64,000 bases of DNA from Anaerotruncus massiliensis (ex Togo et al. 2026). GTDB taxonomy: Bacteria; Bacillota; Clostridia; Oscillospirales; Ruminococcaceae. Each line of letters opens with the position of its first letter. Position 1 is the stretch's first letter. Position numbers and translations under genes: made by a program. This document shows, in pieces, positions 1 through 64,000 of this stretch. The notes beneath the pieces were generated by a model. That model saw only the letters and a list, made by a program, of their open reading frames with translations. It was not told where the DNA came from and did no database searches. The stretch lies in the NCBI RefSeq assembly GCF_900199635.1, contig NZ_LT962687.1, positions 556,863 through 620,862 of the forward strand, given 5' to 3'.

Positions 1-433
1 TGGATTCGTTCGCGGCGGTGGTCAGGATGACATAGCGGGGTTCCCCGGCAAACTCGTTGTAAAGTCCCGCCATGTAAAGCGCATCCTCGCCGGGCAGGCG
101 GAAGCGGTATTTGGTCTTGTCCGCCGCCCACTCGTAGAAGCCGGTGGACGGGATCACACAGCGGCGCTGCTCGAGGCACTTGCGGAACATCGGCTTGTCC
201 GGGGCCGTCTCGGCGCGGGCGTTGATGACCACTCCCTTTTTATCGAAGCGCGGGAACCCCCACGCCAGCAGCTCGGGCACGGGTCGGTCGTCCCCGGCGA
301 CGAGCACCGGGGCGACGTTGGTCGGGTAGATTTCACCCATCTTGAATTCCCCGCGCTGCCGCCGCTCGACCTCCCGGACGATCTCCCGGATTTCGTCGCT
401 CTCTTCCTGACTGAAATTGTACCGTCCGCACAT
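1..433 (-). CDS. SRAP/YedK-family abasic-site peptidase, 3' end outside window
   Basis: The protein begins Met-Cys-Gly-Arg-Tyr. This is the hallmark of the SOS-response-associated peptidase (HMCES/YedK) family, in which Cys2 becomes the N-terminal nucleophile and crosslinks to abasic sites in single-stranded DNA. About 144 residues are visible. They include a VINARAET block (near residue 70) carrying the conserved Asn and Glu, and a PSTGFYEW block typical of the family; the catalytic His region lies beyond the window. The start at 433 is fixed by Cys2, and the upstream gene's stop ends one base before it. It is the last visible gene of a dinB cassette behind a LexA box, which fits a role in DNA-damage tolerance. 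The frame is open at the left edge. Confidence 0.93.
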   Translation of the reverse strand, partial: MCGRYNFSQEESDEIREIVREVERRQRGEFKMGEIYPTNVAPVLVAGDDRPVPELLAWGFPRFDKKGVVINARAETAPDKPMFRKCLEQRRCVIPSTGFYEWAADKTKYRFRLPGEDALYMAGLYNEFAGEPRYVILTTAANES

Positions 434-434
434 A

Positions 435-713
435 TCAGTTCTTCGCCTCCACAAACCATTTATTGTCGTCCTCCCGCCAGACGTAGCTGACGGCGTATGC
501 GGGCTGCCCTTCGGGCGTGTCCCACACGACCCGCACCTGATAACGGATGCCGCTGCCGCCCGCCCGCATGGACGCGGCGCGGCGCACATCGAGGACGCGT
601 TCCACCTGATATTGTGTCCCGTCCTCCCATTCGATAACCTCGGGGGAGATGCTTCCGTCCGTGCCGAAGGTGGCGTTGACACGCACGTAGACCTTACGCG
701 CCAGATCGTTCAT
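435..713 (-). CDS. Small conserved-looking protein of the dinB cassette
   Basis: This 92-residue protein has no recognisable catalytic motif. It reads as a compact mixed beta fold, with many Val/Arg/Tyr residues and a WEDGTQY block near residue 35, and no signal peptide or membrane segment. It lies 15 bp after dinB and ends one base before the SRAP start, so it is almost certainly translated from the same message. An AAAGGAG sits about 11 bases before the ATG. Similar small proteins of unknown role commonly accompany Y-family polymerases in Firmicutes. A link to translesion synthesis is inferred from position only. Confidence 0.75.
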   Translation of the reverse strand: MNDLARKVYVRVNATFGTDGSISPEVIEWEDGTQYQVERVLDVRRAASMRAGGSGIRYQVRVVWDTPEGQPAYAVSYVWREDDNKWFVEAKN

Positions 714-728
714 TGCACAGCGTCTCCT

Positions 729-1970
729 TTAAAAATATCCGACCGGATGGATGATGTGGTCGGCCTTCGGGTCGAAGCCGGTCAGGTCCGTGTCCTGCAG
801 CAGGGCTGCCCGCCGCACGCAGCCGTTGCCGAACCGCCGCCGCAGGCCGTCGACCGTCCGCTCGATCTCGGCCAGGTCCTCCCGCTTTTGATAATCGTCG
901 TACATGTCGAGCTGCACCGGGATATCGTCGTGCGAAAAATCCGTCACCGAGACGCCGATGCTTCTGACCGGTTCATCCCACCGGTAGTTTGCCCGGAAAA
1001 TCTCCATGGCGGCGGCGGTGATCTCAGAAGACAGGCAGGTGGGACGCGGTAGCTTCCGCTGCCGGGTGAAGCTCTGCAAACCGCGGTCGCGGACGCTGAT
1101 GCACACCGTCTGCCCCACGAACCCCTGTTCCCTCATCCTTGCGGCGACGCTCTCGGCCAGCACCCACAGGACCAGTCCGACGTCCCCGTCGTCCTCGAGG
1201 TCGCGGGGGGTGGTGCAGCTGTTGCCGATGGATTTGATCACGGCCAGTTCGTCGAATTCCGCGACGGCGGCGCGGTCCTCGCCGTTGGCAAACGCCCAGA
1301 GTACGTCGCCCCACTTGCCGAACCACCTGCGCAGGTTCGCGGGATCGACGGCGGCAAGCCTGCCGATGGTGGTGATCTGCCGGGACGCCAGCTTGCGGCT
1401 GGTAGCCGGGCCGACATACAGCAGGTCGGAGGCGGGGAGGGGCCACGCGATTTCCCTGTAGTTGTCCCGGCTGATGACCGTGACCGCGTCCGGCTTTTTG
1501 TAGTCGCTGCCGAGCTTTGCGAAAATCTTGTTCCAGCTCACGCCGATGCTGACGGTGATTCCCAGCTCGAACCGGATGCGGCGGCGGATTTCCTCCGCGA
1601 TCTGCGGCCCGCCGCCGAAAATGCCGGTGCTTCCACTCACGTCGAGCCATGCCTCGTCGATGCCGAAGGGCTCCACCTGCGAGGTGTACTCCATAAAGAT
1701 TTCCCGGCAGAGCCTGCTGTACCGCAGGTAGAGCGGATAGTCGGGCGGGACGATGACCAGACCGGGGCATTTCTGCCGCGCCTGCCAGAGCGCCTCCCCG
1801 GTCTTGACGCCATACCGTTTGGCGCGGTCGTTTTTGGCGAGGATGATGCCGTGGCGCTGCTCGACGTCGCCGCCGACCGCAAGGGGTTTCTCGCGCAGGG
1901 CGGGCCGGTGGAGCGCCTCCACCGACGCATAGAAGGAATTGCAGTCGCAGTGTAAAATCGTGCGGTCCAT
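729..1970 (-). CDS. dinB: DNA polymerase IV / Y-family translesion polymerase
   Basis: This 413-residue Y-family polymerase carries out error-prone bypass of damaged template bases. The palm begins with HCDCNSFYASVE, where the first catalytic Asp lies near residue 8. The second acidic pair is in GIDEAWLDV around residue 104. The SIGVSWNKIFAKLGSDYKKP block and the helix-hairpin-helix LYVGPATSRKLA region follow, then a little-finger domain. No obvious beta-clamp motif is seen at the C-terminus. The frame stays open up to 2033, but the ATG at 1970 is preferred. It has GGAGGTGACC just upstream, and an earlier start would fall inside the promoter and LexA box. Confidence 0.96.
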   Translation of the reverse strand: MDRTILHCDCNSFYASVEALHRPALREKPLAVGGDVEQRHGIILAKNDRAKRYGVKTGEALWQARQKCPGLVIVPPDYPLYLRYSRLCREIFMEYTSQVEPFGIDEAWLDVSGSTGIFGGGPQIAEEIRRRIRFELGITVSIGVSWNKIFAKLGSDYKKPDAVTVISRDNYREIAWPLPASDLLYVGPATSRKLASRQITTIGRLAAVDPANLRRWFGKWGDVLWAFANGEDRAAVAEFDELAVIKSIGNSCTTPRDLEDDGDVGLVLWVLAESVAARMREQGFVGQTVCISVRDRGLQSFTRQRKLPRPTCLSSEITAAAMEIFRANYRWDEPVRSIGVSVTDFSHDDIPVQLDMYDDYQKREDLAEIERTVDGLRRRFGNGCVRRAALLQDTDLTGFDPKADHIIHPVGYF

Positions 1971-1990
1971 CGGGTCACCTCCTCGAATCG

Positions 1991-2033
1991 GAACGTATGT
2001 TCTTATTGTAGGATGAACCGGGCGCGAAAACAA
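1991..2033 (-). promoter_or_regulatory. SOS promoter of the dinB cassette with LexA box
   Basis: Read on the minus strand, TTGTTT (2033-2028) and TACAAT (2010-2005) are separated by exactly 17 bases. Immediately downstream, GAACGTATGTTC (1991-2002) is a perfect match to the Firmicutes LexA/DinR palindrome GAAC-N4-GTTC. The box lies between the -10 element and the dinB ribosome binding site, a typical repressor position. It should place dinB, the small protein and the SRAP gene under SOS control. Confidence 0.9.
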
Positions 2034-2043
2034 GCGGAAAGTG

Positions 2044-2072
2044 TTGGCAGGCCATACACATTATAGTAGAAT
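2044..2072 (+). promoter_or_regulatory. Sigma-A-like promoter for the small HTH gene
   Basis: TTGGCA (2044-2049) and TAGAAT (2067-2072) are separated by 17 bases, about 30 bp before the HTH start. This is an ordinary vegetative promoter by sequence. It is divergent from the dinB promoter and shares the short intergenic region with it. Confidence 0.6.
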
Positions 2073-2105
2073 CGAACGAGGCGGCCCGCAGAAAGGGAAC
2101 GCGTC

Positions 2106-2306
2106 ATGTTGTCAACGACAATCGGAGTGAATGTCAGAATGAGCAGATTGGAATTGGGATGGTCGCAGGAACGGCTTGCATTTACTTCGGGGGTGTGCGT
2201 GCGCACGATCAGCGCAATCGAGTGCGGAACCGCAAATCCCACATCGGACGTGATCGAAAGCCTCGCTAGGGCGCTGGGGGTACCCGTGTCCCGGCTTGTC
2301 GCATAG
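2106..2306 (+). CDS. Small XRE/HTH DNA-binding protein
   Basis: This 66-residue protein is essentially one helix-turn-helix domain of the Cro/CI (XRE) family. The helix pair spans roughly residues 17-40, with SQERLAFTSGVCVRTISAIE as turn and recognition helix and the usual closing ALGVPVSRL helix. There is no effector domain. It lies between the dinB cassette and the broken end of cotJC, and its base composition is less GC-rich than its neighbours. It may mark acquired DNA or the edge of an element. The regulatory target is unknown. Confidence 0.82.
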   Translation: MLSTTIGVNVRMSRLELGWSQERLAFTSGVCVRTISAIECGTANPTSDVIESLARALGVPVSRLVA

Positions 2307-2344
2307 AGATTCGCATGGTGTAAACTTCGACAGCGGGCCGCCTC

Positions 2345-2575
2345 TCAGCTGCATTTACATTGATATAAACTACGAGCCAATTCTTCGGTGCCGATGTCGG
2401 TGAGCATGCCTTTTACCTGCGCGTAGGGCATCGAATAGCGCTGCTGAAGATAGCGGGTCGCGGCGCCCATTTCACCGTCGGGGCCGCCGACCTGGCTGAT
2501 GATGAATTTGGCCAGCGCGGGGTTGGGACGTTTGATCTTAACGGGGTATTCCAGTTTCTTTTCGTATAACCACAT
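2345..2575 (-). pseudogene. cotJC: cotJC (spore-coat manganese catalase), truncated
   Basis: The first 66 or so codons match CotJC, a Mn-catalase-like spore coat protein: MWLYEKKLEYPVKIK, then GGPDGEMGAATRYLQQRYSMPY and DIGTEELA. CotJC is normally about 190 residues. Here the family sequence stops after ELA, at about 2373, where the metal-ligand helix containing HLEM should continue. An unrelated RSLYQCKCS tail and a stop codon follow. The remaining two thirds of the protein are not found between this point and the HTH gene. The gene was therefore cut by a deletion or insertion near 2373. It follows cotJB with a 6-bp gap in the usual cotJABC order. Confidence 0.85.
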
Positions 2576-2581
2576 GATGTA

Positions 2582-2833
2582 CTAAGCCTCCATTTCCCAG
2601 GGCCACGGATCGTCCACCCATGTCCATCTGTTCGGGTTGCAGTTTTCACGCATGGTCAGCGGCCCAAACTGCTGGTTATAGAGCGCAACCGCTTCATCGC
2701 GCAGTTTTTTGTGTTTCTCGTAGTATGCCAGAGCGGGCTGGCAGGTGGGGTGACCGTCCAAATAGAGGACGACTTCGGTAATCGCAAAGTCATGCATCTG
2801 GATCTGCTTTAAAAGCCTCTGACGTTCACACAC
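2582..2833 (-). CDS. cotJB: Spore coat protein CotJB
   Basis: This 83-residue protein matches the CotJB family. It has an N-terminal helix (LLKQIQMHDFAITEVVLYLD), then HPTCQPALAYYEK, and an acidic, aromatic C-terminus (WTWVDDPWPWEMEA). CotJB is part of the cotJABC-encoded inner coat assembly made in the mother cell. The start overlaps the end of cotJA by 8 bp, implying translational coupling. The length is normal for the family. Confidence 0.92.
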   Translation of the reverse strand: MCERQRLLKQIQMHDFAITEVVLYLDGHPTCQPALAYYEKHKKLRDEAVALYNQQFGPLTMRENCNPNRWTWVDDPWPWEMEA

Positions 2834-3029
2834 AAGGACACGCCCCCTCTAAAAAAGGTTTGTCGAGCCCGGGGAAGATCGTTCCGCGGGAAAGTCCCAC
2901 TTCCGCCTCATAGACGGGGCCCCACTGCTGCCATGGCGAATAGGTCATGGACAGGGCGGGCATCACGTCGGGCCAGCACGGGTCCTGCACCTGGACCGCG
3001 TATGCGCCCATATCGGGTTTGAGTACCAT
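2826..3029 (-). CDS. cotJA: Spore coat associated protein CotJA
   Basis: This 67-residue protein shows the CotJA signature: SPWQQWGPVYEAEVGLSRGT followed by IFPGLDKPF. It is the first gene of the cotJ operon; in Bacillus this operon depends on the mother-cell factor sigma-E. An AAAGGAG lies before the ATG. The upstream region (about 3085-3130, minus strand) holds CATA-rich stretches that could be a sporulation -10 element, but no clear -35 was found, so no promoter is called. Confidence 0.9.
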   Translation of the reverse strand: MVLKPDMGAYAVQVQDPCWPDVMPALSMTYSPWQQWGPVYEAEVGLSRGTIFPGLDKPFLEGACPCV

Positions 3030-3115
3030 ATCCGAATTTCTCCTTTACCAAAACGGTTGGGGTGTTGACCCCCTCGATTCATACTATGAGTGGCCGTTGA
3101 TTGTGTGATTTGGAT

Positions 3116-3144
3116 TTGTATGGATGAGAAAAACGTGTTAAAAT
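3116..3144 (+). promoter_or_regulatory. Sigma-A-like promoter for the ferritin-VIT1 gene
   Basis: TTGTAT (3116-3121) and TAAAAT (3139-3144) are spaced by 17 bases, about 50 bp before the start at 3193. The promoter is divergent from the cotJ operon. Confidence 0.65.
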
Positions 3145-3192
3145 AGGGGACAATGATAACCGGATAAAAATGTGACGGAAGGGGATGTTTTG

Positions 3193-4086
3193 ATGGAAAA
3201 GGAGCGGGATACCCAAATTTCACAAAAAGCGCTGGAAGCGATCCGCGTGATGCAGCAGACCGAGATTACCGAGTATGCCACCTATAAGGCGATCGCGTCC
3301 CGCCTCAAGGACGGGAAAAACAAGCAGGTGCTCAACCGGCTGGCGGAGGAGGAGCTCGTCCACTGCAATATCTGGAAAAAATACACCGGCGAGGAGATAA
3401 AACCGCAGGGCCTGAAGGTGTGGTGGCGCAAGCTGCTTGCAGGGGTGCTCGGCTTTACCTTCACGATCAAGCTGATGGAGAACCGGGAGGACGTGGCGCA
3501 GCACGACTACGCCGCGCTGGCCGCGGAGGTGCCCGAGAGCGCCGAGGTCATGGCGCAGGAGGACGCGCATGAACGGGCGCTGATGGACCTGCTCGACGAG
3601 GAACGGCTCCAGTACGTCGGGTCGATGGTGCTCGGGCTCAACGACGCGCTCGTCGAACTGACCGGAACCCTCGCGGGGCTCACCCTCGCGATGCAGAACA
3701 CGCGGATCATCGCGCTGTCCGGGCTGATCACCGGCATCTCCGCCACCCTCTCAATGGCGTCGAGCGAATTTCTCTCCGCCAAGAGCGAGGGCCGCAAGGA
3801 CGCGCTCAAATCCTGCGTCTACACCGGCATCGCCTACTTGGTCACCGTGGCGCTGCTCATCCTGCCCTACCTGCTCTTTCCGCCCAAGGGCTATCTGTTC
3901 GCGCTCGGCACCATGCTGGCGGTCGTGGTGCTGATCATCGTCATCTTCAACTACTATATCGCCGTCGCCAAGGACCTGCCCTTCAAACGCCGCTTCGCGG
4001 AGATGGCCTGCATCTCGCTGGGCGTCGCGGCGCTCTCCTTCGTCGTCGGGCTGCTCGTCAAAATGTGGCTCGGCGTGGACGTCTGA
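3193..4086 (+). CDS. Ferritin-like domain fused to VIT1/CCC1 membrane transporter
   Basis: This 297-residue fusion has a rubrerythrin/ferritin-like four-helix domain in about the first 130 residues. Visible carboxylate and His ligands include EITEYATYKAIA, EEELVHCNIWKKY and EDAHERALMD. The second half is a VIT1/CCC1-type domain: VGSMVLGLNDALVELTGTLA, then TGISATLSMASSEFLSAKSE, and three further hydrophobic spans. Family members move Fe2+ or Mn2+ across membranes, and ferritin-VIT fusions such as MbfA export iron under oxidative or iron stress. An in-frame ATG exists at 3172, but the one at 3193 has the better-placed GAAGGGG. It is monocistronic, with its own promoter and terminator. Confidence 0.9.
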   Translation: MEKERDTQISQKALEAIRVMQQTEITEYATYKAIASRLKDGKNKQVLNRLAEEELVHCNIWKKYTGEEIKPQGLKVWWRKLLAGVLGFTFTIKLMENREDVAQHDYAALAAEVPESAEVMAQEDAHERALMDLLDEERLQYVGSMVLGLNDALVELTGTLAGLTLAMQNTRIIALSGLITGISATLSMASSEFLSAKSEGRKDALKSCVYTGIAYLVTVALLILPYLLFPPKGYLFALGTMLAVVVLIIVIFNYYIAVAKDLPFKRRFAEMACISLGVAALSFVVGLLVKMWLGVDV

Positions 4087-4116
4087 CCGGAAACGGTTTA
4101 CGCGTTTTTCCCGCAG

Positions 4117-4146
4117 CGGGCGGCCGAATGGCCGCCCGTATTTTTT
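4117..4146 (+). terminator. Intrinsic terminator after ferritin-VIT1 gene
   Basis: The stem GGGCGGCC pairs with GGCCGCCC across a 4-base loop and is followed by a run of six T. Confidence 0.85.
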
Positions 4147-4235
4147 GGACTTTTGGCGTGCCATAAGATTCCTGCGAATCCGTCGAAGCCTTCCACATAA
4201 ATCCGATTTTGCCAGTCAATAATAACCTTGCCGAA

Positions 4236-4244
4236 CATACCATA
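4236..4244 (+). promoter_or_regulatory. Possible sporulation-type -10 element before spoVT
   Basis: CATACCATA, 32 bp before the spoVT start, resembles the -10 elements of sigma-G/sigma-E promoters. In Bacillus spoVT is transcribed by forespore sigma-G. No -35 at the expected spacing is convincing (an AATA lies 14-15 bases upstream), so this is tentative. Confidence 0.35.
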
Positions 4245-4275
4245 TTTTCAGATAGAACAAGGAGGAGCAATTCGG

Positions 4276-4449
4276 ATGAAAGCCACAGGAATTGTAAGGC
4301 GTATCGATGACCTGGGACGCGTGGTCATCCCCAAGGAAATCCGGCGAACAATGCGTATCAGGGAGGGCGATCCGCTGCTGATAACACGGACACAGTGGGA
4401 GAGCTACTGCTTTGCCATGCTGGAGCTGGCAAAACGGGCGGGGATATAG
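4276..4449 (+). CDS. spoVT: 5' part of interrupted spoVT (AbrB-type DNA-binding half)
   Basis: The first 34 codons, from MKATGIVRRIDDLGRVVIPK to REGDPL, match the start of SpoVT, the forespore AbrB-family regulator. The homology then ends and the frame continues for 23 codons (LITRTQWESYCFAMLELAKR and AGI) before TAG, giving 57 residues instead of about 178. The missing part lies at 18416-18865, fused in frame to a recombinase gene. Up to GDP this stub retains most of the swapped-hairpin AbrB fold but none of the C-terminal GAF-like domain. The extra 23 codons belong to the inserted element and look like a serine-recombinase C-terminus. The ribosome binding site is AAGGAGGAG. Whether the stub is made and binds DNA is unknown. 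Confidence 0.93.
   Translation: MKATGIVRRIDDLGRVVIPKEIRRTMRIREGDPLLITRTQWESYCFAMLELAKRAGI
4361..4397 (+). other. Left attachment site (attL) of the spoVT element
   Basis: Host spoVT sequence runs to GGCGA (4366-4370), which is also present at the right end (18416-18420). The element arm follows: CCGCTGCTGATAACAC at 4372-4387. It is the exact reverse complement of the right arm at 18402-18417, and the similarity extends about 8 bp further with two mismatches. Crossover lies within GGCGA; the symmetry of the arms centres on the dinucleotide GA. Confidence 0.9.
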
Positions 4450-4458
4450 GGGTACATA

Positions 4459-4504
4459 AAGGCCCGTCAGGGAAAGTAAATGCTTTCCCTGACGGGCCTT
4501 TTTC
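4459..4504 (+). terminator. Strong terminator just inside the element's left end
   Basis: A perfect 18-bp stem (4459-4476 with 4483-4500) and a 6-base loop are followed by T residues. In the integrated state it ends the spoVT stub transcript. In the circular form it would end the recombinase transcript, since the recombinase tail lies immediately before it. Confidence 0.9.
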
Positions 4505-4529
4505 CATATCACATAAAGAGCAAACGAGC

Positions 4530-4558
4530 TTGTGCTTTTGCTGCTTATCCTGTATAAT
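4530..4558 (+). promoter_or_regulatory. Promoter of the hsd operon
   Basis: TTGTGC (4530-4535) and a perfect TATAAT (4553-4558) are separated by 17 bases, about 100 bp before hsdM. Confidence 0.75.
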
Positions 4559-4655
4559 TTTGTAATAAGCATCAGAAATACATATTTCCATGAAAAAACT
4601 TTATCGCTGGCAGGCAGTTGTGAAGGTCGGCGGCGAATGATGCGGAGGACTTTTT

Positions 4656-6161
4656 ATGGCAAACGGAAGCAACAATACAGCGAGCATCGGCTTTGAGGAG
4701 CAGATCTGGGCGGCGGCGGACATCCTGCGGGGGAACATGGATGCCGCCGAATATAAGCACGTGGTTCTGGGGCTGATCTTCTTAAAATACATTTCAGACC
4801 AGTTTGACGCCCGTTTTCAGGAACTGCGCGATGAAGACGACGACGTGGAGGATAAGGACGCCTACACAGAGGTGAATGTGTTTTTTGTGCCGCCGGAAGC
4901 CCGATGGAAAGTAATTGCCGACGCTGCCCATACCGAGGAGATTGGCACGGTCATCGACAACGCCATGCGGGCAATCGAAAAGGAGAACAAACGGCTGAAG
5001 GACGTCCTTCCCAAAACATACTCCCGTACAGAGCTGGACAAGCGCCGTCTCGGGAATGTGGTCGACCTGTTCACCAACATCCAGATGGTGGAGCATGGGG
5101 CGGAGAAGGATATTCTTGGACAGGTCTATCAGTATTGCCTTCAAAAGTTTGCCGAGCAAGAAGGAAAGCGCGCGGGAGAATTTTTTACGCCGTCCTGTGT
5201 GGTGCGGACGCTTGTGGAGGTGCTCCAGCCGTTCCAGGGGCGGGTCTACGATCCCTGCTGCGGCTCGGGCGGTATGTTTGTGCAGTCGGCGGATTTTGTC
5301 CGCCACCACGCCGGAAATATTGGAAATCTCTCAATTTACGGGCAAGACGCCAACCCGACCACCCGCAAAATGGCGATCATGAACCTTGCCATCCGCGGGA
5401 TTGAAGCCGATCTTGGCAGCTACAACGCCGACACGTTTCACAACGACTTGCATAAGACCCTAAAAGCGGATTTTATTATGGCAAACCCGCCGTTTAACCT
5501 CTCGGACTGGAACGACGGCTCGCTGAACGACGACCCCCGTTGGAAATACGGTCTGCCGCCTGCGGGAAACGCCAACTTCGCGTGGCTCCAGCACATGATC
5601 TGGCACCTTGCGCCGGGCGGCAAGATCGGCATGGTGCTGGCCAACGGCTCCCTGTCCTCCCAAAGCGGCGGCGAGGGGGACATCCGCAAAAAGATCGTGG
5701 AGGACGATCTGGTGGAAGGCATCGTCGCCATGCCCACACAGTTATTCTACACCACGCAGATTCCCGTTTCGCTGTGGTTTATCAGCCGCAATAAGAAGCA
5801 AAAGGGCAAGACGCTGTTCATCGACGCCCGCAAAATGGGTACGATGGTCAACCGCCGCCTGCGCGAGATGACCACGGAGGACATCGCCAAAATCGCCGCC
5901 ACATTTCAGGCGTTTGACGATGGGACGCTTGAGGATGTAAAGGGCTTCTGTGCCGCCGTGTCCATGGAGGAGATCGCCAGGCAGGATTATATCCTCACGC
6001 CTGGGCGCTACGTCGGCATCGAGGAGCAGAAGGATGACGGCGAACCCTTTGAGGAGAAGATGACGCGGCTGACAGGGGAACTGTCGGAGATGTTCAAGCG
6101 TTCCCATGAGCTGGAGGAGGAGATTCGCAAAAGACTGGGGGCGATTGGGTATGAGGTCTGA
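4656..6161 (+). CDS. hsdM: Type I restriction-modification methyltransferase subunit HsdM
   Basis: This 501-residue N6-adenine methyltransferase subunit has an N-terminal HsdM helical domain (about 10-145) with FEEQIWAAADILRGNMDAAE. It is followed by the SAM-binding motif DPCCGSGGMF near residue 199 and the catalytic NPPF motif near residue 277. HsdM with HsdS methylates the recognition site and, with HsdR, forms the restriction complex. GGAGGAC precedes the ATG by about 7 bases. The stop overlaps the hsdS start by 11 bp. It is the first gene of the element's hsd operon, and the length is normal. Confidence 0.96.
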   Translation: MANGSNNTASIGFEEQIWAAADILRGNMDAAEYKHVVLGLIFLKYISDQFDARFQELRDEDDDVEDKDAYTEVNVFFVPPEARWKVIADAAHTEEIGTVIDNAMRAIEKENKRLKDVLPKTYSRTELDKRRLGNVVDLFTNIQMVEHGAEKDILGQVYQYCLQKFAEQEGKRAGEFFTPSCVVRTLVEVLQPFQGRVYDPCCGSGGMFVQSADFVRHHAGNIGNLSIYGQDANPTTRKMAIMNLAIRGIEADLGSYNADTFHNDLHKTLKADFIMANPPFNLSDWNDGSLNDDPRWKYGLPPAGNANFAWLQHMIWHLAPGGKIGMVLANGSLSSQSGGEGDIRKKIVEDDLVEGIVAMPTQLFYTTQIPVSLWFISRNKKQKGKTLFIDARKMGTMVNRRLREMTTEDIAKIAATFQAFDDGTLEDVKGFCAAVSMEEIARQDYILTPGRYVGIEEQKDDGEPFEEKMTRLTGELSEMFKRSHELEEEIRKRLGAIGYEV

Positions 6162-7362
6162 TTGGATAAAAAGTACAATTTCTGACATTTGTTCATTAGT
6201 TACGGATGGCTCTCATTTTAGCCCCAAAAGTGTTGACGCAGGCAAGTTTATGGTTTCAGTCAAAGACTTTACTTATGACGGTTTTGACTTTACATCTTGT
6301 CGCCAGATAAGTGAAAAGGACTATATGATACTTGAAAAGAATGGTTGTGTGCCGGAATACAACGATATATTGATAGGTAAAGATGGCGCACGTTTCTTTG
6401 AGGATATAGTGATTTACAGGCAAAGTGAACGCCCGGCACTCTTATCCTCTATTGCTATTCTTCGGTGCAATATGGCCAAGGTTATACCAGAGTTTCTATA
6501 CTATACCTTAAAAACGCCTGATTTTCGAGCAGATGTGCGAGACAATTATGGTTCAGGCTCTGCAATTCCCCGCATAATCTTAAAAGATTTTAAAAGGATG
6601 CCTGTTTTATTGCCCCCAATAGAAGTCCAACGAGTTATTTCCGATACGCTTTCATGCCTTGATGCTCGGATTGCTTTAAACAAAAAGATAAATCATCATT
6701 TAGAGCAGATGGCGCAGGCCATTTTCAAATCGTGGTTCGTGGATTTTGAGCCGTTCGATGGAGTGATGCCGGACGATTGGCAAGTCGGGCATCTCACTGA
6801 TATTGCCGACTACCTCAATGGCCTTGCAATGCAGCGGTTTAGACCTACCGAAAGCGAGGTGGGAATGCCTGTCCTTAAAATTAAAGAACTGCGGCAGGGC
6901 TCGTGTGATGCACAAAGCGAGCTCTGTTCACCCAACGTCCGCTCTGACTATATTGTTCATGATGGCGATGTGATTTTTTCATGGTCTGGTAGCCTCCTTG
7001 TTGATTTCTGGTGCGGTGGTGACTGTGGTCTAAATCAACACCTTTTCAAGGTTACGTCCCGCAAGTACGACAAGTGGTTTTACTACGCCTGGACTTGTCA
7101 CCATCTCGCCCGGTTTATAACAATGGCGGCAGACAAGGCAACCACAATGGGGCACATTAAGCGGGAAGCCCTGGAAAACGCCGAAGTCATCATTCCTGAC
7201 GGGGACAGCTACCGCCAGCTTGGAGGCCTACTCACTCCACTATACGAACAGATTATTAACAATAGGGTCGAGAGCCGCAAGCTGTCCCTGTTGCGTGACG
7301 CGTTGCTACCCCGCCTGATGTCCGGCGAACTGTCCGTTTCCGATCTCGACGACGCTAAATGA
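6151..7362 (+). CDS. hsdS: Type I restriction specificity subunit HsdS
   Basis: This roughly 400-residue specificity subunit has two target-recognition domains, each ending in a conserved helix. The first TRD closes with the block around residues 150-195, including LPPIEVQRVISDTLSCLDAR and then NKKINHHLEQMAQAIFKSWF. The second closes with LRDALLPRLMSGEL near the C-terminus. The ATG at 6151 overlaps the end of hsdM and is preferred over an in-frame upstream start at 6106, because hsdM-hsdS overlaps of this kind are usual. The middle of the gene is noticeably more AT-rich than hsdM or hsdR, as is common for specificity domains exchanged by recombination. Confidence 0.95.
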   Translation: MRSDWIKSTISDICSLVTDGSHFSPKSVDAGKFMVSVKDFTYDGFDFTSCRQISEKDYMILEKNGCVPEYNDILIGKDGARFFEDIVIYRQSERPALLSSIAILRCNMAKVIPEFLYYTLKTPDFRADVRDNYGSGSAIPRIILKDFKRMPVLLPPIEVQRVISDTLSCLDARIALNKKINHHLEQMAQAIFKSWFVDFEPFDGVMPDDWQVGHLTDIADYLNGLAMQRFRPTESEVGMPVLKIKELRQGSCDAQSELCSPNVRSDYIVHDGDVIFSWSGSLLVDFWCGGDCGLNQHLFKVTSRKYDKWFYYAWTCHHLARFITMAADKATTMGHIKREALENAEVIIPDGDSYRQLGGLLTPLYEQIINNRVESRKLSLLRDALLPRLMSGELSVSDLDDAK

Positions 7363-7410
7363 TGGTATACCACCTGTGCGCGTTGTACCAGAACGAGAGG
7401 AGGTCTTTCC

Positions 7411-10400
7411 ATGGCATATACCGAGGCCAACTATGAAAACGCGGTTATCGAGGTGTTCCGCGACACGTTGGGGTACAACTATGTCTATGGCCCCGACGTG
7501 GCCCGCGACTACGCCGACCCTCTGTTTATGGACGAGCTTTTGCCCGCCTTGCGCCGCGTCAATCCCAAGCTGCCGGAGGCGGCACTGACCGAGGCGGTTT
7601 ACAAGCTGCGGAATTTTGAGGGCGGCACGGTGCTGCAGAAGAACATCCAGTTCATGGAATACCTCCAAAACGGTGTGTCCGTCAACTACTACGACAAGGG
7701 CGAACAGCAGGCGGCCTTGGTGTATCTCGCGGACTATGAAAACGTGGAGCACAACACCTTTACCGTCGCCAACCAGTGGACAATCACCGAGAACAGCGAA
7801 AAGCGCCCCGACGTGATCGTATTTCTGAACGGTTTGCCCGTGGTGGTGTTTGAGCTGAAATCTCCCTCCCGCGAGGAGACAGACGCCTCCGAGGCGTTTC
7901 TCCAGCTGCGGAACTATATGCAGGAGATTCCATCCCTGTTTATCTACAACGCATTCCTTGTCATGAGCGACCTCGCCACCTCCAAGGCGGGAACCATCAC
8001 AGCCGGCGAGGACCGCTTTATGGAGTGGAAAACCAAGGACGGCAGCTACGAAAACACGCAGTACGCCCAGTTTGACACCTTCCTTGAGGGGATGTTCGAC
8101 CGGATGCGGCTGCTTGATATCATCAAAAACTTTATCTGCTTCTCCGGCGATGCAAAAATTCTCGGCGCCTACCACCAGTATTTTGCCGTGAAAAAAGCGG
8201 TCGCCTCCACCGTGAACGCCACCGCCACGGACGGCAGGGGCGGCGTGTTCTGGCATACCCAGGGCAGCGGCAAATCGCTGTCCATGGTCTTTTATGCCCA
8301 TTTGCTGCAGAATGCGATGAACTCGCCCACGATTGTAGTCCTCACCGACCGCAACGACCTGGACGACCAGCTTTTCGGGCAGTTTGCCAAGTGCGCCGAC
8401 TTCCTGCGCCAGGTGCCGCAGCAGGCCGAGAGCCGCACCCACCTAAAGGAGCTGCTGGCGGGGCGGCAGGCGAACGGCATTATTTTCACCACGGCACAGA
8501 AGTTTGAGGAGGCCGAGGACTGCCTGTCTGAGCGGCGAAATATCGTTGTGATGGCGGACGAGGCCCACCGTAGCCAGTTTATTGATGAAAAGGTGGACAA
8601 GAAGACAGGCCGCATCCAAAAATCCTTCGGCCTGATTATCCGCGAGAGTCTCCCGAACGCCACCTACATAGGCTTCACCGGAACGCCGATTTCCAGCAAG
8701 GACCGTTCCACCATTGAGGTCTTCGGAAATTACATCGACATCTACGATATGACCCAGGCCGTGGAGGACGGAGCCACCCGCCCCGTTTACTATGAGAGCC
8801 GCGTCATCCACCTCAAGCTGGACCAGGACGTCCTGCGGCTGATCGACGCCGAATACGACATCATGGCCCAGAACGCCGAGGACTACGCCATCGAAAAGAG
8901 CAAAAAGGAACTGGGCAGGATGGAGTCGATCCTGGGCGCGGAGCAGACCATAACCGCCTTGTGCGAGGATATCGTCAAGCACTACGAAGAAAACCGGCAG
9001 TATGAGCTTACGGGCAAGGCCATGATCGTCGCCTATTCCCGCGCCATCGCTATGGACATCTACCGCAAGCTGCTGGAGCTCCGCCCTGGGTGGGCCGAAA
9101 AAATCGGTGTGGTCATGACAGAGAGCAACAAGGACCCCGAGGAATGGCGCGGGATCATCGGCAACAAGCACCGCCGCGACGAGCTGGCGAAGCGCTTTAA
9201 GGACGATGGCGACCCCATGAAAATTGCCATCGTGGTGGATATGTGGCTGACGGGCTTTGACGTACCGTCCCTCGCCACCATGTATGTTTATAAGCCGATG
9301 GCGGGACATAATCTCATGCAGGCCATCGCCCGCGTCAACCGCGTTTACAAGGATAAAGAGGGCGGCCTGGTGGTCGATTACATCGGCATCGCTTCGGCGT
9401 TGAAGCAGGCCATGAACGATTACACCAACCGCGATAAAAATAACTACGGCGATCCAGACATCGCAAAAACGGCCCTGCCGAAGTTCATGGAAAAGCTGGA
9501 GGTCTGCCGCGATTTGCTCCACGGTTTTGACTACTCCGGTTTTATGCGGGAGAATGCAACCGACCTCTCCCGCGCCAAGGCGATCAGCGGTGGCGCAAAC
9601 TTCCTGTCGGGCGTTGAGGAGGAAGAGCGGCGCGAGGCGTTTATCGAAGAGGCCATGCTTTTGCGCCAGGCGCTTTCCCTCTGCCGCTCGCGCCTCACAC
9701 CGCAGCAGCGTTATGAAGCCGCCTATTTTGAAGCAGTACGGACGCTTCTCACCCGGATTACCGGCGAAGGCAAGCCATTGTCCTTGAAAGAAATCAATGC
9801 CCGCATCAACGAATTATTGAAGGCGAGCATTCAAAGCGAGGGCGTGATCAATCTATTTTCGGACGTGGACACCGGATTTTCCTTGTTCGGCCCAAAGTTC
9901 CTTGATGAAATTGCCAAGATGAAGGAAAAGAACCTCGCCGTCGAACTGTTGAAGAAATTGCTTGCTGAACAGGTTTCCCTCTACCGCAGAACAAACCTGG
10001 TTAAGAGTGAGAAGTTCTCTGAGTTACTCTCCCGCGCCATGAAGGCGTACCTTAACGGGATGCTCTCCAATGAGGAGGTCATCGCCGAACTGATGAAGAT
10101 GGCAAAGGAGATGGCGGACGCCCAGTCGCAGGGCAACGCCATGGGCCTCACGAGTGAGGAGCTGGCATTTTATGATGCTCTGACCCGTCCCGAAACGGTG
10201 AAGGATTTCTATCAGAACGAAGAGCTTGTGGCGATGACCCACGAGCTCACGGATTTGCTGCGCAAAAACCGTACCATTGACTGGCAGAAGAAAGAATCGG
10301 CTCGTGCCGGAATGCGCCGCATGGTCAAGAAACTGCTGCGAAGATATAAATATCCGCCGGAGGGTATGGAGGACGCCATTGCCACGGTCATCGGACAGTG

Positions 10401-10425
10401 CGAGATGTGGACGGACAATGAATAG
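7411..10425 (+). CDS. hsdR: Type I restriction endonuclease subunit HsdR
   Basis: This 1004-residue motor and nuclease subunit has an N-terminal PD-(D/E)XK nuclease domain with PDVIVF and VVVFELKSP (near residue 147). The superfamily 2 helicase motifs follow: Walker A HTQGSGKSLS (near 283), DEAH in MADEAHRSQF (near 383), FTGTPIS, and later GFDVPSLATMYVYKPM and ARVNR. HsdR cleaves DNA after ATP-driven translocation when the HsdMS site is unmethylated. AGGAGG precedes the ATG. It sits 48 bp after hsdS, and no frameshift is seen, so the restriction system looks intact. Confidence 0.96.
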   Translation: MAYTEANYENAVIEVFRDTLGYNYVYGPDVARDYADPLFMDELLPALRRVNPKLPEAALTEAVYKLRNFEGGTVLQKNIQFMEYLQNGVSVNYYDKGEQQAALVYLADYENVEHNTFTVANQWTITENSEKRPDVIVFLNGLPVVVFELKSPSREETDASEAFLQLRNYMQEIPSLFIYNAFLVMSDLATSKAGTITAGEDRFMEWKTKDGSYENTQYAQFDTFLEGMFDRMRLLDIIKNFICFSGDAKILGAYHQYFAVKKAVASTVNATATDGRGGVFWHTQGSGKSLSMVFYAHLLQNAMNSPTIVVLTDRNDLDDQLFGQFAKCADFLRQVPQQAESRTHLKELLAGRQANGIIFTTAQKFEEAEDCLSERRNIVVMADEAHRSQFIDEKVDKKTGRIQKSFGLIIRESLPNATYIGFTGTPISSKDRSTIEVFGNYIDIYDMTQAVEDGATRPVYYESRVIHLKLDQDVLRLIDAEYDIMAQNAEDYAIEKSKKELGRMESILGAEQTITALCEDIVKHYEENRQYELTGKAMIVAYSRAIAMDIYRKLLELRPGWAEKIGVVMTESNKDPEEWRGIIGNKHRRDELAKRFKDDGDPMKIAIVVDMWLTGFDVPSLATMYVYKPMAGHNLMQAIARVNRVYKDKEGGLVVDYIGIASALKQAMNDYTNRDKNNYGDPDIAKTALPKFMEKLEVCRDLLHGFDYSGFMRENATDLSRAKAISGGANFLSGVEEEERREAFIEEAMLLRQALSLCRSRLTPQQRYEAAYFEAVRTLLTRITGEGKPLSLKEINARINELLKASIQSEGVINLFSDVDTGFSLFGPKFLDEIAKMKEKNLAVELLKKLLAEQVSLYRRTNLVKSEKFSELLSRAMKAYLNGMLSNEEVIAELMKMAKEMADAQSQGNAMGLTSEELAFYDALTRPETVKDFYQNEELVAMTHELTDLLRKNRTIDWQKKESARAGMRRMVKKLLRRYKYPPEGMEDAIATVIGQCEMWTDNE

Positions 10426-10437
10426 GGGGCGGTGGGA

Positions 10438-12501
10438 ATGAACGCTTTCAAAAGCAACATTTACAAATATCTCGGCGGGACGTGCCAATACCTGATACCG
10501 CTGTATCAGAGAACCTATAGTTGGGGACAGGAGCAGTGCGTCCGCCTTTGGAGTGACATTGTCAATCTCCACAACACGCGTCGGGAGGGACATTTTGTCG
10601 GTTCCATAGTCCGCATTGACGAGGACTCGGCGGCAGGATCAACCCTCGCCATGATCATAGACGGGCAGCAGCGGCTTACAACGCTGACCTTGCTGCTGAT
10701 TGCCCTGCGGGACTATGCACGGACAAATCCCGACTGTGGGGTAAACCCCAATAAAATTACAGATACACTGCTATTAAACCAGTACGAGGCAGGGAATGCC
10801 AAGTATAAATTGCTCCTGACGCAGTCCGACAGGGACGCGCTGATCAAGAAGATCGAAGGAACGCCGGTCCCTGACGCCCTCAAGTCACGCGTGCTTGACA
10901 ATTATGAATTCTTTGCGGGGCAAATTACCAGATTGGAAATCTCCCCCTCCAATCTTTATGACGCCATCGGGAAACTGCAAATCGTAGATATCGTCCTTGA
11001 CCGGCAGTATGATGATCCACAGGCGATCTTTGAGAGCCTGAACTCCACAGGTATGAATTTAAAGGACTCCGACCTGATCCGCAACCACCTGCTGATGGGC
11101 CTGGACTCCGTAACCCAGGCGGACGTTTACAACAACATCTGGCGACCGACGGAATTGCTCTTTGATTATGAGCACCAAAGCGAGGTGCTGGACAGCTTTT
11201 TCCGCGATTACCTCACCATGAAGCTCGGCAGAATTCCAAGAAAGAACGAAATTTATAAGGAGTTTCGCGCTTACCATAATGGCAGCGGGCTGACTATCCG
11301 CGACCTTTGCCAGGATATATACGCTTTTGCCAGGTACTACTCGGATATGTACTTTGTAAGAAGTGACGACGAAATTCTAAAATCACTGTACGGCGACATG
11401 AGGGCAATCCGTATGGAGGTTGCCTACCCATTCCTGCTGAAAGTTCATGAGGATTGCAAAAAGGGCCTGTTAACCGCCTCCGAGCTGCGGGAAATTGTGC
11501 AGCTCTGCGTGAGCTATGTCTTGCGCCGGGCTGTGTGTAATATCCCGACAAATTCACTGAACAAGACTTTTGCCACAATGAAGAATGATATTCGGACGGA
11601 CGATTACCTGAACTCTGTAAAGGCTTTCTTTGTTTTACTTGATTCCTATAAGGAATTCCCAACTGATAAACAGTTTTTATCTGAATTCTTATCCAGGGAC
11701 ATCTACAACATGAACCGATGCCGCTACATTCTCAGCCGGCTTGAGAACTGGGATAATAAGTCCGTTGTGTCTCTGGAGAACTTAACAATCGAACACATTA
11801 TTCCACAGAATCCACATCTGTCCGCCGAGTGGATCGCCGCGCTCGGCAGCGACTGGAGCGAGATTCAGAAAAAGTATCTGCATACCATTGGGAACCTAAC
11901 TCTGACAGCTTACAACTCTGAAATGAGCGACTCGTCTTTCTCCGAAAAACTTGATATGGCAGGCGGTTTTAAGGAAAGCGCCCTCCGGCTGAATAAATAC
12001 GTTGTGATGCAGTCAACCTGGGGAGAGCAGCAAGTAACGGAGCGCGCCGACAAGCTTGGAGAACTGGCTCTAAAAGTCTGGCCGTTCCCGACGTTGACCG
12101 AGACAGAACTTTCCACGTACCGCAAGCAGAATGAGGCTCCGCAGCAATACACACTCGATAGCTACGACCAAATAAATGCGTATAACAGAATGCTATTTGA
12201 GAAATTAAATACGAGAATTTTCAATCTCGGTACATTTGTAAAACGAGAATTTAAGAAGCTCTACGTTGCCTATAAAGCGGACACAAACTTTGTGGATATT
12301 GTCATTCAAAAATCCCGGCTCCGCCTTTCCTTAAATATGAAATTTTCTGAGGTCATTGATCCAAAGGGGCTATGCAAGGATATTACAGAACTCGGCAGGT
12401 GGGGTAACGGCGATGTGGAGGTCGGAATGGATAGTCTTGACCAGTTAGATGATATTATGGCTCTGATTGAGCAAGCATTTCAAAAGCAAGAGATGGATTA
12501 A
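10438..12501 (+). CDS. DUF262/DUF1524 (GmrSD-like) protein with C-terminal DUF5655-like domain
   Basis: This 687-residue protein opens with a DUF262 ParB-like domain; the diagnostic DGQQRLTTLTLLLIAL lies near residue 75 and YQRTYSWG near 22. An HNH-type DUF1524 domain follows (TIEHIIPQNPHL near 451, then HTIGNLTLT). The last 110 residues resemble a DUF5655 domain. GmrS/GmrD-type (type IV) enzymes use this DUF262 plus HNH pairing to hydrolyse nucleotide and cut modified DNA. The gene starts 13 bp after hsdR, so it is probably co-transcribed as an added defence layer. A GTG at 10432 is an alternative start. Activity against modified phage DNA is inferred from the family. Confidence 0.88.
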   Translation: MNAFKSNIYKYLGGTCQYLIPLYQRTYSWGQEQCVRLWSDIVNLHNTRREGHFVGSIVRIDEDSAAGSTLAMIIDGQQRLTTLTLLLIALRDYARTNPDCGVNPNKITDTLLLNQYEAGNAKYKLLLTQSDRDALIKKIEGTPVPDALKSRVLDNYEFFAGQITRLEISPSNLYDAIGKLQIVDIVLDRQYDDPQAIFESLNSTGMNLKDSDLIRNHLLMGLDSVTQADVYNNIWRPTELLFDYEHQSEVLDSFFRDYLTMKLGRIPRKNEIYKEFRAYHNGSGLTIRDLCQDIYAFARYYSDMYFVRSDDEILKSLYGDMRAIRMEVAYPFLLKVHEDCKKGLLTASELREIVQLCVSYVLRRAVCNIPTNSLNKTFATMKNDIRTDDYLNSVKAFFVLLDSYKEFPTDKQFLSEFLSRDIYNMNRCRYILSRLENWDNKSVVSLENLTIEHIIPQNPHLSAEWIAALGSDWSEIQKKYLHTIGNLTLTAYNSEMSDSSFSEKLDMAGGFKESALRLNKYVVMQSTWGEQQVTERADKLGELALKVWPFPTLTETELSTYRKQNEAPQQYTLDSYDQINAYNRMLFEKLNTRIFNLGTFVKREFKKLYVAYKADTNFVDIVIQKSRLRLSLNMKFSEVIDPKGLCKDITELGRWGNGDVEVGMDSLDQLDDIMALIEQAFQKQEMD

Positions 12502-12542
12502 CAAAATCTTACAGTCTTGTTTTGATACAGTGGAGGTGTGCC

Positions 12543-13370
12543 ATGGAGAAAACACTTTTGGATCTTGACCGTATCCCCACGCTGGACGAGCTCCGCACCT
12601 TCTTCCGGGAGAACGATTTTTCTTCCGCCGCCTACATCGATTTGGACTATGACAAATTGGACGGCGACGCCGTAGAATTTCTGGAGCACGCCAAGTCCCT
12701 GATGGACGAGCACTGGGAACCGCTCTCCCGCGAAATGGGGCTTAAATCCGCCTCCTCCTATTATGGCAAGGACAATCCGTTGATCGCTCTGCGGGACAAC
12801 ATGGAGAATCTGGCAGCGGGCGGTGTGCTCAAGCTTTTGGAGGAGCACCCGGAACGGGCCGCTGAGATTTTGTCTCAGTTTGATTTGGATAATCCAGATA
12901 TGGACCGAAAGGCTGATGACCTCCTGCACAGCGCGGTGGAGACACTGATGCAGGTCACCGACTATAAAACAATGGCCGAAGTGGTTCAGGCGGAGCCGGC
13001 CAATGAGGACTTTAATCATCGCAGGCCTCAGAATTTTCGCGCACAGGATTTTGACCGCAAGTGGAATCACACCCGCGCAAAAATGGAGGTGGCCTCTCTG
13101 GACGAATTGCAGGACGCTGTCAGCGAGGACGAGGGGAGTGCCGCATTACAAATACCGGACCCGCAAGTCGATGTCGAGGCGGAGGCCTCCACGAGTGTCA
13201 TGCAGAAAAATTTTTGGAGTAGTATTTCAGAGGAGGATAGAAGGTTGCTGCAAATGCGAATGCAGGGATTGACACAAAAAGAGATTGCCCAGCGCCTCGG
13301 TTATCAAACCCACAGTGCTGTTGCCAAGCGGCTGCAAAAGTTAAAGACACTGTTTGAGCAATGCGCGTAA
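12543..13370 (+). CDS. Sigma-factor-like HTH protein of the element
   Basis: This 275-residue protein has no assigned function over its first 220 residues, which are mostly acidic helices. The last 50 residues form a clear sigma-70 region 4-like helix-turn-helix: EEDRRLLQMRMQGLTQKEIA, then QRLGYQTHSAVAKRLQKLK. No region 2 is visible, so it is unlikely to be a complete sigma factor. The ATG at 12543 follows GGAGGTG by 5 bases; a TTG at 12522 is a weaker alternative. It ends at a strong terminator and precedes the mobilization region. A role in regulating the element's mobilization or excision genes is an inference from position. Confidence 0.8.
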   Translation: MEKTLLDLDRIPTLDELRTFFRENDFSSAAYIDLDYDKLDGDAVEFLEHAKSLMDEHWEPLSREMGLKSASSYYGKDNPLIALRDNMENLAAGGVLKLLEEHPERAAEILSQFDLDNPDMDRKADDLLHSAVETLMQVTDYKTMAEVVQAEPANEDFNHRRPQNFRAQDFDRKWNHTRAKMEVASLDELQDAVSEDEGSAALQIPDPQVDVEAEASTSVMQKNFWSSISEEDRRLLQMRMQGLTQKEIAQRLGYQTHSAVAKRLQKLKTLFEQCA

Positions 13371-13372
13371 CG

Positions 13373-13406
13373 ACTGCCCGCCGATTCATTTCGGCGGGCA
13401 GTTTTT
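13373..13406 (+). terminator. Terminator after the sigma-like gene
   Basis: A 12-bp perfect stem, ACTGCCCGCCGA with TCGGCGGGCAGT, spans a 6-base loop and is followed by TTTTT. Confidence 0.9.
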
Positions 13407-13863
13407 GCGTTTAAAAATATTTTGTGGAGCACAGGAACATTTCGTCTATACGGTGTCGTTAAGAAATGAACGCAGAATGCGTTGGCCGCTGTAGTGCCCC
13501 GTGTGCGCCGAGTTCTGTTGCTGGGGAGTGACCGCCCCTATGCGAGAAAACGGTATATGCGGGGCTCCTGCACCCCATGGAGGCCTAATGGACTGCGTAC
13601 CAAAGCAGAGAGGAGCGACACCATGGAAAAATAAGATAGGCCGCCGATGATCCCGTCACCCAAAAGTGTAAGAGTAGTAGGAAAGCCTGCAAGCAGGGCT
13701 TCCCTACTCTTTTCTTTTTCTGCCCTTTTCTTGATAGGCGCGATTGGGTGAAGGATGCGGAAACCCTCCCGTCAGGGAGGGGCAAGCAAAGCGTCCGGCT
13801 ATACGCCGGCCGCTGGTGGCGGTGCGCTGCCCCACACCCCAAAAAACGCGGAAGGAGAGTTAC
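13407..13863 (+). other. Non-coding leader of the mobilization genes, candidate oriT
   Basis: This 457-bp stretch before mobC holds no convincing gene. It contains several inverted repeats: CCCTCCC-GTCA-GGGAGGG (13764-13781), CCGGC-TATAC-GCCGG (13795-13809) and the terminator-like hairpin at 13671-13721. It also holds an isolated ATGGAAAAATAA mini-ORF (13623) preceded by GAGAGGAGCG. The location directly upstream of mobC and the relaxase, with clustered small inverted repeats, is where transfer origins normally lie. The nick site itself was not identified. Confidence 0.5.
13671..13721 (+). terminator. Hairpin with T-rich tail in the mobilization leader
   Basis: AGAGTAG pairs with CTACTCT, and an inner GC-rich stem with small bulges closes on the loop near 13691. 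CTTTTCTTTTT follows. It could end a short leader transcript before mobC (attenuation) or act as a terminator for upstream transcription. Confidence 0.6.
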
Positions 13864-14175
13864 ATGAAGAAACAGAAAGACAAGACCTATGCGTTTCGGG
13901 TCAGTTCGGCTGAACTGAACAAAATAAAGGCACTGGCCAAGCGGGCCAATATGACTGTCACAGCCTATCTCACAACCTGCGCCTTGAATAAAAAGATCAC
14001 CATTATTACGGGACTGGACGAATGGCTGGCGGAGATGAAAGCCCAAGGGCGAAACCTCAATCAGTTTGTCACGAGGATGCACATGGGGCAGTCAGATCCG
14101 GCGCTGGCCGAGCGGTTGATTCAAAAATATGGCGACCTCTGTGTGGAGCTGCGGCGTATTGGGGAGGCGGAATAA
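13864..14175 (+). CDS. mobC: Mobilization relaxosome accessory protein MobC
   Basis: This 103-residue protein resembles MobC. It has an N-terminal ribbon-helix-helix-like segment (AFRVSSAELNKIKALAKRAN, then MTVTAYL), followed by the family's GRNLNQFVTRMHMGQ block (near 63-77) and a C-terminal helix. MobC helps the relaxase open oriT. The ATG at 13864 has GGAAGGAG upstream. Its stop and the relaxase start share one base (TAATG), so the two are translationally coupled. Confidence 0.88.
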   Translation: MKKQKDKTYAFRVSSAELNKIKALAKRANMTVTAYLTTCALNKKITIITGLDEWLAEMKAQGRNLNQFVTRMHMGQSDPALAERLIQKYGDLCVELRRIGEAE

Positions 14176-15194
14176 TGGCTACCTTTACCCGAATTAAGAG
14201 CAAGAACCAGTCCTGCGGGCGGATGCTGGGTGCACTGGCTTATGTCCTGCAAGATAAAAAAGTGCGTTTTAAGGGAGCCAGGGTGACGAGCGGCGTGGGC
14301 TGCCTGCCAGTTACCAGCTACCTTGAAATGATGACCACAAAGCAGCGATTTAAGAAAATGGATGGCGTTTGTTTCTATCATTTTGTCCAGTCTTTCTCCG
14401 AGCGTGAGAACATCACACCCTGGCAGGCGAATGAGATTGCTCGCGAGCTGGCGGAAAAGCTGTTCCCAGGGTATGAGTGTGTGGTAGCGACCCATAGCGA
14501 TACCGACAACCTCCATTCCCATATCGTCGTCAACTCTGTCAGCTTCAGAGACGGAAAGAAACTGCATCTGCCGCCTACCTCCATCCAAGAAATGCGGCAG
14601 GTGAACGACCAAATTTGCCAGGCTCACGGGTTCTCCGTGCTGGAACACTATAACGGAAAGAAGAAAAAGCGCCGGCTTGCACCGGGCGAGTTTCGCGCCG
14701 CCCAGCGGGGTGAGAGCTGGAAGTTTGCACTCATCAAGGCCATTGAGGAAGCTCTGCTGTACTCCCCCGACCGGGAGAGCTTCATTCAAAATATGGAGTA
14801 TGAGGGCTATCAGGTGCAGTGGAGCGACACCCGGAAGTATATCACCTACACCTGCCCCAACGGGATGAAGTGCCGGGACAACAAGCTTCACGACGAAACC
14901 TACCTGAAAGAGAATCTGGAGAAACTGTTCGCCCACCGGCAGGCCACGGGCTTTGTTCCCCTCACGCCGGAGCCGCCCGAGGGCTGGCTGGGCGAGCTGG
15001 AGCGGGCCAGAGAGCTGGCAGGGGATGTGGTTTCCCTCGGCAGGAATCTGGAGCGCATTGGCGAAGTACCGCCGCTGCCCGTGCCGCGAACCTGGACGGA
15101 CAGCAAGCAGCGGCGGCGGGAGGCTCTAAAAAAGCTGGCCCAGGGCCACAAGCTCCAGAGCGAGCAGGAGCAGAAATTGGGTCCGCAAATGTAA
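14175..15194 (+). CDS. Mobilization relaxase (MobA/VirD2-type)
   Basis: This 339-residue relaxase nicks oriT and pilots the DNA strand during mobilization. Motif III is clear near residue 106: THSDTDNLHSHIVVNSV, the HxDxxxxHxH metal-binding signature. An upstream tyrosine for DNA attachment is probably the Tyr in ALAYVLQ (near 23). The usual long C-terminal extension of the family is short here. It is coupled to mobC. With no coupling protein or mating-pair genes in the element, transfer would need a helper conjugation system. Confidence 0.9.
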   Translation: MATFTRIKSKNQSCGRMLGALAYVLQDKKVRFKGARVTSGVGCLPVTSYLEMMTTKQRFKKMDGVCFYHFVQSFSERENITPWQANEIARELAEKLFPGYECVVATHSDTDNLHSHIVVNSVSFRDGKKLHLPPTSIQEMRQVNDQICQAHGFSVLEHYNGKKKKRRLAPGEFRAAQRGESWKFALIKAIEEALLYSPDRESFIQNMEYEGYQVQWSDTRKYITYTCPNGMKCRDNKLHDETYLKENLEKLFAHRQATGFVPLTPEPPEGWLGELERARELAGDVVSLGRNLERIGEVPPLPVPRTWTDSKQRRREALKKLAQGHKLQSEQEQKLGPQM

Positions 15195-15254
15195 CCCGGC
15201 ATATAAGAGCCAAAATCTGGGGACACTCTTAGAAAACGGAGGAGGCGACGCCTA

Positions 15255-15530
15255 TTGAAGATGTCCGTGGATGAGGAGAAGAAAATTGTGGAACTCTGGC
15301 TCACCGCTGCCGAGCAGAACGACACGGCACTGATGGAATCCCTGAAGCCGCTCTACGAGGCTTGGCGCGAGAGGCAGTACCGCCCAGTGGTATTCCGCTC
15401 CGGCAGACGCGATCTGCTGGACCTCACAGAGGGACTGCTGCTGCACAACCGTACCGCAGCCGCCCGCCGGGACTTGGAGCGGGAGTCACCGGGACCGGAA
15501 CCGGCGATGGGAATAACCATGGGTATGTAA
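15255..15530 (+). CDS. Small hypothetical protein of the mobilization module
   Basis: This 91-residue helical, charged protein has no recognised domain. A GGAGGAGG lies 8 bases before the TTG at 15255; the ATG at 15261 is the alternative start. It comes 60 bp after the relaxase. Small proteins at this position in mobilizable elements can be accessory or excision-directionality factors, but nothing in this sequence shows that. It is followed by a GGATGCGCC/GGCGCATCC hairpin (15539-15558) without a T run. Confidence 0.6.
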   Translation: MKMSVDEEKKIVELWLTAAEQNDTALMESLKPLYEAWRERQYRPVVFRSGRRDLLDLTEGLLLHNRTAAARRDLERESPGPEPAMGITMGM

Positions 15531-15599
15531 AACCCCCCGGATGCGCCGTGGCGCATCCGTTACATAGAAGCGGCATGGACGGCGCGCCCGTCTTTTTTC

Positions 15600-15628
15600 T
15601 TGCTTTTAGCCGGTACGCATGGTACAAT
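15600..15628 (+). promoter_or_regulatory. Promoter for rhuM and the recombinase
   Basis: TTGCTT (15600-15605) and TACAAT (15623-15628) have 17-bp spacing, about 70 bp before rhuM. As rhuM and the recombinase overlap, this is the likely promoter for both. Confidence 0.65.
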
Positions 15629-15695
15629 ATTATCTGATATAAATCAGCAAACTTAGAATGAAATTGATAGATTGCTTGCGTCGGGAGGAATGAGC

Positions 15696-16712
15696 ATGGC
15701 GGATCAAAAGATGGACAGCGGAGAAATCCTGCTGTACGACAACGGCGGCGAAAAGGAATTTATAAGCGTCATTTTCAAGGATGAAAATTTTTGGCTGACG
15801 CAGAAGGCCATGGCGGAGCTGTTCGGCTGTACGCCGGACAACATCTCCCTGCACCTGAAAAATATCTTCGCGGAGGACGAGCTTGACAAGAATTCAGTTA
15901 CCGAGAAATTCTCGGTAACTGCCGCCGACGGCAAAAACTATTTGACCCAGTGCTACAACCTGGACGCCATCATTGCCGTGGGCTACCGGGTGAACTCCAA
16001 AAAGGCCACCCGGTTCCGCCAGTGGGCCACCAGAACGCTGAAAGAATACATCCAAAAGGGCTTTGTCCTCAACGACGAGCTGATGAAAAACGGCCGCCCC
16101 TTCGGCAAGGACTACTTTGACGAGCTTCTGGAGCGCATCCGGGAGATCCGCGCCAGCGAGCGGCGGGCCTACCAGAAGATCGCCGATGTGTTCGAGCAGT
16201 GCAGCTATGACTACAACAAGAACAGCGAGACCACGAAGGCATTCTACGCCTTTGTGCAGAACAAGCTGCACTTTGCCGTCACGGGTATGACGGCGGCGGA
16301 GCTGATCGCGGACCGGGCCACGCTGGACAGCCCCACCATGGGCCTGACCACCTGGAAGGGCGCGCCGGATGGGAAAATCCTCAAGAGCGACACGCTGATC
16401 GCCAAAAACTATCTCAATGAAAAGGAACTCTCCCGCCTGAACCGCCTGGTCACCATGTTCATCGACTACGCCGAACTGATGGCGGAGGATCAGCAGCTTA
16501 TGAGCATGGCGGACTGGCTGGCGGAAACCGACCGCTTTCTCACCAACAACCGCCGCAAGGTGCTGGAGGACAAGGGGCATATCTCCCACGACGACGCGGT
16601 GAAGAAGGTTGGCGGCATCTATGCGGAGTTCCGCAAAAAGCAGGATGCCGCGTACATCTCGGAGTTTGACCGGGAGACCGCCAAGTATTTGAAGGGCGGT
16701 GACCCGACGTGA
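15696..16712 (+). CDS. rhuM: RhuM-family protein
   Basis: This 338-residue protein belongs to the RhuM family, named from a Salmonella pathogenicity island and often found on mobile elements. Visible family blocks are FWLTQKAMAELFGCTPDNIS (a putative HTH), YNLDAIIAVGYRVNSKKATR, then FRQWATRTLKEYIQKGFVLN, and a C-terminal helical region. Its biochemical role is unknown. The start at 15696 has GGGAGG 7 bases upstream. The stop overlaps the recombinase GTG by 4 bp, so the two are coupled. A perfect palindrome (15896-15920) lies in the coding sequence. Confidence 0.88.
   Translation: MADQKMDSGEILLYDNGGEKEFISVIFKDENFWLTQKAMAELFGCTPDNISLHLKNIFAEDELDKNSVTEKFSVTAADGKNYLTQCYNLDAIIAVGYRVNSKKATRFRQWATRTLKEYIQKGFVLNDELMKNGRPFGKDYFDELLERIREIRASERRAYQKIADVFEQCSYDYNKNSETTKAFYAFVQNKLHFAVTGMTAAELIADRATLDSPTMGLTTWKGAPDGKILKSDTLIAKNYLNEKELSRLNRLVTMFIDYAELMAEDQQLMSMADWLAETDRFLTNNRRKVLEDKGHISHDDAVKKVGGIYAEFRKKQDAAYISEFDRETAKYLKGGDPT
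15896..15920. repeat. Perfect 25-bp palindrome inside rhuM
   Basis: AGTTACCGAGAA (15896-15907) and TTCTCGGTAACT (15909-15920) are exact inverted copies around one central A. The palindrome lies within rhuM codons of the segment NSVTEKFSVTA. It may be a binding site, a hairpin, or incidental. Confidence 0.75.
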
Positions 16713-18865
16713 CGGAGACCTTCACGATCGCGGGCTACTGCCGGATCTCGGTGGACGAGGAGATGGACCGGGAGAACACCTCCATCGAGAATCAAAAGGC
16801 CATTATTCAGGATTTTGTGGCGAAAAAATTCCCCGGCAGCGGCCTGACCTTTTTCGAGGATCGGGACCGCTCCGGGTACACCTTCGAGCAGCGGGAGAGC
16901 TACCAGAAGATGCGCCCCCAGCTCATGGGCCACAAGTATGACATCCTGGTGGTCAAGGACTTCTCCCGATTTGCCCGGCGCAATAGCCGGGGGCTGGTGG
17001 AGCTGGAGGACCTGCGGGACGCGGGGGTGCGCATCATTTCCATCGGTGACTCCATCGACTACCCCACCTACGACGACTGGACGGCCATCCAGTTCCGCTT
17101 CCTCATCAACGAGATGCCGGTGACCGACGCCAGCAAAAAGGTCAAGTCGGTCATCCAGCGCCGCCAGAACGACGGCAAATGGATCTGTGCGGTGCCCTAC
17201 GGCTACGTCATCACCAACAGCAAAACCATGCAGTTCGAGATCGACGAGCCCGCCGCCGTCGTGGTGCGGGACATTTACCGGCTCTACAATGAGGGCTGGG
17301 GCTACAAGAAAATCGCCAACCACCTTACCGACCTGCACATCCCCACCCCCCGCATGGCGGAGAAAGCCCGCAAGGAGGCCCAGGGGGAGGACTCGAAGCG
17401 CAAGGCCCGGCCGGAGTGGAGCATCGTCACCGTACAGGGCATCCTGGAAAACGACTTCTACATCGGCACCCTGCGCCAGGGCAAATACACCCGGAAGAAG
17501 ATCAACGGCGCGGACCGGAAGAAGGACGAGAGCGACCACATCGTCTTTGAAAACCACCACGAACCCATCCTGGATTACCGCACCTTTGCCCTGGCCCAGG
17601 AGGGGCGCAAAAAACGCAGCACCTCCTGCTATCGGGGCATTAAAATCCACGACAACGTGTACTCCGGCTTTCTCTTTTGTGGGGACTGTGGACAGCCCAT
17701 GTTCTCCATGAGCCGCCGGGATCTGCGGCCCGCCTACACCTGCTCCAGCTACCACAAGCGGGGCCTCAAGGGCTGCACCAGCCACCACACACGGGTGGAC
17801 CTGCTGGACGACCTGCTCAAGCGCTACATCCGGCAGGTGAAAGAGAATTCGGCAGATATGCTGGACAAGCTCAACGCCTCCCTCAAGGCCGAGAGCGCTG
17901 AGGTGAAGAACAACGAGGAGACCTCCGTAATCCTGCAAAAGCAGCTGGACGACGCCTGGGAGGAGCTAAAGGCCACCAAGCGCCAGCGGGTGCGGGACGT
18001 GATGAAGCACCCGGAGAAAGAGGAACTGCTGGAACAGACCTATGACGAGCTGGAGGCCGAGCTGGAGGCCAAGATCAGCGGCCTCCAAAACCAGATTGAG
18101 CTGACCGCCGACAAGCGCAACACGATCATCCAGGTCAACCGCATCGCCCGTACGGCGCTGGACATTTTCGACGAGATCTTGGCCAAGGACAAGCTGGACA
18201 AGGTGGATTTGGAGCTGATCATCGAAAAAATCACCGTATACGAGGATCACATTGAAATCCAGCTCAAGGCTGACATCGACCAGCTTTTGCAGTGCGGAAC
18301 CATTTTGGAGGAAACGGCCGCAAATTTTAAGCAGGGCACGGGACATATCTCACAAATCGCCCAGTCCAGCCAAAACCGGCCGGACAAGGTGTTCCGTGTC
18401 AGTGTTATCAGCAGCGGCGACCCCCTTGAAATATATACCGACAACGACGGCGAAGTGATCTTTAAGAAGTATTCCCCCATCGGCGAGCTTTCCGCCTTTG
18501 CCACCCAGTACGCGGAGGTGCTCAGCAAGATCGGCGGCTATCCGGTCGTCGTCTGCGACCGCGACCACGTCATCAGCGTGGCGGGCATCCCCAAAAAGGA
18601 GCTGCTCGAGCGCCGCGTGTCCCCCGCGCTCGAGGAGGTCATGGAGCAGCGCCGCAGCTTCGCGGTGACCGCCGACGGCAAAAAGATGCAGCCGGTGGAG
18701 GGCGTCGACCGCTACGCGCTGGTCGAGGCGCCGATCATCGCCGCGGGCGACGTGTGCGGCAGCCTGATGTTCATCGCGGGCGACAGCCCCGCGCCCGCCA
18801 CCGACACCGAGATCAAGCTCATCCAGGTGGGAGCGGCCTTCCTCGGCCGCCAGATGGAGGAATAA
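16709..18865 (+). CDS. Large serine recombinase fused in frame to the 3' part of spoVT
   Basis: Residues 1-569 are a large serine recombinase. The catalytic domain opens with GYCRISVDEE (nucleophile Ser14) and contains VVKDFSRFARRNSRGLVELE. A recombinase domain (about 165-290) follows, then a zinc ribbon with FCGDCGQPM (near 322) and a coiled-coil (about 385-480). From residue 570 (GDPLEIYTDNDGEVIFKKYS) onward the sequence is SpoVT residues 31-179, including its GAF-like effector domain. The fusion results from integration at codon 32 of spoVT. On the excised circle the recombinase would instead end PLLITRTQWESYCFAMLELA-KRAGI, 596 residues in all. The start is GTG at 16709, inside the rhuM stop. 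Confidence 0.93.
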   Translation: MTETFTIAGYCRISVDEEMDRENTSIENQKAIIQDFVAKKFPGSGLTFFEDRDRSGYTFEQRESYQKMRPQLMGHKYDILVVKDFSRFARRNSRGLVELEDLRDAGVRIISIGDSIDYPTYDDWTAIQFRFLINEMPVTDASKKVKSVIQRRQNDGKWICAVPYGYVITNSKTMQFEIDEPAAVVVRDIYRLYNEGWGYKKIANHLTDLHIPTPRMAEKARKEAQGEDSKRKARPEWSIVTVQGILENDFYIGTLRQGKYTRKKINGADRKKDESDHIVFENHHEPILDYRTFALAQEGRKKRSTSCYRGIKIHDNVYSGFLFCGDCGQPMFSMSRRDLRPAYTCSSYHKRGLKGCTSHHTRVDLLDDLLKRYIRQVKENSADMLDKLNASLKAESAEVKNNEETSVILQKQLDDAWEELKATKRQRVRDVMKHPEKEELLEQTYDELEAELEAKISGLQNQIELTADKRNTIIQVNRIARTALDIFDEILAKDKLDKVDLELIIEKITVYEDHIEIQLKADIDQLLQCGTILEETAANFKQGTGHISQIAQSSQNRPDKVFRVSVISSGDPLEIYTDNDGEVIFKKYSPIGELSAFATQYAEVLSKIGGYPVVVCDRDHVISVAGIPKKELLERRVSPALEEVMEQRRSFAVTADGKKMQPVEGVDRYALVEAPIIAAGDVCGSLMFIAGDSPAPATDTEIKLIQVGAAFLGRQMEE
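18391..18430 (+). other. Right attachment site (attR) of the spoVT element
   Basis: The arm GTGTTATCAGCAGCGG (18402-18417) is the exact reverse complement of the left arm. The shared GGCGA occupies 18416-18420, and host spoVT sequence resumes with CCCCCTTGAAATATA. The joined host site would read AGGGAGGGCGACCCCCTTG, itself roughly symmetric about GA. Confidence 0.9.
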
Positions 18866-18867
18866 CG

Positions 18868-19050
18868 GTGGGCAAGAAGCACAAGGACGGCCCCGTGGAG
18901 GAGCTTTCCGGCCGGGACAAGGTGCGCGTGTCGCGCCTGGTGGAGCACATGATCGCCATCCCGCCCAGCCGCACCGACCCGAACGGCAGCTATACCGGGC
19001 GGCCGATGAATAAGTACGAGGTGCCGGTGCAGGACGCCGACGACCTGTGA
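18868..19050 (+). CDS. Small conserved-looking protein downstream of spoVT
   Basis: This 60-residue basic protein starts with GTG 2 bp after the spoVT stop. It has a charged N-terminus (GKKHKDGPVEELSG), a helix RDKVRVSRLVEHMIAIPPSR, and a Gly/Pro-rich tail ending PVQDADDL. There is no signal peptide or known domain. A strong terminator follows, so it was probably the last gene of the spoVT transcript. Confidence 0.65.
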   Translation: MGKKHKDGPVEELSGRDKVRVSRLVEHMIAIPPSRTDPNGSYTGRPMNKYEVPVQDADDL

Positions 19051-19055
19051 AAAAC

Positions 19056-19092
19056 CGCGCCGCGGCCCCCGGGCCGCGGCGCGTTCGTTTTT
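19056..19092 (+). terminator. Terminator after the spoVT unit
   Basis: A perfect 13-bp GC stem (19056-19068 with 19071-19083) is followed by GTTCGTTTTT. Confidence 0.88.
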
Positions 19093-19153
19093 GTCACCAA
19101 AATTTCCGCCCGGCGTATACTGGGGTAAAGACAACAGGCGGAAGGTGAGCAGG

Positions 19154-19312
19154 ATGAAAAAGAAGCAGTTTTTGGACTGCAACTGTTGGGCGCAGTGCTG
19201 CGCGGGTTTCGGCCTGGGCGTGGTGCTGGCGGTGTTCACCTCGCTCAAACTGGTGCTGATCCTGGCGGGCGTCATGCTCGTCGCGCTGGCAATCCGCATC
19301 CTGCTGCTGTGA
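19154..19312 (+). CDS. Small Cys-rich single-span membrane protein
   Basis: This 52-residue protein has a basic start (MKKKQF), a Cys cluster (DCNCWAQCC, residues 8-16) and one or two hydrophobic helices to the end. It is not recognised as a known family. GAAGGTGAGCAGG lies before the ATG. It is 23 bp upstream of spoVM and may share its transcript; a membrane or sporulation role is only guessed from position. Confidence 0.6.
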   Translation: MKKKQFLDCNCWAQCCAGFGLGVVLAVFTSLKLVLILAGVMLVALAIRILLL

Positions 19313-19335
19313 AAACGAGAAAAGGTGGTTGCGCT

Positions 19336-19422
19336 ATGAAGATCGTCGTCATCAAAAGCCCGAAATTCCTCTCCCCGATCCTGCGTTTTTTCTTCAAGAT
19401 CAAGAAAGACCCCGTTACATAA
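19336..19422 (+). CDS. spoVM: SpoVM, membrane-curvature anchor for the spore coat
   Basis: This 28-residue peptide starts MKIVVIKSPKFLSPILRFFF. It matches the SpoVM pattern of a short amphipathic helix, with Lys at positions 2 and 7, Pro at 9, and an aromatic/basic C-terminal face. SpoVM recognises the convex forespore membrane and recruits the SpoIVA ATPase to build the coat basement layer; spoIVA is 3.6 kb away on the same strand. AAGGTGG precedes the ATG. The length is normal for SpoVM (26 residues in Bacillus subtilis). The assignment rests on length and motif, since the protein is too short for strong statistics. Confidence 0.82.
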   Translation: MKIVVIKSPKFLSPILRFFFKIKKDPVT

Positions 19423-19445
19423 CCAGGTAAGCCATCCAAAACACA

Positions 19446-19479
19446 GCGAAGCCCGGCGGGATTCCCCGCCGGGCTTCGC
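19446..19479. terminator. Hairpin after spoVM
   Basis: A perfect 15-bp stem, GCGAAGCCCGGCGGG with its complement, spans a 4-base loop. It has no good T run, so termination efficiency is uncertain. Confidence 0.6.
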
Positions 19480-19520
19480 CGCATCTTGGCGGCGGATTTC
19501 GGCAGCTTGGCGCGATTTCG

Positions 19521-19550
19521 TTGACCGGGGGGGATGCGGACGGGTATGAT
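19521..19550 (+). promoter_or_regulatory. Promoter of the LytTR-DUF3021 pair
   Basis: TTGACC (19521-19526) and TATGAT (19545-19550) are spaced by 18 bases, 43 bp before the LytTR start. Confidence 0.7.
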
Positions 19551-19592
19551 ATAGGCAGAACCGATCGGCCACGATTTCAAAGGAGGGGACGC

Positions 19593-20030
19593 ATGGATAT
19601 CCGAATCAACGAGGACCCCGCGTGCGGCGAACCGGAGATCGTCATCCGCTGCCGGGAGATGGACGAGCGCGTCGTGCGGATGATCGCCGCGCTGCGCGCC
19701 GCCGAGCAGAAGCTGGCGGGCGTCCGGGACGGCAGGACGTTCGTCGTCGACCCGGCGGAGGTCTACTACGCCGAAAGCGTGGACAAACGCACCTTCCTCT
19801 ACACCGCCGACGCGGTCTATGAATCGCCCCTGCGCCTCTACGAGATGGAGGAGCGGTTCGGGGCGGGGGATTTCTTCCGCGCGTCCAAATCCGCGGTGGT
19901 GAACCTCGCGCGGGTCAAGTCGCTGAGCCCGATGCTCGGCGGGAAGATCGAGGTGCTGCTCGAAAACAACGAACGCCTCATGGTATCGAGGCAATATGTC
20001 CCCGGGCTCAGGCAAAAGCTCGGGATTTAA
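19593..20030 (+). CDS. LytTR DNA-binding regulator
   Basis: This 145-residue protein has no receiver domain. The last 100 residues are a LytTR DNA-binding domain: VDPAEVYYAESVDKRTFLYT, then LRLYEMEERFGAGDFFRASK, NLARVKSL and NERLMVSRQYVPGLRQ. The ATG at 19593 has AAAGGAGGGG upstream; a TTG-initiated extension from 19521 would cover the promoter and is rejected. The DUF3021 membrane protein starts 12 bp later. In Firmicutes such LytTR/DUF3021 pairs form small self-regulating units in which the membrane partner modulates the regulator. That relation is inferred here. Confidence 0.88.
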   Translation: MDIRINEDPACGEPEIVIRCREMDERVVRMIAALRAAEQKLAGVRDGRTFVVDPAEVYYAESVDKRTFLYTADAVYESPLRLYEMEERFGAGDFFRASKSAVVNLARVKSLSPMLGGKIEVLLENNERLMVSRQYVPGLRQKLGI

Positions 20031-20042
20031 GGAGGAACGGAT

Positions 20043-20480
20043 ATGGATTACCGTCTGCTGGGCAGGGCGATGAGTTATAAGACGCTGATGCTGATGTATT
20101 TTGCGAGCGGGGTATTCCTGCTGATGCTGTGGGACCTCGTGTGGGCGCGCGAAGGCGCCGCGTCCATGACGACGCTGTGGCAGGTCTTTCTGCTGGCGGT
20201 GCTGCTGTCGGGCGCGCATTTCTGCTGCTACGAGGAGGGAATCCTTCCGCGCGTCCCGGCGCGGGTGAAGCGCGTCCTGCACCTCGTCGTCACCTACCTC
20301 GTCGTGCTCGCGGAGCTTTTCCTCTTCGGCTGGGCGCCGCGCCCGACCTTCGGGATCGTGCTGGCTGCGACCGGGATTTTTCTCGCCGCCTACGCCGCGC
20401 TCTGGCTCGCCTTCTACGTCTATTACCGTGCGCAGAAGGAGCTGCTCAACGAGCGGCTGGAACGCTATAAAAACGCCTGA
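20043..20480 (+). CDS. DUF3021-family four-span membrane protein
   Basis: This 145-residue integral membrane protein has four hydrophobic segments (about 12-32, 44-62, 76-96, 104-127) and a charged C-terminal tail (QKELLNERLERYK), as in DUF3021 proteins. GGAGGAACGGAT precedes the ATG. It is co-transcribed with the LytTR regulator and ends at a bidirectional terminator shared with the facing lipoprotein gene. Confidence 0.8.
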   Translation: MDYRLLGRAMSYKTLMLMYFASGVFLLMLWDLVWAREGAASMTTLWQVFLLAVLLSGAHFCCYEEGILPRVPARVKRVLHLVVTYLVVLAELFLFGWAPRPTFGIVLAATGIFLAAYAALWLAFYVYYRAQKELLNERLERYKNA

Positions 20481-20488
20481 AAAGTAAA

Positions 20489-20523
20489 AAAGCGGCCGGG
20501 ACGAACGTCCCGGCCGCTTTTTG
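20489..20523. terminator. Bidirectional terminator between facing genes
   Basis: A 15-bp stem (20489-20503 with 20506-20520) is flanked by A and T runs, serving the DUF3021 gene on the plus strand and the lipoprotein gene on the minus strand. Confidence 0.88.
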
Positions 20524-20537
20524 ATTTGTTTTTCTCA

Positions 20538-21224
20538 TCAGCCGATCATGACCGCGCCGGCCGTGCCGTCGGCGCTGTGGATGATGATCGGGGGATTCGC
20601 CGCGGCATTCCCGCCGCCGGTCCCGGCGCCGTCGGTTTCGCCGCCCGCTTCGCCTCCGGCTTCGTCGCCCGCCTCCTGCTGGGACATCACCATCAGCGTG
20701 CCCTGGATCTCCTGGAGGACCTCGGCGTATTTCTGGTTGGCCTCGTCCACCTTCTCCTTGCGCGCCTCGGTGTCGTTCGGGTCGATCGCGGCGGCCTCGG
20801 CGTAGAGGTCGGCGGCCTCCTGCACGCGCGGCGCGGCGGCCGCGAGCGTCTCATGCAGCGGCGCGAGGATTTCGGGCGGGGTCAGCGCGCCCACCTCGGA
20901 GAAGGCGTCGCTCAGGCTGTCCATCAGCGCGACGGCCTCGCCCATATAGCCTTCCTCGTTCGGGTCAAGCTGCTGGAAGGCGATCGCCTTCTCCTGCACG
21001 CCCGTCATGATTTCGGTGATCCGCGCGCCGTATTCCTCTTCGGTCAACGGCTCGGCCGGTTCGGAGGACGCGGGCTCGGAGCTCTCCGGCTCGGGCTCGG
21101 AGGAGGAGACCTCGGAGGAGGACGCCTCGGCTGGAGCGCCGCCGCCGCAGGCGGCGAGCGAAAGGGTCAGCATCAGGGCCAGGGCGCAGGCGCCCAGAAT
21201 TTTCAAAGTCCGGTTCATAGGCAT
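20538..21224 (-). CDS. Secreted lipoprotein, function unknown
   Basis: This 228-residue protein has a lipoprotein signal peptide: a basic start, a hydrophobic core, and the lipobox LAAC with lipidated Cys near residue 26. A Ser/Glu/Pro-rich linker (about 30-60) follows, then a helical domain (about 60-190) rich in Glu and Ala. The C-terminus is Gly/Glu-rich and ends with a small hydrophobic patch. No enzyme motif is seen. GGAAGG lies before the ATG at 21224; a second ATG two codons later is possible. The antisense frame is open for much longer upstream, but only this part has signal-peptide and codon support. Confidence 0.8.
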   Translation of the reverse strand: MPMNRTLKILGACALALMLTLSLAACGGGAPAEASSSEVSSSEPEPESSEPASSEPAEPLTEEEYGARITEIMTGVQEKAIAFQQLDPNEEGYMGEAVALMDSLSDAFSEVGALTPPEILAPLHETLAAAAPRVQEAADLYAEAAAIDPNDTEARKEKVDEANQKYAEVLQEIQGTLMVMSQQEAGDEAGGEAGGETDGAGTGGGNAAANPPIIIHSADGTAGAVMIG

Positions 21225-21409
21225 TTCACGTTCCTTCCGAAAAAAATAACGCGGCGTGTTGTCGCGCCGGGATCTGTCGAATCGAAGCGGCGGGAGGGTC
21301 CGCCGCCGGTTTTGCCATGCCGATATTGTACCACACTGGCCGGAATAGTCAAGTCTCGGCAGGATTTGCCCATCCGCGCCGCAACGCGGCGGAAAGGCGG
21401 ACGGGGAGA

Positions 21410-21438
21410 GCATATTCGGGGAGGGCTGGACATATATT
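21410..21438 (+). promoter_or_regulatory. Sigma-E-like promoter of the SPOCS-spoIVA operon
   Basis: GCATATT (21410-21416) and CATATATT (21431-21438) are separated by 14 bases. This closely fits the mother-cell sigma-E pattern KMATATT-N14-CATACAHT. It lies 33 bp before the SPOCS gene and, through it, upstream of spoIVA, a known sigma-E gene in Bacillus. Confidence 0.75.
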
Positions 21439-21470
21439 GATGGTAGCAAACAGAAGGAGAGGGTAATACT

Positions 21471-23003
21471 ATGGAGCTGAATCTGCAAAAACAGACGGTA
21501 AGCATCAACGAGACCATATACGACGGCGTCGTGGAACAGCCGCTCGAGTGTGACGTGCTGCTGCCCGACTACTGCCCCGATATCCAGAAAATCCTCCGCT
21601 GTGAGGTGGTCCCGTCCCTGCTCCTGACCGCAGTGAACGGCGACAAGCTCTCGGTGGACGGCATGGCGATGGCGCACCTCTACTACCTCGACGAGAACGG
21701 CTGTATCCGCCACGCGGAATATAAAATCCCCTACACCCGCGTGGTGGAGCTGCGGTGCGCCCCCCAGAACCCCTCGGTGTGCGTCACCCAGAGCGTCGAC
21801 TATTTCAACTGCCGCGCGGTCAGCTCCCGCCGGCTCGATATGCGCGGCGCGGTCACGATGAACGTGCGGGTGACCGGCCAGACCGAGGAGGAGGTCCTCG
21901 TCGCCGCCGAGGGCGCGGGACTCCAGCTCTGCCCCGACACGGCGGAGAACGCCTGCGTGCTGCCGCGCGTCATGCGCCAGGCGAGCGTGCGCGAGGAGGT
22001 CGAGCTCGGCTATGGGAAGCCGGCCGTGGGCGCGGTCATCCGCGCGTCGGCCTCCGCCCAGGTCACCGATTACAAGGCGATCACCGGCAAGCTCGTCACC
22101 AAGGGGGAGATCACCGTCAAGGTGGTCTACCAGTGCGAGGAGGACGCCAAAAAGCTCGAGGTCATGGAGTACGCGCTGCCGCTGAGCCAGGTGATCGACC
22201 TGGACGGGGTGGACGAGGACTGTTCGTGCAGCGTGTGGTACGAGGTGTGCTCCCTCGACGTGACCCCCAAGGCCAACGCCGACGGGGAGAACCGCGCCTT
22301 CACGCTCGACGTGTCGCTCAACGCCTGCGCGTCGGCCTACCGGCGGATGCAGCTCGACGCGGTGTGCGACTGCTATTCCACCAGCTACGAGTGCAAGCCC
22401 ACCGTCCGGCAGGTGCCGCTGCTGCGCCTGATCGACACGGTCGACGAGACCTGCATGTACAAGGAGACGCTCGACCTGCCGCCCGACGCGGGCAGCATCG
22501 TCGACGTGTGGTGCACGGCGGGCGCGCCCACTGTCCAGATCGAGGAGGACTGCGCCGTCGTGACGGGAAAGATGACGGTGTGCATGTTCGTCTGCGAGGC
22601 AAACGGGGAGATCGCCTATTACGACCAGGCGCGCGAATACAGCCACCGCATCGCCCTGCGCGGCTCCTATGAGACGCTCGTGTTCTCCCCGAACACCTCG
22701 GCGGGGACGGCGGCCTTCACGATGAGCGGGCATGAAAAGCTGGAGGTGCGCTGCCCGGTGCGCATCTGGGGGGAAGTGTGCAGCCTCTACCGCAGGACGG
22801 TGGTGTGCGACGTCACGGTCGACGAGACGCGCGCGAAAACCCGGCGGGACAATGTCCTCTACCTCTATTATGCCAGTGAACGGGAGCCGGTGTGGGAGAT
22901 CGCCAAACGCTACAACACGTCGGTCGCGGCCATTCAGGCGGGCAACCAGCTTGAAGGGGACGTCCTGGAAGGGCGCCAGCTGCTGCTCATCCCGATGAAA
23001 TAA
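21471..23003 (+). CDS. SPOCS (DUF3794) domain protein with C-terminal LysM
   Basis: This 510-residue protein begins with a SPOCS/DUF3794 block (QPLECDVLLPDYCPDIQKIL, about 22-45). The beta-rich domain recurs, with repeated VTGKLVTKGEITVKVVYQCE-like motifs (about 190-225) and VVTGKMTVCMFV (about 365). The last 45 residues are a LysM domain (EPVWEIAKRYNTSVAAIQAG, then GRQLLLIP) that binds peptidoglycan-type glycans. SPOCS proteins are restricted to spore formers and are linked to the coat and spore envelope. GAAGGAGAGGG precedes the ATG. It is 18 bp upstream of spoIVA in an apparent sigma-E operon. Confidence 0.92.
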   Translation: MELNLQKQTVSINETIYDGVVEQPLECDVLLPDYCPDIQKILRCEVVPSLLLTAVNGDKLSVDGMAMAHLYYLDENGCIRHAEYKIPYTRVVELRCAPQNPSVCVTQSVDYFNCRAVSSRRLDMRGAVTMNVRVTGQTEEEVLVAAEGAGLQLCPDTAENACVLPRVMRQASVREEVELGYGKPAVGAVIRASASAQVTDYKAITGKLVTKGEITVKVVYQCEEDAKKLEVMEYALPLSQVIDLDGVDEDCSCSVWYEVCSLDVTPKANADGENRAFTLDVSLNACASAYRRMQLDAVCDCYSTSYECKPTVRQVPLLRLIDTVDETCMYKETLDLPPDAGSIVDVWCTAGAPTVQIEEDCAVVTGKMTVCMFVCEANGEIAYYDQAREYSHRIALRGSYETLVFSPNTSAGTAAFTMSGHEKLEVRCPVRIWGEVCSLYRRTVVCDVTVDETRAKTRRDNVLYLYYASEREPVWEIAKRYNTSVAAIQAGNQLEGDVLEGRQLLLIPMK

Positions 23004-23021
23004 CGGAAAGGGGAGGAAACA

Positions 23022-24500
23022 ATGGAGGCACAGAAGATCTACCAGGACATCGCCAAACGGTGCGGCGGTGACATATACATAGGCGTGGTGGGGCCGGTGC
23101 GAACCGGAAAATCCACCTTCATCAAACGGTTCATGGAGACGCTCGTCATCCCGAACATCGGCAGCGAGTTCGCGCGGGAGCGCGCCACCGACGAGCTGCC
23201 CCAGTCCGCCGCGGGGCGCACGATCATGACCACCGAGCCCAAATTCATCCCCGAGGAGGCCGTCAAGGTCACCCTCGCGGACAACGCCGCCTTCAACGTG
23301 CGGATGATCGACTGCGTGGGCTACATCGTCCCCAGCTCGCTCGGCTACATCGAAAACGAGCAGCCCCGCATGGTGGTGACCCCCTGGTTCGAGAAGGAGA
23401 TCCCCTTCAACCTCGCCGCCGAGATCGGCACCCAGAAGGTCATCAACGAGCACAGCACGATCGGGCTCGTCGTCACCACCGACGGCAGCATCAGCGAGAT
23501 CCCCCGCAGCGAGTACGAGGAGGCGGAGGTCCGCGTGATCACCGAGCTGCGGCAGATCAACAAGCCCTTCGTCGTGCTGCTCAACTGCACCGACCCGGCT
23601 TCCCCCGCCTCCCAGGCGCTGCGGGCCGAGCTGGAGGAGCGCTACGCGGTGCCCGTCGTGGCGGTCAACTGCCTGAACCTCGCCGAGGAGGACATCCGCG
23701 TCATCCTCTCCGACGTGCTCTTCCAGTTCCCGGTGCGGGAGGCCGCGATCACCCTGCCCGGCTGGGTCACCTCCCTCGCCCCCGACCACTGGCTGCGTGC
23801 CGAGCTGTACGGTGCCATCCGCGAGGCCGCCGACGGGGTGGAGCACATCGGCGCGCTCAAGGGGAAGATCATGACCCTTTCAGGCTGCGAATACGTCAGC
23901 CGGGTGCTGGTCGATTCGATCGACCTGGGCAGCGGCAGCGCCGAGGTCAGCGTGGACCTCCAGAGCGACCTCTTCTACCGCATCCTCGGCGAGGCGACCG
24001 GCCTCGACATCCCCGACGAGAGCGCGCTCATGCCCTGCATGATCGACCTGGCCGCCGTCAAGAAGGAATATGACAAGGTCAAATGCGCGCTCGACGAGGT
24101 GGCGGCCACCGGCTACGGCATCGTGATGCCTTCGCTGGAGGAGCTCTCCCTCGAGGAGCCGGAGATCGTCAAGCAGGGCGGCCGCTACGGCGTCCGCCTC
24201 CGGGCAAGCGCCCCCTCCATCCACATGATGGCGGCGAACATCACCACCGAGGTCAGCCCGATCGTCGGTTCGGAGAAGCAGTCGGAGGAGCTGGTGCACT
24301 ACCTGCTGCATGAGTTCGAGGAGAGCCCCCAGAAGATCTGGGAATCGAACATCTTCGGCACGAGCCTGCACGAGCTGGTCAACCAGGGCCTGCACAACAA
24401 GCTCTACCGGATGCCGTCCGACGCCCGCATCAAGCTGCAGGAGACGGTCGAACGGATCATCAACGAGGGCTGCACCGGCCTCATCTGCATCATCCTGTAG
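23022..24500 (+). CDS. spoIVA: Stage IV sporulation protein A (coat basement ATPase)
   Basis: This 492-residue SpoIVA is the ATPase that polymerises around the forespore to form the coat basement. The N-terminal TRAFAC-type domain shows Walker A GPVRTGKST (residues 23-31) and MIDCVGY (near 95). The C-terminal half is the SpoIVA-specific polymerisation domain, ending GCTGLICIIL, the region that contacts SpoVM. The length matches the Bacillus protein (492). The ribosome binding site is GGAAAGGGGAGG. It follows the SPOCS gene under the same sigma-E-like promoter and ends at a hairpin shared with the facing MATE gene. Confidence 0.97.
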   Translation: MEAQKIYQDIAKRCGGDIYIGVVGPVRTGKSTFIKRFMETLVIPNIGSEFARERATDELPQSAAGRTIMTTEPKFIPEEAVKVTLADNAAFNVRMIDCVGYIVPSSLGYIENEQPRMVVTPWFEKEIPFNLAAEIGTQKVINEHSTIGLVVTTDGSISEIPRSEYEEAEVRVITELRQINKPFVVLLNCTDPASPASQALRAELEERYAVPVVAVNCLNLAEEDIRVILSDVLFQFPVREAAITLPGWVTSLAPDHWLRAELYGAIREAADGVEHIGALKGKIMTLSGCEYVSRVLVDSIDLGSGSAEVSVDLQSDLFYRILGEATGLDIPDESALMPCMIDLAAVKKEYDKVKCALDEVAATGYGIVMPSLEELSLEEPEIVKQGGRYGVRLRASAPSIHMMAANITTEVSPIVGSEKQSEELVHYLLHEFEESPQKIWESNIFGTSLHELVNQGLHNKLYRMPSDARIKLQETVERIINEGCTGLICIIL

Positions 24501-24546
24501 AAAAAACGAGCCCGCCCGCGAAAAATCTTCGCGGGCGGGCGGTTTT
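24501..24546. terminator. Terminator between spoIVA and the MATE gene
   Basis: A 13-bp GC stem (24510-24522 with 24528-24540) has A6 on its left, which reads as T6 for the minus-strand MATE gene, and GGTTTTG on its right. Confidence 0.85.
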
Positions 24547-24551
24547 GCGTT

Positions 24552-25952
24552 TCATTCGGTTTTTTTGCCGCGCTCCTCGGGCGGGAAGCCGGCCCTCGCG
24601 ATGCGGCGGCGCAGCCAGCCCCCCTGGAGGTAGTAGGCGATGAAGAGCAGGGAGGTCAGCGTCCAGGTGATCGGGTAGCTGACGATGACCATGTCGATCG
24701 TGCGGTGCAGCGGCAGCGCGAAGAAGACCCACAGCACCCGCAGCACGCACACGCCGCCGCAGGTCATGATCATCGGGAGGACCGAGTCGCCGGTGCCGCG
24801 GATGGCGCCCGACAGGATGTCCACGCAGACGTAGGTGAAGTAGAAGGGCGTCAAAAAGAGCATCATGTGCCGCCCCGCCTCCGCCACCGCCCGGTCGGCG
24901 GTGAAGATCGCGAAGAGCTGGCGGCTGAAGAGGCAGAGCAGCACGCTCGAGAGGATGGCGGTGGCAAACGCCATCACGAGGCAGACCCGCACGCTCTTAC
25001 GGATGCGGGAATATTTCTGCGCCCCGAAGTTCTGTCCCACGAAGGTGGTGATCGACACGTCGAAGGCGGAGAGGATCATCCAGAAGAAGCCGTCGATCTT
25101 GCCGTAGGCGGTCCAGGCGGCGATCGTGACGGTGCCGAACGCGTTGATGCAGGACTGGAGGATGACGTTGGAGATCGCGTACATGTCCGCCTGCAGGCCG
25201 GCGGGGATGCCGACGCGGAGGATGCCCTTCAGGGACGAGGCGGTGAAGCGCAGCTCCTTCCGGTTGAGGCGCAGCGGCCAGTCGGACCGCAGGAGGGTGA
25301 CCAGGACCAGCAGCGCGCTGAAGATCTGCGAAAGGAGGGTGGCCAGCGCCACGCCGAACACGCCGAGACCCAGCCCCAGCACGAGCGCCAGGTCGAGCAG
25401 GATGTTGAGCAGGCAGGCGGCGATCAGGAAATAGAGGGGCCGCCGGGTGTCCCCGACCGCGCGCAGCACGGCGGAGCCGATGTTATAGAGAAAGGAGGCG
25501 ACGATGCCGAGCAGGTAGACCCGCAGGTAGACGATCGAGTCGGCCATGGTCTCCGCGGGGGTGTCCATCGCCCGCAGTGCGGCGGGCGCGCACAGAAGCC
25601 CCACCAGCGTCATGGCCGCGCCCGCCGTGAGCGCGAGCATCACCGAGGTGTGCACCGTGCGGCCGACCTCCTCGTAATCCTGCGCGCCGTAGGCCTGCGC
25701 GACCACGACGGTCGCGCCCGACGAAAGCCCCACAAAGAGGTTCACCAGCAGGTTGATGAGCACGCTGGCGCTCCCGCCCACGGCGGCGAGCGCCTCCTTG
25801 CCGACGAACCGCCCCACGATGATCGCGTCGGCGGTGTTGTAGAGCTGCTGAAAAAGGGTGCCGAAGAGGATGGGAAAAAAGAAGATGAGCAGCTGCTTCC
25901 AGATCACGCCTTCCGTGATGCCGTTTGTGGAAACGGCCTTCTGCTGAACCAC
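24552..25952 (-). CDS. MATE-family efflux transporter
   Basis: This 466-residue integral membrane protein has the twelve-span MATE layout (NorM/DinF type). Family motifs include FQQLYNTADAIIVGRFVGKE, LVNLFVGLSSGATVVVAQAY, and the second-half FVGQNFGAQKYSRIRKSVRV. These transporters export cationic drugs or metabolites using Na+ or H+ gradients; the substrate cannot be read from sequence. The start chosen is GTG at 25952, 10 bases after AAAGGAGG. The ATG at 26003 overlaps a TATAAT-like element and lacks a ribosome binding site. It is monocistronic. Confidence 0.9.
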   Translation of the reverse strand: MVQQKAVSTNGITEGVIWKQLLIFFFPILFGTLFQQLYNTADAIIVGRFVGKEALAAVGGSASVLINLLVNLFVGLSSGATVVVAQAYGAQDYEEVGRTVHTSVMLALTAGAAMTLVGLLCAPAALRAMDTPAETMADSIVYLRVYLLGIVASFLYNIGSAVLRAVGDTRRPLYFLIAACLLNILLDLALVLGLGLGVFGVALATLLSQIFSALLVLVTLLRSDWPLRLNRKELRFTASSLKGILRVGIPAGLQADMYAISNVILQSCINAFGTVTIAAWTAYGKIDGFFWMILSAFDVSITTFVGQNFGAQKYSRIRKSVRVCLVMAFATAILSSVLLCLFSRQLFAIFTADRAVAEAGRHMMLFLTPFYFTYVCVDILSGAIRGTGDSVLPMIMTCGGVCVLRVLWVFFALPLHRTIDMVIVSYPITWTLTSLLFIAYYLQGGWLRRRIARAGFPPEERGKKTE

Positions 25953-26128
25953 CGCCGATACGCCTCCTTTGTATGATTTTGACGGGTGCCGCGTGAGGGA
26001 CATTATATCACAGAGAAGGGGCGATTACAATCCGTTTCCGCCGCATGAAGGACCGCGCGCCGGGAAGGCGTGCGGGATTTTGCAACTTTCCCCCTTTTCT
26101 GCGGTACGGGTGAAAGGAGGGATGGGTA

Positions 26129-26470
26129 GTGAAACTGCAAAACTACCACATCAGCATCGTGCGCGGCGACAGCGGAACCCTCACGGTGCGCTGCAAGGGC
26201 CCCGGCGGCGAGGCGCGCCCCTTTTCGGCGGGGGAATGCGTCCGCCTGGCCGTAAAGGCGGACGCGCGGCAGCGGGAGGCGCTGCTGCAAAAGGCCGAAA
26301 CGGACTTTCCCGAGGGGGCGGCCGTATTTTCCTTCGCGCCGGAGGACACGCGGGCGCTCCCGTTCGGGAACTACCGTTACGACGTGCGCCTGACCGACCG
26401 GGAGGGCAACGTCTTCACGATCGTGCCCGCCGGCGATTTCACCGTATTGGAGGCGATCGCCGATGCCTGA
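26129..26470 (+). CDS. Phage baseplate/tail-like N-terminal domain protein
   Basis: This 113-residue protein resembles the N-terminal domain of phage baseplate upper (BppU-like) proteins. It starts QNYHISIVRGDSGTLTVRCK, has an AVFSFAPEDTRALPFGNYRY block, and ends GNVFTIVPAGDFTVLEAI. It starts with GTG 8 bases after AGGAGGG. Its end overlaps the start of the next gene by 8 bp, so the pair is coupled. No other phage gene lies nearby. The similarity is judged from pattern only. Confidence 0.65.
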   Translation: MKLQNYHISIVRGDSGTLTVRCKGPGGEARPFSAGECVRLAVKADARQREALLQKAETDFPEGAAVFSFAPEDTRALPFGNYRYDVRLTDREGNVFTIVPAGDFTVLEAIADA

Positions 26471-27314
26471 GCTGACCGGGATTCTGGAGGCGCCCGCGCC
26501 GCTGACGGGCTGCGCTTCGGCGGCCGGACCGCGCGGTCCGCGCGGCCCGCAGGGCGAGCCGGGGCGGGACGGTGCGGACGGGTACACGCCCGTGCGCGGC
26601 GTTGATTACTTCACGCCGGAGGAGATCGCGCAAATTCGGGAGGAGGCCGCCGAAGAGGCGCTCCGGCAGGCGGAGGAGCGGTTCGCGGAAGCGCTGACGG
26701 AGGAGAAGACGGGAACGCTGCTTACGCTGCAAAAGCTGCGCCCGGGCGGCGCCGTGACGGTGACGGGCGTCCCGGCGGGCGCGCAAATCGAGATGCGCGG
26801 CAAAAACCTGCTCGATCTAAAGGCCTTCGCGGGCAATGTCTTCACGGTGGAGGGGGACACGCTGCGCGCCGTCAAGCCGGAGAGCGGGGACGCGGGCTCG
26901 CCGCGCGTGCCCTGCCGCATCCCGGCGGGGACCCCCTTCGTCCTCTCCTGCCGGAGCCTCTCGGACACGAATGGGCTGGTGCTGATTTCCAACAACAGCG
27001 CGGGCTATTACCACGTGACCGGCACCGAGGTGAAGTGCACCGCCGGGGAGGAGATCGTTGACCTCAAATTCGCGGTGAAGCTGGCGGTGGCCGCCGGCGC
27101 GTCCGTCGCGATCGAGGCCCCGCAGATCGAGATCGGAAAGGCCGCGACCGGATACGAGCCCTACCGGCTCGAGACGGCGGAGGCCACGGGGGAGGCGCAG
27201 AGGCTTGTGCCGCCGGGCGCGGCCGTCAACCTGAGCAGGGGGGACGGCGGGACGCTGACCGCCTCCTGCCGGAGAGACCTGAACGCGGTGATCGCCGCGC
27301 TGGAAAAAGGCTGA
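26463..27314 (+). CDS. Tail-fibre-like protein with short collagen-like stretch
   Basis: This 283-residue protein has a Gly-X-Y stretch near residues 22-38 (GPRGPRGPQGEPGRDGADGY) followed by TPVRGVDYFTPEEIAQI, a combination common in phage tail fibres of Firmicutes. A coiled-coil (about 55-80) follows, and then a carbohydrate-binding-like beta domain (about 105-240), including IEIGKAATGYEPYRLE. That last motif is typical of phage or host surface-binding modules. It is coupled to the preceding gene and ends at a strong terminator. Possible roles are a remnant or domesticated tail module, or a surface or spore-surface collagen-like protein. Confidence 0.7.
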   Translation: MPELTGILEAPAPLTGCASAAGPRGPRGPQGEPGRDGADGYTPVRGVDYFTPEEIAQIREEAAEEALRQAEERFAEALTEEKTGTLLTLQKLRPGGAVTVTGVPAGAQIEMRGKNLLDLKAFAGNVFTVEGDTLRAVKPESGDAGSPRVPCRIPAGTPFVLSCRSLSDTNGLVLISNNSAGYYHVTGTEVKCTAGEEIVDLKFAVKLAVAAGASVAIEAPQIEIGKAATGYEPYRLETAEATGEAQRLVPPGAAVNLSRGDGGTLTASCRRDLNAVIAALEKG

Positions 27315-27356
27315 GAAACCCCGTCGGGAGGAGGTCTCCTCCCGGCGGGGTTTTTG
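27315..27356 (+). terminator. Terminator after the tail-like pair
   Basis: AAACCCCGTCGGGAGGAG pairs, with one mismatch, with CTCCTCCCGGCGGGGTTT across a 2-base loop, followed by TTTTTG. Confidence 0.88.
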
Positions 27357-27366
27357 CGTTCTCTCC

Positions 27367-27396
27367 TTGACAGATCGGGCGGACCCATATTATCAT
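27367..27396 (+). promoter_or_regulatory. Promoter of the exopolysaccharide operon
   Basis: A perfect TTGACA (27367-27372) is followed by TATCAT (27391-27396) at 18-bp spacing; TATTAT at 15 bp overlaps it. It lies 58 bp before the first gene of the cluster. Confidence 0.7.
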
Positions 27397-27453
27397 AGTG
27401 GTACTATATGACGATTTTTGTCGAAAACAGGCTCGGAAAGGAGGGCGCCGGGG

Positions 27454-28110
27454 ATGGACGGGGCGTTTTACGATGCGCTTGCGCTCCTCGCGCGGTGGGA
27501 GCGCACGGCCTATCTCGCCGGGAAACGGTTTGTCGACCTGGCGGTCTCCGCCGCGGGACTCCTGCTGCTCGCGCCCCTCTTCCTGCTGATCGCCGCCGCC
27601 GTGCGCCTGGATTCCCCCGGCCCCGCGTTTTTCCTGCACGAGCGGGTCGGGATGGGCGGAAAGCCGCTGCGCGTGTGGAAGTTCCGCACGATGGCGCGGA
27701 ACGCGTGGGAATTGGCGGAGCGGTTCACGCCCGCCCAGCGGCGGGAGTTCGAGCGGCGCTTCAAGCTCGCGGACGACCCGCGCGTCACCCGGGTGGGCGC
27801 CTTTCTGCGGCGGACGAGCCTGGACGAGCTGCCCCAGCTCATCAACGTGCTGCGCGGGGAGATGAGCCTCGTGGGGCCGCGCCCCGTCGTGGCGGAAGAG
27901 CTCGAGCGGTACGGCGCGCGCGGGGCGCTCCTCCTCGGGGTGCGCCCGGGGATCACCGGCTACTGGCAGGTGAACGACCGCGGCGGACTGAGCTATGAGG
28001 CGCGCATGGAGATGGAACTGTTCTACGCCGGGCACTGCGGCCCGGCGCTCGACTGGAAAATCCTGCGGCAAACGGCGGGAGCGGTGCTCCGCCGCGCGTG
28101 CGCGGTCTAG
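27454..28110 (+). CDS. Priming undecaprenyl-phosphate sugar transferase
   Basis: This 218-residue bacterial sugar transferase (WbaP/EpsL-like core) has one N-terminal hydrophobic helix (about 32-50) ending at the DSPGPAFFLHERVGMGGKPL region. The catalytic KFRTM block (near 75) and RRTSLDELPQLINVLRGEMS then VGPRP (near 125-150) follow. It transfers a sugar-1-phosphate to undecaprenyl phosphate and so starts assembly of a surface polysaccharide repeat. The ATG at 27454 has GGAGGG upstream. It heads a nine-gene operon. Confidence 0.93.
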   Translation: MDGAFYDALALLARWERTAYLAGKRFVDLAVSAAGLLLLAPLFLLIAAAVRLDSPGPAFFLHERVGMGGKPLRVWKFRTMARNAWELAERFTPAQRREFERRFKLADDPRVTRVGAFLRRTSLDELPQLINVLRGEMSLVGPRPVVAEELERYGARGALLLGVRPGITGYWQVNDRGGLSYEARMEMELFYAGHCGPALDWKILRQTAGAVLRRACAV

Positions 28111-28122
28111 GGAGGGAAGGGC

Positions 28123-29193
28123 ATGAAGCTGGATTTTTACCGGGGCAGGCGGGTGCTCGTGACGGGGCACACCGGATTTAAGGGCGCGTGGCTCTGCGGA
28201 CTGCTCGGGCTTTTGGGGGCGGAAACGGCGGGCTACGCGCTGCCGCCGGTCGAGCCCTCCCTCTATACGGTGCTCGGGCTGGAGAGGGAGCTGCGTTCGG
28301 TCATGGGGGACATCCGGGACCCGGACCCTCTCGAAAGGCTCTTCGACGCGTTTCGGCCCGAGGTGGTCTTCCACCTCGCGGCCCAGCCGATCGTGCGGGA
28401 GGGCTACCGCGACCCCACCGGCACCTTTGACGTCAACCTGATGGGCACGGTGCGCCTGCTGGACTGCGTCCGGCGGCATCCGGGCGTGCGCTCGGTCCTC
28501 GTCGTCACGACCGACAAGGTCTATCGGAACGGCGGCACCGGCCGCCCCTTCCGGGAGGAGGACCCGCTCGGCGGGGCGGACCCCTACGCGGGCAGCAAGT
28601 CGTGCGCCGAGCTGGCGGTGCGGAGCTATGCGGAATCCTTCTTTGCTTCCGGCCCGGCCGTCTCGGCCGCGCGGGCGGGCAATGTGATCGGCGGCGGGGA
28701 CTTTGCGCCCGGGCGCATTCTGCCCGACTGCGTGCGCGCCGTGCTGTCGGGGGAACCCGTGCGGCTGCGGCATCCCGGCTCGGTGCGGCCCTACCAGCAT
28801 GTGCTCGAGGCGCTCTGCGCCTACCTGCTGATCGCCGCGGCGCAGGAGGGGGACCCCGCGCTCGCGGGCTGCTACAACGTCGGTCCCGGCGCGGAGGGCC
28901 GGGTTACGACGGGGGAGTTGGCGGATCTCTTCTGCGGGGCGTGGGGAGAAGGCGCCTCGTGGATTTCCGCCCCGGACGGCGGCCCGCCCGAGGCGGACAC
29001 GCTCCTGCTCGACTGCGGAAAGCTGGAGGCTCGGCTCGGCTGGCGGCCGCTGTGGGGAATCGAGACCGCCGTCGAAAAGACGGTGGAATGGACGAAATGC
29101 CATGCGGCGGGGGAGGGCGCGGCGGACTGCGCCCGCCGCCAGATGGCGGAATATCTGCGCCTCTTTGACGGCGGGGACGGAGGGAAAGCATGA
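28123..29193 (+). CDS. rfbG: CDP-glucose 4,6-dehydratase
   Basis: This 356-residue short-chain dehydrogenase-type dehydratase has an NAD-binding VTGHTGFKGAWL (residues 12-23), the form typical of CDP-glucose 4,6-dehydratase. TTDKVYRNGG (near 127-136) and the catalytic Tyr-Lys in DPYAGSKS (near 154-161) follow. It makes CDP-4-keto-6-deoxyglucose for dideoxy or deoxy sugars. No glucose-1-phosphate cytidylyltransferase (rfbF), which would supply its substrate, lies in the cluster. The end overlaps the next gene by 4 bp (ATGA). Confidence 0.92.
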   Translation: MKLDFYRGRRVLVTGHTGFKGAWLCGLLGLLGAETAGYALPPVEPSLYTVLGLERELRSVMGDIRDPDPLERLFDAFRPEVVFHLAAQPIVREGYRDPTGTFDVNLMGTVRLLDCVRRHPGVRSVLVVTTDKVYRNGGTGRPFREEDPLGGADPYAGSKSCAELAVRSYAESFFASGPAVSAARAGNVIGGGDFAPGRILPDCVRAVLSGEPVRLRHPGSVRPYQHVLEALCAYLLIAAAQEGDPALAGCYNVGPGAEGRVTTGELADLFCGAWGEGASWISAPDGGPPEADTLLLDCGKLEARLGWRPLWGIETAVEKTVEWTKCHAAGEGAADCARRQMAEYLRLFDGGDGGKA

Positions 29194-29744
29194 TCCGGCC
29201 GTTTTCCTTTGCGCCCGCCGGGCTGGCGGGCGCTTACCGCATCCGGCCGCAGCGGTTCTCCGACGGGCGCGGGTGCCTCTGCAAGGACTATTCCCGCGAA
29301 ATCTTCCGGGAGGCGGGCATCGACTTTTGTCCGGCGGAGACCTTTTGGACCGAGTCGGCCGGGGGCGTGCTGCGCGGGCTGCACTTCCAGCGGGGGCAGG
29401 ATAAGCTGGTCCGCTGCGTCTCGGGGCGGGTCTACGACGTGCTCGCCGACCTGCGGCCCGGCTCCGCCACCTTTGGGCGGTGGCGGGCGTTCGAGCTCTC
29501 AGGGGAATCGGGCGAGTGCCTCTATCTCCCCGACGGGGTGGCGCACGGCTATCTCGCGCTCGAGCGGTCAATGGTCGCCTATTCCTGCGGCGCGGGCTAC
29601 GACCCCGCGCGGGAGGGAGGCGTGCGCTGGGACGATCCGAGCCTCGCGGTCGAATGGCCGCTCGAGGGGGACGCCCGCCCCATCCTCTCGGAGCGGGACC
29701 GGGCGCTGCCCGGCCTGCGGGAGCTCTGCGGGGGAGCGCCGTGA
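29190..29744 (+). CDS. rfbC: dTDP/CDP-4-dehydro-6-deoxysugar 3,5-epimerase-like cupin (RmlC family)
   Basis: This 184-residue RmlC-type cupin contains ESAGGVLRGLHFQRGQDKLV (the catalytic His lies in GLHF, near residue 65). It also has GRVYDVLADLRPGSATFGRW and LYLPDGVAHGYLAL, all family blocks. In this setting it may epimerise the CDP-4-keto sugar made by the preceding enzyme rather than the dTDP sugar; the true substrate cannot be settled from sequence. Start and stop both overlap neighbours by four bases. Confidence 0.88.
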   Translation: MIRPFSFAPAGLAGAYRIRPQRFSDGRGCLCKDYSREIFREAGIDFCPAETFWTESAGGVLRGLHFQRGQDKLVRCVSGRVYDVLADLRPGSATFGRWRAFELSGESGECLYLPDGVAHGYLALERSMVAYSCGAGYDPAREGGVRWDDPSLAVEWPLEGDARPILSERDRALPGLRELCGGAP

Positions 29745-30760
29745 ACGTCGTCTACGCGAGCAGCGGCGGCTACGCCGAAATCGCCGGAATTTCGATGCGC
29801 TCCCTCTTCGAGAGCAACCGGGATGTGGAGGAGCTTGCCGTCTGGATGGTCGACTGCGGGATCGGCGGGGAAAATCGGCAAAAGCTGCTGAGCGTCGCGG
29901 CGGAGTACGGCCGGGCGCTCTTTTTCGTGCGCGGCGTCGACCCCGCCGAACGGGCGGGGATCTCCGTCGCTGCGGGCCGCTGGCACCCCGCGACCTTCCA
30001 GCGCCTCTTCCTCGGTTCCCTGCTGCCCCCGGAGGCGGAGCGGGTCCTCTACCTCGACTGCGACACCCTCGTGCGCCGTCCGCTCGCCCCGCTCTGGGAG
30101 CGGCCGTTCGGCCCCTCCAGCGCGCTCGGCGTGGACGACTGCCGCAGCGGGCGGTATGCCGCCGAGCTGGGGCTGCCCCCCGACGCGCCCTACGTGGGCA
30201 GCGGCGTGCTGCTCCTCAACCTGGCGCGCTGGCGGCGGGAGGGGACGGAGGAACGGTTCCTTGCATTTTTGCGGGCGCGCGGCGGCGACGTGACCTACGT
30301 CGACCAGGGGGTGCTCAACGGCACGCTCGGCGCGCTGGGGCAGACGGGCGCGCTCCCGCCCCGGTTCGGCGCGCCCACCGTCCTCTTCGATTTTCCCTAC
30401 CGCGACCTGCTCCGCCTGCGAAGGCCCGCCCACCCGCCCACCGAGGCGGAGTGGCGCGCGGCGGTGGAGGACCCGGCGGTCGTGCACTTCACCGCCTGCT
30501 TCTATTCGGGGAGCCGCCCGTGGAACGAGGACTGCCCGCACCCCTTCGCGGCGGAGTATCTCGCGCACAAGGCCGCCTCCCCCTGGCGGGAGGAGCCGCC
30601 GCGCCCGGATGGGCGCGGGCCGGCCGGCCGCCTGACGACCGCCGCCGCGCATCTGCTCCCCCGAGGGCTGATGCTGGCGGTGATGTCGTTCTTGCACGCG
30701 CGCGCCTATCCGTGGGCGCGCGGGGTGAAAAGCCGGATGCGAAGGAGGCGGCGCGGATGA
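29741..30760 (+). CDS. Glycosyltransferase family 8
   Basis: This 339-residue GT8 (LgtC-like, retaining) has the start NVVYASSGGYAEIAGISMRS, the metal-binding DxD in LYLDCDTLV (near 103-111), and a C-terminal HFTACFYSGSRPWNEDCPH block with the conserved His. It adds a hexose, usually galactose or glucose, to the growing repeat unit. The start is GTG at 29741, inside the stop of the preceding gene. The C-terminal 60 residues are very basic, ending RMRRRRRG, which suggests membrane association. Confidence 0.92.
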   Translation: MNVVYASSGGYAEIAGISMRSLFESNRDVEELAVWMVDCGIGGENRQKLLSVAAEYGRALFFVRGVDPAERAGISVAAGRWHPATFQRLFLGSLLPPEAERVLYLDCDTLVRRPLAPLWERPFGPSSALGVDDCRSGRYAAELGLPPDAPYVGSGVLLLNLARWRREGTEERFLAFLRARGGDVTYVDQGVLNGTLGALGQTGALPPRFGAPTVLFDFPYRDLLRLRRPAHPPTEAEWRAAVEDPAVVHFTACFYSGSRPWNEDCPHPFAAEYLAHKAASPWREEPPRPDGRGPAGRLTTAAAHLLPRGLMLAVMSFLHARAYPWARGVKSRMRRRRRG

Positions 30761-31968
30761 AGATCCTGCTGGTCAACCGCTACCACTATCCCGTGGGCGG
30801 CACCGAAACCTACCTCTTCGCGCTCGACCGGATGCTGCGGGAGGCGGGGCATCAGGTCCGTCACTTTTCGGCGGCGGACCCGCGAAACCTGCCCTGCGGC
30901 GAGGCGGAATTCTTCGCGCGGCCGCTCGACCCCCAAAAGCGCCCGTTCGACGCGGCGCGGATGCTCTGGAACGGGGAGGCAGCCCGAAAGCTCGACGCCC
31001 TGCTCGCGCGGGAGCGCCCGGACGTCGCGCACCTGAATCTCGTGCACCACAGCCTGACCCTGTCGATCCTCGGGCCGCTCGCACGGCGGAAGATCCCCGT
31101 CGTCTGGACGGTGCACGACCTGCTGCCCCTCTGTCCCAACCACCTGATGCTGCGGGCGGGGAAGCCCTGCGAGGACTGCCTGCGAGGGGGATACCGCGCC
31201 TGTCTCCTGCACCGGTGCGTCGGCGGCTCTGTCTCAAAAAGCCTCGCGGGGAGTTTTGAGACATGGGCCGCCCGCCGCCTGCGCCTCTACGACAAGGTCG
31301 GCTGCTTCATCGCGCCGTCCGAATGCTACCGGGCGCTTTTGGAGCGCGCGGGATTTTCCCGCGCGCCCGTCCTGCACCTGCCGAACCCCCTGCCGCCCGG
31401 CACGGCGTTCGGCTACACGCCGCCCGAGGGGGACTATATCCTCTACTGCGGGCGGCTTTCGGAGGAGAAGGGCCTTTTCCCGCTGCTCGAGGCGGCAAAA
31501 CGGCTCGGCGCGCCGCTCGTCGTCGCGGGGGAAGGCCCCTTGAAAAGCGCGCTGGAGGCGGCGGCCGCGCGGGGAGGCTCCCGCGTGACCTTCCGCGGCC
31601 GGGTGGAGGGGGAGGCCCTGCGGAAGCTCTACCGGGGCGCGAAGTGCGTGGCCGTCCCCTCCCTCTGGCGGGAGGCGAGCGGGTACGCGGCCTGCGAGGC
31701 GATGGCGGCGGGCCGGGTCGTGGCCGCGTCGCGCGCCGGCGGGCTGGCCGAGCACGTCGCGGACGGGGAGACGGGCTTTCTCTTTCCGCCGGGCGACGCG
31801 GACGCGCTCACAAAGGCGCTCTCCCGCGCGCTCGCCCTTCCGCCCGCGGAATATGAACGGATGGGCCGCGCCGCCGTGAAACGTGCGCGGGAAATGTTTT
31901 CCGCCGGGGCGGTCCGCGGGCGGCTGCTCGCAATCTATCAAACGCTCTGCGAGGGGGAAACGCCGTGA
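30757..31968 (+). CDS. Glycosyltransferase family 4
   Basis: This 403-residue GT-B transferase has the glycine loop HYPVGGTETYLFAL (residues 9-22) and VVWTVHDLLPLCPNH (near 115). A CEDCLRGGYRACLLHRC block, common in GT4 polysaccharide enzymes, lies near 140-160. The C-terminal donor-binding motif is ILYCGRLSEEKGLFPLLEA and then EASGYAACEAMAAGRVV (near 305-322). The ATG at 30757 overlaps the GT8 stop. Donor and acceptor are unknown. Confidence 0.93.
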   Translation: MKILLVNRYHYPVGGTETYLFALDRMLREAGHQVRHFSAADPRNLPCGEAEFFARPLDPQKRPFDAARMLWNGEAARKLDALLARERPDVAHLNLVHHSLTLSILGPLARRKIPVVWTVHDLLPLCPNHLMLRAGKPCEDCLRGGYRACLLHRCVGGSVSKSLAGSFETWAARRLRLYDKVGCFIAPSECYRALLERAGFSRAPVLHLPNPLPPGTAFGYTPPEGDYILYCGRLSEEKGLFPLLEAAKRLGAPLVVAGEGPLKSALEAAAARGGSRVTFRGRVEGEALRKLYRGAKCVAVPSLWREASGYAACEAMAAGRVVAASRAGGLAEHVADGETGFLFPPGDADALTKALSRALALPPAEYERMGRAAVKRAREMFSAGAVRGRLLAIYQTLCEGETP

Positions 31969-33095
31969 ACATTTTGCATATCGCGCCCTCCGTCCGCATC
32001 GGCGGGGTGGGGTCGCTGCTCGCCGGGCTGCTGCCCCGGCTCGACCGGGAGCGGTTTCGCTGCGAGGTGCTCGCGGAGGCGGACCCGGCGGGGCCGGGCG
32101 CGAACCGGCGTGCCCTCGAGGCGGCGGGGATTCCCGTCCGCCCCATCCCGCCGCGCGTGGGAGGCCTGCGGGAAAACCTGCGCGCCGTGGACGCGGCGCT
32201 CTTGGCGGGAAGCTACGACGCCGTCCACCTGCACCTCGAGGAGTGGTCCGCCCTCTACGCGTTTTTGGCGCGGCGGCGCGGGGTGCCGGCGCGCATCGTG
32301 CACGCCCACCTCGCGGGCGTCCGCCTGCCGTTCCGGTTTACCGCGCGGCGGCTTGCCCGCCCGGCGGCGCTGGCGCTTCTGCGCGGCTTCATGCGCCGCG
32401 AGGCCACCCACCGCGCCGCCTGCTCCGACGACGCGGGGCGCTGGCTCTTCGGGGACGCGCCGTTCACCATGCTTCCCAACGCGGTCGACACCGCGCGGTT
32501 CGGTTTTTCCGCCGACGCCCGGCGGCGGACGCGCGCGGCGCTGGGGCTCGGGGAGGCGTTCACTGTCGGCTGCGCCGCGCGCTTCGACCAGCAGAAGAAC
32601 CTGCCCTTCCTGCTCGCGCTCTTCGCGGAGCTGCGGCGGCGCGAACCGGACGCCCTGCTGCTGCTCGCGGGCGACGGGGAGGAGGGGCCCGCCCTGCGCG
32701 CCGAGGCCGGGCGGCTGGGGATCGCGGAGGCGGTGCGCTTTTTGGGCGCGCGGGAGGACGTGCCCGCGCTCCTTCAGGCGATGGACGCGTTCGCGCTGCC
32801 CACCCGGTACGAGGGCTTCGGCATCGCCCTGCTCGAGGCGCAGGCGGCGGGCCTGCCCTGCTTCGCCCCCGATGGCGCGGTGCCGCGCGAAGCGGCCGTC
32901 ACCGGGCTTTTGCGGCTCCTGCCGCCCGGGCTTTCCGCCGCCGGATGGGCGGGGGAAATTCTCGCCGCGAAGGGGCTCCCGAGAAGATGCCGCGCGGAAG
33001 AGGTCGAAGCCGCGGGCTGCGGCGCCGAAACGGCGGCGCGGCGGCTGGAAGCCCTCTATGAACGCTGCCGCGCGGAGAGGGGGCGGGGCCTTTGA
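31965..33095 (+). CDS. Glycosyltransferase family 4 (second)
   Basis: This 376-residue GT-B transferase has APSVRIGGVGSLLAGLLPRL (residues 7-26), VHLHLEEWSALYAFLARRRG (near 87) and VGCAARFDQQKNLPFLLALF (near 202). The donor site ALPTRYEGFGIALLEAQAAG lies near 280-299. The start is GTG at 31965, overlapping the previous stop. The third glycosyltransferase of the cluster, it fits a repeat unit of about four sugars including the primed one. Confidence 0.93.
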   Translation: MNILHIAPSVRIGGVGSLLAGLLPRLDRERFRCEVLAEADPAGPGANRRALEAAGIPVRPIPPRVGGLRENLRAVDAALLAGSYDAVHLHLEEWSALYAFLARRRGVPARIVHAHLAGVRLPFRFTARRLARPAALALLRGFMRREATHRAACSDDAGRWLFGDAPFTMLPNAVDTARFGFSADARRRTRAALGLGEAFTVGCAARFDQQKNLPFLLALFAELRRREPDALLLLAGDGEEGPALRAEAGRLGIAEAVRFLGAREDVPALLQAMDAFALPTRYEGFGIALLEAQAAGLPCFAPDGAVPREAAVTGLLRLLPPGLSAAGWAGEILAAKGLPRRCRAEEVEAAGCGAETAARRLEALYERCRAERGRGL

Positions 33096-34246
33096 GACTG
33101 CTTCAAAGCCGCGCCTACCTCTTCGTGACCTTCCTGCTCCTCTATAAGCCCGTCTGCGTCTCCGACCTGCCGGCGCTGGCGGCGCTCGACCGGGCATGGG
33201 ACGCGGCGCGCTACCTCGCGGTGGGGGCGGGGCTGCTCGTCTGGCTCATTTTCTACCGCAGCCTCTCCAAGTGGATGCTCGCCCTCGCCGCTTTCTGCGG
33301 CGCGCGCCTGCTGACCACCTGGTCCCGCCTCGGCAGCTTCGGTTCCACCCTGCCGATGATCGTCGTCAGCACCCTTTCGGCCGCCGCCATCACGGAAATG
33401 GCGGTCCGCACCGGCCGCCGGGCGTTCCTCGACGGCGCGTCCCTCGCGCTCGGGCTGCTCACGGCGGCGCACTTCGCGACGGTGCTCGCCTTTCCGGGCG
33501 GCATGTACGCGACGGCGGCCTACCGCGAAAACTATCTGCTCGGCTACGACAACGCCGCGCTCACCACCCTGCTGCCCGCCGTCTGCCTCGCCGCCCTGCG
33601 GGACTGCGAGCGGGGGCGGCGGCTGTCCGTCCGGACGGCGGCGGTCTGCGCCTGCGCGGCCGGGGCGGCCTGCCGGTCGTGGACGGTGACCTCCGCCGCC
33701 GTGACGCTGCTCTTCCTGCTGGCCGTGCTCCTCTCCGCCGCCGGGTGGAGGCCCCGCGTTGTAAACGCGGGGACGGCGCTCGCCGGGAACGCGCTGGTCT
33801 TCGCGGGGCTCGTCTGCTTTGGGGTGCAGGAGCGGTTTTCCCGCTTCCTCGAGCGGGCCCTCCACAAGGACGCGACCCTCTCGGGGCGCGCGTGGATTTG
33901 GGAGCGCGCGGGGGATGCCTTCGCGCGTTCCCCGCTGACCGGCGTGGGCCTGCCCGAGCCGGCGGAGGCCCGCGCCCTCATCGGCGCCACCCACGCGCAC
34001 AACTTCTACCTCGACCTTGCGTTCACCGGCGGGCTTGTCTGCGTGGCGGCGTTTTTCCTGCTGCTTTTCCTCTGCGCGCGGCGGCTGTGGCGCTTCCGGA
34101 AAACGCGCGCGGGCTTCCTGCTCACGGCGGCGTTCGGCTGCCTGCTGCTCGCCTTCCAGATGGAGCCCTACCGGTTTCACAACTTCCTGCTCTTTACCCT
34201 CTGCTTCTTTGCGGGGGAATTTTCCACGGGGGAGGCGGCGCCATGA
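33092..34246 (+). CDS. O-antigen ligase/polymerase-like membrane protein
   Basis: This 384-residue protein has about ten hydrophobic spans. The O-antigen ligase signature is in the second half: SGRAWIWERAGDAFARSPLT, then GVGLPEP, and THAHNFYLDLAFTGGL with the conserved His. As the only such gene in the cluster it is the likely repeat-unit polymerase (Wzy). The start is TTG at 33092, overlapping the previous stop by four bases. No Wzx-type flippase is encoded nearby. Confidence 0.88.
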   Translation: MRLLQSRAYLFVTFLLLYKPVCVSDLPALAALDRAWDAARYLAVGAGLLVWLIFYRSLSKWMLALAAFCGARLLTTWSRLGSFGSTLPMIVVSTLSAAAITEMAVRTGRRAFLDGASLALGLLTAAHFATVLAFPGGMYATAAYRENYLLGYDNAALTTLLPAVCLAALRDCERGRRLSVRTAAVCACAAGAACRSWTVTSAAVTLLFLLAVLLSAAGWRPRVVNAGTALAGNALVFAGLVCFGVQERFSRFLERALHKDATLSGRAWIWERAGDAFARSPLTGVGLPEPAEARALIGATHAHNFYLDLAFTGGLVCVAAFFLLLFLCARRLWRFRKTRAGFLLTAAFGCLLLAFQMEPYRFHNFLLFTLCFFAGEFSTGEAAP

Positions 34247-35400
34247 AGCCGCTCGCGGTCGCCTCCTGCTGGCAGGTCCCAAACTACGGGAGCGTCCTGC
34301 AGGCGTACGCCACGCAGGCGGCGCTGGACAGTCTCGGCGTGCCGAACGAGACGCTCTGGTACGAACCGGAACGGAGCCTGCCCGAAAGGCTCCGCCGCCT
34401 CCGGCTCGATCCGGCCCGCGTCGGGCGCAGGCTCGCCCGCGCGGCGGATTCGGCGCGCGAAGCGCGCCTCGGCCACGGGGCGGCCGCGGGCCGCGCGGCG
34501 CGCGCGGAGGCGCTCGGGAAATTCGCGCGGGAATATCTGCGCCTCTCCCCCCGCCTTTGCGGCAGGGCGGCGCTCGAGGGGGCCGTGCCCGGCTACGGAG
34601 CGTTCCTCTCGGGCAGCGACCAGCTCTGGCACCCCGCCAACTACCCGGACGGCTTTTATACGCTCGATTTCGTCCCGGAGGAGGTCCCGAAGCTCGCCTG
34701 GGCGGCGAGCTTCGGGGTGGGCCGCCTCTCTGTCCGCCAGCGGCGGACAGCCGCCCGGTTCCTCCGCCGGTTCGACTGGATTTCCGCGCGGGAGGAGTCG
34801 GGCCGCGCGCTGATCGGAGAGCTGTCCGGGCGGGAGATCCCGCTCGCCGCCGACCCGGTCCTGCTCCTGCCGCCCGGGGAATGGCGCGCGCTCGAAAAAC
34901 CCGCGCTGCTCCCCGTGGGCGGCTATCTGCTCTGTTATTTTCTCGGCCGAAACCCCGCCCACCGGGAGTTTGCCGCCCGTCTGCGGGAGGCGTCCGGCCT
35001 GCCCGTCGCGGCGCTTCCCCACCTCGACGGGGCCGTCTCAGCCGACCGCGGTTACGCGGACATCCCGCTTTACGGGCTTTCGCCCGGGGAGTTTCTGTCC
35101 CTCGTCGACGGCGCGGCCTGCGTGCTCACCGACTCCTACCACTGCACGGCGTTTTCCGCCCTCCTCGGCACGCGCTTTTACCTGTTTGACCGCTTTTTGT
35201 CCGGCGCGCGCGGCTCCACCAACACCCGGCTGGACACGCTGCTTCCCCTGCTCGGTCTGGAGGACCGGCGGATTTCGTCCGGCGCTTTTGCCGCCGGGCC
35301 GCCCGGGCCGCTGCCGGCCGGGACCCCGGCGCGGCTGGAAGCCCTGCGGGAAAGGTCGCTGGAGCTGCTGCGCGGCGCGCTCGAAGGGGCGGGCATGTGA
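34243..35400 (+). CDS. Polysaccharide pyruvyl transferase family protein
   Basis: This 385-residue protein of the pyruvyl transferase (CsaB/EpsI-like) family has NYGSVLQAYATQAAL (near 14-28), FLSGSDQLWHPA (near 124), SAREESGRALIGEL (near 182), and TDSYHCTAFSALLGTRFYLF (near 290-309). It would add a pyruvate ketal, giving the polymer negative charge. The ATG overlaps the polymerase stop (ATGA). It is the last gene of the coupled run. Confidence 0.92.
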   Translation: MKPLAVASCWQVPNYGSVLQAYATQAALDSLGVPNETLWYEPERSLPERLRRLRLDPARVGRRLARAADSAREARLGHGAAAGRAARAEALGKFAREYLRLSPRLCGRAALEGAVPGYGAFLSGSDQLWHPANYPDGFYTLDFVPEEVPKLAWAASFGVGRLSVRQRRTAARFLRRFDWISAREESGRALIGELSGREIPLAADPVLLLPPGEWRALEKPALLPVGGYLLCYFLGRNPAHREFAARLREASGLPVAALPHLDGAVSADRGYADIPLYGLSPGEFLSLVDGAACVLTDSYHCTAFSALLGTRFYLFDRFLSGARGSTNTRLDTLLPLLGLEDRRISSGAFAAGPPGPLPAGTPARLEALRERSLELLRGALEGAGM

Positions 35401-35513
35401 AAGAAGATTGACGAACGGGCGGGAATCGAATATGATGGGAACAGGACCTGTGGAAAAATAAACCGCGCGCTTCGGCGCAAACTAAGACGGAATAACGGCA
35501 AGGAGCGATGAAG

Positions 35514-36386
35514 ATGAAAATCCGCAAGGCAGTGATTCCGGCCGCGGGGCTGGGGACGAGGGTGCTTCCGGCGACGAAGGCGATGCCCAAGGAGATGCTG
35601 GCGATCGTGGACAAGCCCGCGATCCAGTATATCGTGGAGGAGGCCGCCAAAAGCGGCATCGAGGACATCTGCATCATCCTCAGCCGGGGCAAGCACGTGG
35701 TGGAGGACCACTTCGACCGCTCCCCCGAGCTGGAGGACCACCTGCTCAAAAAGGGCAAGCGGGAGGTCTACGACGAGGTGGTGGGCATCTCCCAGCTCGC
35801 AAACATCACCTATGTGCGCCAGCAGGAGGCCAAGGGGCTGGGCAGCGCGGTGCTCTGCGCGAAGCCGTTCGTGGGGGAGGAGCCGTTCGCGGTGCTCTAT
35901 GGAGACGACGTCATCATGGGGAAGGACCCCGTCTGCCGCCAGCTGATCGAGCAGTACGAGCGCCACGGGCTCGGCTGCCTCGGCATGAAGGAGGTGCCCT
36001 TCGACCAGGTGACGCGCTACTCCTCCCTCAAGGTGGACCCGCTCAGCGGGAACGTCTACCGGGTGAGCGACATGGTCGAAAAACCGCAGACCCCCGAGCA
36101 GGCGTTCTCCAACTTTTCCATCCTCGGGCGCTGCATCCTGCCGCCCGGCATCTTTCAGATCCTCGAGTCGCTGCCGGTGGGCGCGGGCGGGGAATACCAG
36201 CTCACCGACGCGATGAAGGTGCTCGCGCGGGAGGAGGGGATGATCGGCGTGGATTTCGTCGGCACCCGGTACGACATGGGCAACAAGCTGGGCATCATGC
36301 AGGCGGCGGTCGAGACGGCGGTGAACCACCCCGAGATCGGCCGGGAATTCCGGGACTACCTGCGCGAATTCGTCCGCACGCTGTAA
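35514..36386 (+). CDS. galU: UTP-glucose-1-phosphate uridylyltransferase
   Basis: This 290-residue GalU has the nucleotide-binding start IPAAGLGTRVLPATKAMPKE (about residues 7-27). DKPAIQYIVEEA, then AVLYGDDVIMG (near 124) and EKPQTPEQA (near 188) are typical of bacterial GalU. It makes UDP-glucose for polysaccharide synthesis. The ATG at 35514 lies 8 bases after AAGGAG, better placed than the ATG two codons earlier. It is separated from the coupled cluster by 113 bp but is probably in the same functional unit. Confidence 0.95.
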   Translation: MKIRKAVIPAAGLGTRVLPATKAMPKEMLAIVDKPAIQYIVEEAAKSGIEDICIILSRGKHVVEDHFDRSPELEDHLLKKGKREVYDEVVGISQLANITYVRQQEAKGLGSAVLCAKPFVGEEPFAVLYGDDVIMGKDPVCRQLIEQYERHGLGCLGMKEVPFDQVTRYSSLKVDPLSGNVYRVSDMVEKPQTPEQAFSNFSILGRCILPPGIFQILESLPVGAGGEYQLTDAMKVLAREEGMIGVDFVGTRYDMGNKLGIMQAAVETAVNHPEIGREFRDYLREFVRTL

Positions 36387-36394
36387 AAGGGCAA

Positions 36395-36424
36395 AAAAAG
36401 AACCGCCGGAAGGCGGTTCTTTTT
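36395..36424 (+). terminator. Terminator after galU
   Basis: AAAAAGAACCGCC pairs with GGCGGTTCTTTTT across GGAA. It can also serve the facing GNAT gene. Confidence 0.92.
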
Positions 36425-36438
36425 CATTGGTTTTCCTT

Positions 36439-37083
36439 TCACGCGGCCGCATGGCCCGGACGGACCATGCAGAACTGCTTGAGGGAAAAGTGCTTCTGAA
36501 CGACCTCGAAGAGGCGGAAGCCGTAGTGCTCATACATTTTGACGTTCTTCTCGTTGTGGGTCTCGAGCGAAACGAGCAGGTCGTTTTCGTCGGCGTAATC
36601 CTGGATGGCGCGCATCAGTCTGGTTGCGACGCCCCTGCCGCGCATCGACGGGCGCACCGCGAAGTAGACGACGTGCATACGGCGGTCGGAACCGATGTCG
36701 CCGGTCCACACCGAGTTGAGGTAATCCTTGCCTTTGAGGAAGTTCCAGAAGGTCCGCAGCGAATGGTCGTCGCGGATGAGGCACGCGCCCGTCTTGAGCG
36801 CGTAGTACAGCTCGATGGCGTAGTATTTGAGCGGGTTATAGGGCTCGGTTTCGTCCGAGACCACGATGATGCCGTTTAGATCGGCGCTGTCGGCGTACAC
36901 CTCGCAATTTTCAAACAGTTCGTCCAGGTCGCAGCTAAAAAGTTCCGGCAGAAGTTTTTGGCGTTTGTCCTTTTGCGGGATCAGTTGCAGGTAAAGAGGA
37001 TCCTTCGCGAAGCACTCGGTCAAAAGCTGGTTCAGCTTCGGCGCGTCCTCTTTTTCCACGCGGTATAATCGGTCGGTTTTCAA
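36439..37083 (-). CDS. GNAT-family N-acetyltransferase
   Basis: This 214-residue protein has a GNAT acetyl-CoA-binding motif, VRPSMRGRGVATRLMRAI (near 145-162), preceded by the beta strand VVYFAV and followed by LETHNEKNVKMYEHYGFRLF. The N-terminal half is family-like with no substrate clue. The start at 37083 has AAAGGTGAG upstream. It is monocistronic with a leader of about 120 nt. Protein or small-molecule acetylation is all that can be said. Confidence 0.88.
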   Translation of the reverse strand: MKTDRLYRVEKEDAPKLNQLLTECFAKDPLYLQLIPQKDKRQKLLPELFSCDLDELFENCEVYADSADLNGIIVVSDETEPYNPLKYYAIELYYALKTGACLIRDDHSLRTFWNFLKGKDYLNSVWTGDIGSDRRMHVVYFAVRPSMRGRGVATRLMRAIQDYADENDLLVSLETHNEKNVKMYEHYGFRLFEVVQKHFSLKQFCMVRPGHAAA

Positions 37084-37431
37084 GATTCACTCACCTTTAA
37101 ATTTTGTTGATTGGTACAAATAGGCACAACATATTTTGGTGAGTATGGCTAGGTCATAGTTCCACCCCTAAGCGTTTTGTTTGCCGGATGGAACTGCGTC
37201 CCTGGATGTTCTGATTATAGCACTTTGCACAAGGAACCCGCAAACGGATTGTGGCGCGCGGGAGCGTCCTAAGCCGCGCCGGGGCGCGGCCTCGGCCCCC
37301 GGGAAGGGTGCGGTCTCTGTTTTTCACGCGATTTCTCGCGGTTTCTCCGGCGCGCGCGTCGGGACCGGCGTGGGTTGGGCCGGTGAGGTTCCGTCCGTTT
37401 GGCGGCGGAATTTCGCCTCGCCCGCCGCCCG
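37084..37431 (-). promoter_or_regulatory. Promoter and leader of the GNAT gene; remainder empty
   Basis: On the minus strand TTGCGG (37243-37238) and a perfect TATAAT (37219-37214) are spaced by 18 bases, giving a leader of roughly 120 nt before the GNAT start. The leader contains an imperfect hairpin, with GTTCCA near 37185-37190 pairing with TGGAAC near 37159-37164. It matches no riboswitch class I recognise. Between 37245 and 37431 the sequence is GC-rich with no gene seen. Confidence 0.5.
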
Positions 37432-38199
37432 TCAGTCGAGCTGGTAGACGCTGCGCGCGTTCTGGCAGGTGATGTCGAGCAGCTCCTGCGCGGAGATCCC
37501 CTTGATCGCGGCGAGCCGCTCGGCGGTGTGGGGAATGAGCGACGAGTCGCACCGCCTGCCGCGGAAGGGCTCGGGGGTCATGTAGGGGCAGTCGGTCTCG
37601 ACGAGCAGCCGGTCGAGCGGCACGGCGGCGGCCGCCTCGGCGGGCTTTTTCGCGTTTTTGAAGGTGACCGCCCCGCCGAACGCGAGATACATGCCGAGCT
37701 TCAAAATCTCCCCTGCCATCTCCGCGCTGCCCGAGAAGCAGTGCAGGATCCCCCTGGGGCGGTATTTCCTCAGCAGCGCGAGGGTGTCGGCGTGCGCCTC
37801 CCGGTCGTGGATGATGACCGGCATACCGAGGTCGTTGGCCAGTCCGAGCTGCGCCTCGAAGACCTGCTGCTGCACGTCGCGCGGAGAGAAATCGTAGTGG
37901 TAGTCGAGCCCGATCTCCCCGACCGCGACGACCTTGGGGTCGCGCGCGTAACCGGCGATGGCGTCGAGGTCGCCCGGCGCGAAGGAGCCCGCCTCGTGCG
38001 GGTGCACCCCCGCCGCGCAGTAGAAATAATCATACGCGCGGGCGAGCGCGAGCCCGGAGGCGGAGGTTTTCATGTCGCTCGCGGCGTTGACCACCGCGAC
38101 GACTCCCTTGGCGGGCAGCGCATCGAGCAGCGCTTCGCGGTCCCCGTCGAACCGCTCGTCGTCGTAGTGGGCGTGGGTATCGAAGATATTCTGGTACAT
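37432..38199 (-). CDS. tatD: TatD-family metal-dependent hydrolase
   Basis: This 255-residue TIM-barrel deoxyribonuclease/hydrolase shows FDTHAHYDD (metal His pair at residues 9 and 11), GVHPHEA, VGEIGLDYHYD (Glu ligand), PVIIHDREAH, LHCFSGS and LLVETDCPYMTPEPFRGRRC (Asp ligand). TatD enzymes act as 3'-5' exonucleases in repair and DNA turnover. The ATG at 38199 follows GAGGTG; an upstream GTG is less well placed. In Clostridia tatD is often beside metG. Here an unrelated divergent gene sits between them. Confidence 0.94.
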   Translation of the reverse strand: MYQNIFDTHAHYDDERFDGDREALLDALPAKGVVAVVNAASDMKTSASGLALARAYDYFYCAAGVHPHEAGSFAPGDLDAIAGYARDPKVVAVGEIGLDYHYDFSPRDVQQQVFEAQLGLANDLGMPVIIHDREAHADTLALLRKYRPRGILHCFSGSAEMAGEILKLGMYLAFGGAVTFKNAKKPAEAAAAVPLDRLLVETDCPYMTPEPFRGRRCDSSLIPHTAERLAAIKGISAQELLDITCQNARSVYQLD

Positions 38200-38224
38200 G
38201 GCGCACCTCACAGAAAAAATATAC

Positions 38225-38266
38225 TACTACGAAATACTTGACTAATAAAAAATATCGTAGTATAGT
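38225..38266 (+). promoter_or_regulatory. Promoter with flanking inverted repeat
   Basis: TTGACT (38238-38243) and TATAGT (38261-38266) have exactly 17-bp spacing. The inverted pair TACTACGA (38225-38232) and TCGTAGTA (38255-38262) straddles the promoter and overlaps the -10, as expected for a repressor operator. It serves the gene at 38288, and the protein encoded there could be the autoregulator. Confidence 0.7.
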
Positions 38267-38287
38267 GAAAGCGAAGGGGGGATTCCA

Positions 38288-38878
38288 TTGAAGCTGATCG
38301 ACGTCTATCTCGGCAGGCATGGGAAAAAGCGATACGACGTCTTCAAGGAGACGGGGCTCAGCCAGCAGACGCTCGCGAGCGCCAACGGGAAACCCGCCGC
38401 GGCGCTGACCGGAAGGATCCTCCAGGCGATCGGCCGGACGGTCGGGGAGACGCCGGGGCGCGTGCTGGATGAAATGCTGATGATCGAACAGGAGGGGCTT
38501 GTGATGACCGTGACGACCAAGGAAGAACTGCTCGAGGCGCTCAAGCGCGCCGCCGACCGCATCGACGTGCAGGGCGGTCTGCGCACCGAGGTCCTCCGGC
38601 TTGCGAAGAAGAACTTTATGGCCTCCTATACCGGCGTGACGCCGGGGTCGATCTACATGATGGAGCCGGGAACGCCCTACGTGCAGATCGTGGAAAACGC
38701 GATCAAGCGGGCGGTATGGTTCTTCATGGGCGTGGACGAGGAGGAGAAGGCGAACCTCGAAATCTCCGAGCGGATGCGCCTTTATAACCTGCACGTCGAG
38801 GAGCTTCCGGACGGACACACCGGGATCCGGCTGGTGCAGCGCCAGCTCGAGTACCTCGACGGGAAGGGGAACCTCTGA
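38288..38878 (+). CDS. Unknown protein with HTH-like N-terminus
   Basis: This 196-residue protein is not recognised. The first 65 residues are short helices resembling a small DNA-binding domain (YDVFKETGLSQQTLASANGK, then a helix ending RVLDEML). The middle has a TKEELLEALKRAADRIDVQG helix, and the C-terminal half looks alpha/beta, with PGSIYMMEPGTPYVQIVENA. The start is TTG at 38288, about 7 bases after an AAGGGGGG-rich site. It has its own promoter and a strong terminator. Function unknown; possibly a self-regulating regulator. Confidence 0.7.
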   Translation: MKLIDVYLGRHGKKRYDVFKETGLSQQTLASANGKPAAALTGRILQAIGRTVGETPGRVLDEMLMIEQEGLVMTVTTKEELLEALKRAADRIDVQGGLRTEVLRLAKKNFMASYTGVTPGSIYMMEPGTPYVQIVENAIKRAVWFFMGVDEEEKANLEISERMRLYNLHVEELPDGHTGIRLVQRQLEYLDGKGNL

Positions 38879-38882
38879 AAAG

Positions 38883-38930
38883 GACGGCTGATGCAAAGAC
38901 CCTTTGCATCAGCCGTCATTCTTTTTTTCT
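38883..38930 (+). terminator. Terminator after the HTH-like gene
   Basis: A perfect 16-bp stem (38883-38898 with 38902-38917) on a 3-base loop is followed by a T run at 38922-38928. Confidence 0.92.
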
Positions 38931-39142
38931 TGAAAAAAGAACCAAAAAATCGCTTCTCAGGATGGGGTGTTCCGCGCCTGCGGGCGCGTCAAGGGGCTCC
39001 GCCCCTTGACCCCGCCGCCTTTTTGGAAAAGGCGGGCGAAAACTTTGCTTCACGGGGCGCGTGGGCAGCGGAGGGCGGCGCCTCGCCTGAACCAAAAGTT
39101 TTGAAGGGGTCCAGGGGAACCTTTTTCAAAAGTTTCCCCTGG
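38931..39142. repeat. GC-rich intergenic repeat (AACCAAAAG-TTTTGAAGGGG family)
   Basis: This 210-bp gap holds no gene. It contains nested inverted repeats: TCAAGGGGC-TCC-GCCCCTTGA near 38989-39009, and CAGGGGAAC with GTTTCCCCTG near 39111-39141. The segment CTGAACCAAAAGTTTTGAAG (39089-39108) also recurs, with T to C changes, at about 52777 and 52934. It is one copy of a dispersed intergenic repeat family. Confidence 0.75.
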
Positions 39143-41119
39143 CTACCGGACCACCGAACCGCAGGGGACGGACTCGTCGACAAAGATGACCTTCACGTCG
39201 TTCTCGCCCGCGTCGACGGCGAGGATCATGCCGTTGGATTCGACGCCGCGCAGCTTGGCGGGCTTGAGGTTCGCGACGACGATCACCTTTTTGCCGGTGA
39301 GCGCCTCCGGCTCGTACCACGGATGGATGCCCGACACGACCTGGCGGGGCGTGCCGCTGCCGTCGTCGAGGGTGAGCTTCAAGAGCTTATCCGCCTTGGG
39401 CACCGGCTCGCAGGCGGTCACCTGCGCGACGCGCAGCCGCACCTTCGCGAAGTCGTCGATCGTGATGAGCGAGGCGACCCCCTCCGGCTGCTCCGCCTTG
39501 GCGGCGGGCTTCTTTTCCGCAGCGGCGGCCTTTTCCATGGCGGCGGCGCGCGCCTTTTCGAGCGCCTCGAGCTCCTTGGCCACGTCAATGCGCGGGAAGA
39601 GGCCCTCGCCCTTTTTGACCGTCACGCCGGCGGGCAGCAGGCCCCACGTCCCGGCGGACTCGTAGGTGGTGATGCCGCCGGCCGCGCCGATCTGCGCGAA
39701 GATCCTGGGCGAGGTGGCGGGCATGAAGGGCGCGAGCAGGATGCCCGCGATGCGTACGCATTCCAGCAGGTTATAGAGCACCGTGGCGAGGCGGGGCCGG
39801 TTGGCCTCCTCCTTGGCGAGCACCCAGGGGGCGGTCTCGTCGATGTATTTGTTGGTGCGGGAGATGAGCTTGAAGACCTCGATCAGCGCGTTCTGGAAGG
39901 CGTACTGTTCCATCTGCGCCTCGTAGCGGTCCTTGAGCCCGCGCGCGATCGAGATGATCTCCTCGTCGACCGGCTCGGATTTCCGCTCCGCCGGCAGGGT
40001 GCCGCCGAAGTATTTCTCCGCCATCGCCACCGAGCGGGAGACAAGGTTCCCCAAATCGTTGGCGAGGTCGGCGTTGATGCGGGTGATGAGCCCCTCGTTG
40101 GAGAAGAGGCCGTCCGAGCCGAAGGGGAACTCGCGCAGCAGGAAATAGCGGATGGCGTCGACGCCGTACCGCTCGACGAGCACGACGGGGTCGACGACGT
40201 TGCCCTTGGACTTGCTCATCTTTCCGCCCTCGAGCAGCAGCCAGCCGTGGCCGAATACCTTTTTGGGCAGCGGCAGGTCGAGCGCCATGAGCATGGCGGG
40301 CCAGATGATCGTGTGGAAGCGCATGATCTCCTTGCCGACGAAATGCACGTCGGCGGGCCAGAACTTTTCAAACTCGTGATACTTGTCGTTGCCGTAGCCG
40401 AGCGCGGTGATGTAGTTGGTCAGCGCGTCGACCCACACGTAGACGACGTGGCCGGGGTCGAAGGTGACGGGGATGCCCCATGAGAAGGAGGTGCGGGAGA
40501 CGCACAGATCCTCGAGGCCGGGCTTGATAAAGTTGTTGACCATCTCGTTGAGGCGGCTCTGCGGCTCCATGAAGTGGGGGTTTTCCTCGTAGAGCCTGAT
40601 GAGGCGGTCCTGGAAGGCGGAGAGCTTGAAGAAGTAGGCCTCCTCCTCCGCGTCGATGACCTCGCGGCCGCAGTCGGGGCATTTGCCGTCCTTCAGCTGG
40701 CTCTCGGTCCAGAAGGACTCGCAGGGCGTGCAGTATTTGCCCTTGTAGGAGCCCTTGTAGATGTAGCCCTTGTCATAGAGGTCCTTAAAAATCTTCTGCA
40801 CCGATTCCACATGGTAGTCGTCGGTGGTGCGGATGAACCGGTCGTTGGAGATGTTGAGGAGCTTCCACAGCTCCTTGATGCCGGCGACCACCCTGTCGAC
40901 ATACTGCTGCGGGGTCACGCCCGCGGCCTTCGCCTTTTCCTCGATCTTCTGGCCGTGCTCGTCGGTGCCGGTCAGGAACATGACATCAAACCCCTGCATA
41001 CGCTTGTAGCGCGCCATGACGTCCGTCGCGACGGTGCAGTAGCTGTGTCCGATGTGCAGCTTGTCCGACGGATAGTAGATGGGGGTGGTGATGTAAAATG
41101 TCTTTCCTGTTCCATTCAT
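39143..41119 (-). CDS. metG: Methionyl-tRNA synthetase with C-terminal tRNA-binding domain
   Basis: This 658-residue class I synthetase charges tRNA-Met. Signatures are PSDKLHIGHSY (HIGH near 22-25), a zinc knuckle CTPCESFW-CPDCG (near 127-150) and KMSKSKGNVVDP (near 297-308). An anticodon-binding helical domain follows. A Lys/Ala-rich linker (about 525-550) leads to a C-terminal OB-fold tRNA-binding domain (VRLRVAQVTACEPVPKADKL, then NLKPAKLRGVESNGMILA). GGAGGTTC precedes the ATG. It is monocistronic; the short upstream region shows no T-box. Confidence 0.97.
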   Translation of the reverse strand: MNGTGKTFYITTPIYYPSDKLHIGHSYCTVATDVMARYKRMQGFDVMFLTGTDEHGQKIEEKAKAAGVTPQQYVDRVVAGIKELWKLLNISNDRFIRTTDDYHVESVQKIFKDLYDKGYIYKGSYKGKYCTPCESFWTESQLKDGKCPDCGREVIDAEEEAYFFKLSAFQDRLIRLYEENPHFMEPQSRLNEMVNNFIKPGLEDLCVSRTSFSWGIPVTFDPGHVVYVWVDALTNYITALGYGNDKYHEFEKFWPADVHFVGKEIMRFHTIIWPAMLMALDLPLPKKVFGHGWLLLEGGKMSKSKGNVVDPVVLVERYGVDAIRYFLLREFPFGSDGLFSNEGLITRINADLANDLGNLVSRSVAMAEKYFGGTLPAERKSEPVDEEIISIARGLKDRYEAQMEQYAFQNALIEVFKLISRTNKYIDETAPWVLAKEEANRPRLATVLYNLLECVRIAGILLAPFMPATSPRIFAQIGAAGGITTYESAGTWGLLPAGVTVKKGEGLFPRIDVAKELEALEKARAAAMEKAAAAEKKPAAKAEQPEGVASLITIDDFAKVRLRVAQVTACEPVPKADKLLKLTLDDGSGTPRQVVSGIHPWYEPEALTGKKVIVVANLKPAKLRGVESNGMILAVDAGENDVKVIFVDESVPCGSVVR

Positions 41120-41238
41120 GATGTGGAACCTCCTTGCATGAGTTTGGTGTCGTCAATGTAATGATATAGTATACCACGAATTGGGTAAAATGAACAGGGG
41201 CTGTGGAAAGTTTTTGCCGCCGGAGCGCGCCCCGGCGG

Positions 41239-41269
41239 CAAAAAAGGAACCGCCCGCGGGCGGTTCCTT
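41239..41269 (-). terminator. Terminator of the kinase-like gene
   Basis: A perfect 26-bp palindrome (41244-41256 with 41257-41269) is followed, on the minus strand, by a run of T (A run at 41239-41245 on the plus strand). It overlaps the stop codon of the kinase-like gene. Confidence 0.9.
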
Positions 41270-42419
41270 AGAGGGGACAGTCGATGCTGTCGCTGAGCGC
41301 GACGCGCAGGGGAGAAAAGCGGTCGGAGAGGTAGTCCGTGGCCTCGCAGAAAACGGCGGGCGGCACGCTCTCGTCGTCCTCCACGGGCAGGGTGAACACG
41401 ACGGTGGTTCCCTTCCCGGGTGTGGAGGTGAGCGCGATGGTGCCGCCGATGGCGGCGATGGAATCTCGGGCGATCGTCAGGCCGAGGCCGTTGCCCGAGA
41501 AGGGCCGCCCCCCGTGGTCGTAGGAGAAGTACGGCTCAAAGACGCGCGGCTGCACGTCGGGCGGAATCCCGAGCCCGCGGTCGGCGACCGAGACGCTGAG
41601 CATCCCCCGCTTGAAGCGCACCCGGACGGCGATCTGGTTGCCGGGGCGGGTGTAGCGGCAGGAATTCGAGAGGATGTTGAGCAGGGCCGCGGACACCTTC
41701 TGGGTGTCGCAGGCGGCGGGCAGCATCCCCTCGGGGATGTCCGCGGAGAGCGGGATGCCGGTCGGCTCGATTAAGTCGGCGGCCGCCGAAAAGAGCTCGC
41801 GCAGGTAGTGGAAGAGGTCGACCCGCCGGGTCCGCACGGGCGAAAACCCATAGGTGAGGCGGGTGTAATCGGAAATCCACTCGCTGCTGCGCAGCAGCCG
41901 GAAGGCGCTCTGGTTGATGGCGGCGAGGTAATCGGGCATGCGCTCGCGGTCCTTTTCGGACGAGCCGGGCCCGCAGTTGCGGGAGAGGAGGGTGAGCATC
42001 GAAAAGATGACGGTCAGCGGCGCGCGGTACTGGTTGCCGAAGGAGGAGAGCGTGCGCGACATCCCCTCGGGTCGCATGCCGGAGCCCTGCTCGGCGCCGG
42101 AGGCCGGCTGGATGAGATAGCGGCCGCTCCCGTCGGGCAGGGCGCAGATGACGGTCGGCCGCTCTGCGAACAGGTGGTTGGGGCCGGCGGTGGTGAAGGA
42201 ACCGCACCGGTCGATCTCCGCGCGGACGACCTCGGGGTCGTAGCCGTGCAGCAGCAGCTGCGCGCCGTCCGGCAGGGCCAGGGCGGGCATTTCCCGGGAG
42301 CCGGCGGCGCTGCACCAGACGAGACGAAAATCATGGTCCATCACGGCGGCGGGCTGGCCGGAGGCGTCCAGGAGCCCGGTCAGCTGGTCGAAAAAAGAGT
42401 CTGTTCGGGGATCGTCCAA
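41268..42419 (-). CDS. Histidine-kinase-like ATPase lacking the phosphoacceptor His
   Basis: This 383-residue soluble protein has a PAS-like N-terminus (about 1-110) and a dimerisation helix pair. A GHKL ATPase domain follows, with N box LLNILSNSCRYTRPG, G1 DRGLGIP, and GNGLGLTIA and GKGTTVVFTLP motifs. In the H box, where SHEIRTPL is expected, the sequence is GNQYRAPL (near residue 129). The phosphoacceptor His is therefore Asn, and normal autophosphorylation is not expected. The start is TTG at 42419, 7 bases after GAGGAGG. The upstream in-frame extension overlaps the promoter region. Spo0A-type boxes lie in the leader, hinting at a sporulation or stationary-phase role. Confidence 0.85.
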   Translation of the reverse strand: MDDPRTDSFFDQLTGLLDASGQPAAVMDHDFRLVWCSAAGSREMPALALPDGAQLLLHGYDPEVVRAEIDRCGSFTTAGPNHLFAERPTVICALPDGSGRYLIQPASGAEQGSGMRPEGMSRTLSSFGNQYRAPLTVIFSMLTLLSRNCGPGSSEKDRERMPDYLAAINQSAFRLLRSSEWISDYTRLTYGFSPVRTRRVDLFHYLRELFSAAADLIEPTGIPLSADIPEGMLPAACDTQKVSAALLNILSNSCRYTRPGNQIAVRVRFKRGMLSVSVADRGLGIPPDVQPRVFEPYFSYDHGGRPFSGNGLGLTIARDSIAAIGGTIALTSTPGKGTTVVFTLPVEDDESVPPAVFCEATDYLSDRFSPLRVALSDSIDCPL

Positions 42420-42528
42420 AGGCGCACCTCCTCGCTGCGGAACTGCACTTATCATTTGGGAAGGACCGCGGAAATATTCGGATTCCAAATATTGCATGAA
42501 GGCCCGGGAACAGGGAAAACAGGGACCT

Positions 42529-42589
42529 TTCGACACAAATCGACAGAAAATTCCGCTTCAATTATAGTATATGAGGGTGTGATTTTCAA
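42529..42589 (-). promoter_or_regulatory. Promoter with two Spo0A-type boxes for the kinase-like gene
   Basis: On the minus strand TTGAAA (42589-42584) and TATAAT (42566-42561) are spaced by 17 bases. Downstream, at roughly +10 to +27, lie TGTCGAT (42545-42539) and TGTCGAA (42535-42529). They are exactly 10 bp apart, matching the tandem 0A-box arrangement (consensus TGTCGAA). The position below the start site suggests repression by phosphorylated Spo0A, as at the Bacillus abrB promoter. Confidence 0.72.
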
Positions 42590-42679
42590 TAGGAGTTGGG
42601 CGTTTTCAATAAAAAGCAAAGTATAAATATCCCGGGTTTGAAGAAAATAAAAAAAATCGTTTAAAGTTTATCAAGGTTC

Positions 42680-42708
42680 TTGTAGTTTCCAGAGATTTGT
42701 ATTATGAT
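42680..42708 (+). promoter_or_regulatory. Promoter of gapA
   Basis: TTGTAG (42680-42685) and TATGAT (42703-42708) have 17-bp spacing, in an AT-rich stretch 32 bp before the start codon. Confidence 0.75.
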
Positions 42709-42710
42709 AA

Positions 42711-43751
<1,041 letters not shown>

Positions 43752-43762
43752 TCGGTTTTTTG

Positions 43763-43792
43763 AAAGAGCCGCCCGCGAGGGCGGCTCTTTTG
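43763..43792 (+). terminator. Terminator after gapA
   Basis: AAAGAGCCGCCC and GGGCGGCTCTTT pair across GCGA, followed by TTG. Confidence 0.9.
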
Positions 43793-43795
43793 TTC

Positions 43796-44020
43796 ATTTG
43801 CCGCGCTGCGCCCGGCGGAGCTTTCTTCGCGCCCCTCCGGAGCGCTTTCAATGAGCCGCCTTCGGCGGCGGGGATTGCCGGGTCCCGCCCCGGCGGGCGG
43901 GTCCATTTCTTGATCGCCCAAGAAATGGACGAAAGAAGGGCGCTCAAGGCGGGCTCACTTGAAGAAGGCGGGGCGCAAAGCTCGCCCCCCTTGAGAATCC
44001 CCCCGCCGCTCACGTCCAGC
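43796..44020 (+). repeat. Left copy of a 225-bp inverted repeat
   Basis: This GC-rich segment runs from ATTTGCCGCGCTGCGCCCGG to CCGCTCACGTCCAG. It is nearly identical, in reverse complement, to 44757-44980, with only scattered substitutions. It includes the inner hairpin TCCATTTCTTG-ATCGCC-CAAGAAATGGA. It appears non-coding. The two copies bound a 740-bp module with two small genes. Confidence 0.9.
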
Positions 44021-44130
44021 CCGCCGCGGCAATAAGGCATGTCCCATAGTACCCGTAAGGGGGCACAGGTGCTTTTGCTGCCAAAATGCAAAGTCAGCTG
44101 CGGCGCTCCCAACGGGGGACGGCGGGCGCG

Positions 44131-44337
44131 CTAATCCCTCTGGGGCTCGCTCGCGTGCAGCATTTCCTGCGAGCGGCGCCGCGCGTCCTCCAACAGGTCC
44201 ATCGCCTGAACCGTCCGCGCCGCCGCGCTGTTCTTGATCTGTTCGCGCGTCTCGCCCTCCAGCGGCTTGCGCAGGATTTCCGCAATTTCGGATACCTTGC
44301 TGGACAGAAAATAATAAGCGAGCCTGTAATCTTCCAT
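44131..44337 (-). CDS. Small hypothetical protein inside the repeat-bounded module
   Basis: This 68-residue, largely helical charged protein (MEDYRLAYYFLSSKVSEIAE at the start, then TREQIKNSAAARTVQAMDLL) has no known domain. GAGGTGG lies before the ATG at 44337. It is transcribed divergently from the XRE gene at 44462, across a 124-bp region with paired TGCGTACA sites. A regulator-partner pair is plausible but unproven. Confidence 0.6.
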   Translation of the reverse strand: MEDYRLAYYFLSSKVSEIAEILRKPLEGETREQIKNSAAARTVQAMDLLEDARRRSQEMLHASEPQRD

Positions 44338-44353
44338 AAACCCACCTCGCAAA

Positions 44354-44381
44354 TGCGTACATATTGTTCGCTTTGCGTACA
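44354..44381. promoter_or_regulatory. Paired TGCGTACA sites between divergent genes
   Basis: TGCGTACA occurs at 44354-44361 and 44374-44381, 20 bp apart (about two helical turns), in the AT-rich gap between the two divergent small genes. It is a candidate operator for the XRE protein encoded next to it. Confidence 0.5.
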
Positions 44382-44461
44382 ATAATATAGCAATTGCGAT
44401 CTAATGTCAAGCAGACTTTGGCGGCACACAAGCTTACAATAAATACATAGAGGTGAGTTGT

Positions 44462-44686
44462 GTGGGCGTGCATGCGGAGAAATTTCGTAAACTTGGGTTA
44501 AGTGTCGCGTATTATCGTAAGCTTGCGGGTTTCACGCAGGAAGAACTGGCCGACTTGGTCCATATTAGCCGGGGATATCTAAGCCATATTGAGGCACCCA
44601 ATATTGAAATGTCGTTTTCGATTACAACGCTGTTTGATATCTGCGACGCATTGCATATTGAACCGAAAGTTCTTTTCGAAATCTGA
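44462..44686 (+). CDS. Small XRE-family regulator inside the repeat-bounded module
   Basis: This 74-residue single-domain helix-turn-helix protein contains LGLSVAYYRKLAGFTQEELA, then DLVHISRGYLSHIE, a standard XRE recognition unit, and closes LFDICDALHIEPKVLFEI. The GTG at 44462 lies 6-7 bases after AGAGGTG; an in-frame GTG at 44453 is an alternative. A short hairpin with T-rich tail (GGACACCTGTAAAGGTGTCC, 44692-44711) follows as terminator. Confidence 0.82.
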   Translation: MGVHAEKFRKLGLSVAYYRKLAGFTQEELADLVHISRGYLSHIEAPNIEMSFSITTLFDICDALHIEPKVLFEI

Positions 44687-44691
44687 TTGCG

Positions 44692-44717
44692 GACACCTGT
44701 AAAGGTGTCCGTTTTTT
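44692..44717 (+). terminator. Terminator after the XRE gene
   Basis: GGACACCT and AGGTGTCC pair over a 4-base loop, followed by GTTTTTT. Confidence 0.85.
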
Positions 44718-44756
44718 ATTTTGGGTGGTTTGTATTTGCCTTCTTTATGCACTCCG

Positions 44757-44980
44757 CTGGACGTGAGCGGCGGGGGGATTCTCAAGGGGGGCGAGCTTTG
44801 CGCCCCGTCTTCTTCAAGTGAGCCCCCCTTGAGCGCCCTTCTTTCGTCCATTTCTTGGGCGATCAAGAAATGGACCCGCCTGCCGGGGCGGGACCCGGCA
44901 ATCCCCGCCGCCGAAGGCGGCACATCTAAAGCGCCCCGGAGGGGCGCGAAGAAAGCTCCGCCGGGCGCAGCACGGCAAAT
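44757..44980 (-). repeat. Right copy of the 225-bp inverted repeat
   Basis: This is the reverse complement of 43796-44020 with a few substitutions; it starts CTGGACGTGAGCGGCGG and ends GCGCAGCACGGCAAAT. A further 60 bp of similar GC-rich repeat (AATCCCCGCCG near 45008) continues to about 45040. Confidence 0.9.
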
Positions 44981-45298
44981 CCAAAGCCGCCGGCGGGCGG
45001 GCCCCGGCAATCCCCGCCGCTTGGAAAGCGGCAAATCAAAGAACATTTCCCACCACCATTTACATGCCAAAACGACACGAAATTCATGTTATAATAGAAA
45101 CTCGCGGGTCTCTGACAGGACAAGGAGGGCCGCAACTGGAAAATATCGTTAGGCGAAAGAAACAGGAATGTGCACAAAATATGTGCATAATAGATAAAAT
45201 GCTTAGAAAGTTTTCATTGTTTTTACGCGATATTTCACAAGAAATACTTGAAAGGCGCTCCAAAAACTGTTAAAATATAAAAAAGGGAGGTGAGGGCA
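44981..45298 (+). promoter_or_regulatory. Upstream region and promoter of glgB
   Basis: TTGAAA (45248-45253) and TAAAAT (45271-45276), spaced by 17 bases, give a good promoter 22 bp before glgB. A second TATAAT lies at about 45090. Between them is a short open frame (45064-45273) with an AGGAGGG but no standard start after it. It overlaps both promoters and is not called a gene. Confidence 0.65.
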
Positions 45299-47314
45299 AT
45301 GGTTAAGCCAAAAAAAACAAAGTCGAAAGACAGCTTTCCATTGTATCTATTTCATCAGGGGACGAATTATAAGGCCTATGAATACTTAGGCGCCCATCCC
45401 TGCCGCAAGGATGAAGAAGATGGATACGTATTCCGCGTGTGGGCTCCCAACGCCGTGTCGGTATCGGTCGTTGGCGATTTCAACGACTGGGACCCGGATG
45501 CGAATCCGATGACGCTTCTGGAAGATCATGCGGTTTGGGAATGCATGATTTTTGGCCTCAAGCAATATGATTTATATAAGTTCTGCGTGAAGACCAAAGA
45601 TGGACGCGCCCTGATGAAAGCGGATCCTTACGCCTTCCATGCCGAGACTCCGCCGGAGACGGCCTCCAAGCTGTACGACATCGAGGGCTACGAGTGGGAC
45701 GACGGCGCGTGGTTCGCGAGCCGCCAGGGCTTCAACCCCTACCGCAGCCCGGTCAATATCTATGAGATGCACCTCGGTTCCTGGCGGCGCTACCCCGACG
45801 GCAACACCTACGACTACCGCAGGACCGCCGACGAGCTGGTCGAATACCTGGGCGACATGGGCTACAACTTCGTCGAGCTGATGCCGGTGATGGAGCACCC
45901 CTACGACGGTTCGTGGGGCTACCAGGTGACGAGCTATTTCGCGCCGACCTCGCGCTACGGCACCCCGCACGACTTCATGTACTTTGTGGACAGGTGCCAC
46001 CAGGCGGGCATCGGCGTGATCATGGACTGGGTGCCCGCGCACTTCCCCAAGGACGCGCACGGCCTCTACGAGTTCGACGGCCAGCCGCTCTACGAATACC
46101 AGGACGTGCACAAGCGCGAGCACGCCCACTGGGGGACCCGCATCTTCGACTTCGGGCGCAACGAGGTCGTGAGCTTCCTTGCCTCGAGCGCGATGTTCTG
46201 GGTGGAGAAGTACCACATCGACGGCATCCGCGTCGACGCGGTGGCCTCGATGCTCTACCTCGATTACGGGCGCGAGGACTGGGAATGGCTGCCCAACGTC
46301 AACGGCGGCCGCGAAAACCTCGAGGCGGTGGCGTTCCTTCAGAAGATGAACACCGCCGTGCTCACCGAGCATCCCAGCGCGCTGATGATCGCGGAGGAGT
46401 CGACCGCGTGGCCGATGGTCACGAAGCCCGCCTATGTGGGCGGGCTCGGGTTCAATTTCAAGTGGAACATGGGCTGGATGAACGACATGATCGCCTATAC
46501 GTCGCTCGACCCGATCTTCCGCAGCTACAACCACGACAAATTGACCTTCAGCCTCTTCTACGCCTTCTCGGAGAACTTCATCCTGCCGATCTCCCACGAC
46601 GAGGTGGTGCACGGCAAGTGCTCGCTCATCAACAAGATGCCCGGCGACTACGCGATGAAATTCTCCGGTATGCGCACCTTCCTGGCCTACATGATGACCC
46701 ATCCGGGCAAGAAGCTGCTCTTCATGGGCTGCGAGTTCGCGCAGTTCATCGAGTGGAACTACAAGCAGCAGCTCGACTGGATGCTGCTCGACTACGACTC
46801 CCACCGCCAGATGCAGCAGTTTGTGCGGGACCTCAACCACTTCTATCTCGCGCACGCCTGCCTGTGGCAGGTGGAGGACTCGTGGGACGGCTTCAACTGG
46901 CTGGCGCACGACGACCACGCCCGGAACATCATCGTCTTCCGCCGCATCGACGACAACGGGGACGACCTTGTGGTGGTCTGCAACTTCGCGCCTGTGACGC
47001 GGGAGGACTACCGCATCGGGGTGCCCGACGCGACGAGCTATGACGAGGTCTTCAACACCGACGACGTGAAATACGGCGGCAGCGGCGTGGTGAACCGCGG
47101 CGCGATCCGGGTGAAGAACCAGCCGGACCACGACATGAAGCAGTCGATCACGATCACGGTGCCGCCGCTGGCGGCGGTCTTCCTCAAGGGCAGGCCGCGC
47201 AGGACGGAAAAGGCCGTCCGGGCGAAAACCACGGCCAAAAAGGCCGCGAAGGCCCCGGCCGGAAAGCCTGTTGTGAAGAAAGAGCGCAGGAAACCCCAAA
47301 AGCAGGGGACTTGA
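45299..47314 (+). CDS. glgB: 1,4-alpha-glucan branching enzyme
   Basis: This 671-residue GH13 branching enzyme introduces alpha-1,6 branches into glycogen. It has an N-terminal CBM48 (VWAPNAVSVSVVGDFNDWDP, about 45-64) and a catalytic barrel. The nucleophile Asp lies in DGIRVDAVASMLYLDYG (near 310), the acid Glu in IAEEST (near 366), and SHDEVVHGK is near 432. A C-terminal beta domain follows. The last 40 residues are an unusual Lys/Ala/Arg-rich tail after the normal family end. GGGAGGTGAGG precedes the ATG at 45299. It is the first gene of glgBCDA. Confidence 0.97.
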   Translation: MVKPKKTKSKDSFPLYLFHQGTNYKAYEYLGAHPCRKDEEDGYVFRVWAPNAVSVSVVGDFNDWDPDANPMTLLEDHAVWECMIFGLKQYDLYKFCVKTKDGRALMKADPYAFHAETPPETASKLYDIEGYEWDDGAWFASRQGFNPYRSPVNIYEMHLGSWRRYPDGNTYDYRRTADELVEYLGDMGYNFVELMPVMEHPYDGSWGYQVTSYFAPTSRYGTPHDFMYFVDRCHQAGIGVIMDWVPAHFPKDAHGLYEFDGQPLYEYQDVHKREHAHWGTRIFDFGRNEVVSFLASSAMFWVEKYHIDGIRVDAVASMLYLDYGREDWEWLPNVNGGRENLEAVAFLQKMNTAVLTEHPSALMIAEESTAWPMVTKPAYVGGLGFNFKWNMGWMNDMIAYTSLDPIFRSYNHDKLTFSLFYAFSENFILPISHDEVVHGKCSLINKMPGDYAMKFSGMRTFLAYMMTHPGKKLLFMGCEFAQFIEWNYKQQLDWMLLDYDSHRQMQQFVRDLNHFYLAHACLWQVEDSWDGFNWLAHDDHARNIIVFRRIDDNGDDLVVVCNFAPVTREDYRIGVPDATSYDEVFNTDDVKYGGSGVVNRGAIRVKNQPDHDMKQSITITVPPLAAVFLKGRPRRTEKAVRAKTTAKKAAKAPAGKPVVKKERRKPQKQGT

Positions 47315-47338
47315 GCCATCAACAAAGGGGGTAACAAC

Positions 47339-48550
47339 ATGTTCAAGAAGGAATGGATTGCCATGCTGCTCGCCGGCGGGCAGGGCAGCAGGCTGTACAC
47401 ACTAACGCAGAACCTCGCCAAGCCGGCGGTTCCCTTCGGCGGCAAGTACAGGATCATTGATTTCCCGCTTTCCAACTGCATCAACTCGGGGATCGACACG
47501 GTGGGCGTGCTCACCCAGTACCAGCCGCTCGTGCTCAACGAGTACATCGGCAACGGCCAGCCGTGGGACCTCGACCGCGCCAACGGCGGCGTGTTCGTGC
47601 TGCCGCCCTACCAGAAGTCCTCCGGGTCCGACTGGTACACCGGCACGGCGAACGCCATCTACCAGAACATCAACTTCATCGACCGCTACGAGCCGGAATA
47701 CGTCCTGCTCCTCTCGGGCGACCACATCTACAAGATGGACTATGAGAAGATGCTCGCCTACCACAAGGAGAAGAACGCCGACTGCACGATCGCGGTGCTT
47801 CAGGTCCCGATGGAGGAGGCCAGCCGGTTCGGCATCATGAACACATACCCGGACGGCACCATCTTCGAGTTCGAGGAGAAGCCGCCCCAGCCCAAGAGCA
47901 ACCTCGCTTCGATGGGCATCTACATCTTCACCTGGGAGAAGCTGCGCAAATACCTCATCGAGGACGAGGCCGACCCGCTCTCCACCAAGGACTTCGGCAA
48001 GAACATCCTGCCGGCGATGCTGGGCGACGGGCAGAAGATGGTCGCCTATCCGTTCGAGGGCTACTGGAAGGACGTCGGCACGATCGACAGCCTGTGGGAG
48101 GCGAATATGGACCTGCTCGACCCGAAGGTCCCGCTCGACCTCTACGACGACAGCTGGAAGATCTATTCCCGCAACCCGGTCATGCCGCCGCACTACATCG
48201 CCAACGGCGCGGTGGTGCAGAACTCGATGGTCACCGAGGGCTGCACGATCGCGGGCAATGTCGACTTTTCCATCCTCTTCGCGGGCGTGACCGTCGAGGA
48301 GGGCGCGGTGGTGCGCGATTCGATCATCATGCCCGGCACGGTGATCAAAAAGGGCGCGGTCGTCGAATACGCGATCGTGGCGGAAAACTGCGTGATCGGG
48401 GAGGGGGCCGTGGTTGGCCAGAGGCCCGAGAACGCCGAGAACAGGGACAACTGGGGAATCGCCGTTGTCGGCAACGGCATCACAATCGGCGCAGGCGCGG
48501 TGGTAGCCCCCAAAGCGATGATCGACAAAGACGTTCAGGGGGTGCAATAA
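47339..48550 (+). CDS. glgC: Glucose-1-phosphate adenylyltransferase catalytic subunit
   Basis: This 403-residue enzyme makes ADP-glucose, the committed glycogen precursor. Family motifs are [20 protein letters not shown] (residues 8-27), GTANAIYQN (near 103), [12 protein letters not shown] (near 125), [10 protein letters not shown] and [16 protein letters not shown]. The C-terminal left-handed beta helix carries repeated hexapeptides (from about 290). It lies 24 bp after glgB and 4 bp before glgD. Confidence 0.97.
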
Positions 48551-48554
48551 GGAT

Positions 48555-49682
48555 ATGAGAGAAAATAAAGTAATGGGGATTATTTTCTCCAATATGCACG
48601 ACAGCATGCTCGGCGAGCTGACCGAGCGGCGCACGACCGGCTCGGTGCCCTACGGCGGACGCTACCGCCTGATCGACTTCGTGCTCTCGAGCATGGTCAA
48701 TTCCGACATCCAGGATATCGGGATCATCACCAAGCAGAACTACCAGTCGCTGATGGACCACGTGGGCGCGGGCCGCGCGTGGGACCTCGCCCGCAAGCGC
48801 GGGGGCCTCGTCATCCTGCCCCCCTTCGCGAGCAGCCAGGGCAGCGGCATCTACCGCGGCCGGCTCGAGGCGCTCCAGGGCGCGATGAGCTACATCAAGC
48901 ACAACGACGCCAAATACGTGCTTCTCTGCGACAGCGACATCATCGCCAACATTGACATGCGCGAGATGATCAACGAGCATATCAAATCGGGCGCACAGAT
49001 CTCGATGATGTTCAAGACCACCGAGGTCTCCGCCGAGAGCGCCCGCGACACCACGACCCTCGCCTACGACGAGGAGACAAAGGACGTCACCGACATCTCG
49101 GTGCGCCCCGACGTGCGCGGCACCCAGCATGTCTACATGAACGTCATGCTGCTGGAAAAGACGCTGCTTGAGCGGCTGGTCGGCGAGGGCAAGAGCCACG
49201 ACCAGTATTCCCTCATCCGCCACGCCATCCAGCCGGCGGTCGGCAAGCTGGCCATCAAGGCCTACGAGTTCAGCGGGTACACCCACAAGATCTCGGGCAT
49301 GAAGAGCTACTTCGCCGCCAACATGGAGCTGCTCGACCCGCGGGTGCGCGCCGAGCTCTTCCCGAACAAGCGCCCCGTCTTCACCAAGGTGCGCGACCAG
49401 GTGCCCGTCAAATACGGCCTGTCGGCGCGGGTGGGCAATTCGCTGATCGCTGACGGCTGCATCATCAACGGCGACGTGCAGAACTGCATCATCTTCCGCG
49501 GCGCCAAGATCGGGCGCAACGCGGTGCTCAAAAACTGCATCATCATGCAGGACACCTATGTCGGCGACAACGCCCATCTCGAGTACGTCATCACCGACAA
49601 GGATGTGCTCATCAAGGATTCCCGCGTGCTGATCGGATATGAGACCTATCCGACCTACATCGCCAAGGGGAACAGCATCTGA
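48555..49682 (+). CDS. glgD: GlgD, regulatory paralogue of ADP-glucose pyrophosphorylase
   Basis: This 375-residue GlgC-like protein has a degenerate N-terminal glycine loop: MHDSMLGELTERRTTGSVPY replaces the LAGGxGxRL motif, so independent catalysis is unlikely. The nucleotidyltransferase core, the left-handed beta helix and the VGNSLIADGCIINGDVQNCI repeats are kept. In Firmicutes GlgD joins GlgC to form a more active, regulated complex. AAGGAT lies before the ATG. An ACAGGGGCGGC hairpin without a T run (49699-49724) separates it from glgA. Confidence 0.95.
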   Translation: MRENKVMGIIFSNMHDSMLGELTERRTTGSVPYGGRYRLIDFVLSSMVNSDIQDIGIITKQNYQSLMDHVGAGRAWDLARKRGGLVILPPFASSQGSGIYRGRLEALQGAMSYIKHNDAKYVLLCDSDIIANIDMREMINEHIKSGAQISMMFKTTEVSAESARDTTTLAYDEETKDVTDISVRPDVRGTQHVYMNVMLLEKTLLERLVGEGKSHDQYSLIRHAIQPAVGKLAIKAYEFSGYTHKISGMKSYFAANMELLDPRVRAELFPNKRPVFTKVRDQVPVKYGLSARVGNSLIADGCIINGDVQNCIIFRGAKIGRNAVLKNCIIMQDTYVGDNAHLEYVITDKDVLIKDSRVLIGYETYPTYIAKGNSI

Positions 49683-49768
49683 CCGGAGGGCCATTCGTAC
49701 AGGGGCGGCTGTGGCCGCCCCTGTCCTCACAGCAGACCGGCCATGCCGGCGAATACAGGAGGAAGAAC

Positions 49769-51205
49769 ATGAGGATTTTATATGTGGCGAGCGAGGCGAC
49801 CCCGTTTATCGCGACCGGCGGGCTTGCCGACGTCGCGGGCTCCCTGCCGCGGGCGATCCGCAGCAAGCAGCACGCGTGCAGGGTCGTCGTCCCGCTCTAC
49901 AGCTCGATCAAGCCCGAACTGCGGGAAAAGATGCAGTTCGTTTGCAGCTTTTACGTCCCGCTCGGCTGGCGCAACCAGTACTGCGGCGTCTTTGAAAGCA
50001 ACTACAACGGCGTCAAGTACTACTTCCTCGACAACGAGTACTACTTCAAGCGGGACGGCGGCATCTACGGCTTCTACGACGACGCGGAGCGGTTCGCCTT
50101 TTTCTCCAAGGCCGTCTGCGAGATGATCCAGTACGTCGATTTCGACCCCGAAATCCTGCATTGCAACGACTGGCAGACCGCAATGACGCCCGTCTACCTC
50201 AACCTCTTCTACCGCCACCTTGACAAATACAAGAACATCAAGACGGTCTTCACCATCCACAACATCCAGTACCAGGGCAAATACGGCATGGAGATCGCGA
50301 CCGACGTGCTGGGGCTGCCCTATTACGCCGCGCCCACCATGCTCTACGACGGATGCCTCAACATGATGAAGGCGGCCATCGAGGTGTGCGATTACGTCAC
50401 GACGGTGAGCCCGACCTACGCCAAGGAGATTACCGACCCCTGGTTCGCCCACGGCCTCGACCGCCTGCTGCGCGCCAACCAGCACAAGCTGATGGGCATT
50501 TTGAACGGCATCGACACCCAGAGCTACAACCCCGGGGCCGACCCGGCGCTCTACGCGAATTACGGCCCCGAGACGATCGACCGCAAATACGTCAACAAGA
50601 CCGAGCTGCAAAAGACCATGGGCCTCAAGCAGGATAAGGACACGATGCTGGTCGGCGTCGTGACGCGGTTCGTCGCGCACAAGGGCATCGACCTCATCCA
50701 GTATATCTATGAGGAGCTGATGAAACGGGAGCTCCAGGTGGTGGCGCTCGGCTCGGGCGACTACATCTTCGAGAGCTTCTTCCAGGAGATGCAGGCCAAA
50801 TATCCCGGCAAAACGGCGGTGCGCATCGGGTTCATCCCCGACCTCGCGCGCAAGATCTACGCGGGCGCGGACTGCTTTTTGATGCCCTCCAAGAGCGAGC
50901 CCTGCGGGCTTGCCCAGATGGTGTCCCTGCGCTACGGCACCCTGCCGATCGTGCGCGAGACGGGCGGCCTCAAGGATTCGATCACCGACATGGGGCTGAG
51001 CCTCGAGGGCAACGGCTTCACCTTCAAGACCTACAACGCGCACGACATGCTCGGCGCGATCGACCGGGCGGCGGGGCTGTATTACAACCGCGAGGTCTGG
51101 CCCAAGGCGGTCCAGAAGGCGATGACCTGCGACTTCTCGTGGGACCGCTCGGCGGGCGAGTACATCGATATGTACCACAGGATCCTGGGAGAGCTGGGCG
51201 GCTGA
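49769..51205 (+). CDS. glgA: Glycogen synthase (ADP-glucose)
   Basis: This 478-residue GT5 glycogen synthase has the N-terminal donor loop ATPFIATGGLADVAGSLPRA, where the Lys of the usual KxGGL is Ala. HCNDWQTAM (near 129), TIHNIQYQGKYG and GILNGIDTQSYNPGAD are conserved. The C-terminal MPSKSEPCGLAQMVSLRYGT carries the catalytic Glu, followed by RETGGLKDSI. It elongates alpha-1,4 glucan using ADP-glucose from GlgC/D. AGGAGG lies before the ATG. It is the last gene of the operon. Confidence 0.97.
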   Translation: MRILYVASEATPFIATGGLADVAGSLPRAIRSKQHACRVVVPLYSSIKPELREKMQFVCSFYVPLGWRNQYCGVFESNYNGVKYYFLDNEYYFKRDGGIYGFYDDAERFAFFSKAVCEMIQYVDFDPEILHCNDWQTAMTPVYLNLFYRHLDKYKNIKTVFTIHNIQYQGKYGMEIATDVLGLPYYAAPTMLYDGCLNMMKAAIEVCDYVTTVSPTYAKEITDPWFAHGLDRLLRANQHKLMGILNGIDTQSYNPGADPALYANYGPETIDRKYVNKTELQKTMGLKQDKDTMLVGVVTRFVAHKGIDLIQYIYEELMKRELQVVALGSGDYIFESFFQEMQAKYPGKTAVRIGFIPDLARKIYAGADCFLMPSKSEPCGLAQMVSLRYGTLPIVRETGGLKDSITDMGLSLEGNGFTFKTYNAHDMLGAIDRAAGLYYNREVWPKAVQKAMTCDFSWDRSAGEYIDMYHRILGELGG

Positions 51206-51218
51206 TCAAAGAAAAATG

Positions 51219-51255
51219 CCGGGGCGGGTATCGAAGGATACCCGCCCCGGTTTTT
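51219..51255 (+). terminator. Terminator of the glycogen operon
   Basis: A perfect 14-bp stem (51219-51232 with 51237-51250) over GAAG is followed by TTTTT. Confidence 0.95.
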
Positions 51256-51342
51256 CGCGCGTAAAATTTTGTGTACTTAGAATAAGTACGTTTTGCGGCC
51301 CGCCCGCCGCCGCCATGTTATGATAGCGAAGGGGGCGATAGG

Positions 51343-51525
51343 ATGCCGTTGATGATCCAGGGCTGCAAAAAGGAGCGCTCGGTTTACAAAACGATCTATC
51401 TTCCGGAGCGTTTGGCCGACGCGGTTGATCGTATCGCGCTGCGGGAGAATGTCAGCTTTAACCGCGTCATCGTCTGTTTGGTCGAGTTTGGCGTGGAGGC
51501 TGCTTTGGCCACGGAGGATTGCTAG
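51343..51525 (+). CDS. Small ribbon-helix-helix-like protein
   Basis: This 60-residue protein has a beta strand then two helices, as in Arc/MetJ-type repressors: SVYKTIYLPERLADAVDRIA and ENVSFNRVIVCLVEFGVEAA. AAGGGGG lies before the ATG; a second ATG three codons later is possible. It is isolated between the glycogen terminator and a repeat. It could be an antitoxin-type or orphan regulator, but no toxin is next to it. Confidence 0.7.
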   Translation: MPLMIQGCKKERSVYKTIYLPERLADAVDRIALRENVSFNRVIVCLVEFGVEAALATEDC

Positions 51526-51717
51526 GCCCCGCCCGTGGGGACATGTCCTTGGGGGACTTTTTTTCTTGAAAAAAGTCCCCCAAACCCTTCAAAAAAGCGC
51601 CTGAAGCAGGGCCCGCGGGCCCGGGCTCAGGGCTCCGCCCTCGAAAAGGCCCGGCGTTTCGTCAGAAACGCCGGGCCTTTTCTCACCCGCAACTTTTGGA
51701 AAAGTTGACAAAACTTT
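51526..51717. repeat. Intergenic hairpin and repeat block
   Basis: No gene is seen. The block contains ACTTTTTTCTTGAAAAAAGT (51557-51576), GGGCCCGCGGGCCC-type palindromic DNA (51610-51623), and a strong bidirectional terminator (51644-51681). It resembles the block at 38.9-39.1 kb. Confidence 0.65.
51644..51681. terminator. Bidirectional terminator
   Basis: A perfect 17-bp stem, AAAAGGCCCGGCGTTTC with GAAACGCCGGGCCTTTT, over GTCA. It would also end the facing prmC transcript. Confidence 0.92.
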
Positions 51718-52542
51718 TCATTTTAGGCCGGTTACCACGCGCGCGACGCCCGCGAGGTCGCGGCGGGTTTCCACCGCGTGGAAACCCGCGCCGCGCACCA
51801 GCGCCGCGACCGCTTCCGCCTGCGTGTACCCCACCTCGAGCGCCAGAAAGCCCCCCTCTTTGATCAGCGGACGGTAGACGTCCGGCAGCGCCCGGTAAAA
51901 ATCCAGCCCGTCCCCGCCGCCGTAAAGCGCCATTTCCGGTTCGCGCTTTACCTGCGGCGGAAGCCCCGCCATCTCCTCCCGCGAAATGTACGGCGGGTTG
52001 GATACCACGCCGTCGAGCGGCGGCAGCGCGGGCGGCGCGAGCGCGTCGCAGAGCAGCGCCTCCACCGGCGCGCCGTTTCGTTCGATGTTTCGCGCGAGAT
52101 AGGGGAACGCCGCCTCCGACAGCTCGAGCGCGTACACCCGCGCGTCCGGACGCATGTGCGCGATCGAGATTCCCACGCACCCGCTCCCGGCGCACAGGTC
52201 CGCGACGACCGGCGAAGGGGTCCCCTCCATCAGGCCGAGCGCGGTCTCCACCAGCGTCTCGGTGTCCGGCTGGGGGATGAGCACCCCCTCGCCCACAAAG
52301 AAGGGCAGCCCGAAAAATTCCCACTCGCCCAGCAGGTATTGGAGCGGTTCGCCCTCCGCGAGCTTTCGGCAGTGCGCGAAAAAGCGTTCCAGAGCCGGTG
52401 CCCCCGCTTGCCGCGCGTCCAGTCCCGGCGCGTATCGGGGGAGCCCGAATGCGCCCTCAAAGAGACAGGAGACCTCGAACGCGCGGTCGGTGCCCGGCCC
52501 CGCGAGCGCGAGCCCTTCGCGGTAGGCGTCGGCGAGCGTCAT
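51718..52542 (-). CDS. prmC: Release-factor glutamine methyltransferase PrmC
   Basis: This 274-residue N5-glutamine methyltransferase modifies the GGQ motif of peptide-chain release factors. An N-terminal helical domain is followed by QYLLGEWEFFGLPFFVGEGV, then LIPQPDTE. The SAM motif DLCAGSGCVGISIA lies near 115, and the catalytic VVSNPPYISREE near 183. The start at 52542 follows GGAAGGG. The usual partner prfA is not adjacent; upstream on the same strand is a DUF1385 gene, separated by 470 bp of repeats. Confidence 0.95.
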   Translation of the reverse strand: MTLADAYREGLALAGPGTDRAFEVSCLFEGAFGLPRYAPGLDARQAGAPALERFFAHCRKLAEGEPLQYLLGEWEFFGLPFFVGEGVLIPQPDTETLVETALGLMEGTPSPVVADLCAGSGCVGISIAHMRPDARVYALELSEAAFPYLARNIERNGAPVEALLCDALAPPALPPLDGVVSNPPYISREEMAGLPPQVKREPEMALYGGGDGLDFYRALPDVYRPLIKEGGFLALEVGYTQAEAVAALVRGAGFHAVETRRDLAGVARVVTGLK

Positions 52543-52680
52543 AAACTTCCCTTCCTTTCCAAAACGCGCCGGCGAATTTCGCCGGCGCGTTTTTGAGTTG
52601 TGGCGCGGTGGACGGGGCGGGGAGGCGGAAAATTGCGCGGCCCGGGCCGCGCACGCGCGCTTCGCGCGCGAACGCCCCTG

Positions 52681-52992
52681 CGGGGCGTTATTTTCCGCCG
52701 GGCGGCCCCGGCGAGCCTTCCGGTCGATGGGTTTTCCCGGCATGGGCGGCGGCTGTGCTTGGGCCGCGCGGCCTGCCTGAACCAAAAGCTTTGAAGGGGG
52801 GCCGGGGGAAACTTTCCCGAAAGTTTCCCTCCGGTGCGGGGCGTTATTTTCCGCCGGGCGGCCCCGGCGAGCCTTCCGGTCAATGGATCTTCCCGGCACG
52901 GACGGCGGCTGTGCTTGGGCCGCGCGGCCTGCCTGAACCAAAAGCTTTGAAGGGGGACCGGGGGAAACTTTCCCGAAAGTTTCCCCCGGGAG
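52681..52992. repeat. Two tandem copies of a 156-bp GC-rich repeat
   Basis: Copies start at 52681 and 52837 with CGGGGCGTTATTTTCCGCCG and end with GGGGGAAACTTTCCCGAAAG-type hairpins. They differ at only a handful of positions. Each includes CTGAACCAAAAGCTTTGAAG, related to the block at 39089. No coding support is seen in any frame. The two copies fill the gap between prmC and DUF1385. Confidence 0.88.
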
Positions 52993-53016
52993 GGATATCC
53001 ATTAACGCTTCCAGTG

Positions 53017-53958
53017 TTAATAGATATCCTCACCGTTCTCCGGAATGCAGGGGGTCATGGCGGCGATGGCGACCTCAAGCTGTGTGAGGTCGGGCTCGAA
53101 GGTGGTGAGCCGCTGGAGCCAGAGGCCGGGCGCGGAGAGCGCGCGGGTGAAGGGATTGTTGTGGCGCCCGGCATAGCGGATGATCTCATAGGAGATGCCG
53201 ATGACCACGGGCAGCAGCAGGATTTTCAGCGCGACGCGCATCCAGATATTGCTCCAGGTCACGACCGAAAAGACGAGGATGGAGATGACCAGCACGATCA
53301 GCAGGAAGCTGGTGCCGCAGCGGGGATGGAAGCGTACATATTTCTTTGCGTTTTCGGGGGTGAGCTCGTCGCCCGCCTCATAGCAGGCGATCGTCTTATG
53401 TTCCGCGCCGTGGTATTCGAACACCCGGTGGATGTCCGACATACGGGTGACGAGGAAGAGGTAGAGGATAAAGATGGCGATTTTGAGCAGCCCCTCGGTC
53501 AGGGTCATGGCGAAACCGGGGGCGTTGACGAAGTGGCCGAGGAATTTGATGACCGCCGCGGGAAGGAGCATGAAGAGGCCGACGCAGAGCACTGCCGCAA
53601 GGATGGTGACGACGGCGTTGAAGACCCACATGGCCTTGTCGCCGAGGTGCTCGTCGACCCAGCGGTCAAATTTGGAGGGTTCCTCCTCCTCGGCGAAGCC
53701 GGAGAGGTCGGCGGAACGCATGAGGCACTTGTAGCCCTGCCCGAGCATGCCGATAAAATTAAAGATGCCGCGGAGGATGGGGACCTTGTGGTACCACTTG
53801 TTTCCGCCGCTGTCCCAGGTCTCGGTAATAATTTCGCCGTTTTGCTGGCGAATCGCCATCGCGGAAATCCGCGGCCCCTTCATCATGACCCCTTCGATGA
53901 GGGCCTGTCCGCCGATGGACGTCTTTTTGATCTCTTTTTTACAGGAGTTTTCCGACAA
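53017..53958 (-). CDS. DUF1385 (YqhQ-like) membrane protein
   Basis: This 313-residue DUF1385 protein has the conserved start SIGGQALIEGVMMKGPRISA and later FEYHGAEHKTIACYEAGDEL and HPRCGTSFLLIVL with invariant His residues, plus about four membrane spans. Its function is unknown; the family is widespread in Firmicutes and usually sits just before prmC and prfA. The likely start is TTG at 53958, about 8 bases after AAAGGG; no better in-frame ATG lies upstream. Confidence 0.9.
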   Translation of the reverse strand: MSENSCKKEIKKTSIGGQALIEGVMMKGPRISAMAIRQQNGEIITETWDSGGNKWYHKVPILRGIFNFIGMLGQGYKCLMRSADLSGFAEEEEPSKFDRWVDEHLGDKAMWVFNAVVTILAAVLCVGLFMLLPAAVIKFLGHFVNAPGFAMTLTEGLLKIAIFILYLFLVTRMSDIHRVFEYHGAEHKTIACYEAGDELTPENAKKYVRFHPRCGTSFLLIVLVISILVFSVVTWSNIWMRVALKILLLPVVIGISYEIIRYAGRHNNPFTRALSAPGLWLQRLTTFEPDLTQLEVAIAAMTPCIPENGEDIY

Positions 53959-54059
53959 ATGATCAGCCCTTTCCAGACAGGCCGCTGTCCGCGGCCCGCC
54001 GCGCCGCCGGTCCCGGCGGCAAGTTCAGATAACATATTACCACGCCAATTGTGAATAAA

Positions 54060-55466
54060 TCAACTCTTTCCCGTGGGCAGCAGGATCGTCACGCGGGTGC
54101 CGACATTTTCCTTGGAGGTGAGTTCCAGCGAGCCGCCGTGCATGGCGACGATCTCGTCCGCCACCGCAAGCCCGATTCCCGAGCCGCGGCGGGTGGAATT
54201 GGCCTTGAAGAACTTCTCCTTGACCTTGGGCAGATCCTGCTCGCGGATGCCGCAGCCGGTGTCCGCGACGGTGATGCGGATGTTGCCGTCCCGCATGTCG
54301 GCCTTGATGGTCACCGTGTCCCCACGGTCGGAGTACTTCAGCGCGTTGTCGATGATGTTGACGAACACCTGGCGCAGCCGGTTGCGGTCCCCCTCGATCG
54401 GGGCCACGAGGTCGGGCTCCTCGTAGATAAGGCGCTTTTCCTCATGCTTGGCGCGCTCCTCGAACATGAGCACCGCCTCGGAGAGTTCCGCGATCAGGTC
54501 CATCTTATCCTTGACGAGCTTCATCCGGCCGCTCTGGATGCGGCTGAAATCGAGCAGCTCTTCCACCATCCCGGCGAGGCGTTCGGTTTCGCCGGTAATG
54601 ACCCGCATCCCCTTGGATAGCATCTCCGGATCGACCTCGCCGCCCATGTCGGCGATCGTCTCCGCCCATCCCTTGATCGCGGTGAGCGGGGTGCGCAGTT
54701 CGTGGGAGACGGAGGAAATGAAATCGTTTTTCATCCGTTCGCTCTGGGAGAGCTCCTCCGCCATGTAGTTGATCGTGTCGCAGAGTTCGCCGATCTCGTC
54801 GTCGTTGCGCTTGGCGAGCCGCGCGTTGAAATCGCCGTGAGCGATCTTGCGCGCGGTGACGCCCACCTCTCCCACCGGGTTGACGATCGAATTGATGAAG
54901 TAGGAGCCGGAGAAGATGACGAAGAAGATGATTGCCACGCAAACGAGGGTGAGGATTAGGATAAACAGGATGATTTGCTGATCCACAAGGTCGAGCGAAA
55001 CGGCGAACCGCACCGCCGCGATCTGCTGGTCGACGACGGGGGAGGCGCGCGTGATCGCCATGATCTTTTCCCCGTTGATCACGCCGGTGAACCGCCCGAC
55101 GCCGTCGGCGGCCTTCATCGCGTCGTCGAAATCGGGCATCTGGATGTTGCTGCCCGGCTCGAACCCGCTCGAGGTAAAGGTGACCTTTTTATCGATATCG
55201 ACGGTCATCAGCTCCATGCGGTTGCGCTCCTGGAAGTTTTCCACGAGGCTGCGCACCTGCTCGGAGAAGACGGCCGAGCTGTCCTCGGCGTAGGCGTTGA
55301 GCTGCGATACGACGATGTTCGCCTGCGTCATGATCGCCGCCTGGACGTTGTTGTAATAGAAGGCGCGGATGCCGAACGCAAAGCCGATCTCCAGCGCGAT
55401 CAGAATGACCAGAATGACGCCGAGGTTGTTAAAGAGCCAGCGTTTGGTAATTTTTTTGACAGCCAC
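54060..55466 (-). CDS. Sensor histidine kinase
   Basis: This 468-residue membrane kinase has span 1 (about 13-35), an extracytoplasmic sensor region (about 36-165) and span 2 (about 166-190). HAMP follows (NPVGEVGVTARKIAHGDFNA), then HisKA with intact SSVSHELRTPLTAIKGWAET (phosphoacceptor His near 254). The HATPase has NIIDNALKYSDRG, DTGCGI, GSGIGLAVADEIVAMHGG and GTRVTILLP. It probably pairs with the OmpR-type regulator at 56501, although 1 kb of repeat DNA lies between them. The signal is unknown. Confidence 0.95.
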   Translation of the reverse strand: MAVKKITKRWLFNNLGVILVILIALEIGFAFGIRAFYYNNVQAAIMTQANIVVSQLNAYAEDSSAVFSEQVRSLVENFQERNRMELMTVDIDKKVTFTSSGFEPGSNIQMPDFDDAMKAADGVGRFTGVINGEKIMAITRASPVVDQQIAAVRFAVSLDLVDQQIILFILILTLVCVAIIFFVIFSGSYFINSIVNPVGEVGVTARKIAHGDFNARLAKRNDDEIGELCDTINYMAEELSQSERMKNDFISSVSHELRTPLTAIKGWAETIADMGGEVDPEMLSKGMRVITGETERLAGMVEELLDFSRIQSGRMKLVKDKMDLIAELSEAVLMFEERAKHEEKRLIYEEPDLVAPIEGDRNRLRQVFVNIIDNALKYSDRGDTVTIKADMRDGNIRITVADTGCGIREQDLPKVKEKFFKANSTRRGSGIGLAVADEIVAMHGGSLELTSKENVGTRVTILLPTGKS

Positions 55467-56500
55467 AGCGTCACCTCGCTTTCTGTTTGCCGCTCGGAGA
55501 GCGGCGGAGATTGTCAGTGGTCGACCGACGGCGGTTTTAGATTTGCCGCTCAGTGAGCGGTGGAGCTTGTCGGTAGTCGACCGACAGCGAGTTCCTTTCT
55601 TGCTTGCCCAAGAAAGGAACCAAAGAAGGGCACGAGGGGCTTAGGCGGCCTGCCCGGGCTGCGCCCGGAGCGCGCTACGCGCGACGGCCGCTCGCGGGCG
55701 CTCCGCCCCGCGGCCCCGGCTTGAGTCCGCTTCGCGGACCCGGCCCTGCGGGCCGGATTCTCTACAAGGATGGCCTGCGGCCAAATCCCTGCGACCCCCG
55801 CGCCGCCTCCGGTTGGCCTGCGGCCAAAGTCGGCGGCGCCCCGCCCACGGATGAGCGGACAAGCGACAGCATCCCGCCAGCCTCCGCGCCGCGGGCGCAA
55901 TGCCTCTGCCGGCGAGCCTCCGGAACCGTACCGGAGGTTCTCATAGGGGAGGCGCGGCCATTTTTATTTCGCTCGCATCTCCCACAGGGAGGCGGAAAAC
56001 TGCGCGGCTTCGCCGCGCACGCGCGCAGGGCGCACGAACGCCCGGAACGGGCGTTGTTTTCCGCCGTGGGTTATGCGAGCCATCCGGCCTCGTTCGTTGG
56101 GAGCGCAAGGCGCACGTCAGTTGCGGCTCCTGCCCGCAACTGACCCCGCGATCGGTCAAGCCGATGCGCGTGCGCCTCACGGGCGGAGGGTCAGCGACCC
56201 TCCCCCGTGTGCCCCTACCCGGCAAGCTCGCCGCGCCGTTGTTTCCATCGTTGGGAGCGCCCGCAACCTGAATTGAGCCTTCAGCTGGTGTACCCGTAGG
56301 GAGCGGCGGTAGTCCGCGGGTTCTGGCAAGGTACTCCCGGAGATTCCTAAGAACCCGGCGGAGGGTTCTTAGGCGGACTTTTGGTTCCTTTTCGTCCGTG
56401 CGAAAAGGAACCCGTGGCGCGCGGCGGAACGCGCTCGTGATTCTTGCCGCCCACGGGCGGCAATTCCCGCGAAAGCCCCGCCGGGCGCAGCGCGGCAAAT
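55467..56500. repeat. 1-kb repeat-rich island between regulator and kinase genes
   Basis: No gene is supported here. The right-hand gene end and left-hand gene start both belong to one apparent operon. The island begins with two imperfect 56-bp tandem units (TTTGCCGCTCGGAGAGCGGC near 55488, TTTGCCGCTCAGTGAGCGGT near 55544) sharing GTCGACCGAC. It also has GTTCCTTTCTTG-CTTGCC-CAAGAAAGGAAC (55591-55620), CCTAAGAACCC-GGCGGA-GGGTTCTTAGG (56347-56374), and GGTTCCTTTTCG paired with CGAAAAGGAACC (56381-56411). Its right end, CCGCCGGGCGCAGCGCGGCAA, matches the end of the 225-bp repeats at 43.8 and 45.0 kb. Confidence 0.8.
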
Positions 56501-57205
<705 letters not shown>

Positions 57206-57229
57206 GTGAAATCCATCCTTTCCTACCGG

Positions 57230-58693
57230 TCAGAGCAGGGAGAACATGTCCTGCAGATCGGTCCATGTGATTGCGAGCGGGCTTGACGGGCTTTCGGGGA
57301 TATAGCCGTAGTAGCTGAACATCCCGCGGGATTCGCTGAACTTCTGATAATTTTCCAGGAATTTGTCCTGGTAATCCTTTTGGGAGACGACGCGGATGCG
57401 GGCCAGCTCAACCGAAAGGTCGTTGAGCGGGTCGTCCGAGCCGTTGTAGCCGATAAACCGCCATTCGCCATTCTCCATCTGGTTGACGATCGTGACCGCG
57501 CCGATCCACTGCTGGGGGAATTCGACCATATAGCCGCCCCCGCGGTTGATCGCGGCGGCGAACACCCGGACAAGCTCGTCCTTTTCCAGACGGTTATATT
57601 CCGTGAGGTAGAGCCGGTCGGCCTCGTCCACCTGGTCGTACCCGGGCAGAAGCCGCGCGGTGGGAATTTCGATCGCGCGGTCCCCGTCGATATCGGTACA
57701 GAGGGGGGAGGGGACGCTGTTGGGGTTGTTGGCGCCCGAGGCGGTGTTGGGGCGCTTGGTCATCTGATAGAGGCTCGGCTTCTGGTAATCGGGGTCGAGC
57801 CGGTCATAGTCCGCCTCTTCCCCCTCGCCCTCCTCCGAATAACTGATGACGGGGACCAGCTCCCCGTCCGCCACCGAAAAGACCTCGGTGACGAGGATAT
57901 CGGTCGAGCCGACCGCGAGGCTGTCGCCGGGGACCAGCTCATCCACAAAGATCGCGCGCCGCGCGGAACCGGCCGACAGCCGCCCGGCGGTCACCCCCGC
58001 GAACTGTAAGATCCGTTCGGTGAGGGGCTTTTTATCGACGATGGCCACCGCGTCGCCATCAAAGGAGAGCAGGTTGATCCAGAAGGATTCCAGCGTGGTG
58101 CGCGAATTGCTCGAGAGCAGGAAGACGTCGGCCTGGCCGTTGCGGTCGAGGTCGTCGATCAGATAGGTCGTATAGCCCGGGGAGACCCCTTCGGCCAAGG
58201 CGTTCACCAGCACGCGGTCGGCGGGGGAATAGCGGTAGACCCGCAGCTGCTTTTCCTCCCGGTCGGAGCCGCTCCAGCCGACGACCACGTCGGAGGCGTC
58301 CTTGGCAGTGATGTTCGCGAAGGCGACAAACTCGACGTCCTGTCCCGCGCCCGGCAGGTCGCAGAGCGACCGCCACACCCCGTCCTGCCGGTCGAGCAGC
58401 ACGATGCGCGCGGTGTTGTCGATCGAGGGCTCGTAGAAGACGATCGCCTCCTCCTCGCCGTCCCCGTCGATGTCGTGGAAGACGAACGCCGAACGGTGGT
58501 CGCCGCTCTTGGGATATTTGAGGCTGTAGTTCTGGGTGAGCGCCGCGTCGTCGAGCGCGTCGTTGATTGCGCGCTGCTCGGGAGTCAGCCGGGGCGGGCG
58601 CATCAAATCGTCGGTCGCCGGGCTGAAGGAGGTGCAGGCGGAGAGCATCAGGCACGCCGCGGCCGCGGCGAGCAGTTTCGAGATACGCGGCAT
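57230..58693 (-). CDS. Large lipoprotein with FG-GAP/VCBS-like repeats
   Basis: This 487-residue lipoprotein has a signal peptide ending in lipobox LSAC with Cys20. The body carries calcium-loop or integrin-like repeats: VFHDIDGDGEEEAIVFYEP (near 70), IDDLDRNGQADVFLLSSNSR (near 180), and LCTDIDGDRAIEIPTARLLP (near 330). These predict a beta-propeller on the outer face of the membrane. It is the first gene of an operon with a two-component system, so it may act as the sensor's extracellular partner; that is inferred. The start at 58693 has GAAGGGGG upstream. Confidence 0.85.
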   Translation of the reverse strand: MPRISKLLAAAAACLMLSACTSFSPATDDLMRPPRLTPEQRAINDALDDAALTQNYSLKYPKSGDHRSAFVFHDIDGDGEEEAIVFYEPSIDNTARIVLLDRQDGVWRSLCDLPGAGQDVEFVAFANITAKDASDVVVGWSGSDREEKQLRVYRYSPADRVLVNALAEGVSPGYTTYLIDDLDRNGQADVFLLSSNSRTTLESFWINLLSFDGDAVAIVDKKPLTERILQFAGVTAGRLSAGSARRAIFVDELVPGDSLAVGSTDILVTEVFSVADGELVPVISYSEEGEGEEADYDRLDPDYQKPSLYQMTKRPNTASGANNPNSVPSPLCTDIDGDRAIEIPTARLLPGYDQVDEADRLYLTEYNRLEKDELVRVFAAAINRGGGYMVEFPQQWIGAVTIVNQMENGEWRFIGYNGSDDPLNDLSVELARIRVVSQKDYQDKFLENYQKFSESRGMFSYYGYIPESPSSPLAITWTDLQDMFSLL

Positions 58694-58774
58694 GTCGGTT
58701 CCCCCTTCAAAAGAGTTTGCCCGCCCGCCGCAAGGTTACGCCGGGGGCGGGCATACGCACAGTTAGCTATGCTA

Positions 58775-58803
58775 ATTTTATCCCATTGCGGCGCGGATGT
58801 CAA
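58775..58803 (-). promoter_or_regulatory. Promoter of the lipoprotein-regulator-kinase operon
   Basis: On the minus strand a perfect TTGACA (58803-58798) and TAAAAT (58780-58775) are separated by 17 bases, about 80 bp before the lipoprotein start. Confidence 0.85.
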
Positions 58804-58899
58804 TCGCGCGCGGGGGCGGGGCCGCGCCGCAAAAAATGGTAAAATAGCCCCATGGCTCCGCCGGGGCGCGCGCCGCGGTCCGGATGGGGAACGCCCGCG

Positions 58900-59607
58900 C
58901 TATTTTTTCCCGGCGGCCGGGTAGGCGATGCGGGCCTCGGAATTCTGGATGAGGTTGAGCAGTGACGAGGCGAAGAGCGGGTAGTCCCGCGAGAGCGCCT
59001 CGGTGGTGACGTAGAGCGGGTCCACGTTGGGGATGCGCTCCATGTCCACGGCGGGATCGCCCTTGGCGATCGAATAGGCGTTGGCGCTGCACACCTGCAT
59101 GGCGGCGTCGGCGTACTGCTGGGCGACGGTGTCGGGCACGGTGAACATCGCGCTCTGATTGCGCGGGTTGGCCCCGTAGACCAGCCGGAACATCCGGTAG
59201 ACCGCGAGCATCAGAAAAGAGGACACCTCGTTGACGAGCGGCTTGCACGCGCTGCGCGAAAGCATGTCGAAGAGGATGTTGAGCGAGTTGGCGATCAGCT
59301 TTTTATTGAGGACGGGGAGCACGCCCGATTTGAAGACATTCTCCTTGCCGACGCTGTCCGGTTCCGGGATGTCCTCGACCGTCAGCTTGGAGCCGGTGCG
59401 GTCGGGGGAGCGGCCGAGCATATAGTCGCAGGAAACGCCGTAAAAATCGGCGCAGCGGATGAGGAAATCCAGCCCGCATTCGCGGATGCCCTTCTCGTAA
59501 TGGGAGAGCAGCGCCTGCGAAATCCCGAGCTTGGATGCCGCGAGCTTCTGGCTGATGCCGCGCTCCTTGCGCAGTAAGGTCAGGACCCTTGGAAAGTCAG
59601 CGTTCAT
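58900..59607 (-). CDS. XRE-family regulator with C-terminal effector domain
   Basis: This 235-residue protein has an N-terminal helix-turn-helix (RKERGISQKLAASKLGISQA, then LLSHYEKGIRECG, residues 13-46) and FYGVSCDYMLGRSPDR, typical of XRE regulators. A linker (about 70-90) leads to a 140-residue helical domain of unknown ligand. It has its own promoter. The target is unknown. Confidence 0.9.
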   Translation of the reverse strand: MNADFPRVLTLLRKERGISQKLAASKLGISQALLSHYEKGIRECGLDFLIRCADFYGVSCDYMLGRSPDRTGSKLTVEDIPEPDSVGKENVFKSGVLPVLNKKLIANSLNILFDMLSRSACKPLVNEVSSFLMLAVYRMFRLVYGANPRNQSAMFTVPDTVAQQYADAAMQVCSANAYSIAKGDPAVDMERIPNVDPLYVTTEALSRDYPLFASSLLNLIQNSEARIAYPAAGKK

Positions 59608-59689
59608 TTGTCAATACCCCTCAAGAACCTTTTTTATCTATCTCTCAGGACCCGTGGAGGTCCCGGAAAAGGCCTTTTACGTACTGTAA

Positions 59690-59718
59690 ATTATATAATA
59701 ACCAAAACCTTTTGTAAA
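59690..59718 (-). promoter_or_regulatory. Promoter of the XRE regulator
   Basis: On the minus strand TTTACA (59718-59713) and a perfect TATAAT (59695-59690) are spaced by 17 bases, leaving a leader of about 75 nt. Confidence 0.78.
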
Positions 59719-59778
59719 TAGGGCATGTCGAGAAAATGAAAGTTTTGTGAAAAAAAGTCAAAAAGGGGCGTTTCGTTT

Positions 59779-60420
59779 ATGCTAACATACAAAATCCATC
59801 TGCTCCGGCACGGCCTGACCCGGGCGAATCTCGAGGGGCGCTACATCGGGCGCACCGACCTGCCGCTCTGTCCCGAGGGTCGGGCGCAGCTGGAAAAGCT
59901 GCGGGACACCTGCGAGTACCCGTGGGCGGAGCGGGTGTATACAAGCCCGCTGCTGCGCGCGCGGCAGACGGCGGAGCTGCTCTACCCGGGCCGCCCGCTC
60001 GAACCGCTGGACAAGCTGCGGGAGCTCGACTTCGGGGCGTTCGAGAACCGGACGATCACCGACCTCGAGCAGGACCCCGCCTTCCGGGCGTGGATCGCGG
60101 CCCCCGCCGGGGCCGCCCCGCCGCAGGGGGAGAGCGCGGCGGCGCTCCTGGGGCGCGCCGTCGAGGCGGTGGCGTACATCTTCGCCCGGATGATGGAGGA
60201 GCGCGTGACCTCGGTGGCGGTCGTGACGCACGGCGCGCTCATCATGAACCTGCTGGCCGCGATGGGACTGCCCGAGCGGGAGGCGGTGCGCTGGAACGCG
60301 GGCCCCGGCGAGGGATACACGCTGCTGCTCTCCGCGCAGATGTGGATGCGCGACCAGAAGTTCGAGGTCTACGAGCAGATCCCCTATCCGTCCGGACAGG
60401 GGGACAATTCCGACGAATAA
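59779..60420 (+). CDS. Histidine phosphatase superfamily protein
   Basis: This 213-residue phosphoglycerate-mutase-like phosphatase has the catalytic LLRHGLTRANLEGRYIGRTD (RHG at 10-12, phospho-His 11), YTSPLLRARQTAE (near 52-64), LRELDFGAFEN with the acid Glu, and VAVVTHGALI (second His near 151). Candidate roles include alpha-ribazole phosphatase or a general sugar phosphatase; the substrate cannot be told. AAAAGGGGCG precedes the ATG. It is followed 77 bp later by leuB. Confidence 0.92.
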   Translation: MLTYKIHLLRHGLTRANLEGRYIGRTDLPLCPEGRAQLEKLRDTCEYPWAERVYTSPLLRARQTAELLYPGRPLEPLDKLRELDFGAFENRTITDLEQDPAFRAWIAAPAGAAPPQGESAAALLGRAVEAVAYIFARMMEERVTSVAVVTHGALIMNLLAAMGLPEREAVRWNAGPGEGYTLLLSAQMWMRDQKFEVYEQIPYPSGQGDNSDE

Positions 60421-60497
60421 GCAGGCCGTTTTTTGGTGGACTTTTTACATTTTCGTGCTAGAATGTACATAATATCGTTACAAGGAGAAGGTACGCT

Positions 60498-61580
60498 ATG
60501 AATCTGAACCTCTGTGTGCTCGAGGGCGACGGCATCGGCCCCGAGATTGTCAAGGAAGCCGTCCGGGTGCTGCGCGCCGTCTGCGGCGCGCGCGGCGTCG
60601 GGCTCAGCCTCGATTACGCGCTGCTCGGCGGCGCGGCCATCGACCGGACCGGCGTCCCGCTGCCCGACGAGACGGTGGAAAAATGCCGCGCGGCCCAGGC
60701 CGTGCTGCTCGGCGCGGTGGGCGGCCCCAAGTGGGACGGCCTCCCCTCCGGGCTGCGCCCCGAAAAGGGCCTGCTCGGCATCCGGTCGGCGCTCGGCCTC
60801 TACGCAAACCTGCGCCCCGCCACCATCTTCCCGGCGCTCAGGGCCGCCTCCCCCCTCAGGGACGAGATCGTCGGCGCCGGGGTGGACATCATGGTGGTGC
60901 GCGAGCTCACGGGGGACGTCTATTTCGGCGAGCACAGCCGCTTTGAACGGGACGGGGTCCTCCACGGCAGGGACATCATGGGCTACAGCGTGCCCGAGAT
61001 TGAGCGGATCGCAAGGGTCGCGTTCGGCCTGGCGCGCAGGCGGGACCGCCGCGTGACCTCGGTGGACAAGGCGAACGTGCTGGAGACCTCGCGCGTCTGG
61101 CGGGAGACGGTCACCCGCGTGGCGGAGGAGTTCCCCGACGTGGCGCTCACCCACCTCTATGTGGACAACGCCGCCATGCAGCTCGTGCGCGACCCCGCGC
61201 AGTTCGACGTGCTCGTGACCGGAAACCTCTTCGGGGACATCCTCTCGGACGAGGCGTCGATGATCTCCGGCTCGATCGGCATGCTCGCCTCCGCGAGCCT
61301 TGGGGATGGCCCCTTCGGCCTCTACGAGCCGATCCACGGCAGCGCGCCCGACATCGCGGGGCAGGGGAAGGCCAATCCGCTGGCGACCATCCTCTCGGCG
61401 GCGATGATGCTGCGCTACACCTTCGACCTGCCCGAACTGGCGGGCGCGGTCGAACAGGCGGTCTCCGACGCGCTGGGAACGGCGCGCACCCCCGACATCC
61501 GGGGGGACGGGCTGCCGGTGTGGACGACCGAACAGATGGGCGGCTTCGTCGCCCAGAGGGCCGCCGAACTGCTCGCGTGA
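60498..61580 (+). CDS. leuB: 3-isopropylmalate dehydrogenase
   Basis: This 360-residue decarboxylating dehydrogenase of leucine synthesis shows [55 protein letters not shown], and [20 protein letters not shown], then [20 protein letters not shown], all diagnostic. The GAVGGPKWD and LTGD(V/I)YFGE forms point to LeuB rather than isocitrate or tartrate dehydrogenase. AAGGAGAAGG lies before the ATG. The other leu genes are not adjacent. Confidence 0.97.
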
Positions 61581-61689
61581 GCGGATGGGAAAATTTGCGC
61601 CGGGCCGCGTGAAAACGGGCCGTTCGGCGCACCTTATGAACAGCAATCAGTAATCCGCCGCGGGACGACTCCCGCAGGGAGGGATACCA

Positions 61690-62745
61690 ATGGGACTTTT
61701 CAGGGCGCTCAAGACCAATGCCAGGCGGGCTTTGGCGGGCAGCTGGGGCAGGGCGATCGGCATCATGCTGATCTCCGTGATCCCCGGGGTGCTGATCAAC
61801 CTGCTGGAATACGGCATCCGCGAGGTGAGCGGCGTGTCGGAATTCGTCAACCGCTCGGGCACGGGCAACGCCTTCCGGGCGGCGGCGAACATCGCCCCCG
61901 CCTCCATCGCGATCACGCTGCTCGTGTCGCTGCTCGTCTTTTTCATCATGACCCCGCTGCGGCAGGGGATCATCCGCTGGTACTACCGCCGCACGGGCGG
62001 CGAGCGGGACGGCGTAACGGGCATCTTCCACTACTTTGAGACGGCCGCCGGGTATTTCCGCGCGCTCTGGCTCAACTTCCTCATCGGGTTCCGGATGCTC
62101 CTTTGGACCCTCCTGCTGACCGTCCCGCTCGCCCTGCTGACAGGGCTGCTCTCCGTCGCGGGCGGAGCCGGCCGCGCCACCCGGACCTTCGCCATGCTGC
62201 TCATGCTCGTCTGGATGGTGATCGCCTGCGTCGTGATCGTCATCGTCGGGCTGCGCTATTTCCTCGCCCCCTACCTGCTCGCCGAGCATCCCGGCTACAA
62301 GGCGCGCGCGGCCATCCGGGAGGGCGTGAAGCTGGTGCGCGGCTACAAGGGGAGCGTCTTCCTCTTCGCCCTCTCCTTCATCCTCTGGTACCTGCCGTCG
62401 CTGCTGGCGGCACTGCTCGTCCTCTTTATCCCCTTCTCCGATCCCTTCTACCTTTTCCAGGTCACGGGCCTGCTCCTGCTTCTGATGCTCGCCCAGCTGG
62501 GGATCTGCTTCTATCTGGTGCCCTACCAGAGCGCCTCCCTCGCGATGTACGCGCGCTACCTCATCCAGACGGGGGAGAGCGGCGGCGTGGACGAGTATGG
62601 GGACTCCACCCGGGAATACAAGCCGGAGATCGACCGCTACCTGGAAGCGCAGGCCTCCCGGGCGCCCGCGGAAGAACCGCCCGCGCCGCGGCCGGGCGGG
62701 GAGGAAACCGGCGGTTCCGGACCGGAGGGGGAAGCGCCCGTCTGA
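61690..62745 (+). CDS. DUF975 integral membrane protein
   Basis: This 351-residue protein has about six membrane spans. The DUF975 pattern includes ALKTNARRALAGSWGRAIGI at the N-terminus, FFIMTPLRQGIIRWYYRRTG (near 80-99) and YFLAPYLLAEHPGYKARAAI (near 195-214). The C-terminal 55 residues are a soluble Pro/Glu/Gly-rich tail. GGGAGGG lies before the ATG. The function of the family is unknown. A terminator follows. Confidence 0.87.
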   Translation: MGLFRALKTNARRALAGSWGRAIGIMLISVIPGVLINLLEYGIREVSGVSEFVNRSGTGNAFRAAANIAPASIAITLLVSLLVFFIMTPLRQGIIRWYYRRTGGERDGVTGIFHYFETAAGYFRALWLNFLIGFRMLLWTLLLTVPLALLTGLLSVAGGAGRATRTFAMLLMLVWMVIACVVIVIVGLRYFLAPYLLAEHPGYKARAAIREGVKLVRGYKGSVFLFALSFILWYLPSLLAALLVLFIPFSDPFYLFQVTGLLLLLMLAQLGICFYLVPYQSASLAMYARYLIQTGESGGVDEYGDSTREYKPEIDRYLEAQASRAPAEEPPAPRPGGEETGGSGPEGEAPV

Positions 62746-62770
62746 CCGGTCACAAATCGAAAGAAAGAGA

Positions 62771-62803
62771 AAAGCACAGGACCCAATGTCCTGTGCTTTT
62801 TTC
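62771..62803. terminator. Terminator after DUF975 gene
   Basis: AAAAGCACAGGAC and GTCCTGTGCTTTT pair over a 5-base loop with flanking A and T runs; it can serve both strands. Confidence 0.92.
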
Positions 62804-62850
62804 TGTTTCCCAAAAAGACTACTTCTTCTCTTCCCACACATTCAACGCAG

Positions 62851-63096
62851 CTATTTTGCGTCAGACAACTGATTGATGCACTCGGCGCAGACGTTTCTTC
62901 CCTTGAAGCTGACGACATTCGTCGCGCTGTTGCAGAAGATGCACGCGGGCTCATATTTCTTCAGGATAATATGGTTGCCATCCACGTAGATCTCAAGGGA
63001 ATCCTTTTCATTAATGTCTAAAGTGCGGCGCAACTCAATTGGAAGAACGATGCGTCCCAGCTCGTCGACTTTGCGGACGATACCGGTAGATTTCAT
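62851..63096 (-). CDS. AbrB-type transition-state regulator with zinc-ribbon tail
   Basis: This 81-residue protein has an AbrB/SpoVT swapped-hairpin domain, MKSTGIVRKVDELGRIVLPI through DSLEIYVDGNHIILKKYE (1-50). A CxxC-X16-CxxC motif follows (CIFCNS and CAEC), likely a small zinc ribbon. Similar AbrB proteins in Clostridia act as transition-state regulators. Its N-terminal half is a close paralogue of the interrupted SpoVT in this window. AGGGGGTG precedes the ATG. It is divergent from spmA. Confidence 0.92.
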   Translation of the reverse strand: MKSTGIVRKVDELGRIVLPIELRRTLDINEKDSLEIYVDGNHIILKKYEPACIFCNSATNVVSFKGRNVCAECINQLSDAK

Positions 63097-63265
63097 TTAT
63101 ACACCCCCTATCCGGCAAAAATGCCTTTAACTAACAATATAACGTATTTTTGTAAAATTGTAAACGAATTTGTGAAAAATGCGTCAATATTTGTCATGAA
63201 TAACGAAACATAAAAGAATAAACTGTATAATATACATATACGGAACCGATAGGGGGTGTCCGGGT

Positions 63266-63853
63266 ATGATGAACGTCATTTTTGCAGGAATCATTCTCTT
63301 TTCCTTCGTTTTCGCCGCGCTGACCGGCCGGATGCCCCAGCTTTCCGAAGCCGCCATGGGGCAGGCGGGAGAGGCGGTCACGCTGGTGCTCTCCCTCACC
63401 GGGATGCTCTGTCTGTGGAGCGGGCTTATGAAGATTGCACAGGAGTCGGGCCTCACCGAATTGCTCTCCCGCCTGCTCGCTCCGGTCACAAAACGCCTTT
63501 TCAAGGGTCTGCGCCCCAACGGCGAGGCGGTGAACGCCATCACCATGAACCTCATCGCGAACTTCCTCGGCCTCGGTAACGCGGCCACCCCGCTGGGCAT
63601 CCGCGCGATGTGCGAGATGGCCAAAGAACAGCGCGCCGACGGCGCCGCGACAAACGATATGGCGATGTTCGTCGTCGTCAATACCGCCTCAATCCAGCTC
63701 ATCCCCGCCACCACGGCGATGCTTCGCATGCAGGCGGGCTCCGCCGCGCCGCTGGACATCCTGCCCGCCACCTGGATCGCATCGGTCGGCTCGGTGGCCG
63801 TGGGCATCGTGATGGCGGGGCTGCTCGCGCCCCTCTGGAGGAAACGGCCGTGA
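63266..63853 (+). CDS. spmA: Spore maturation protein A
   Basis: This 195-residue membrane protein of the nucleoside-recognition (Gate) family has LTGRMPQLSEAAMGQAGEAV, LWSGLMKIAQESGLTELLSR, then NLIANFLGLGNAATPLGIRA and VVNTASIQLIPATTAMLR. SpmA and SpmB are required for core dehydration and heat resistance in spore formers. The first of two adjacent ATG codons is used, after AGGGGGTG. Its stop overlaps the spmB start (GTGA). Confidence 0.95.
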   Translation: MMNVIFAGIILFSFVFAALTGRMPQLSEAAMGQAGEAVTLVLSLTGMLCLWSGLMKIAQESGLTELLSRLLAPVTKRLFKGLRPNGEAVNAITMNLIANFLGLGNAATPLGIRAMCEMAKEQRADGAATNDMAMFVVVNTASIQLIPATTAMLRMQAGSAAPLDILPATWIASVGSVAVGIVMAGLLAPLWRKRP

Positions 63854-64000
63854 CCGCGGTCGGCGTCTGGATGGTCCCGCTCGCCATCGCCGGGATCGTC
63901 GGGTTCGGGCTTCTGCGCGGCGTCAAGGTGTTCGACCTCTTCGTCGAGGGCGCGAAGGAGGGGCTCACGACCGCCGTCAACATCCTGCCCGCCCTTGTGG
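63849..64000 (+). CDS. spmB: Spore maturation protein B, 3' end outside window
   Basis: Only 50 codons are visible. They start with GTG inside the spmA stop, have a first membrane span, then FGLLRGVKVFDLFVEGAKEG and LTTAVNILPALV, which match SpmB. The coupling to spmA supports the call. The frame is open at the right edge. Confidence 0.9.

Follow-up and report, generated by a model that had tools for sequence, protein, structure and literature searches.

Sporulation genes which are split by an element and rebuilt by its exact excision include sigK, interrupted by skin, and spsM, interrupted by SPbeta (PMC4191935, PMC5025042); these elements are prophages or prophage-like, and sigK is a mother-cell gene. 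The non-phage gin element, which splits the small sporulation regulator gerE in Bacillus cereus, carries restriction-modification genes and employs a short shared core, a serine recombinase and a small recombination directionality factor (RDF; GirX, 42 aa; PMC5595907). In this work, we are presenting an analysis of an element located in spoVT of Anaerotruncus massiliensis (ex Togo et al. 2026), which resembles gin in its non-phage, restriction-carrying content, its target type, its short core and its serine recombinase, and which encodes a small protein as a candidate RDF. It differs from gin in its target, as gerE is a mother-cell gene, and in that gin encodes three recombinases (PMC5595907). 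The window, i.e. the whole stretch of DNA analysed, comprises 64,000 nucleotides, and all coordinates refer to its forward (+) strand, on which every part of the split locus given below lies.

The spoVT gene of the window is cut at codon 32 by a 14-kb mobile element. Its 5' part (4276..4449; TIGR02851 positions 1-35) consists of codons 1-32 continued in frame by an element-encoded tail, 57 aa in total, and this tail is alike in the 27 left ends compared. The 3' part (18416..18865), covering about codons 31-179 with the GAF domain, is in frame with a recombinase (TIGR02851 positions 18-180 and PF15714, both within one 718-aa ORF). The core GGCGA is present at attL (4366..4370) and at attR (18416..18420), and rejoining of the flanks at this motif yields 180 codons, that is 179 amino acids and the final stop. 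Aligned with four intact SpoVT proteins of the same genus, the rejoined product is identical at 155-170 of the 179 positions with 0 gap columns; the site is also uninterrupted in G225, the fifth same-genus genome tried. Counted outward from the central GA, the element ends pair over 16 contiguous positions and at 18 of the first 20, versus 8/20 for the empty host site. TIGR02851 (E<=0.001) matches the genome in three places, namely the two spoVT halves and an AbrB-like 1-55 match at 62932-63093, and no further full spoVT was found by this search. The first-pass annotation had proposed, from the letters alone, a spoVT rejoining at GGCGA into 179 residues and perfect 16-bp inverted arms, and had named related genomes and a second intact copy as points to check; the observation holds. 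The locus agrees with the sporulation gene-intervening elements skin, SPbeta and gin in that the gene is split and exact removal would restore its frame.

The left end of the element (4371..4449) starts with an attP-type inverted arm, followed by codons which in a circle would encode the native C-terminus of the recombinase. The tail codons past the palindromic arm gave a pN/pS of 0.30 over 25 close, non-independent pairs (27 of 32 left ends used; G064, G250, G298b, G333b and G136 were left out). Then come the type I restriction genes for the methyltransferase HsdM (4656..6161; PF02384, PF12161), the specificity subunit HsdS (6106..7362; PF01420) and the restriction subunit HsdR (7411..10425; TIGR00348 at 588 bits, over the cut-off), a GmrSD-type restriction protein with DUF5655 (10432..12501; PF03235, PF07510, PF18899) and a weak sigma-70 region 4/HTH protein with matches below the cut-offs (12522..13370). 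Mobilization functions are represented by a NikA/MobC-like protein (13744..14175; PF21983), the true start of which is probably later, and a MobA/VirD2-type relaxase (PF03432) in the ORF 14022-15194, whose likely start, judged from the sequence, places it at 14175..15194. The right end carries a small orphan protein (15255..15530), a RhuM family protein (15672..16712; PF13310) whose stop overlaps the recombinase start, and the large serine recombinase, delimited by alignment up to a shared Gly-Asp-Pro (16709..18424; PF00239, PF07508, PF13408). An integrase is therefore accompanied by a relaxase and an accessory mobilization protein, and no conjugation-apparatus family was found among the ten ORFs scanned (shorter ORFs being covered in part), as expected of an integrative mobilizable element. 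The mobilizable, restriction-carrying character and the recombinase at the right end had been correctly recognized before. The recombinase has the Resolvase, Recombinase and zinc ribbon domains of the large serine family and a long, presumably helical C-terminal part, the helices coming from a low-confidence model. Assignment to the SCCmec cassette recombinases was rejected, with CcrB, CcrC and CcrA scoring 109.6, 81 and 63.9 bits versus NCBIfam cut-offs of 900, 900 and 700, respectively.

The earlier description did not extend to the recombinase-SpoVT fusion, its recurrence in relatives or the small protein upstream. The recombinase ORF (16709-18865) lacks a stop codon ahead of attR and continues in frame into the SpoVT half, giving 718 residues. 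In skin and SPbeta, unlike here, the recombinase is encoded as a separate protein. In gin, too, no fusion of a recombinase with a host protein appears in the parts examined of PMC5595907. The same fusion at the same codon occurs in 78/80 named loci and in 24/26 recombinase-bearing genomes of the family, two overlapping sets whose counts are not independent. Commensal isolates with the fusion include Agathobaculum butyriciproducens DSM 100391, Butyricicoccus pullicaecorum DSM 23266 and Ruminococcus bicirculans 80/3. A class sample of 391 genomes contained seven with the recombinase, six of them fused (the window's own included), and the fusion is present in five families of this sample. Spread is sporadic, 26/396 family genomes carrying the recombinase. 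One genome (G770) has its recombinase at this site with no fusion, and another (G140) has an unfused recombinase alongside an intact spoVT; a G770-like recombinase with internal stops was noticed in G782. Among relatives on viral contigs, L203, L204 and L206 read into SpoVT and L205 stops at the contig end just before it, while L207 and L208 are distant and L209 and L210 were left out. The splitting of spoVT at one codon by related recombinases in many genomes is thus more than chance, and it is the work of a widespread element family rather than a single case. Related large serine recombinases sharing one coding target are likewise numerous among the site-specific enzymes of Durrant et al. 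(PMC10083194), in the main text of which AbrB does not occur. No paper naming spoVT and a serine recombinase together, and none mentioning "sporulation protein T" along with both a recombinase and a fusion, was found in the literature searched, which excluded subscription papers, preprints and supplements; spoVT is not named as a target in the parts examined (12/18 places) of PMC6907783.

We consider the element to be an integrative mobilizable element whose recombinase family is dedicated to one spoVT site, with integration exchanging the gene ends and exact excision restoring both genes (probability roughly 0.8). The attP would be a near-palindrome centred on GA which forms part of the recombinase gene's 3' end and is read in the frame of the target codons, so that integration would swap the ends: the recombinase would lose its own C-terminal tail and gain the GAF half of SpoVT, while that tail would be attached to SpoVT codons 1-32. 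With exact excision, in which the small upstream protein probably assists, spoVT and the recombinase would get their own ends back. This protein was found in 52/58 loci with at least 1.8 kb of upstream sequence, being absent in six; since 16 of the counted loci also served to build its profile, the figures outside the profile-building rows are 36/42 loci with enough sequence and 51/65 over all others. It gave a sub-threshold match only in Pfam and none in NCBIfam and PHROGs, and its predicted fold (mean pLDDT 85) had no PDB match at E<=0.001. Its conservation next to a recombinase makes it a candidate directionality factor, similar to GirX beside GirC in gin (PMC5595907). We rest the proposed reading on the gap-free rejoining, the attP-type arms, the recurrent fusion, the conserved small protein, the pN/pS of the tail codons, the pairing of closely related recombinases with very different SpoVT halves, the side-by-side alleles of G380 and the spore genes retained by the hosts (see below); the circle never seen in the searches below, the loci devoid of the small protein and the unfused cases G770 and G140 count against it.

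An integration-dependent switch is known from the mycobacteriophage BPs immunity system, where it acts on a repressor (PMC4557955); here it would act on a recombinase, with a host protein domain as the new end. Engineered integrase-RDF fusions demonstrate that recombination of attL x attR can be favoured by a protein attached to a serine integrase (PMC5737554); these are man-made and contain a real RDF, whereas the fusion described here is natural, its partner is the SpoVT GAF half and its effect is putative. It is conceivable, albeit doubtful in our opinion, that exchange of the tail for a host sensor domain acts as a natural switch of directionality and timing: the circle with the native tail would integrate, the GAF-fused form with the small partner would excise on SpoVT's forespore signal, germline spoVT would be restored and the element would re-integrate after germination. 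The predicted fold of the fusion is poor overall (mean pLDDT 67.7, pTM 0.30), and no domain contact could be read from it; the SpoVT half is mostly at pLDDT 80-92 after a low-confidence stretch around residues 530-590.

Empty and occupied alleles were found side by side. The assembly G380 contains an intact spoVT (attB) together with both occupied junctions (attL and attR), and the empty and occupied flanks are identical over 85/85 and 149/149 bases, the junction contigs reaching 85 and roughly 158 bases beyond the core; the two alleles therefore coexist. Active excision may be the source, and the assembly could also represent a mix of near-identical strains, partial colonization or two spoVT copies. 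The coexistence carries no information on excision timing. In the other mixed case, G157, only attB and attR are present, with a difference at the 72nd base. No assembled attP was detected in the 396 family genomes (just two attL near-matches, one being the window's own) or in viral contigs with a pattern fitting the window's ends and not those of all elements (G380's among the latter), nor in G380 with its own sequence; accordingly, the circle was never seen in these searches. Plasmid and phage records gave no circular form either; the 234 plasmid records with a match are all less than 60% identical. Of two faecal scaffolds, MT839487 is cut at the attachment site and MT836658 contains the element integrated.

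The same observations may also be read as plain parasitic insertion, in which spoVT is broken, sporulation is worse or lost, excision is rare and serves transfer, and the fusion merely follows from the position of attP within the recombinase gene; we regard this as a serious contender, at slightly less than even odds. The sporadic spread fits it, as does the fact that B. subtilis deleted for spoVT still makes spores (PMC5061766). It also agrees with the apparent horizontal movement of the recombinases between distant hosts, suggested by identity comparisons over 77 rows (window included; L132, L150, L133 and L193 dropped), where for instance L177 and L195 have recombinases 94% identical and SpoVT halves 41% identical, although faster evolution of the SpoVT half could be a partial cause. 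Against it, the intact spoVT of G380 lies beside the junctions, and fused SpoVT halves stay open: 76/78 reach a stop after 143-152 codons, and in the remaining two the contig ends first. Moreover, hosts retain sigG (matches of at least 319 bits in 25/27) and SASP (26/27; this set of 27 takes in G042, whose spoVT is intact), compared with neither a sigG-grade match nor SASP in four of five spoVT-less genomes picked out of 30. Recent insertions could explain both the open halves and the retained spore genes.

These data bear as well on the possibility that spoVT is being lost in the carrier lineages, its split copies being remnants in decay. Some breakage and rearrangement speaks for it in a few cases, i.e. 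the frame broken near codon 12 in G192, the inversion in G136 and sigG itself split in G158, as do the extra spoVT 5' copies noticed in G092, G246, G298 and G333. We find it improbable in view of both halves being open nearly always, of the retained spore genes and of a SpoVT-C pN/pS of 0.12-0.47, computed on 14 close split pairs alone and with pS near saturation.

The likeness to skin and SPbeta proposed in the first-pass annotation stands as far as exact removal restoring spoVT is concerned, and is imperfect in the compartment. Both sigK and gerE control mother-cell expression (PMC5595907), whereas the forespore, i.e. the germline, is where SpoVT works (PMC5061766). The parallel with skin therefore cannot be carried over directly, and with excision in the forespore the germline would lose the element, barring its re-integration. 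A developmental switch with mother-cell excision timed to sporulation, as for sigK and gerE, was our first guess and was set aside for this reason, since it would not provide SpoVT where it is needed; in spite of the exact in-frame restoration, the recombinase with its small partner and the gin-like, non-phage, restriction-carrying content, we judge it quite unlikely. Upstream regions were scanned against Markov-resampled sequences, allowing up to 3 mismatches for housekeeping-like sites. Such sites are enriched upstream of the recombinase (47/75, expected 21.0, sd 3.3), a vegetative appearance which suits parasitic insertion and argues against expression strictly limited to sporulation; upstream of the small gene there is no enrichment (9/54, expected 10.3). 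In the window, the recombinase may have no promoter of its own, as its start overlaps rhuM. A relaxed sigma-G/F pattern was seen at 4/75 recombinases (0.7 expected) and a sigma-F pattern at 2/54 small genes (about 0 expected), both in favour of a developmental switch, in a scan whose spoVT control for strict sigma-G failed. Strict sigma-G was found upstream of 0/75 recombinases, with the spoVT control at just 1/61 and some control loci probably not oriented, and this insensitive scan gave no enrichment there of strict sigma-E or sigma-K patterns. Sporulation-timed excision, in comparison with gin, is hypothetical for the spoVT element, and any tie of the element to sporulation is one that we infer.

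Strict anaerobes pass between hosts by sporulation, so repeated insertion of one element family in a late spore regulator represents a recurrent genetic control point on transmission. The fusion poses the testable question of whether a borrowed host domain decides when the recombinase leaves. Gene-splitting elements are hereby extended from mother-cell genes, where loss does the lineage no harm, to a gene of the forespore, where it does.

In the window, codons 1-32 of spoVT end at GGCGA (4366-4370) and the remainder of the gene restarts at GGCGA (18416-18420). Joined at this shared core, the frame comprises 180 codons with the final one as its sole stop. The 179-residue product aligned with zero gaps to four intact proteins of the same genus (155-170 of 179 residues identical), and a fifth same-genus genome is likewise uninterrupted at the split site, so the proposal of the first-pass annotation that exact excision would rebuild spoVT, and that relatives should carry it intact, held in both parts. 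A second full spoVT, which would have weakened this reading, was not found by TIGR02851 (SpoVT) profile search of the 3.15-Mb genome; the reverse-strand match to SpoVT residues 1-55 at 62932-63093 is an AbrB-like paralogue. The perfect 16-bp inverted arms at the element ends were also recovered, as 16 contiguous paired positions counted outward from the second base (18 of the first 20), whereas the empty host site pairs at just 8 of 20.

From left to right the element encodes HsdM, HsdS, HsdR, a GmrSD protein, a weak sigma-like protein, a NikA/MobC-like protein, a relaxase, a small orphan protein, RhuM and a large serine recombinase, in which Resolvase, Recombinase and Zn_ribbon domains are recognised. 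Among the ten ORFs scanned, neither phage structural families nor families of the conjugation apparatus were detected. Judged by this gene content it is a predicted integrative mobilizable element that carries two restriction systems, in agreement with the earlier description of a mobilizable, restriction-carrying insertion with a recombinase at its right end.

No recombinase stop codon precedes the right junction (attR), and the ORF at 16709-18865 (718 aa) continues from the three recombinase domains into SpoVT residues 18-180 with PF15714. At the other junction, SpoVT codons 1-32 run on into an element-encoded tail, giving 57 residues in total. Since the predicted circle junction (attP) sits within the recombinase 3' end, the circular form would supply a recombinase bearing that tail in place of the SpoVT half. 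For 27 of 32 left-end tails, pN/pS was 0.70 over 259 pairs in codons 1-10, which contain the palindromic arm, versus 0.30 in codons 11-24 beyond it (25 close, non-independent pairs). The far tail thus seems to be selected as protein, and this selection could act within the circular recombinase or within the short SpoVT-tail product.

TIGR02851 matches were present in 366 of 396 genomes of the host family. Forty-nine of these genomes, selected by eye because their best match was weak or partial, were re-searched and 29 right-hand junctions, including that of the window, were read. In 26 a recombinase end closely matching VNVISDGDP was joined to SpoVT LEI(Y/F)T, the recombinase being truncated by a contig end in four (G064, G073, G190 and G383); the remaining three comprised an additional C part in G064, G136 with its inverted element, and G192. 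When searched for with an independent profile, the recombinase was detected (E≤1e-120) across 26 of the 396 genomes and 20 of 126 genera. It was fused to SpoVT in 24: 22 whose junctions belong to the set just described, plus G380 and G282. The unfused cases were G136 (L132/L079), where the reversed element directs the recombinase towards the spoVT 5' part, and G140. In the latter (L254, G140:C6:2038500-2044500) the recombinase, with the small orphan protein upstream, ends ~217 bases before a spoVT that is intact and has a start of its own.

Among named-genome relatives, a set overlapping the previous one, the best 80 of 425 were analysed and 78 continued in frame into SpoVT, contig ends cutting two of these; the exceptions were L132, already described, and L150. 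In L150 (Ruminococcus flavefaciens NALB, 11690-12050) the recombinase borders another sequence downstream, where a GGCGA core is present, possibly a secondary site. In a class-wide sample, seven of 391 genomes carried the recombinase, six of them fused and spread over five families, with the window's own genome counted. In the seventh, G770, the recombinase is 561 residues long and terminates at a stop of its own, with the small orphan protein upstream (E 2.8e-11) and the same spoVT site ~140 bases further on; on the basis of this one clean unfused relative, fusion looks derived within a spoVT-targeting lineage.

Other spoVT arrangements were also seen. In L111 (G192:C25:1-3300) the frame is broken near codon 12 and the genome has no element at that site. 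In G092, G246, G298 and G333 (L084, L106-L108, L087-L088, L077-L078) the spoVT 5' part is present two or three times, every copy leading into an element-type tail and some sharing similar DNA upstream.

Recombinase and SpoVT-half identities correlated loosely (Spearman 0.61, 77 rows). In 25 pairs with recombinase identity of at least 93%, the SpoVT halves shared 63-84% in 21, 92-99% in three and 41% in one (L177 and L195, recombinases 94%). Faster evolution of the SpoVT half may account for part of the mismatch; the 41% pair would need transfer between distant hosts. Related recombinases appear to have entered the same codon in different hosts.

The G380 assembly (99% complete, ~20 contigs) contains an intact spoVT within a 294-kb contig, a left junction (attL) at the start of C5 and a recombinase-SpoVT attR junction at the end of C6, which also carries the small protein. 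Because the junction flanks are identical to the intact gene (85/85 and 149/149 bases beyond the shared core), empty and occupied alleles of an apparently single strain coexist. This pattern could arise from excision, from an element that has not yet colonized all cells, from near-identical strains mixed together or from a duplicated spoVT. No attP was found in G380, nor in the 396 family genomes and viral contigs with a search pattern that does not suit every element. G157, of the window's genus, has intact and attR-type spoVT forms with 71 bases in common before a difference; its attR contig (L233, G157:C3; ~3.7-3.8 kb) contains no family recombinase and is possibly a non-autonomous relative.

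By gene clustering of 45 loci the cargo is diverse apart from one small protein. Its profile matched in 67 of 81 loci, and in 52 of the 58 for which 1.8 kb or more upstream of the recombinase was available (51/65 and 36/42 without the 16 profile-building rows). It usually lies within ~2.2 kb of the recombinase, the outliers being L143 (4.0 kb), L186 (5.7 kb) and L128 (opposite strand). It had no NCBIfam or PHROG match, no Pfam family above cut-off and no PDB fold match at E≤0.001. Given where it lies and how widely it is conserved, it is the best candidate recombination directionality factor (RDF), for which GirX of gin, described as a 42-aa RDF (PMC5595907), offers a comparison.

SpoVT is described as a sigma-G-controlled forespore regulator, which B. 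cereus, unlike B. subtilis, needs in order to complete sporulation (PMC5061766). Among 27 split-gene genomes (a set including G042, whose spoVT is intact), 25 had a sigG match of at least 319 bits, none exceeding the curated cut-off, as in intact relatives; the exceptions were G158, with sigG itself split, and G327, with fragments only. SASP was present in 26, the genome lacking it being 64% complete. Five intact same-genus genomes gave 5/5 and 4/5, respectively. Of five spoVT-less genomes picked from the 30 family genomes that TIGR02851 did not match, four lacked SASP and gave no more than general sigma-factor matches (116-127 bits), and the fifth had both sigG and SASP. Carrier hosts therefore retain at least these spore genes. 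In G158, where spoVT is also split, sigG, another forespore gene, is interrupted by ~6.1 kb (L219, G158:C8:31500-40500, 1102-8017); the insert encodes a 452-aa ORF, serine recombinase-like by sequence, and genes resembling those of NAD salvage.

Housekeeping-like promoters were enriched upstream of the recombinase (47/75 versus 21.0 expected, sd 3.3). A relaxed sigma-G/F pattern occurred in 4/75 recombinase upstreams (0.7 expected) and a sigma-F pattern in 2/54 small-gene upstreams (~0 expected), but the spoVT control was itself unenriched (1/61), which leaves these counts uninformative about sporulation promoters. The exact in-frame split gives the element the same anatomy as known gene-intervening elements, as the first-pass annotation had suggested, but developmental excision is unproven here, and any sporulation-timed switch would have to operate in the germline cell. 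The open-access articles searched yielded no description of such elements, which form a widespread family of spoVT-dedicated, site-specific mobile elements whose recombinase trades its end for a host domain upon integration.
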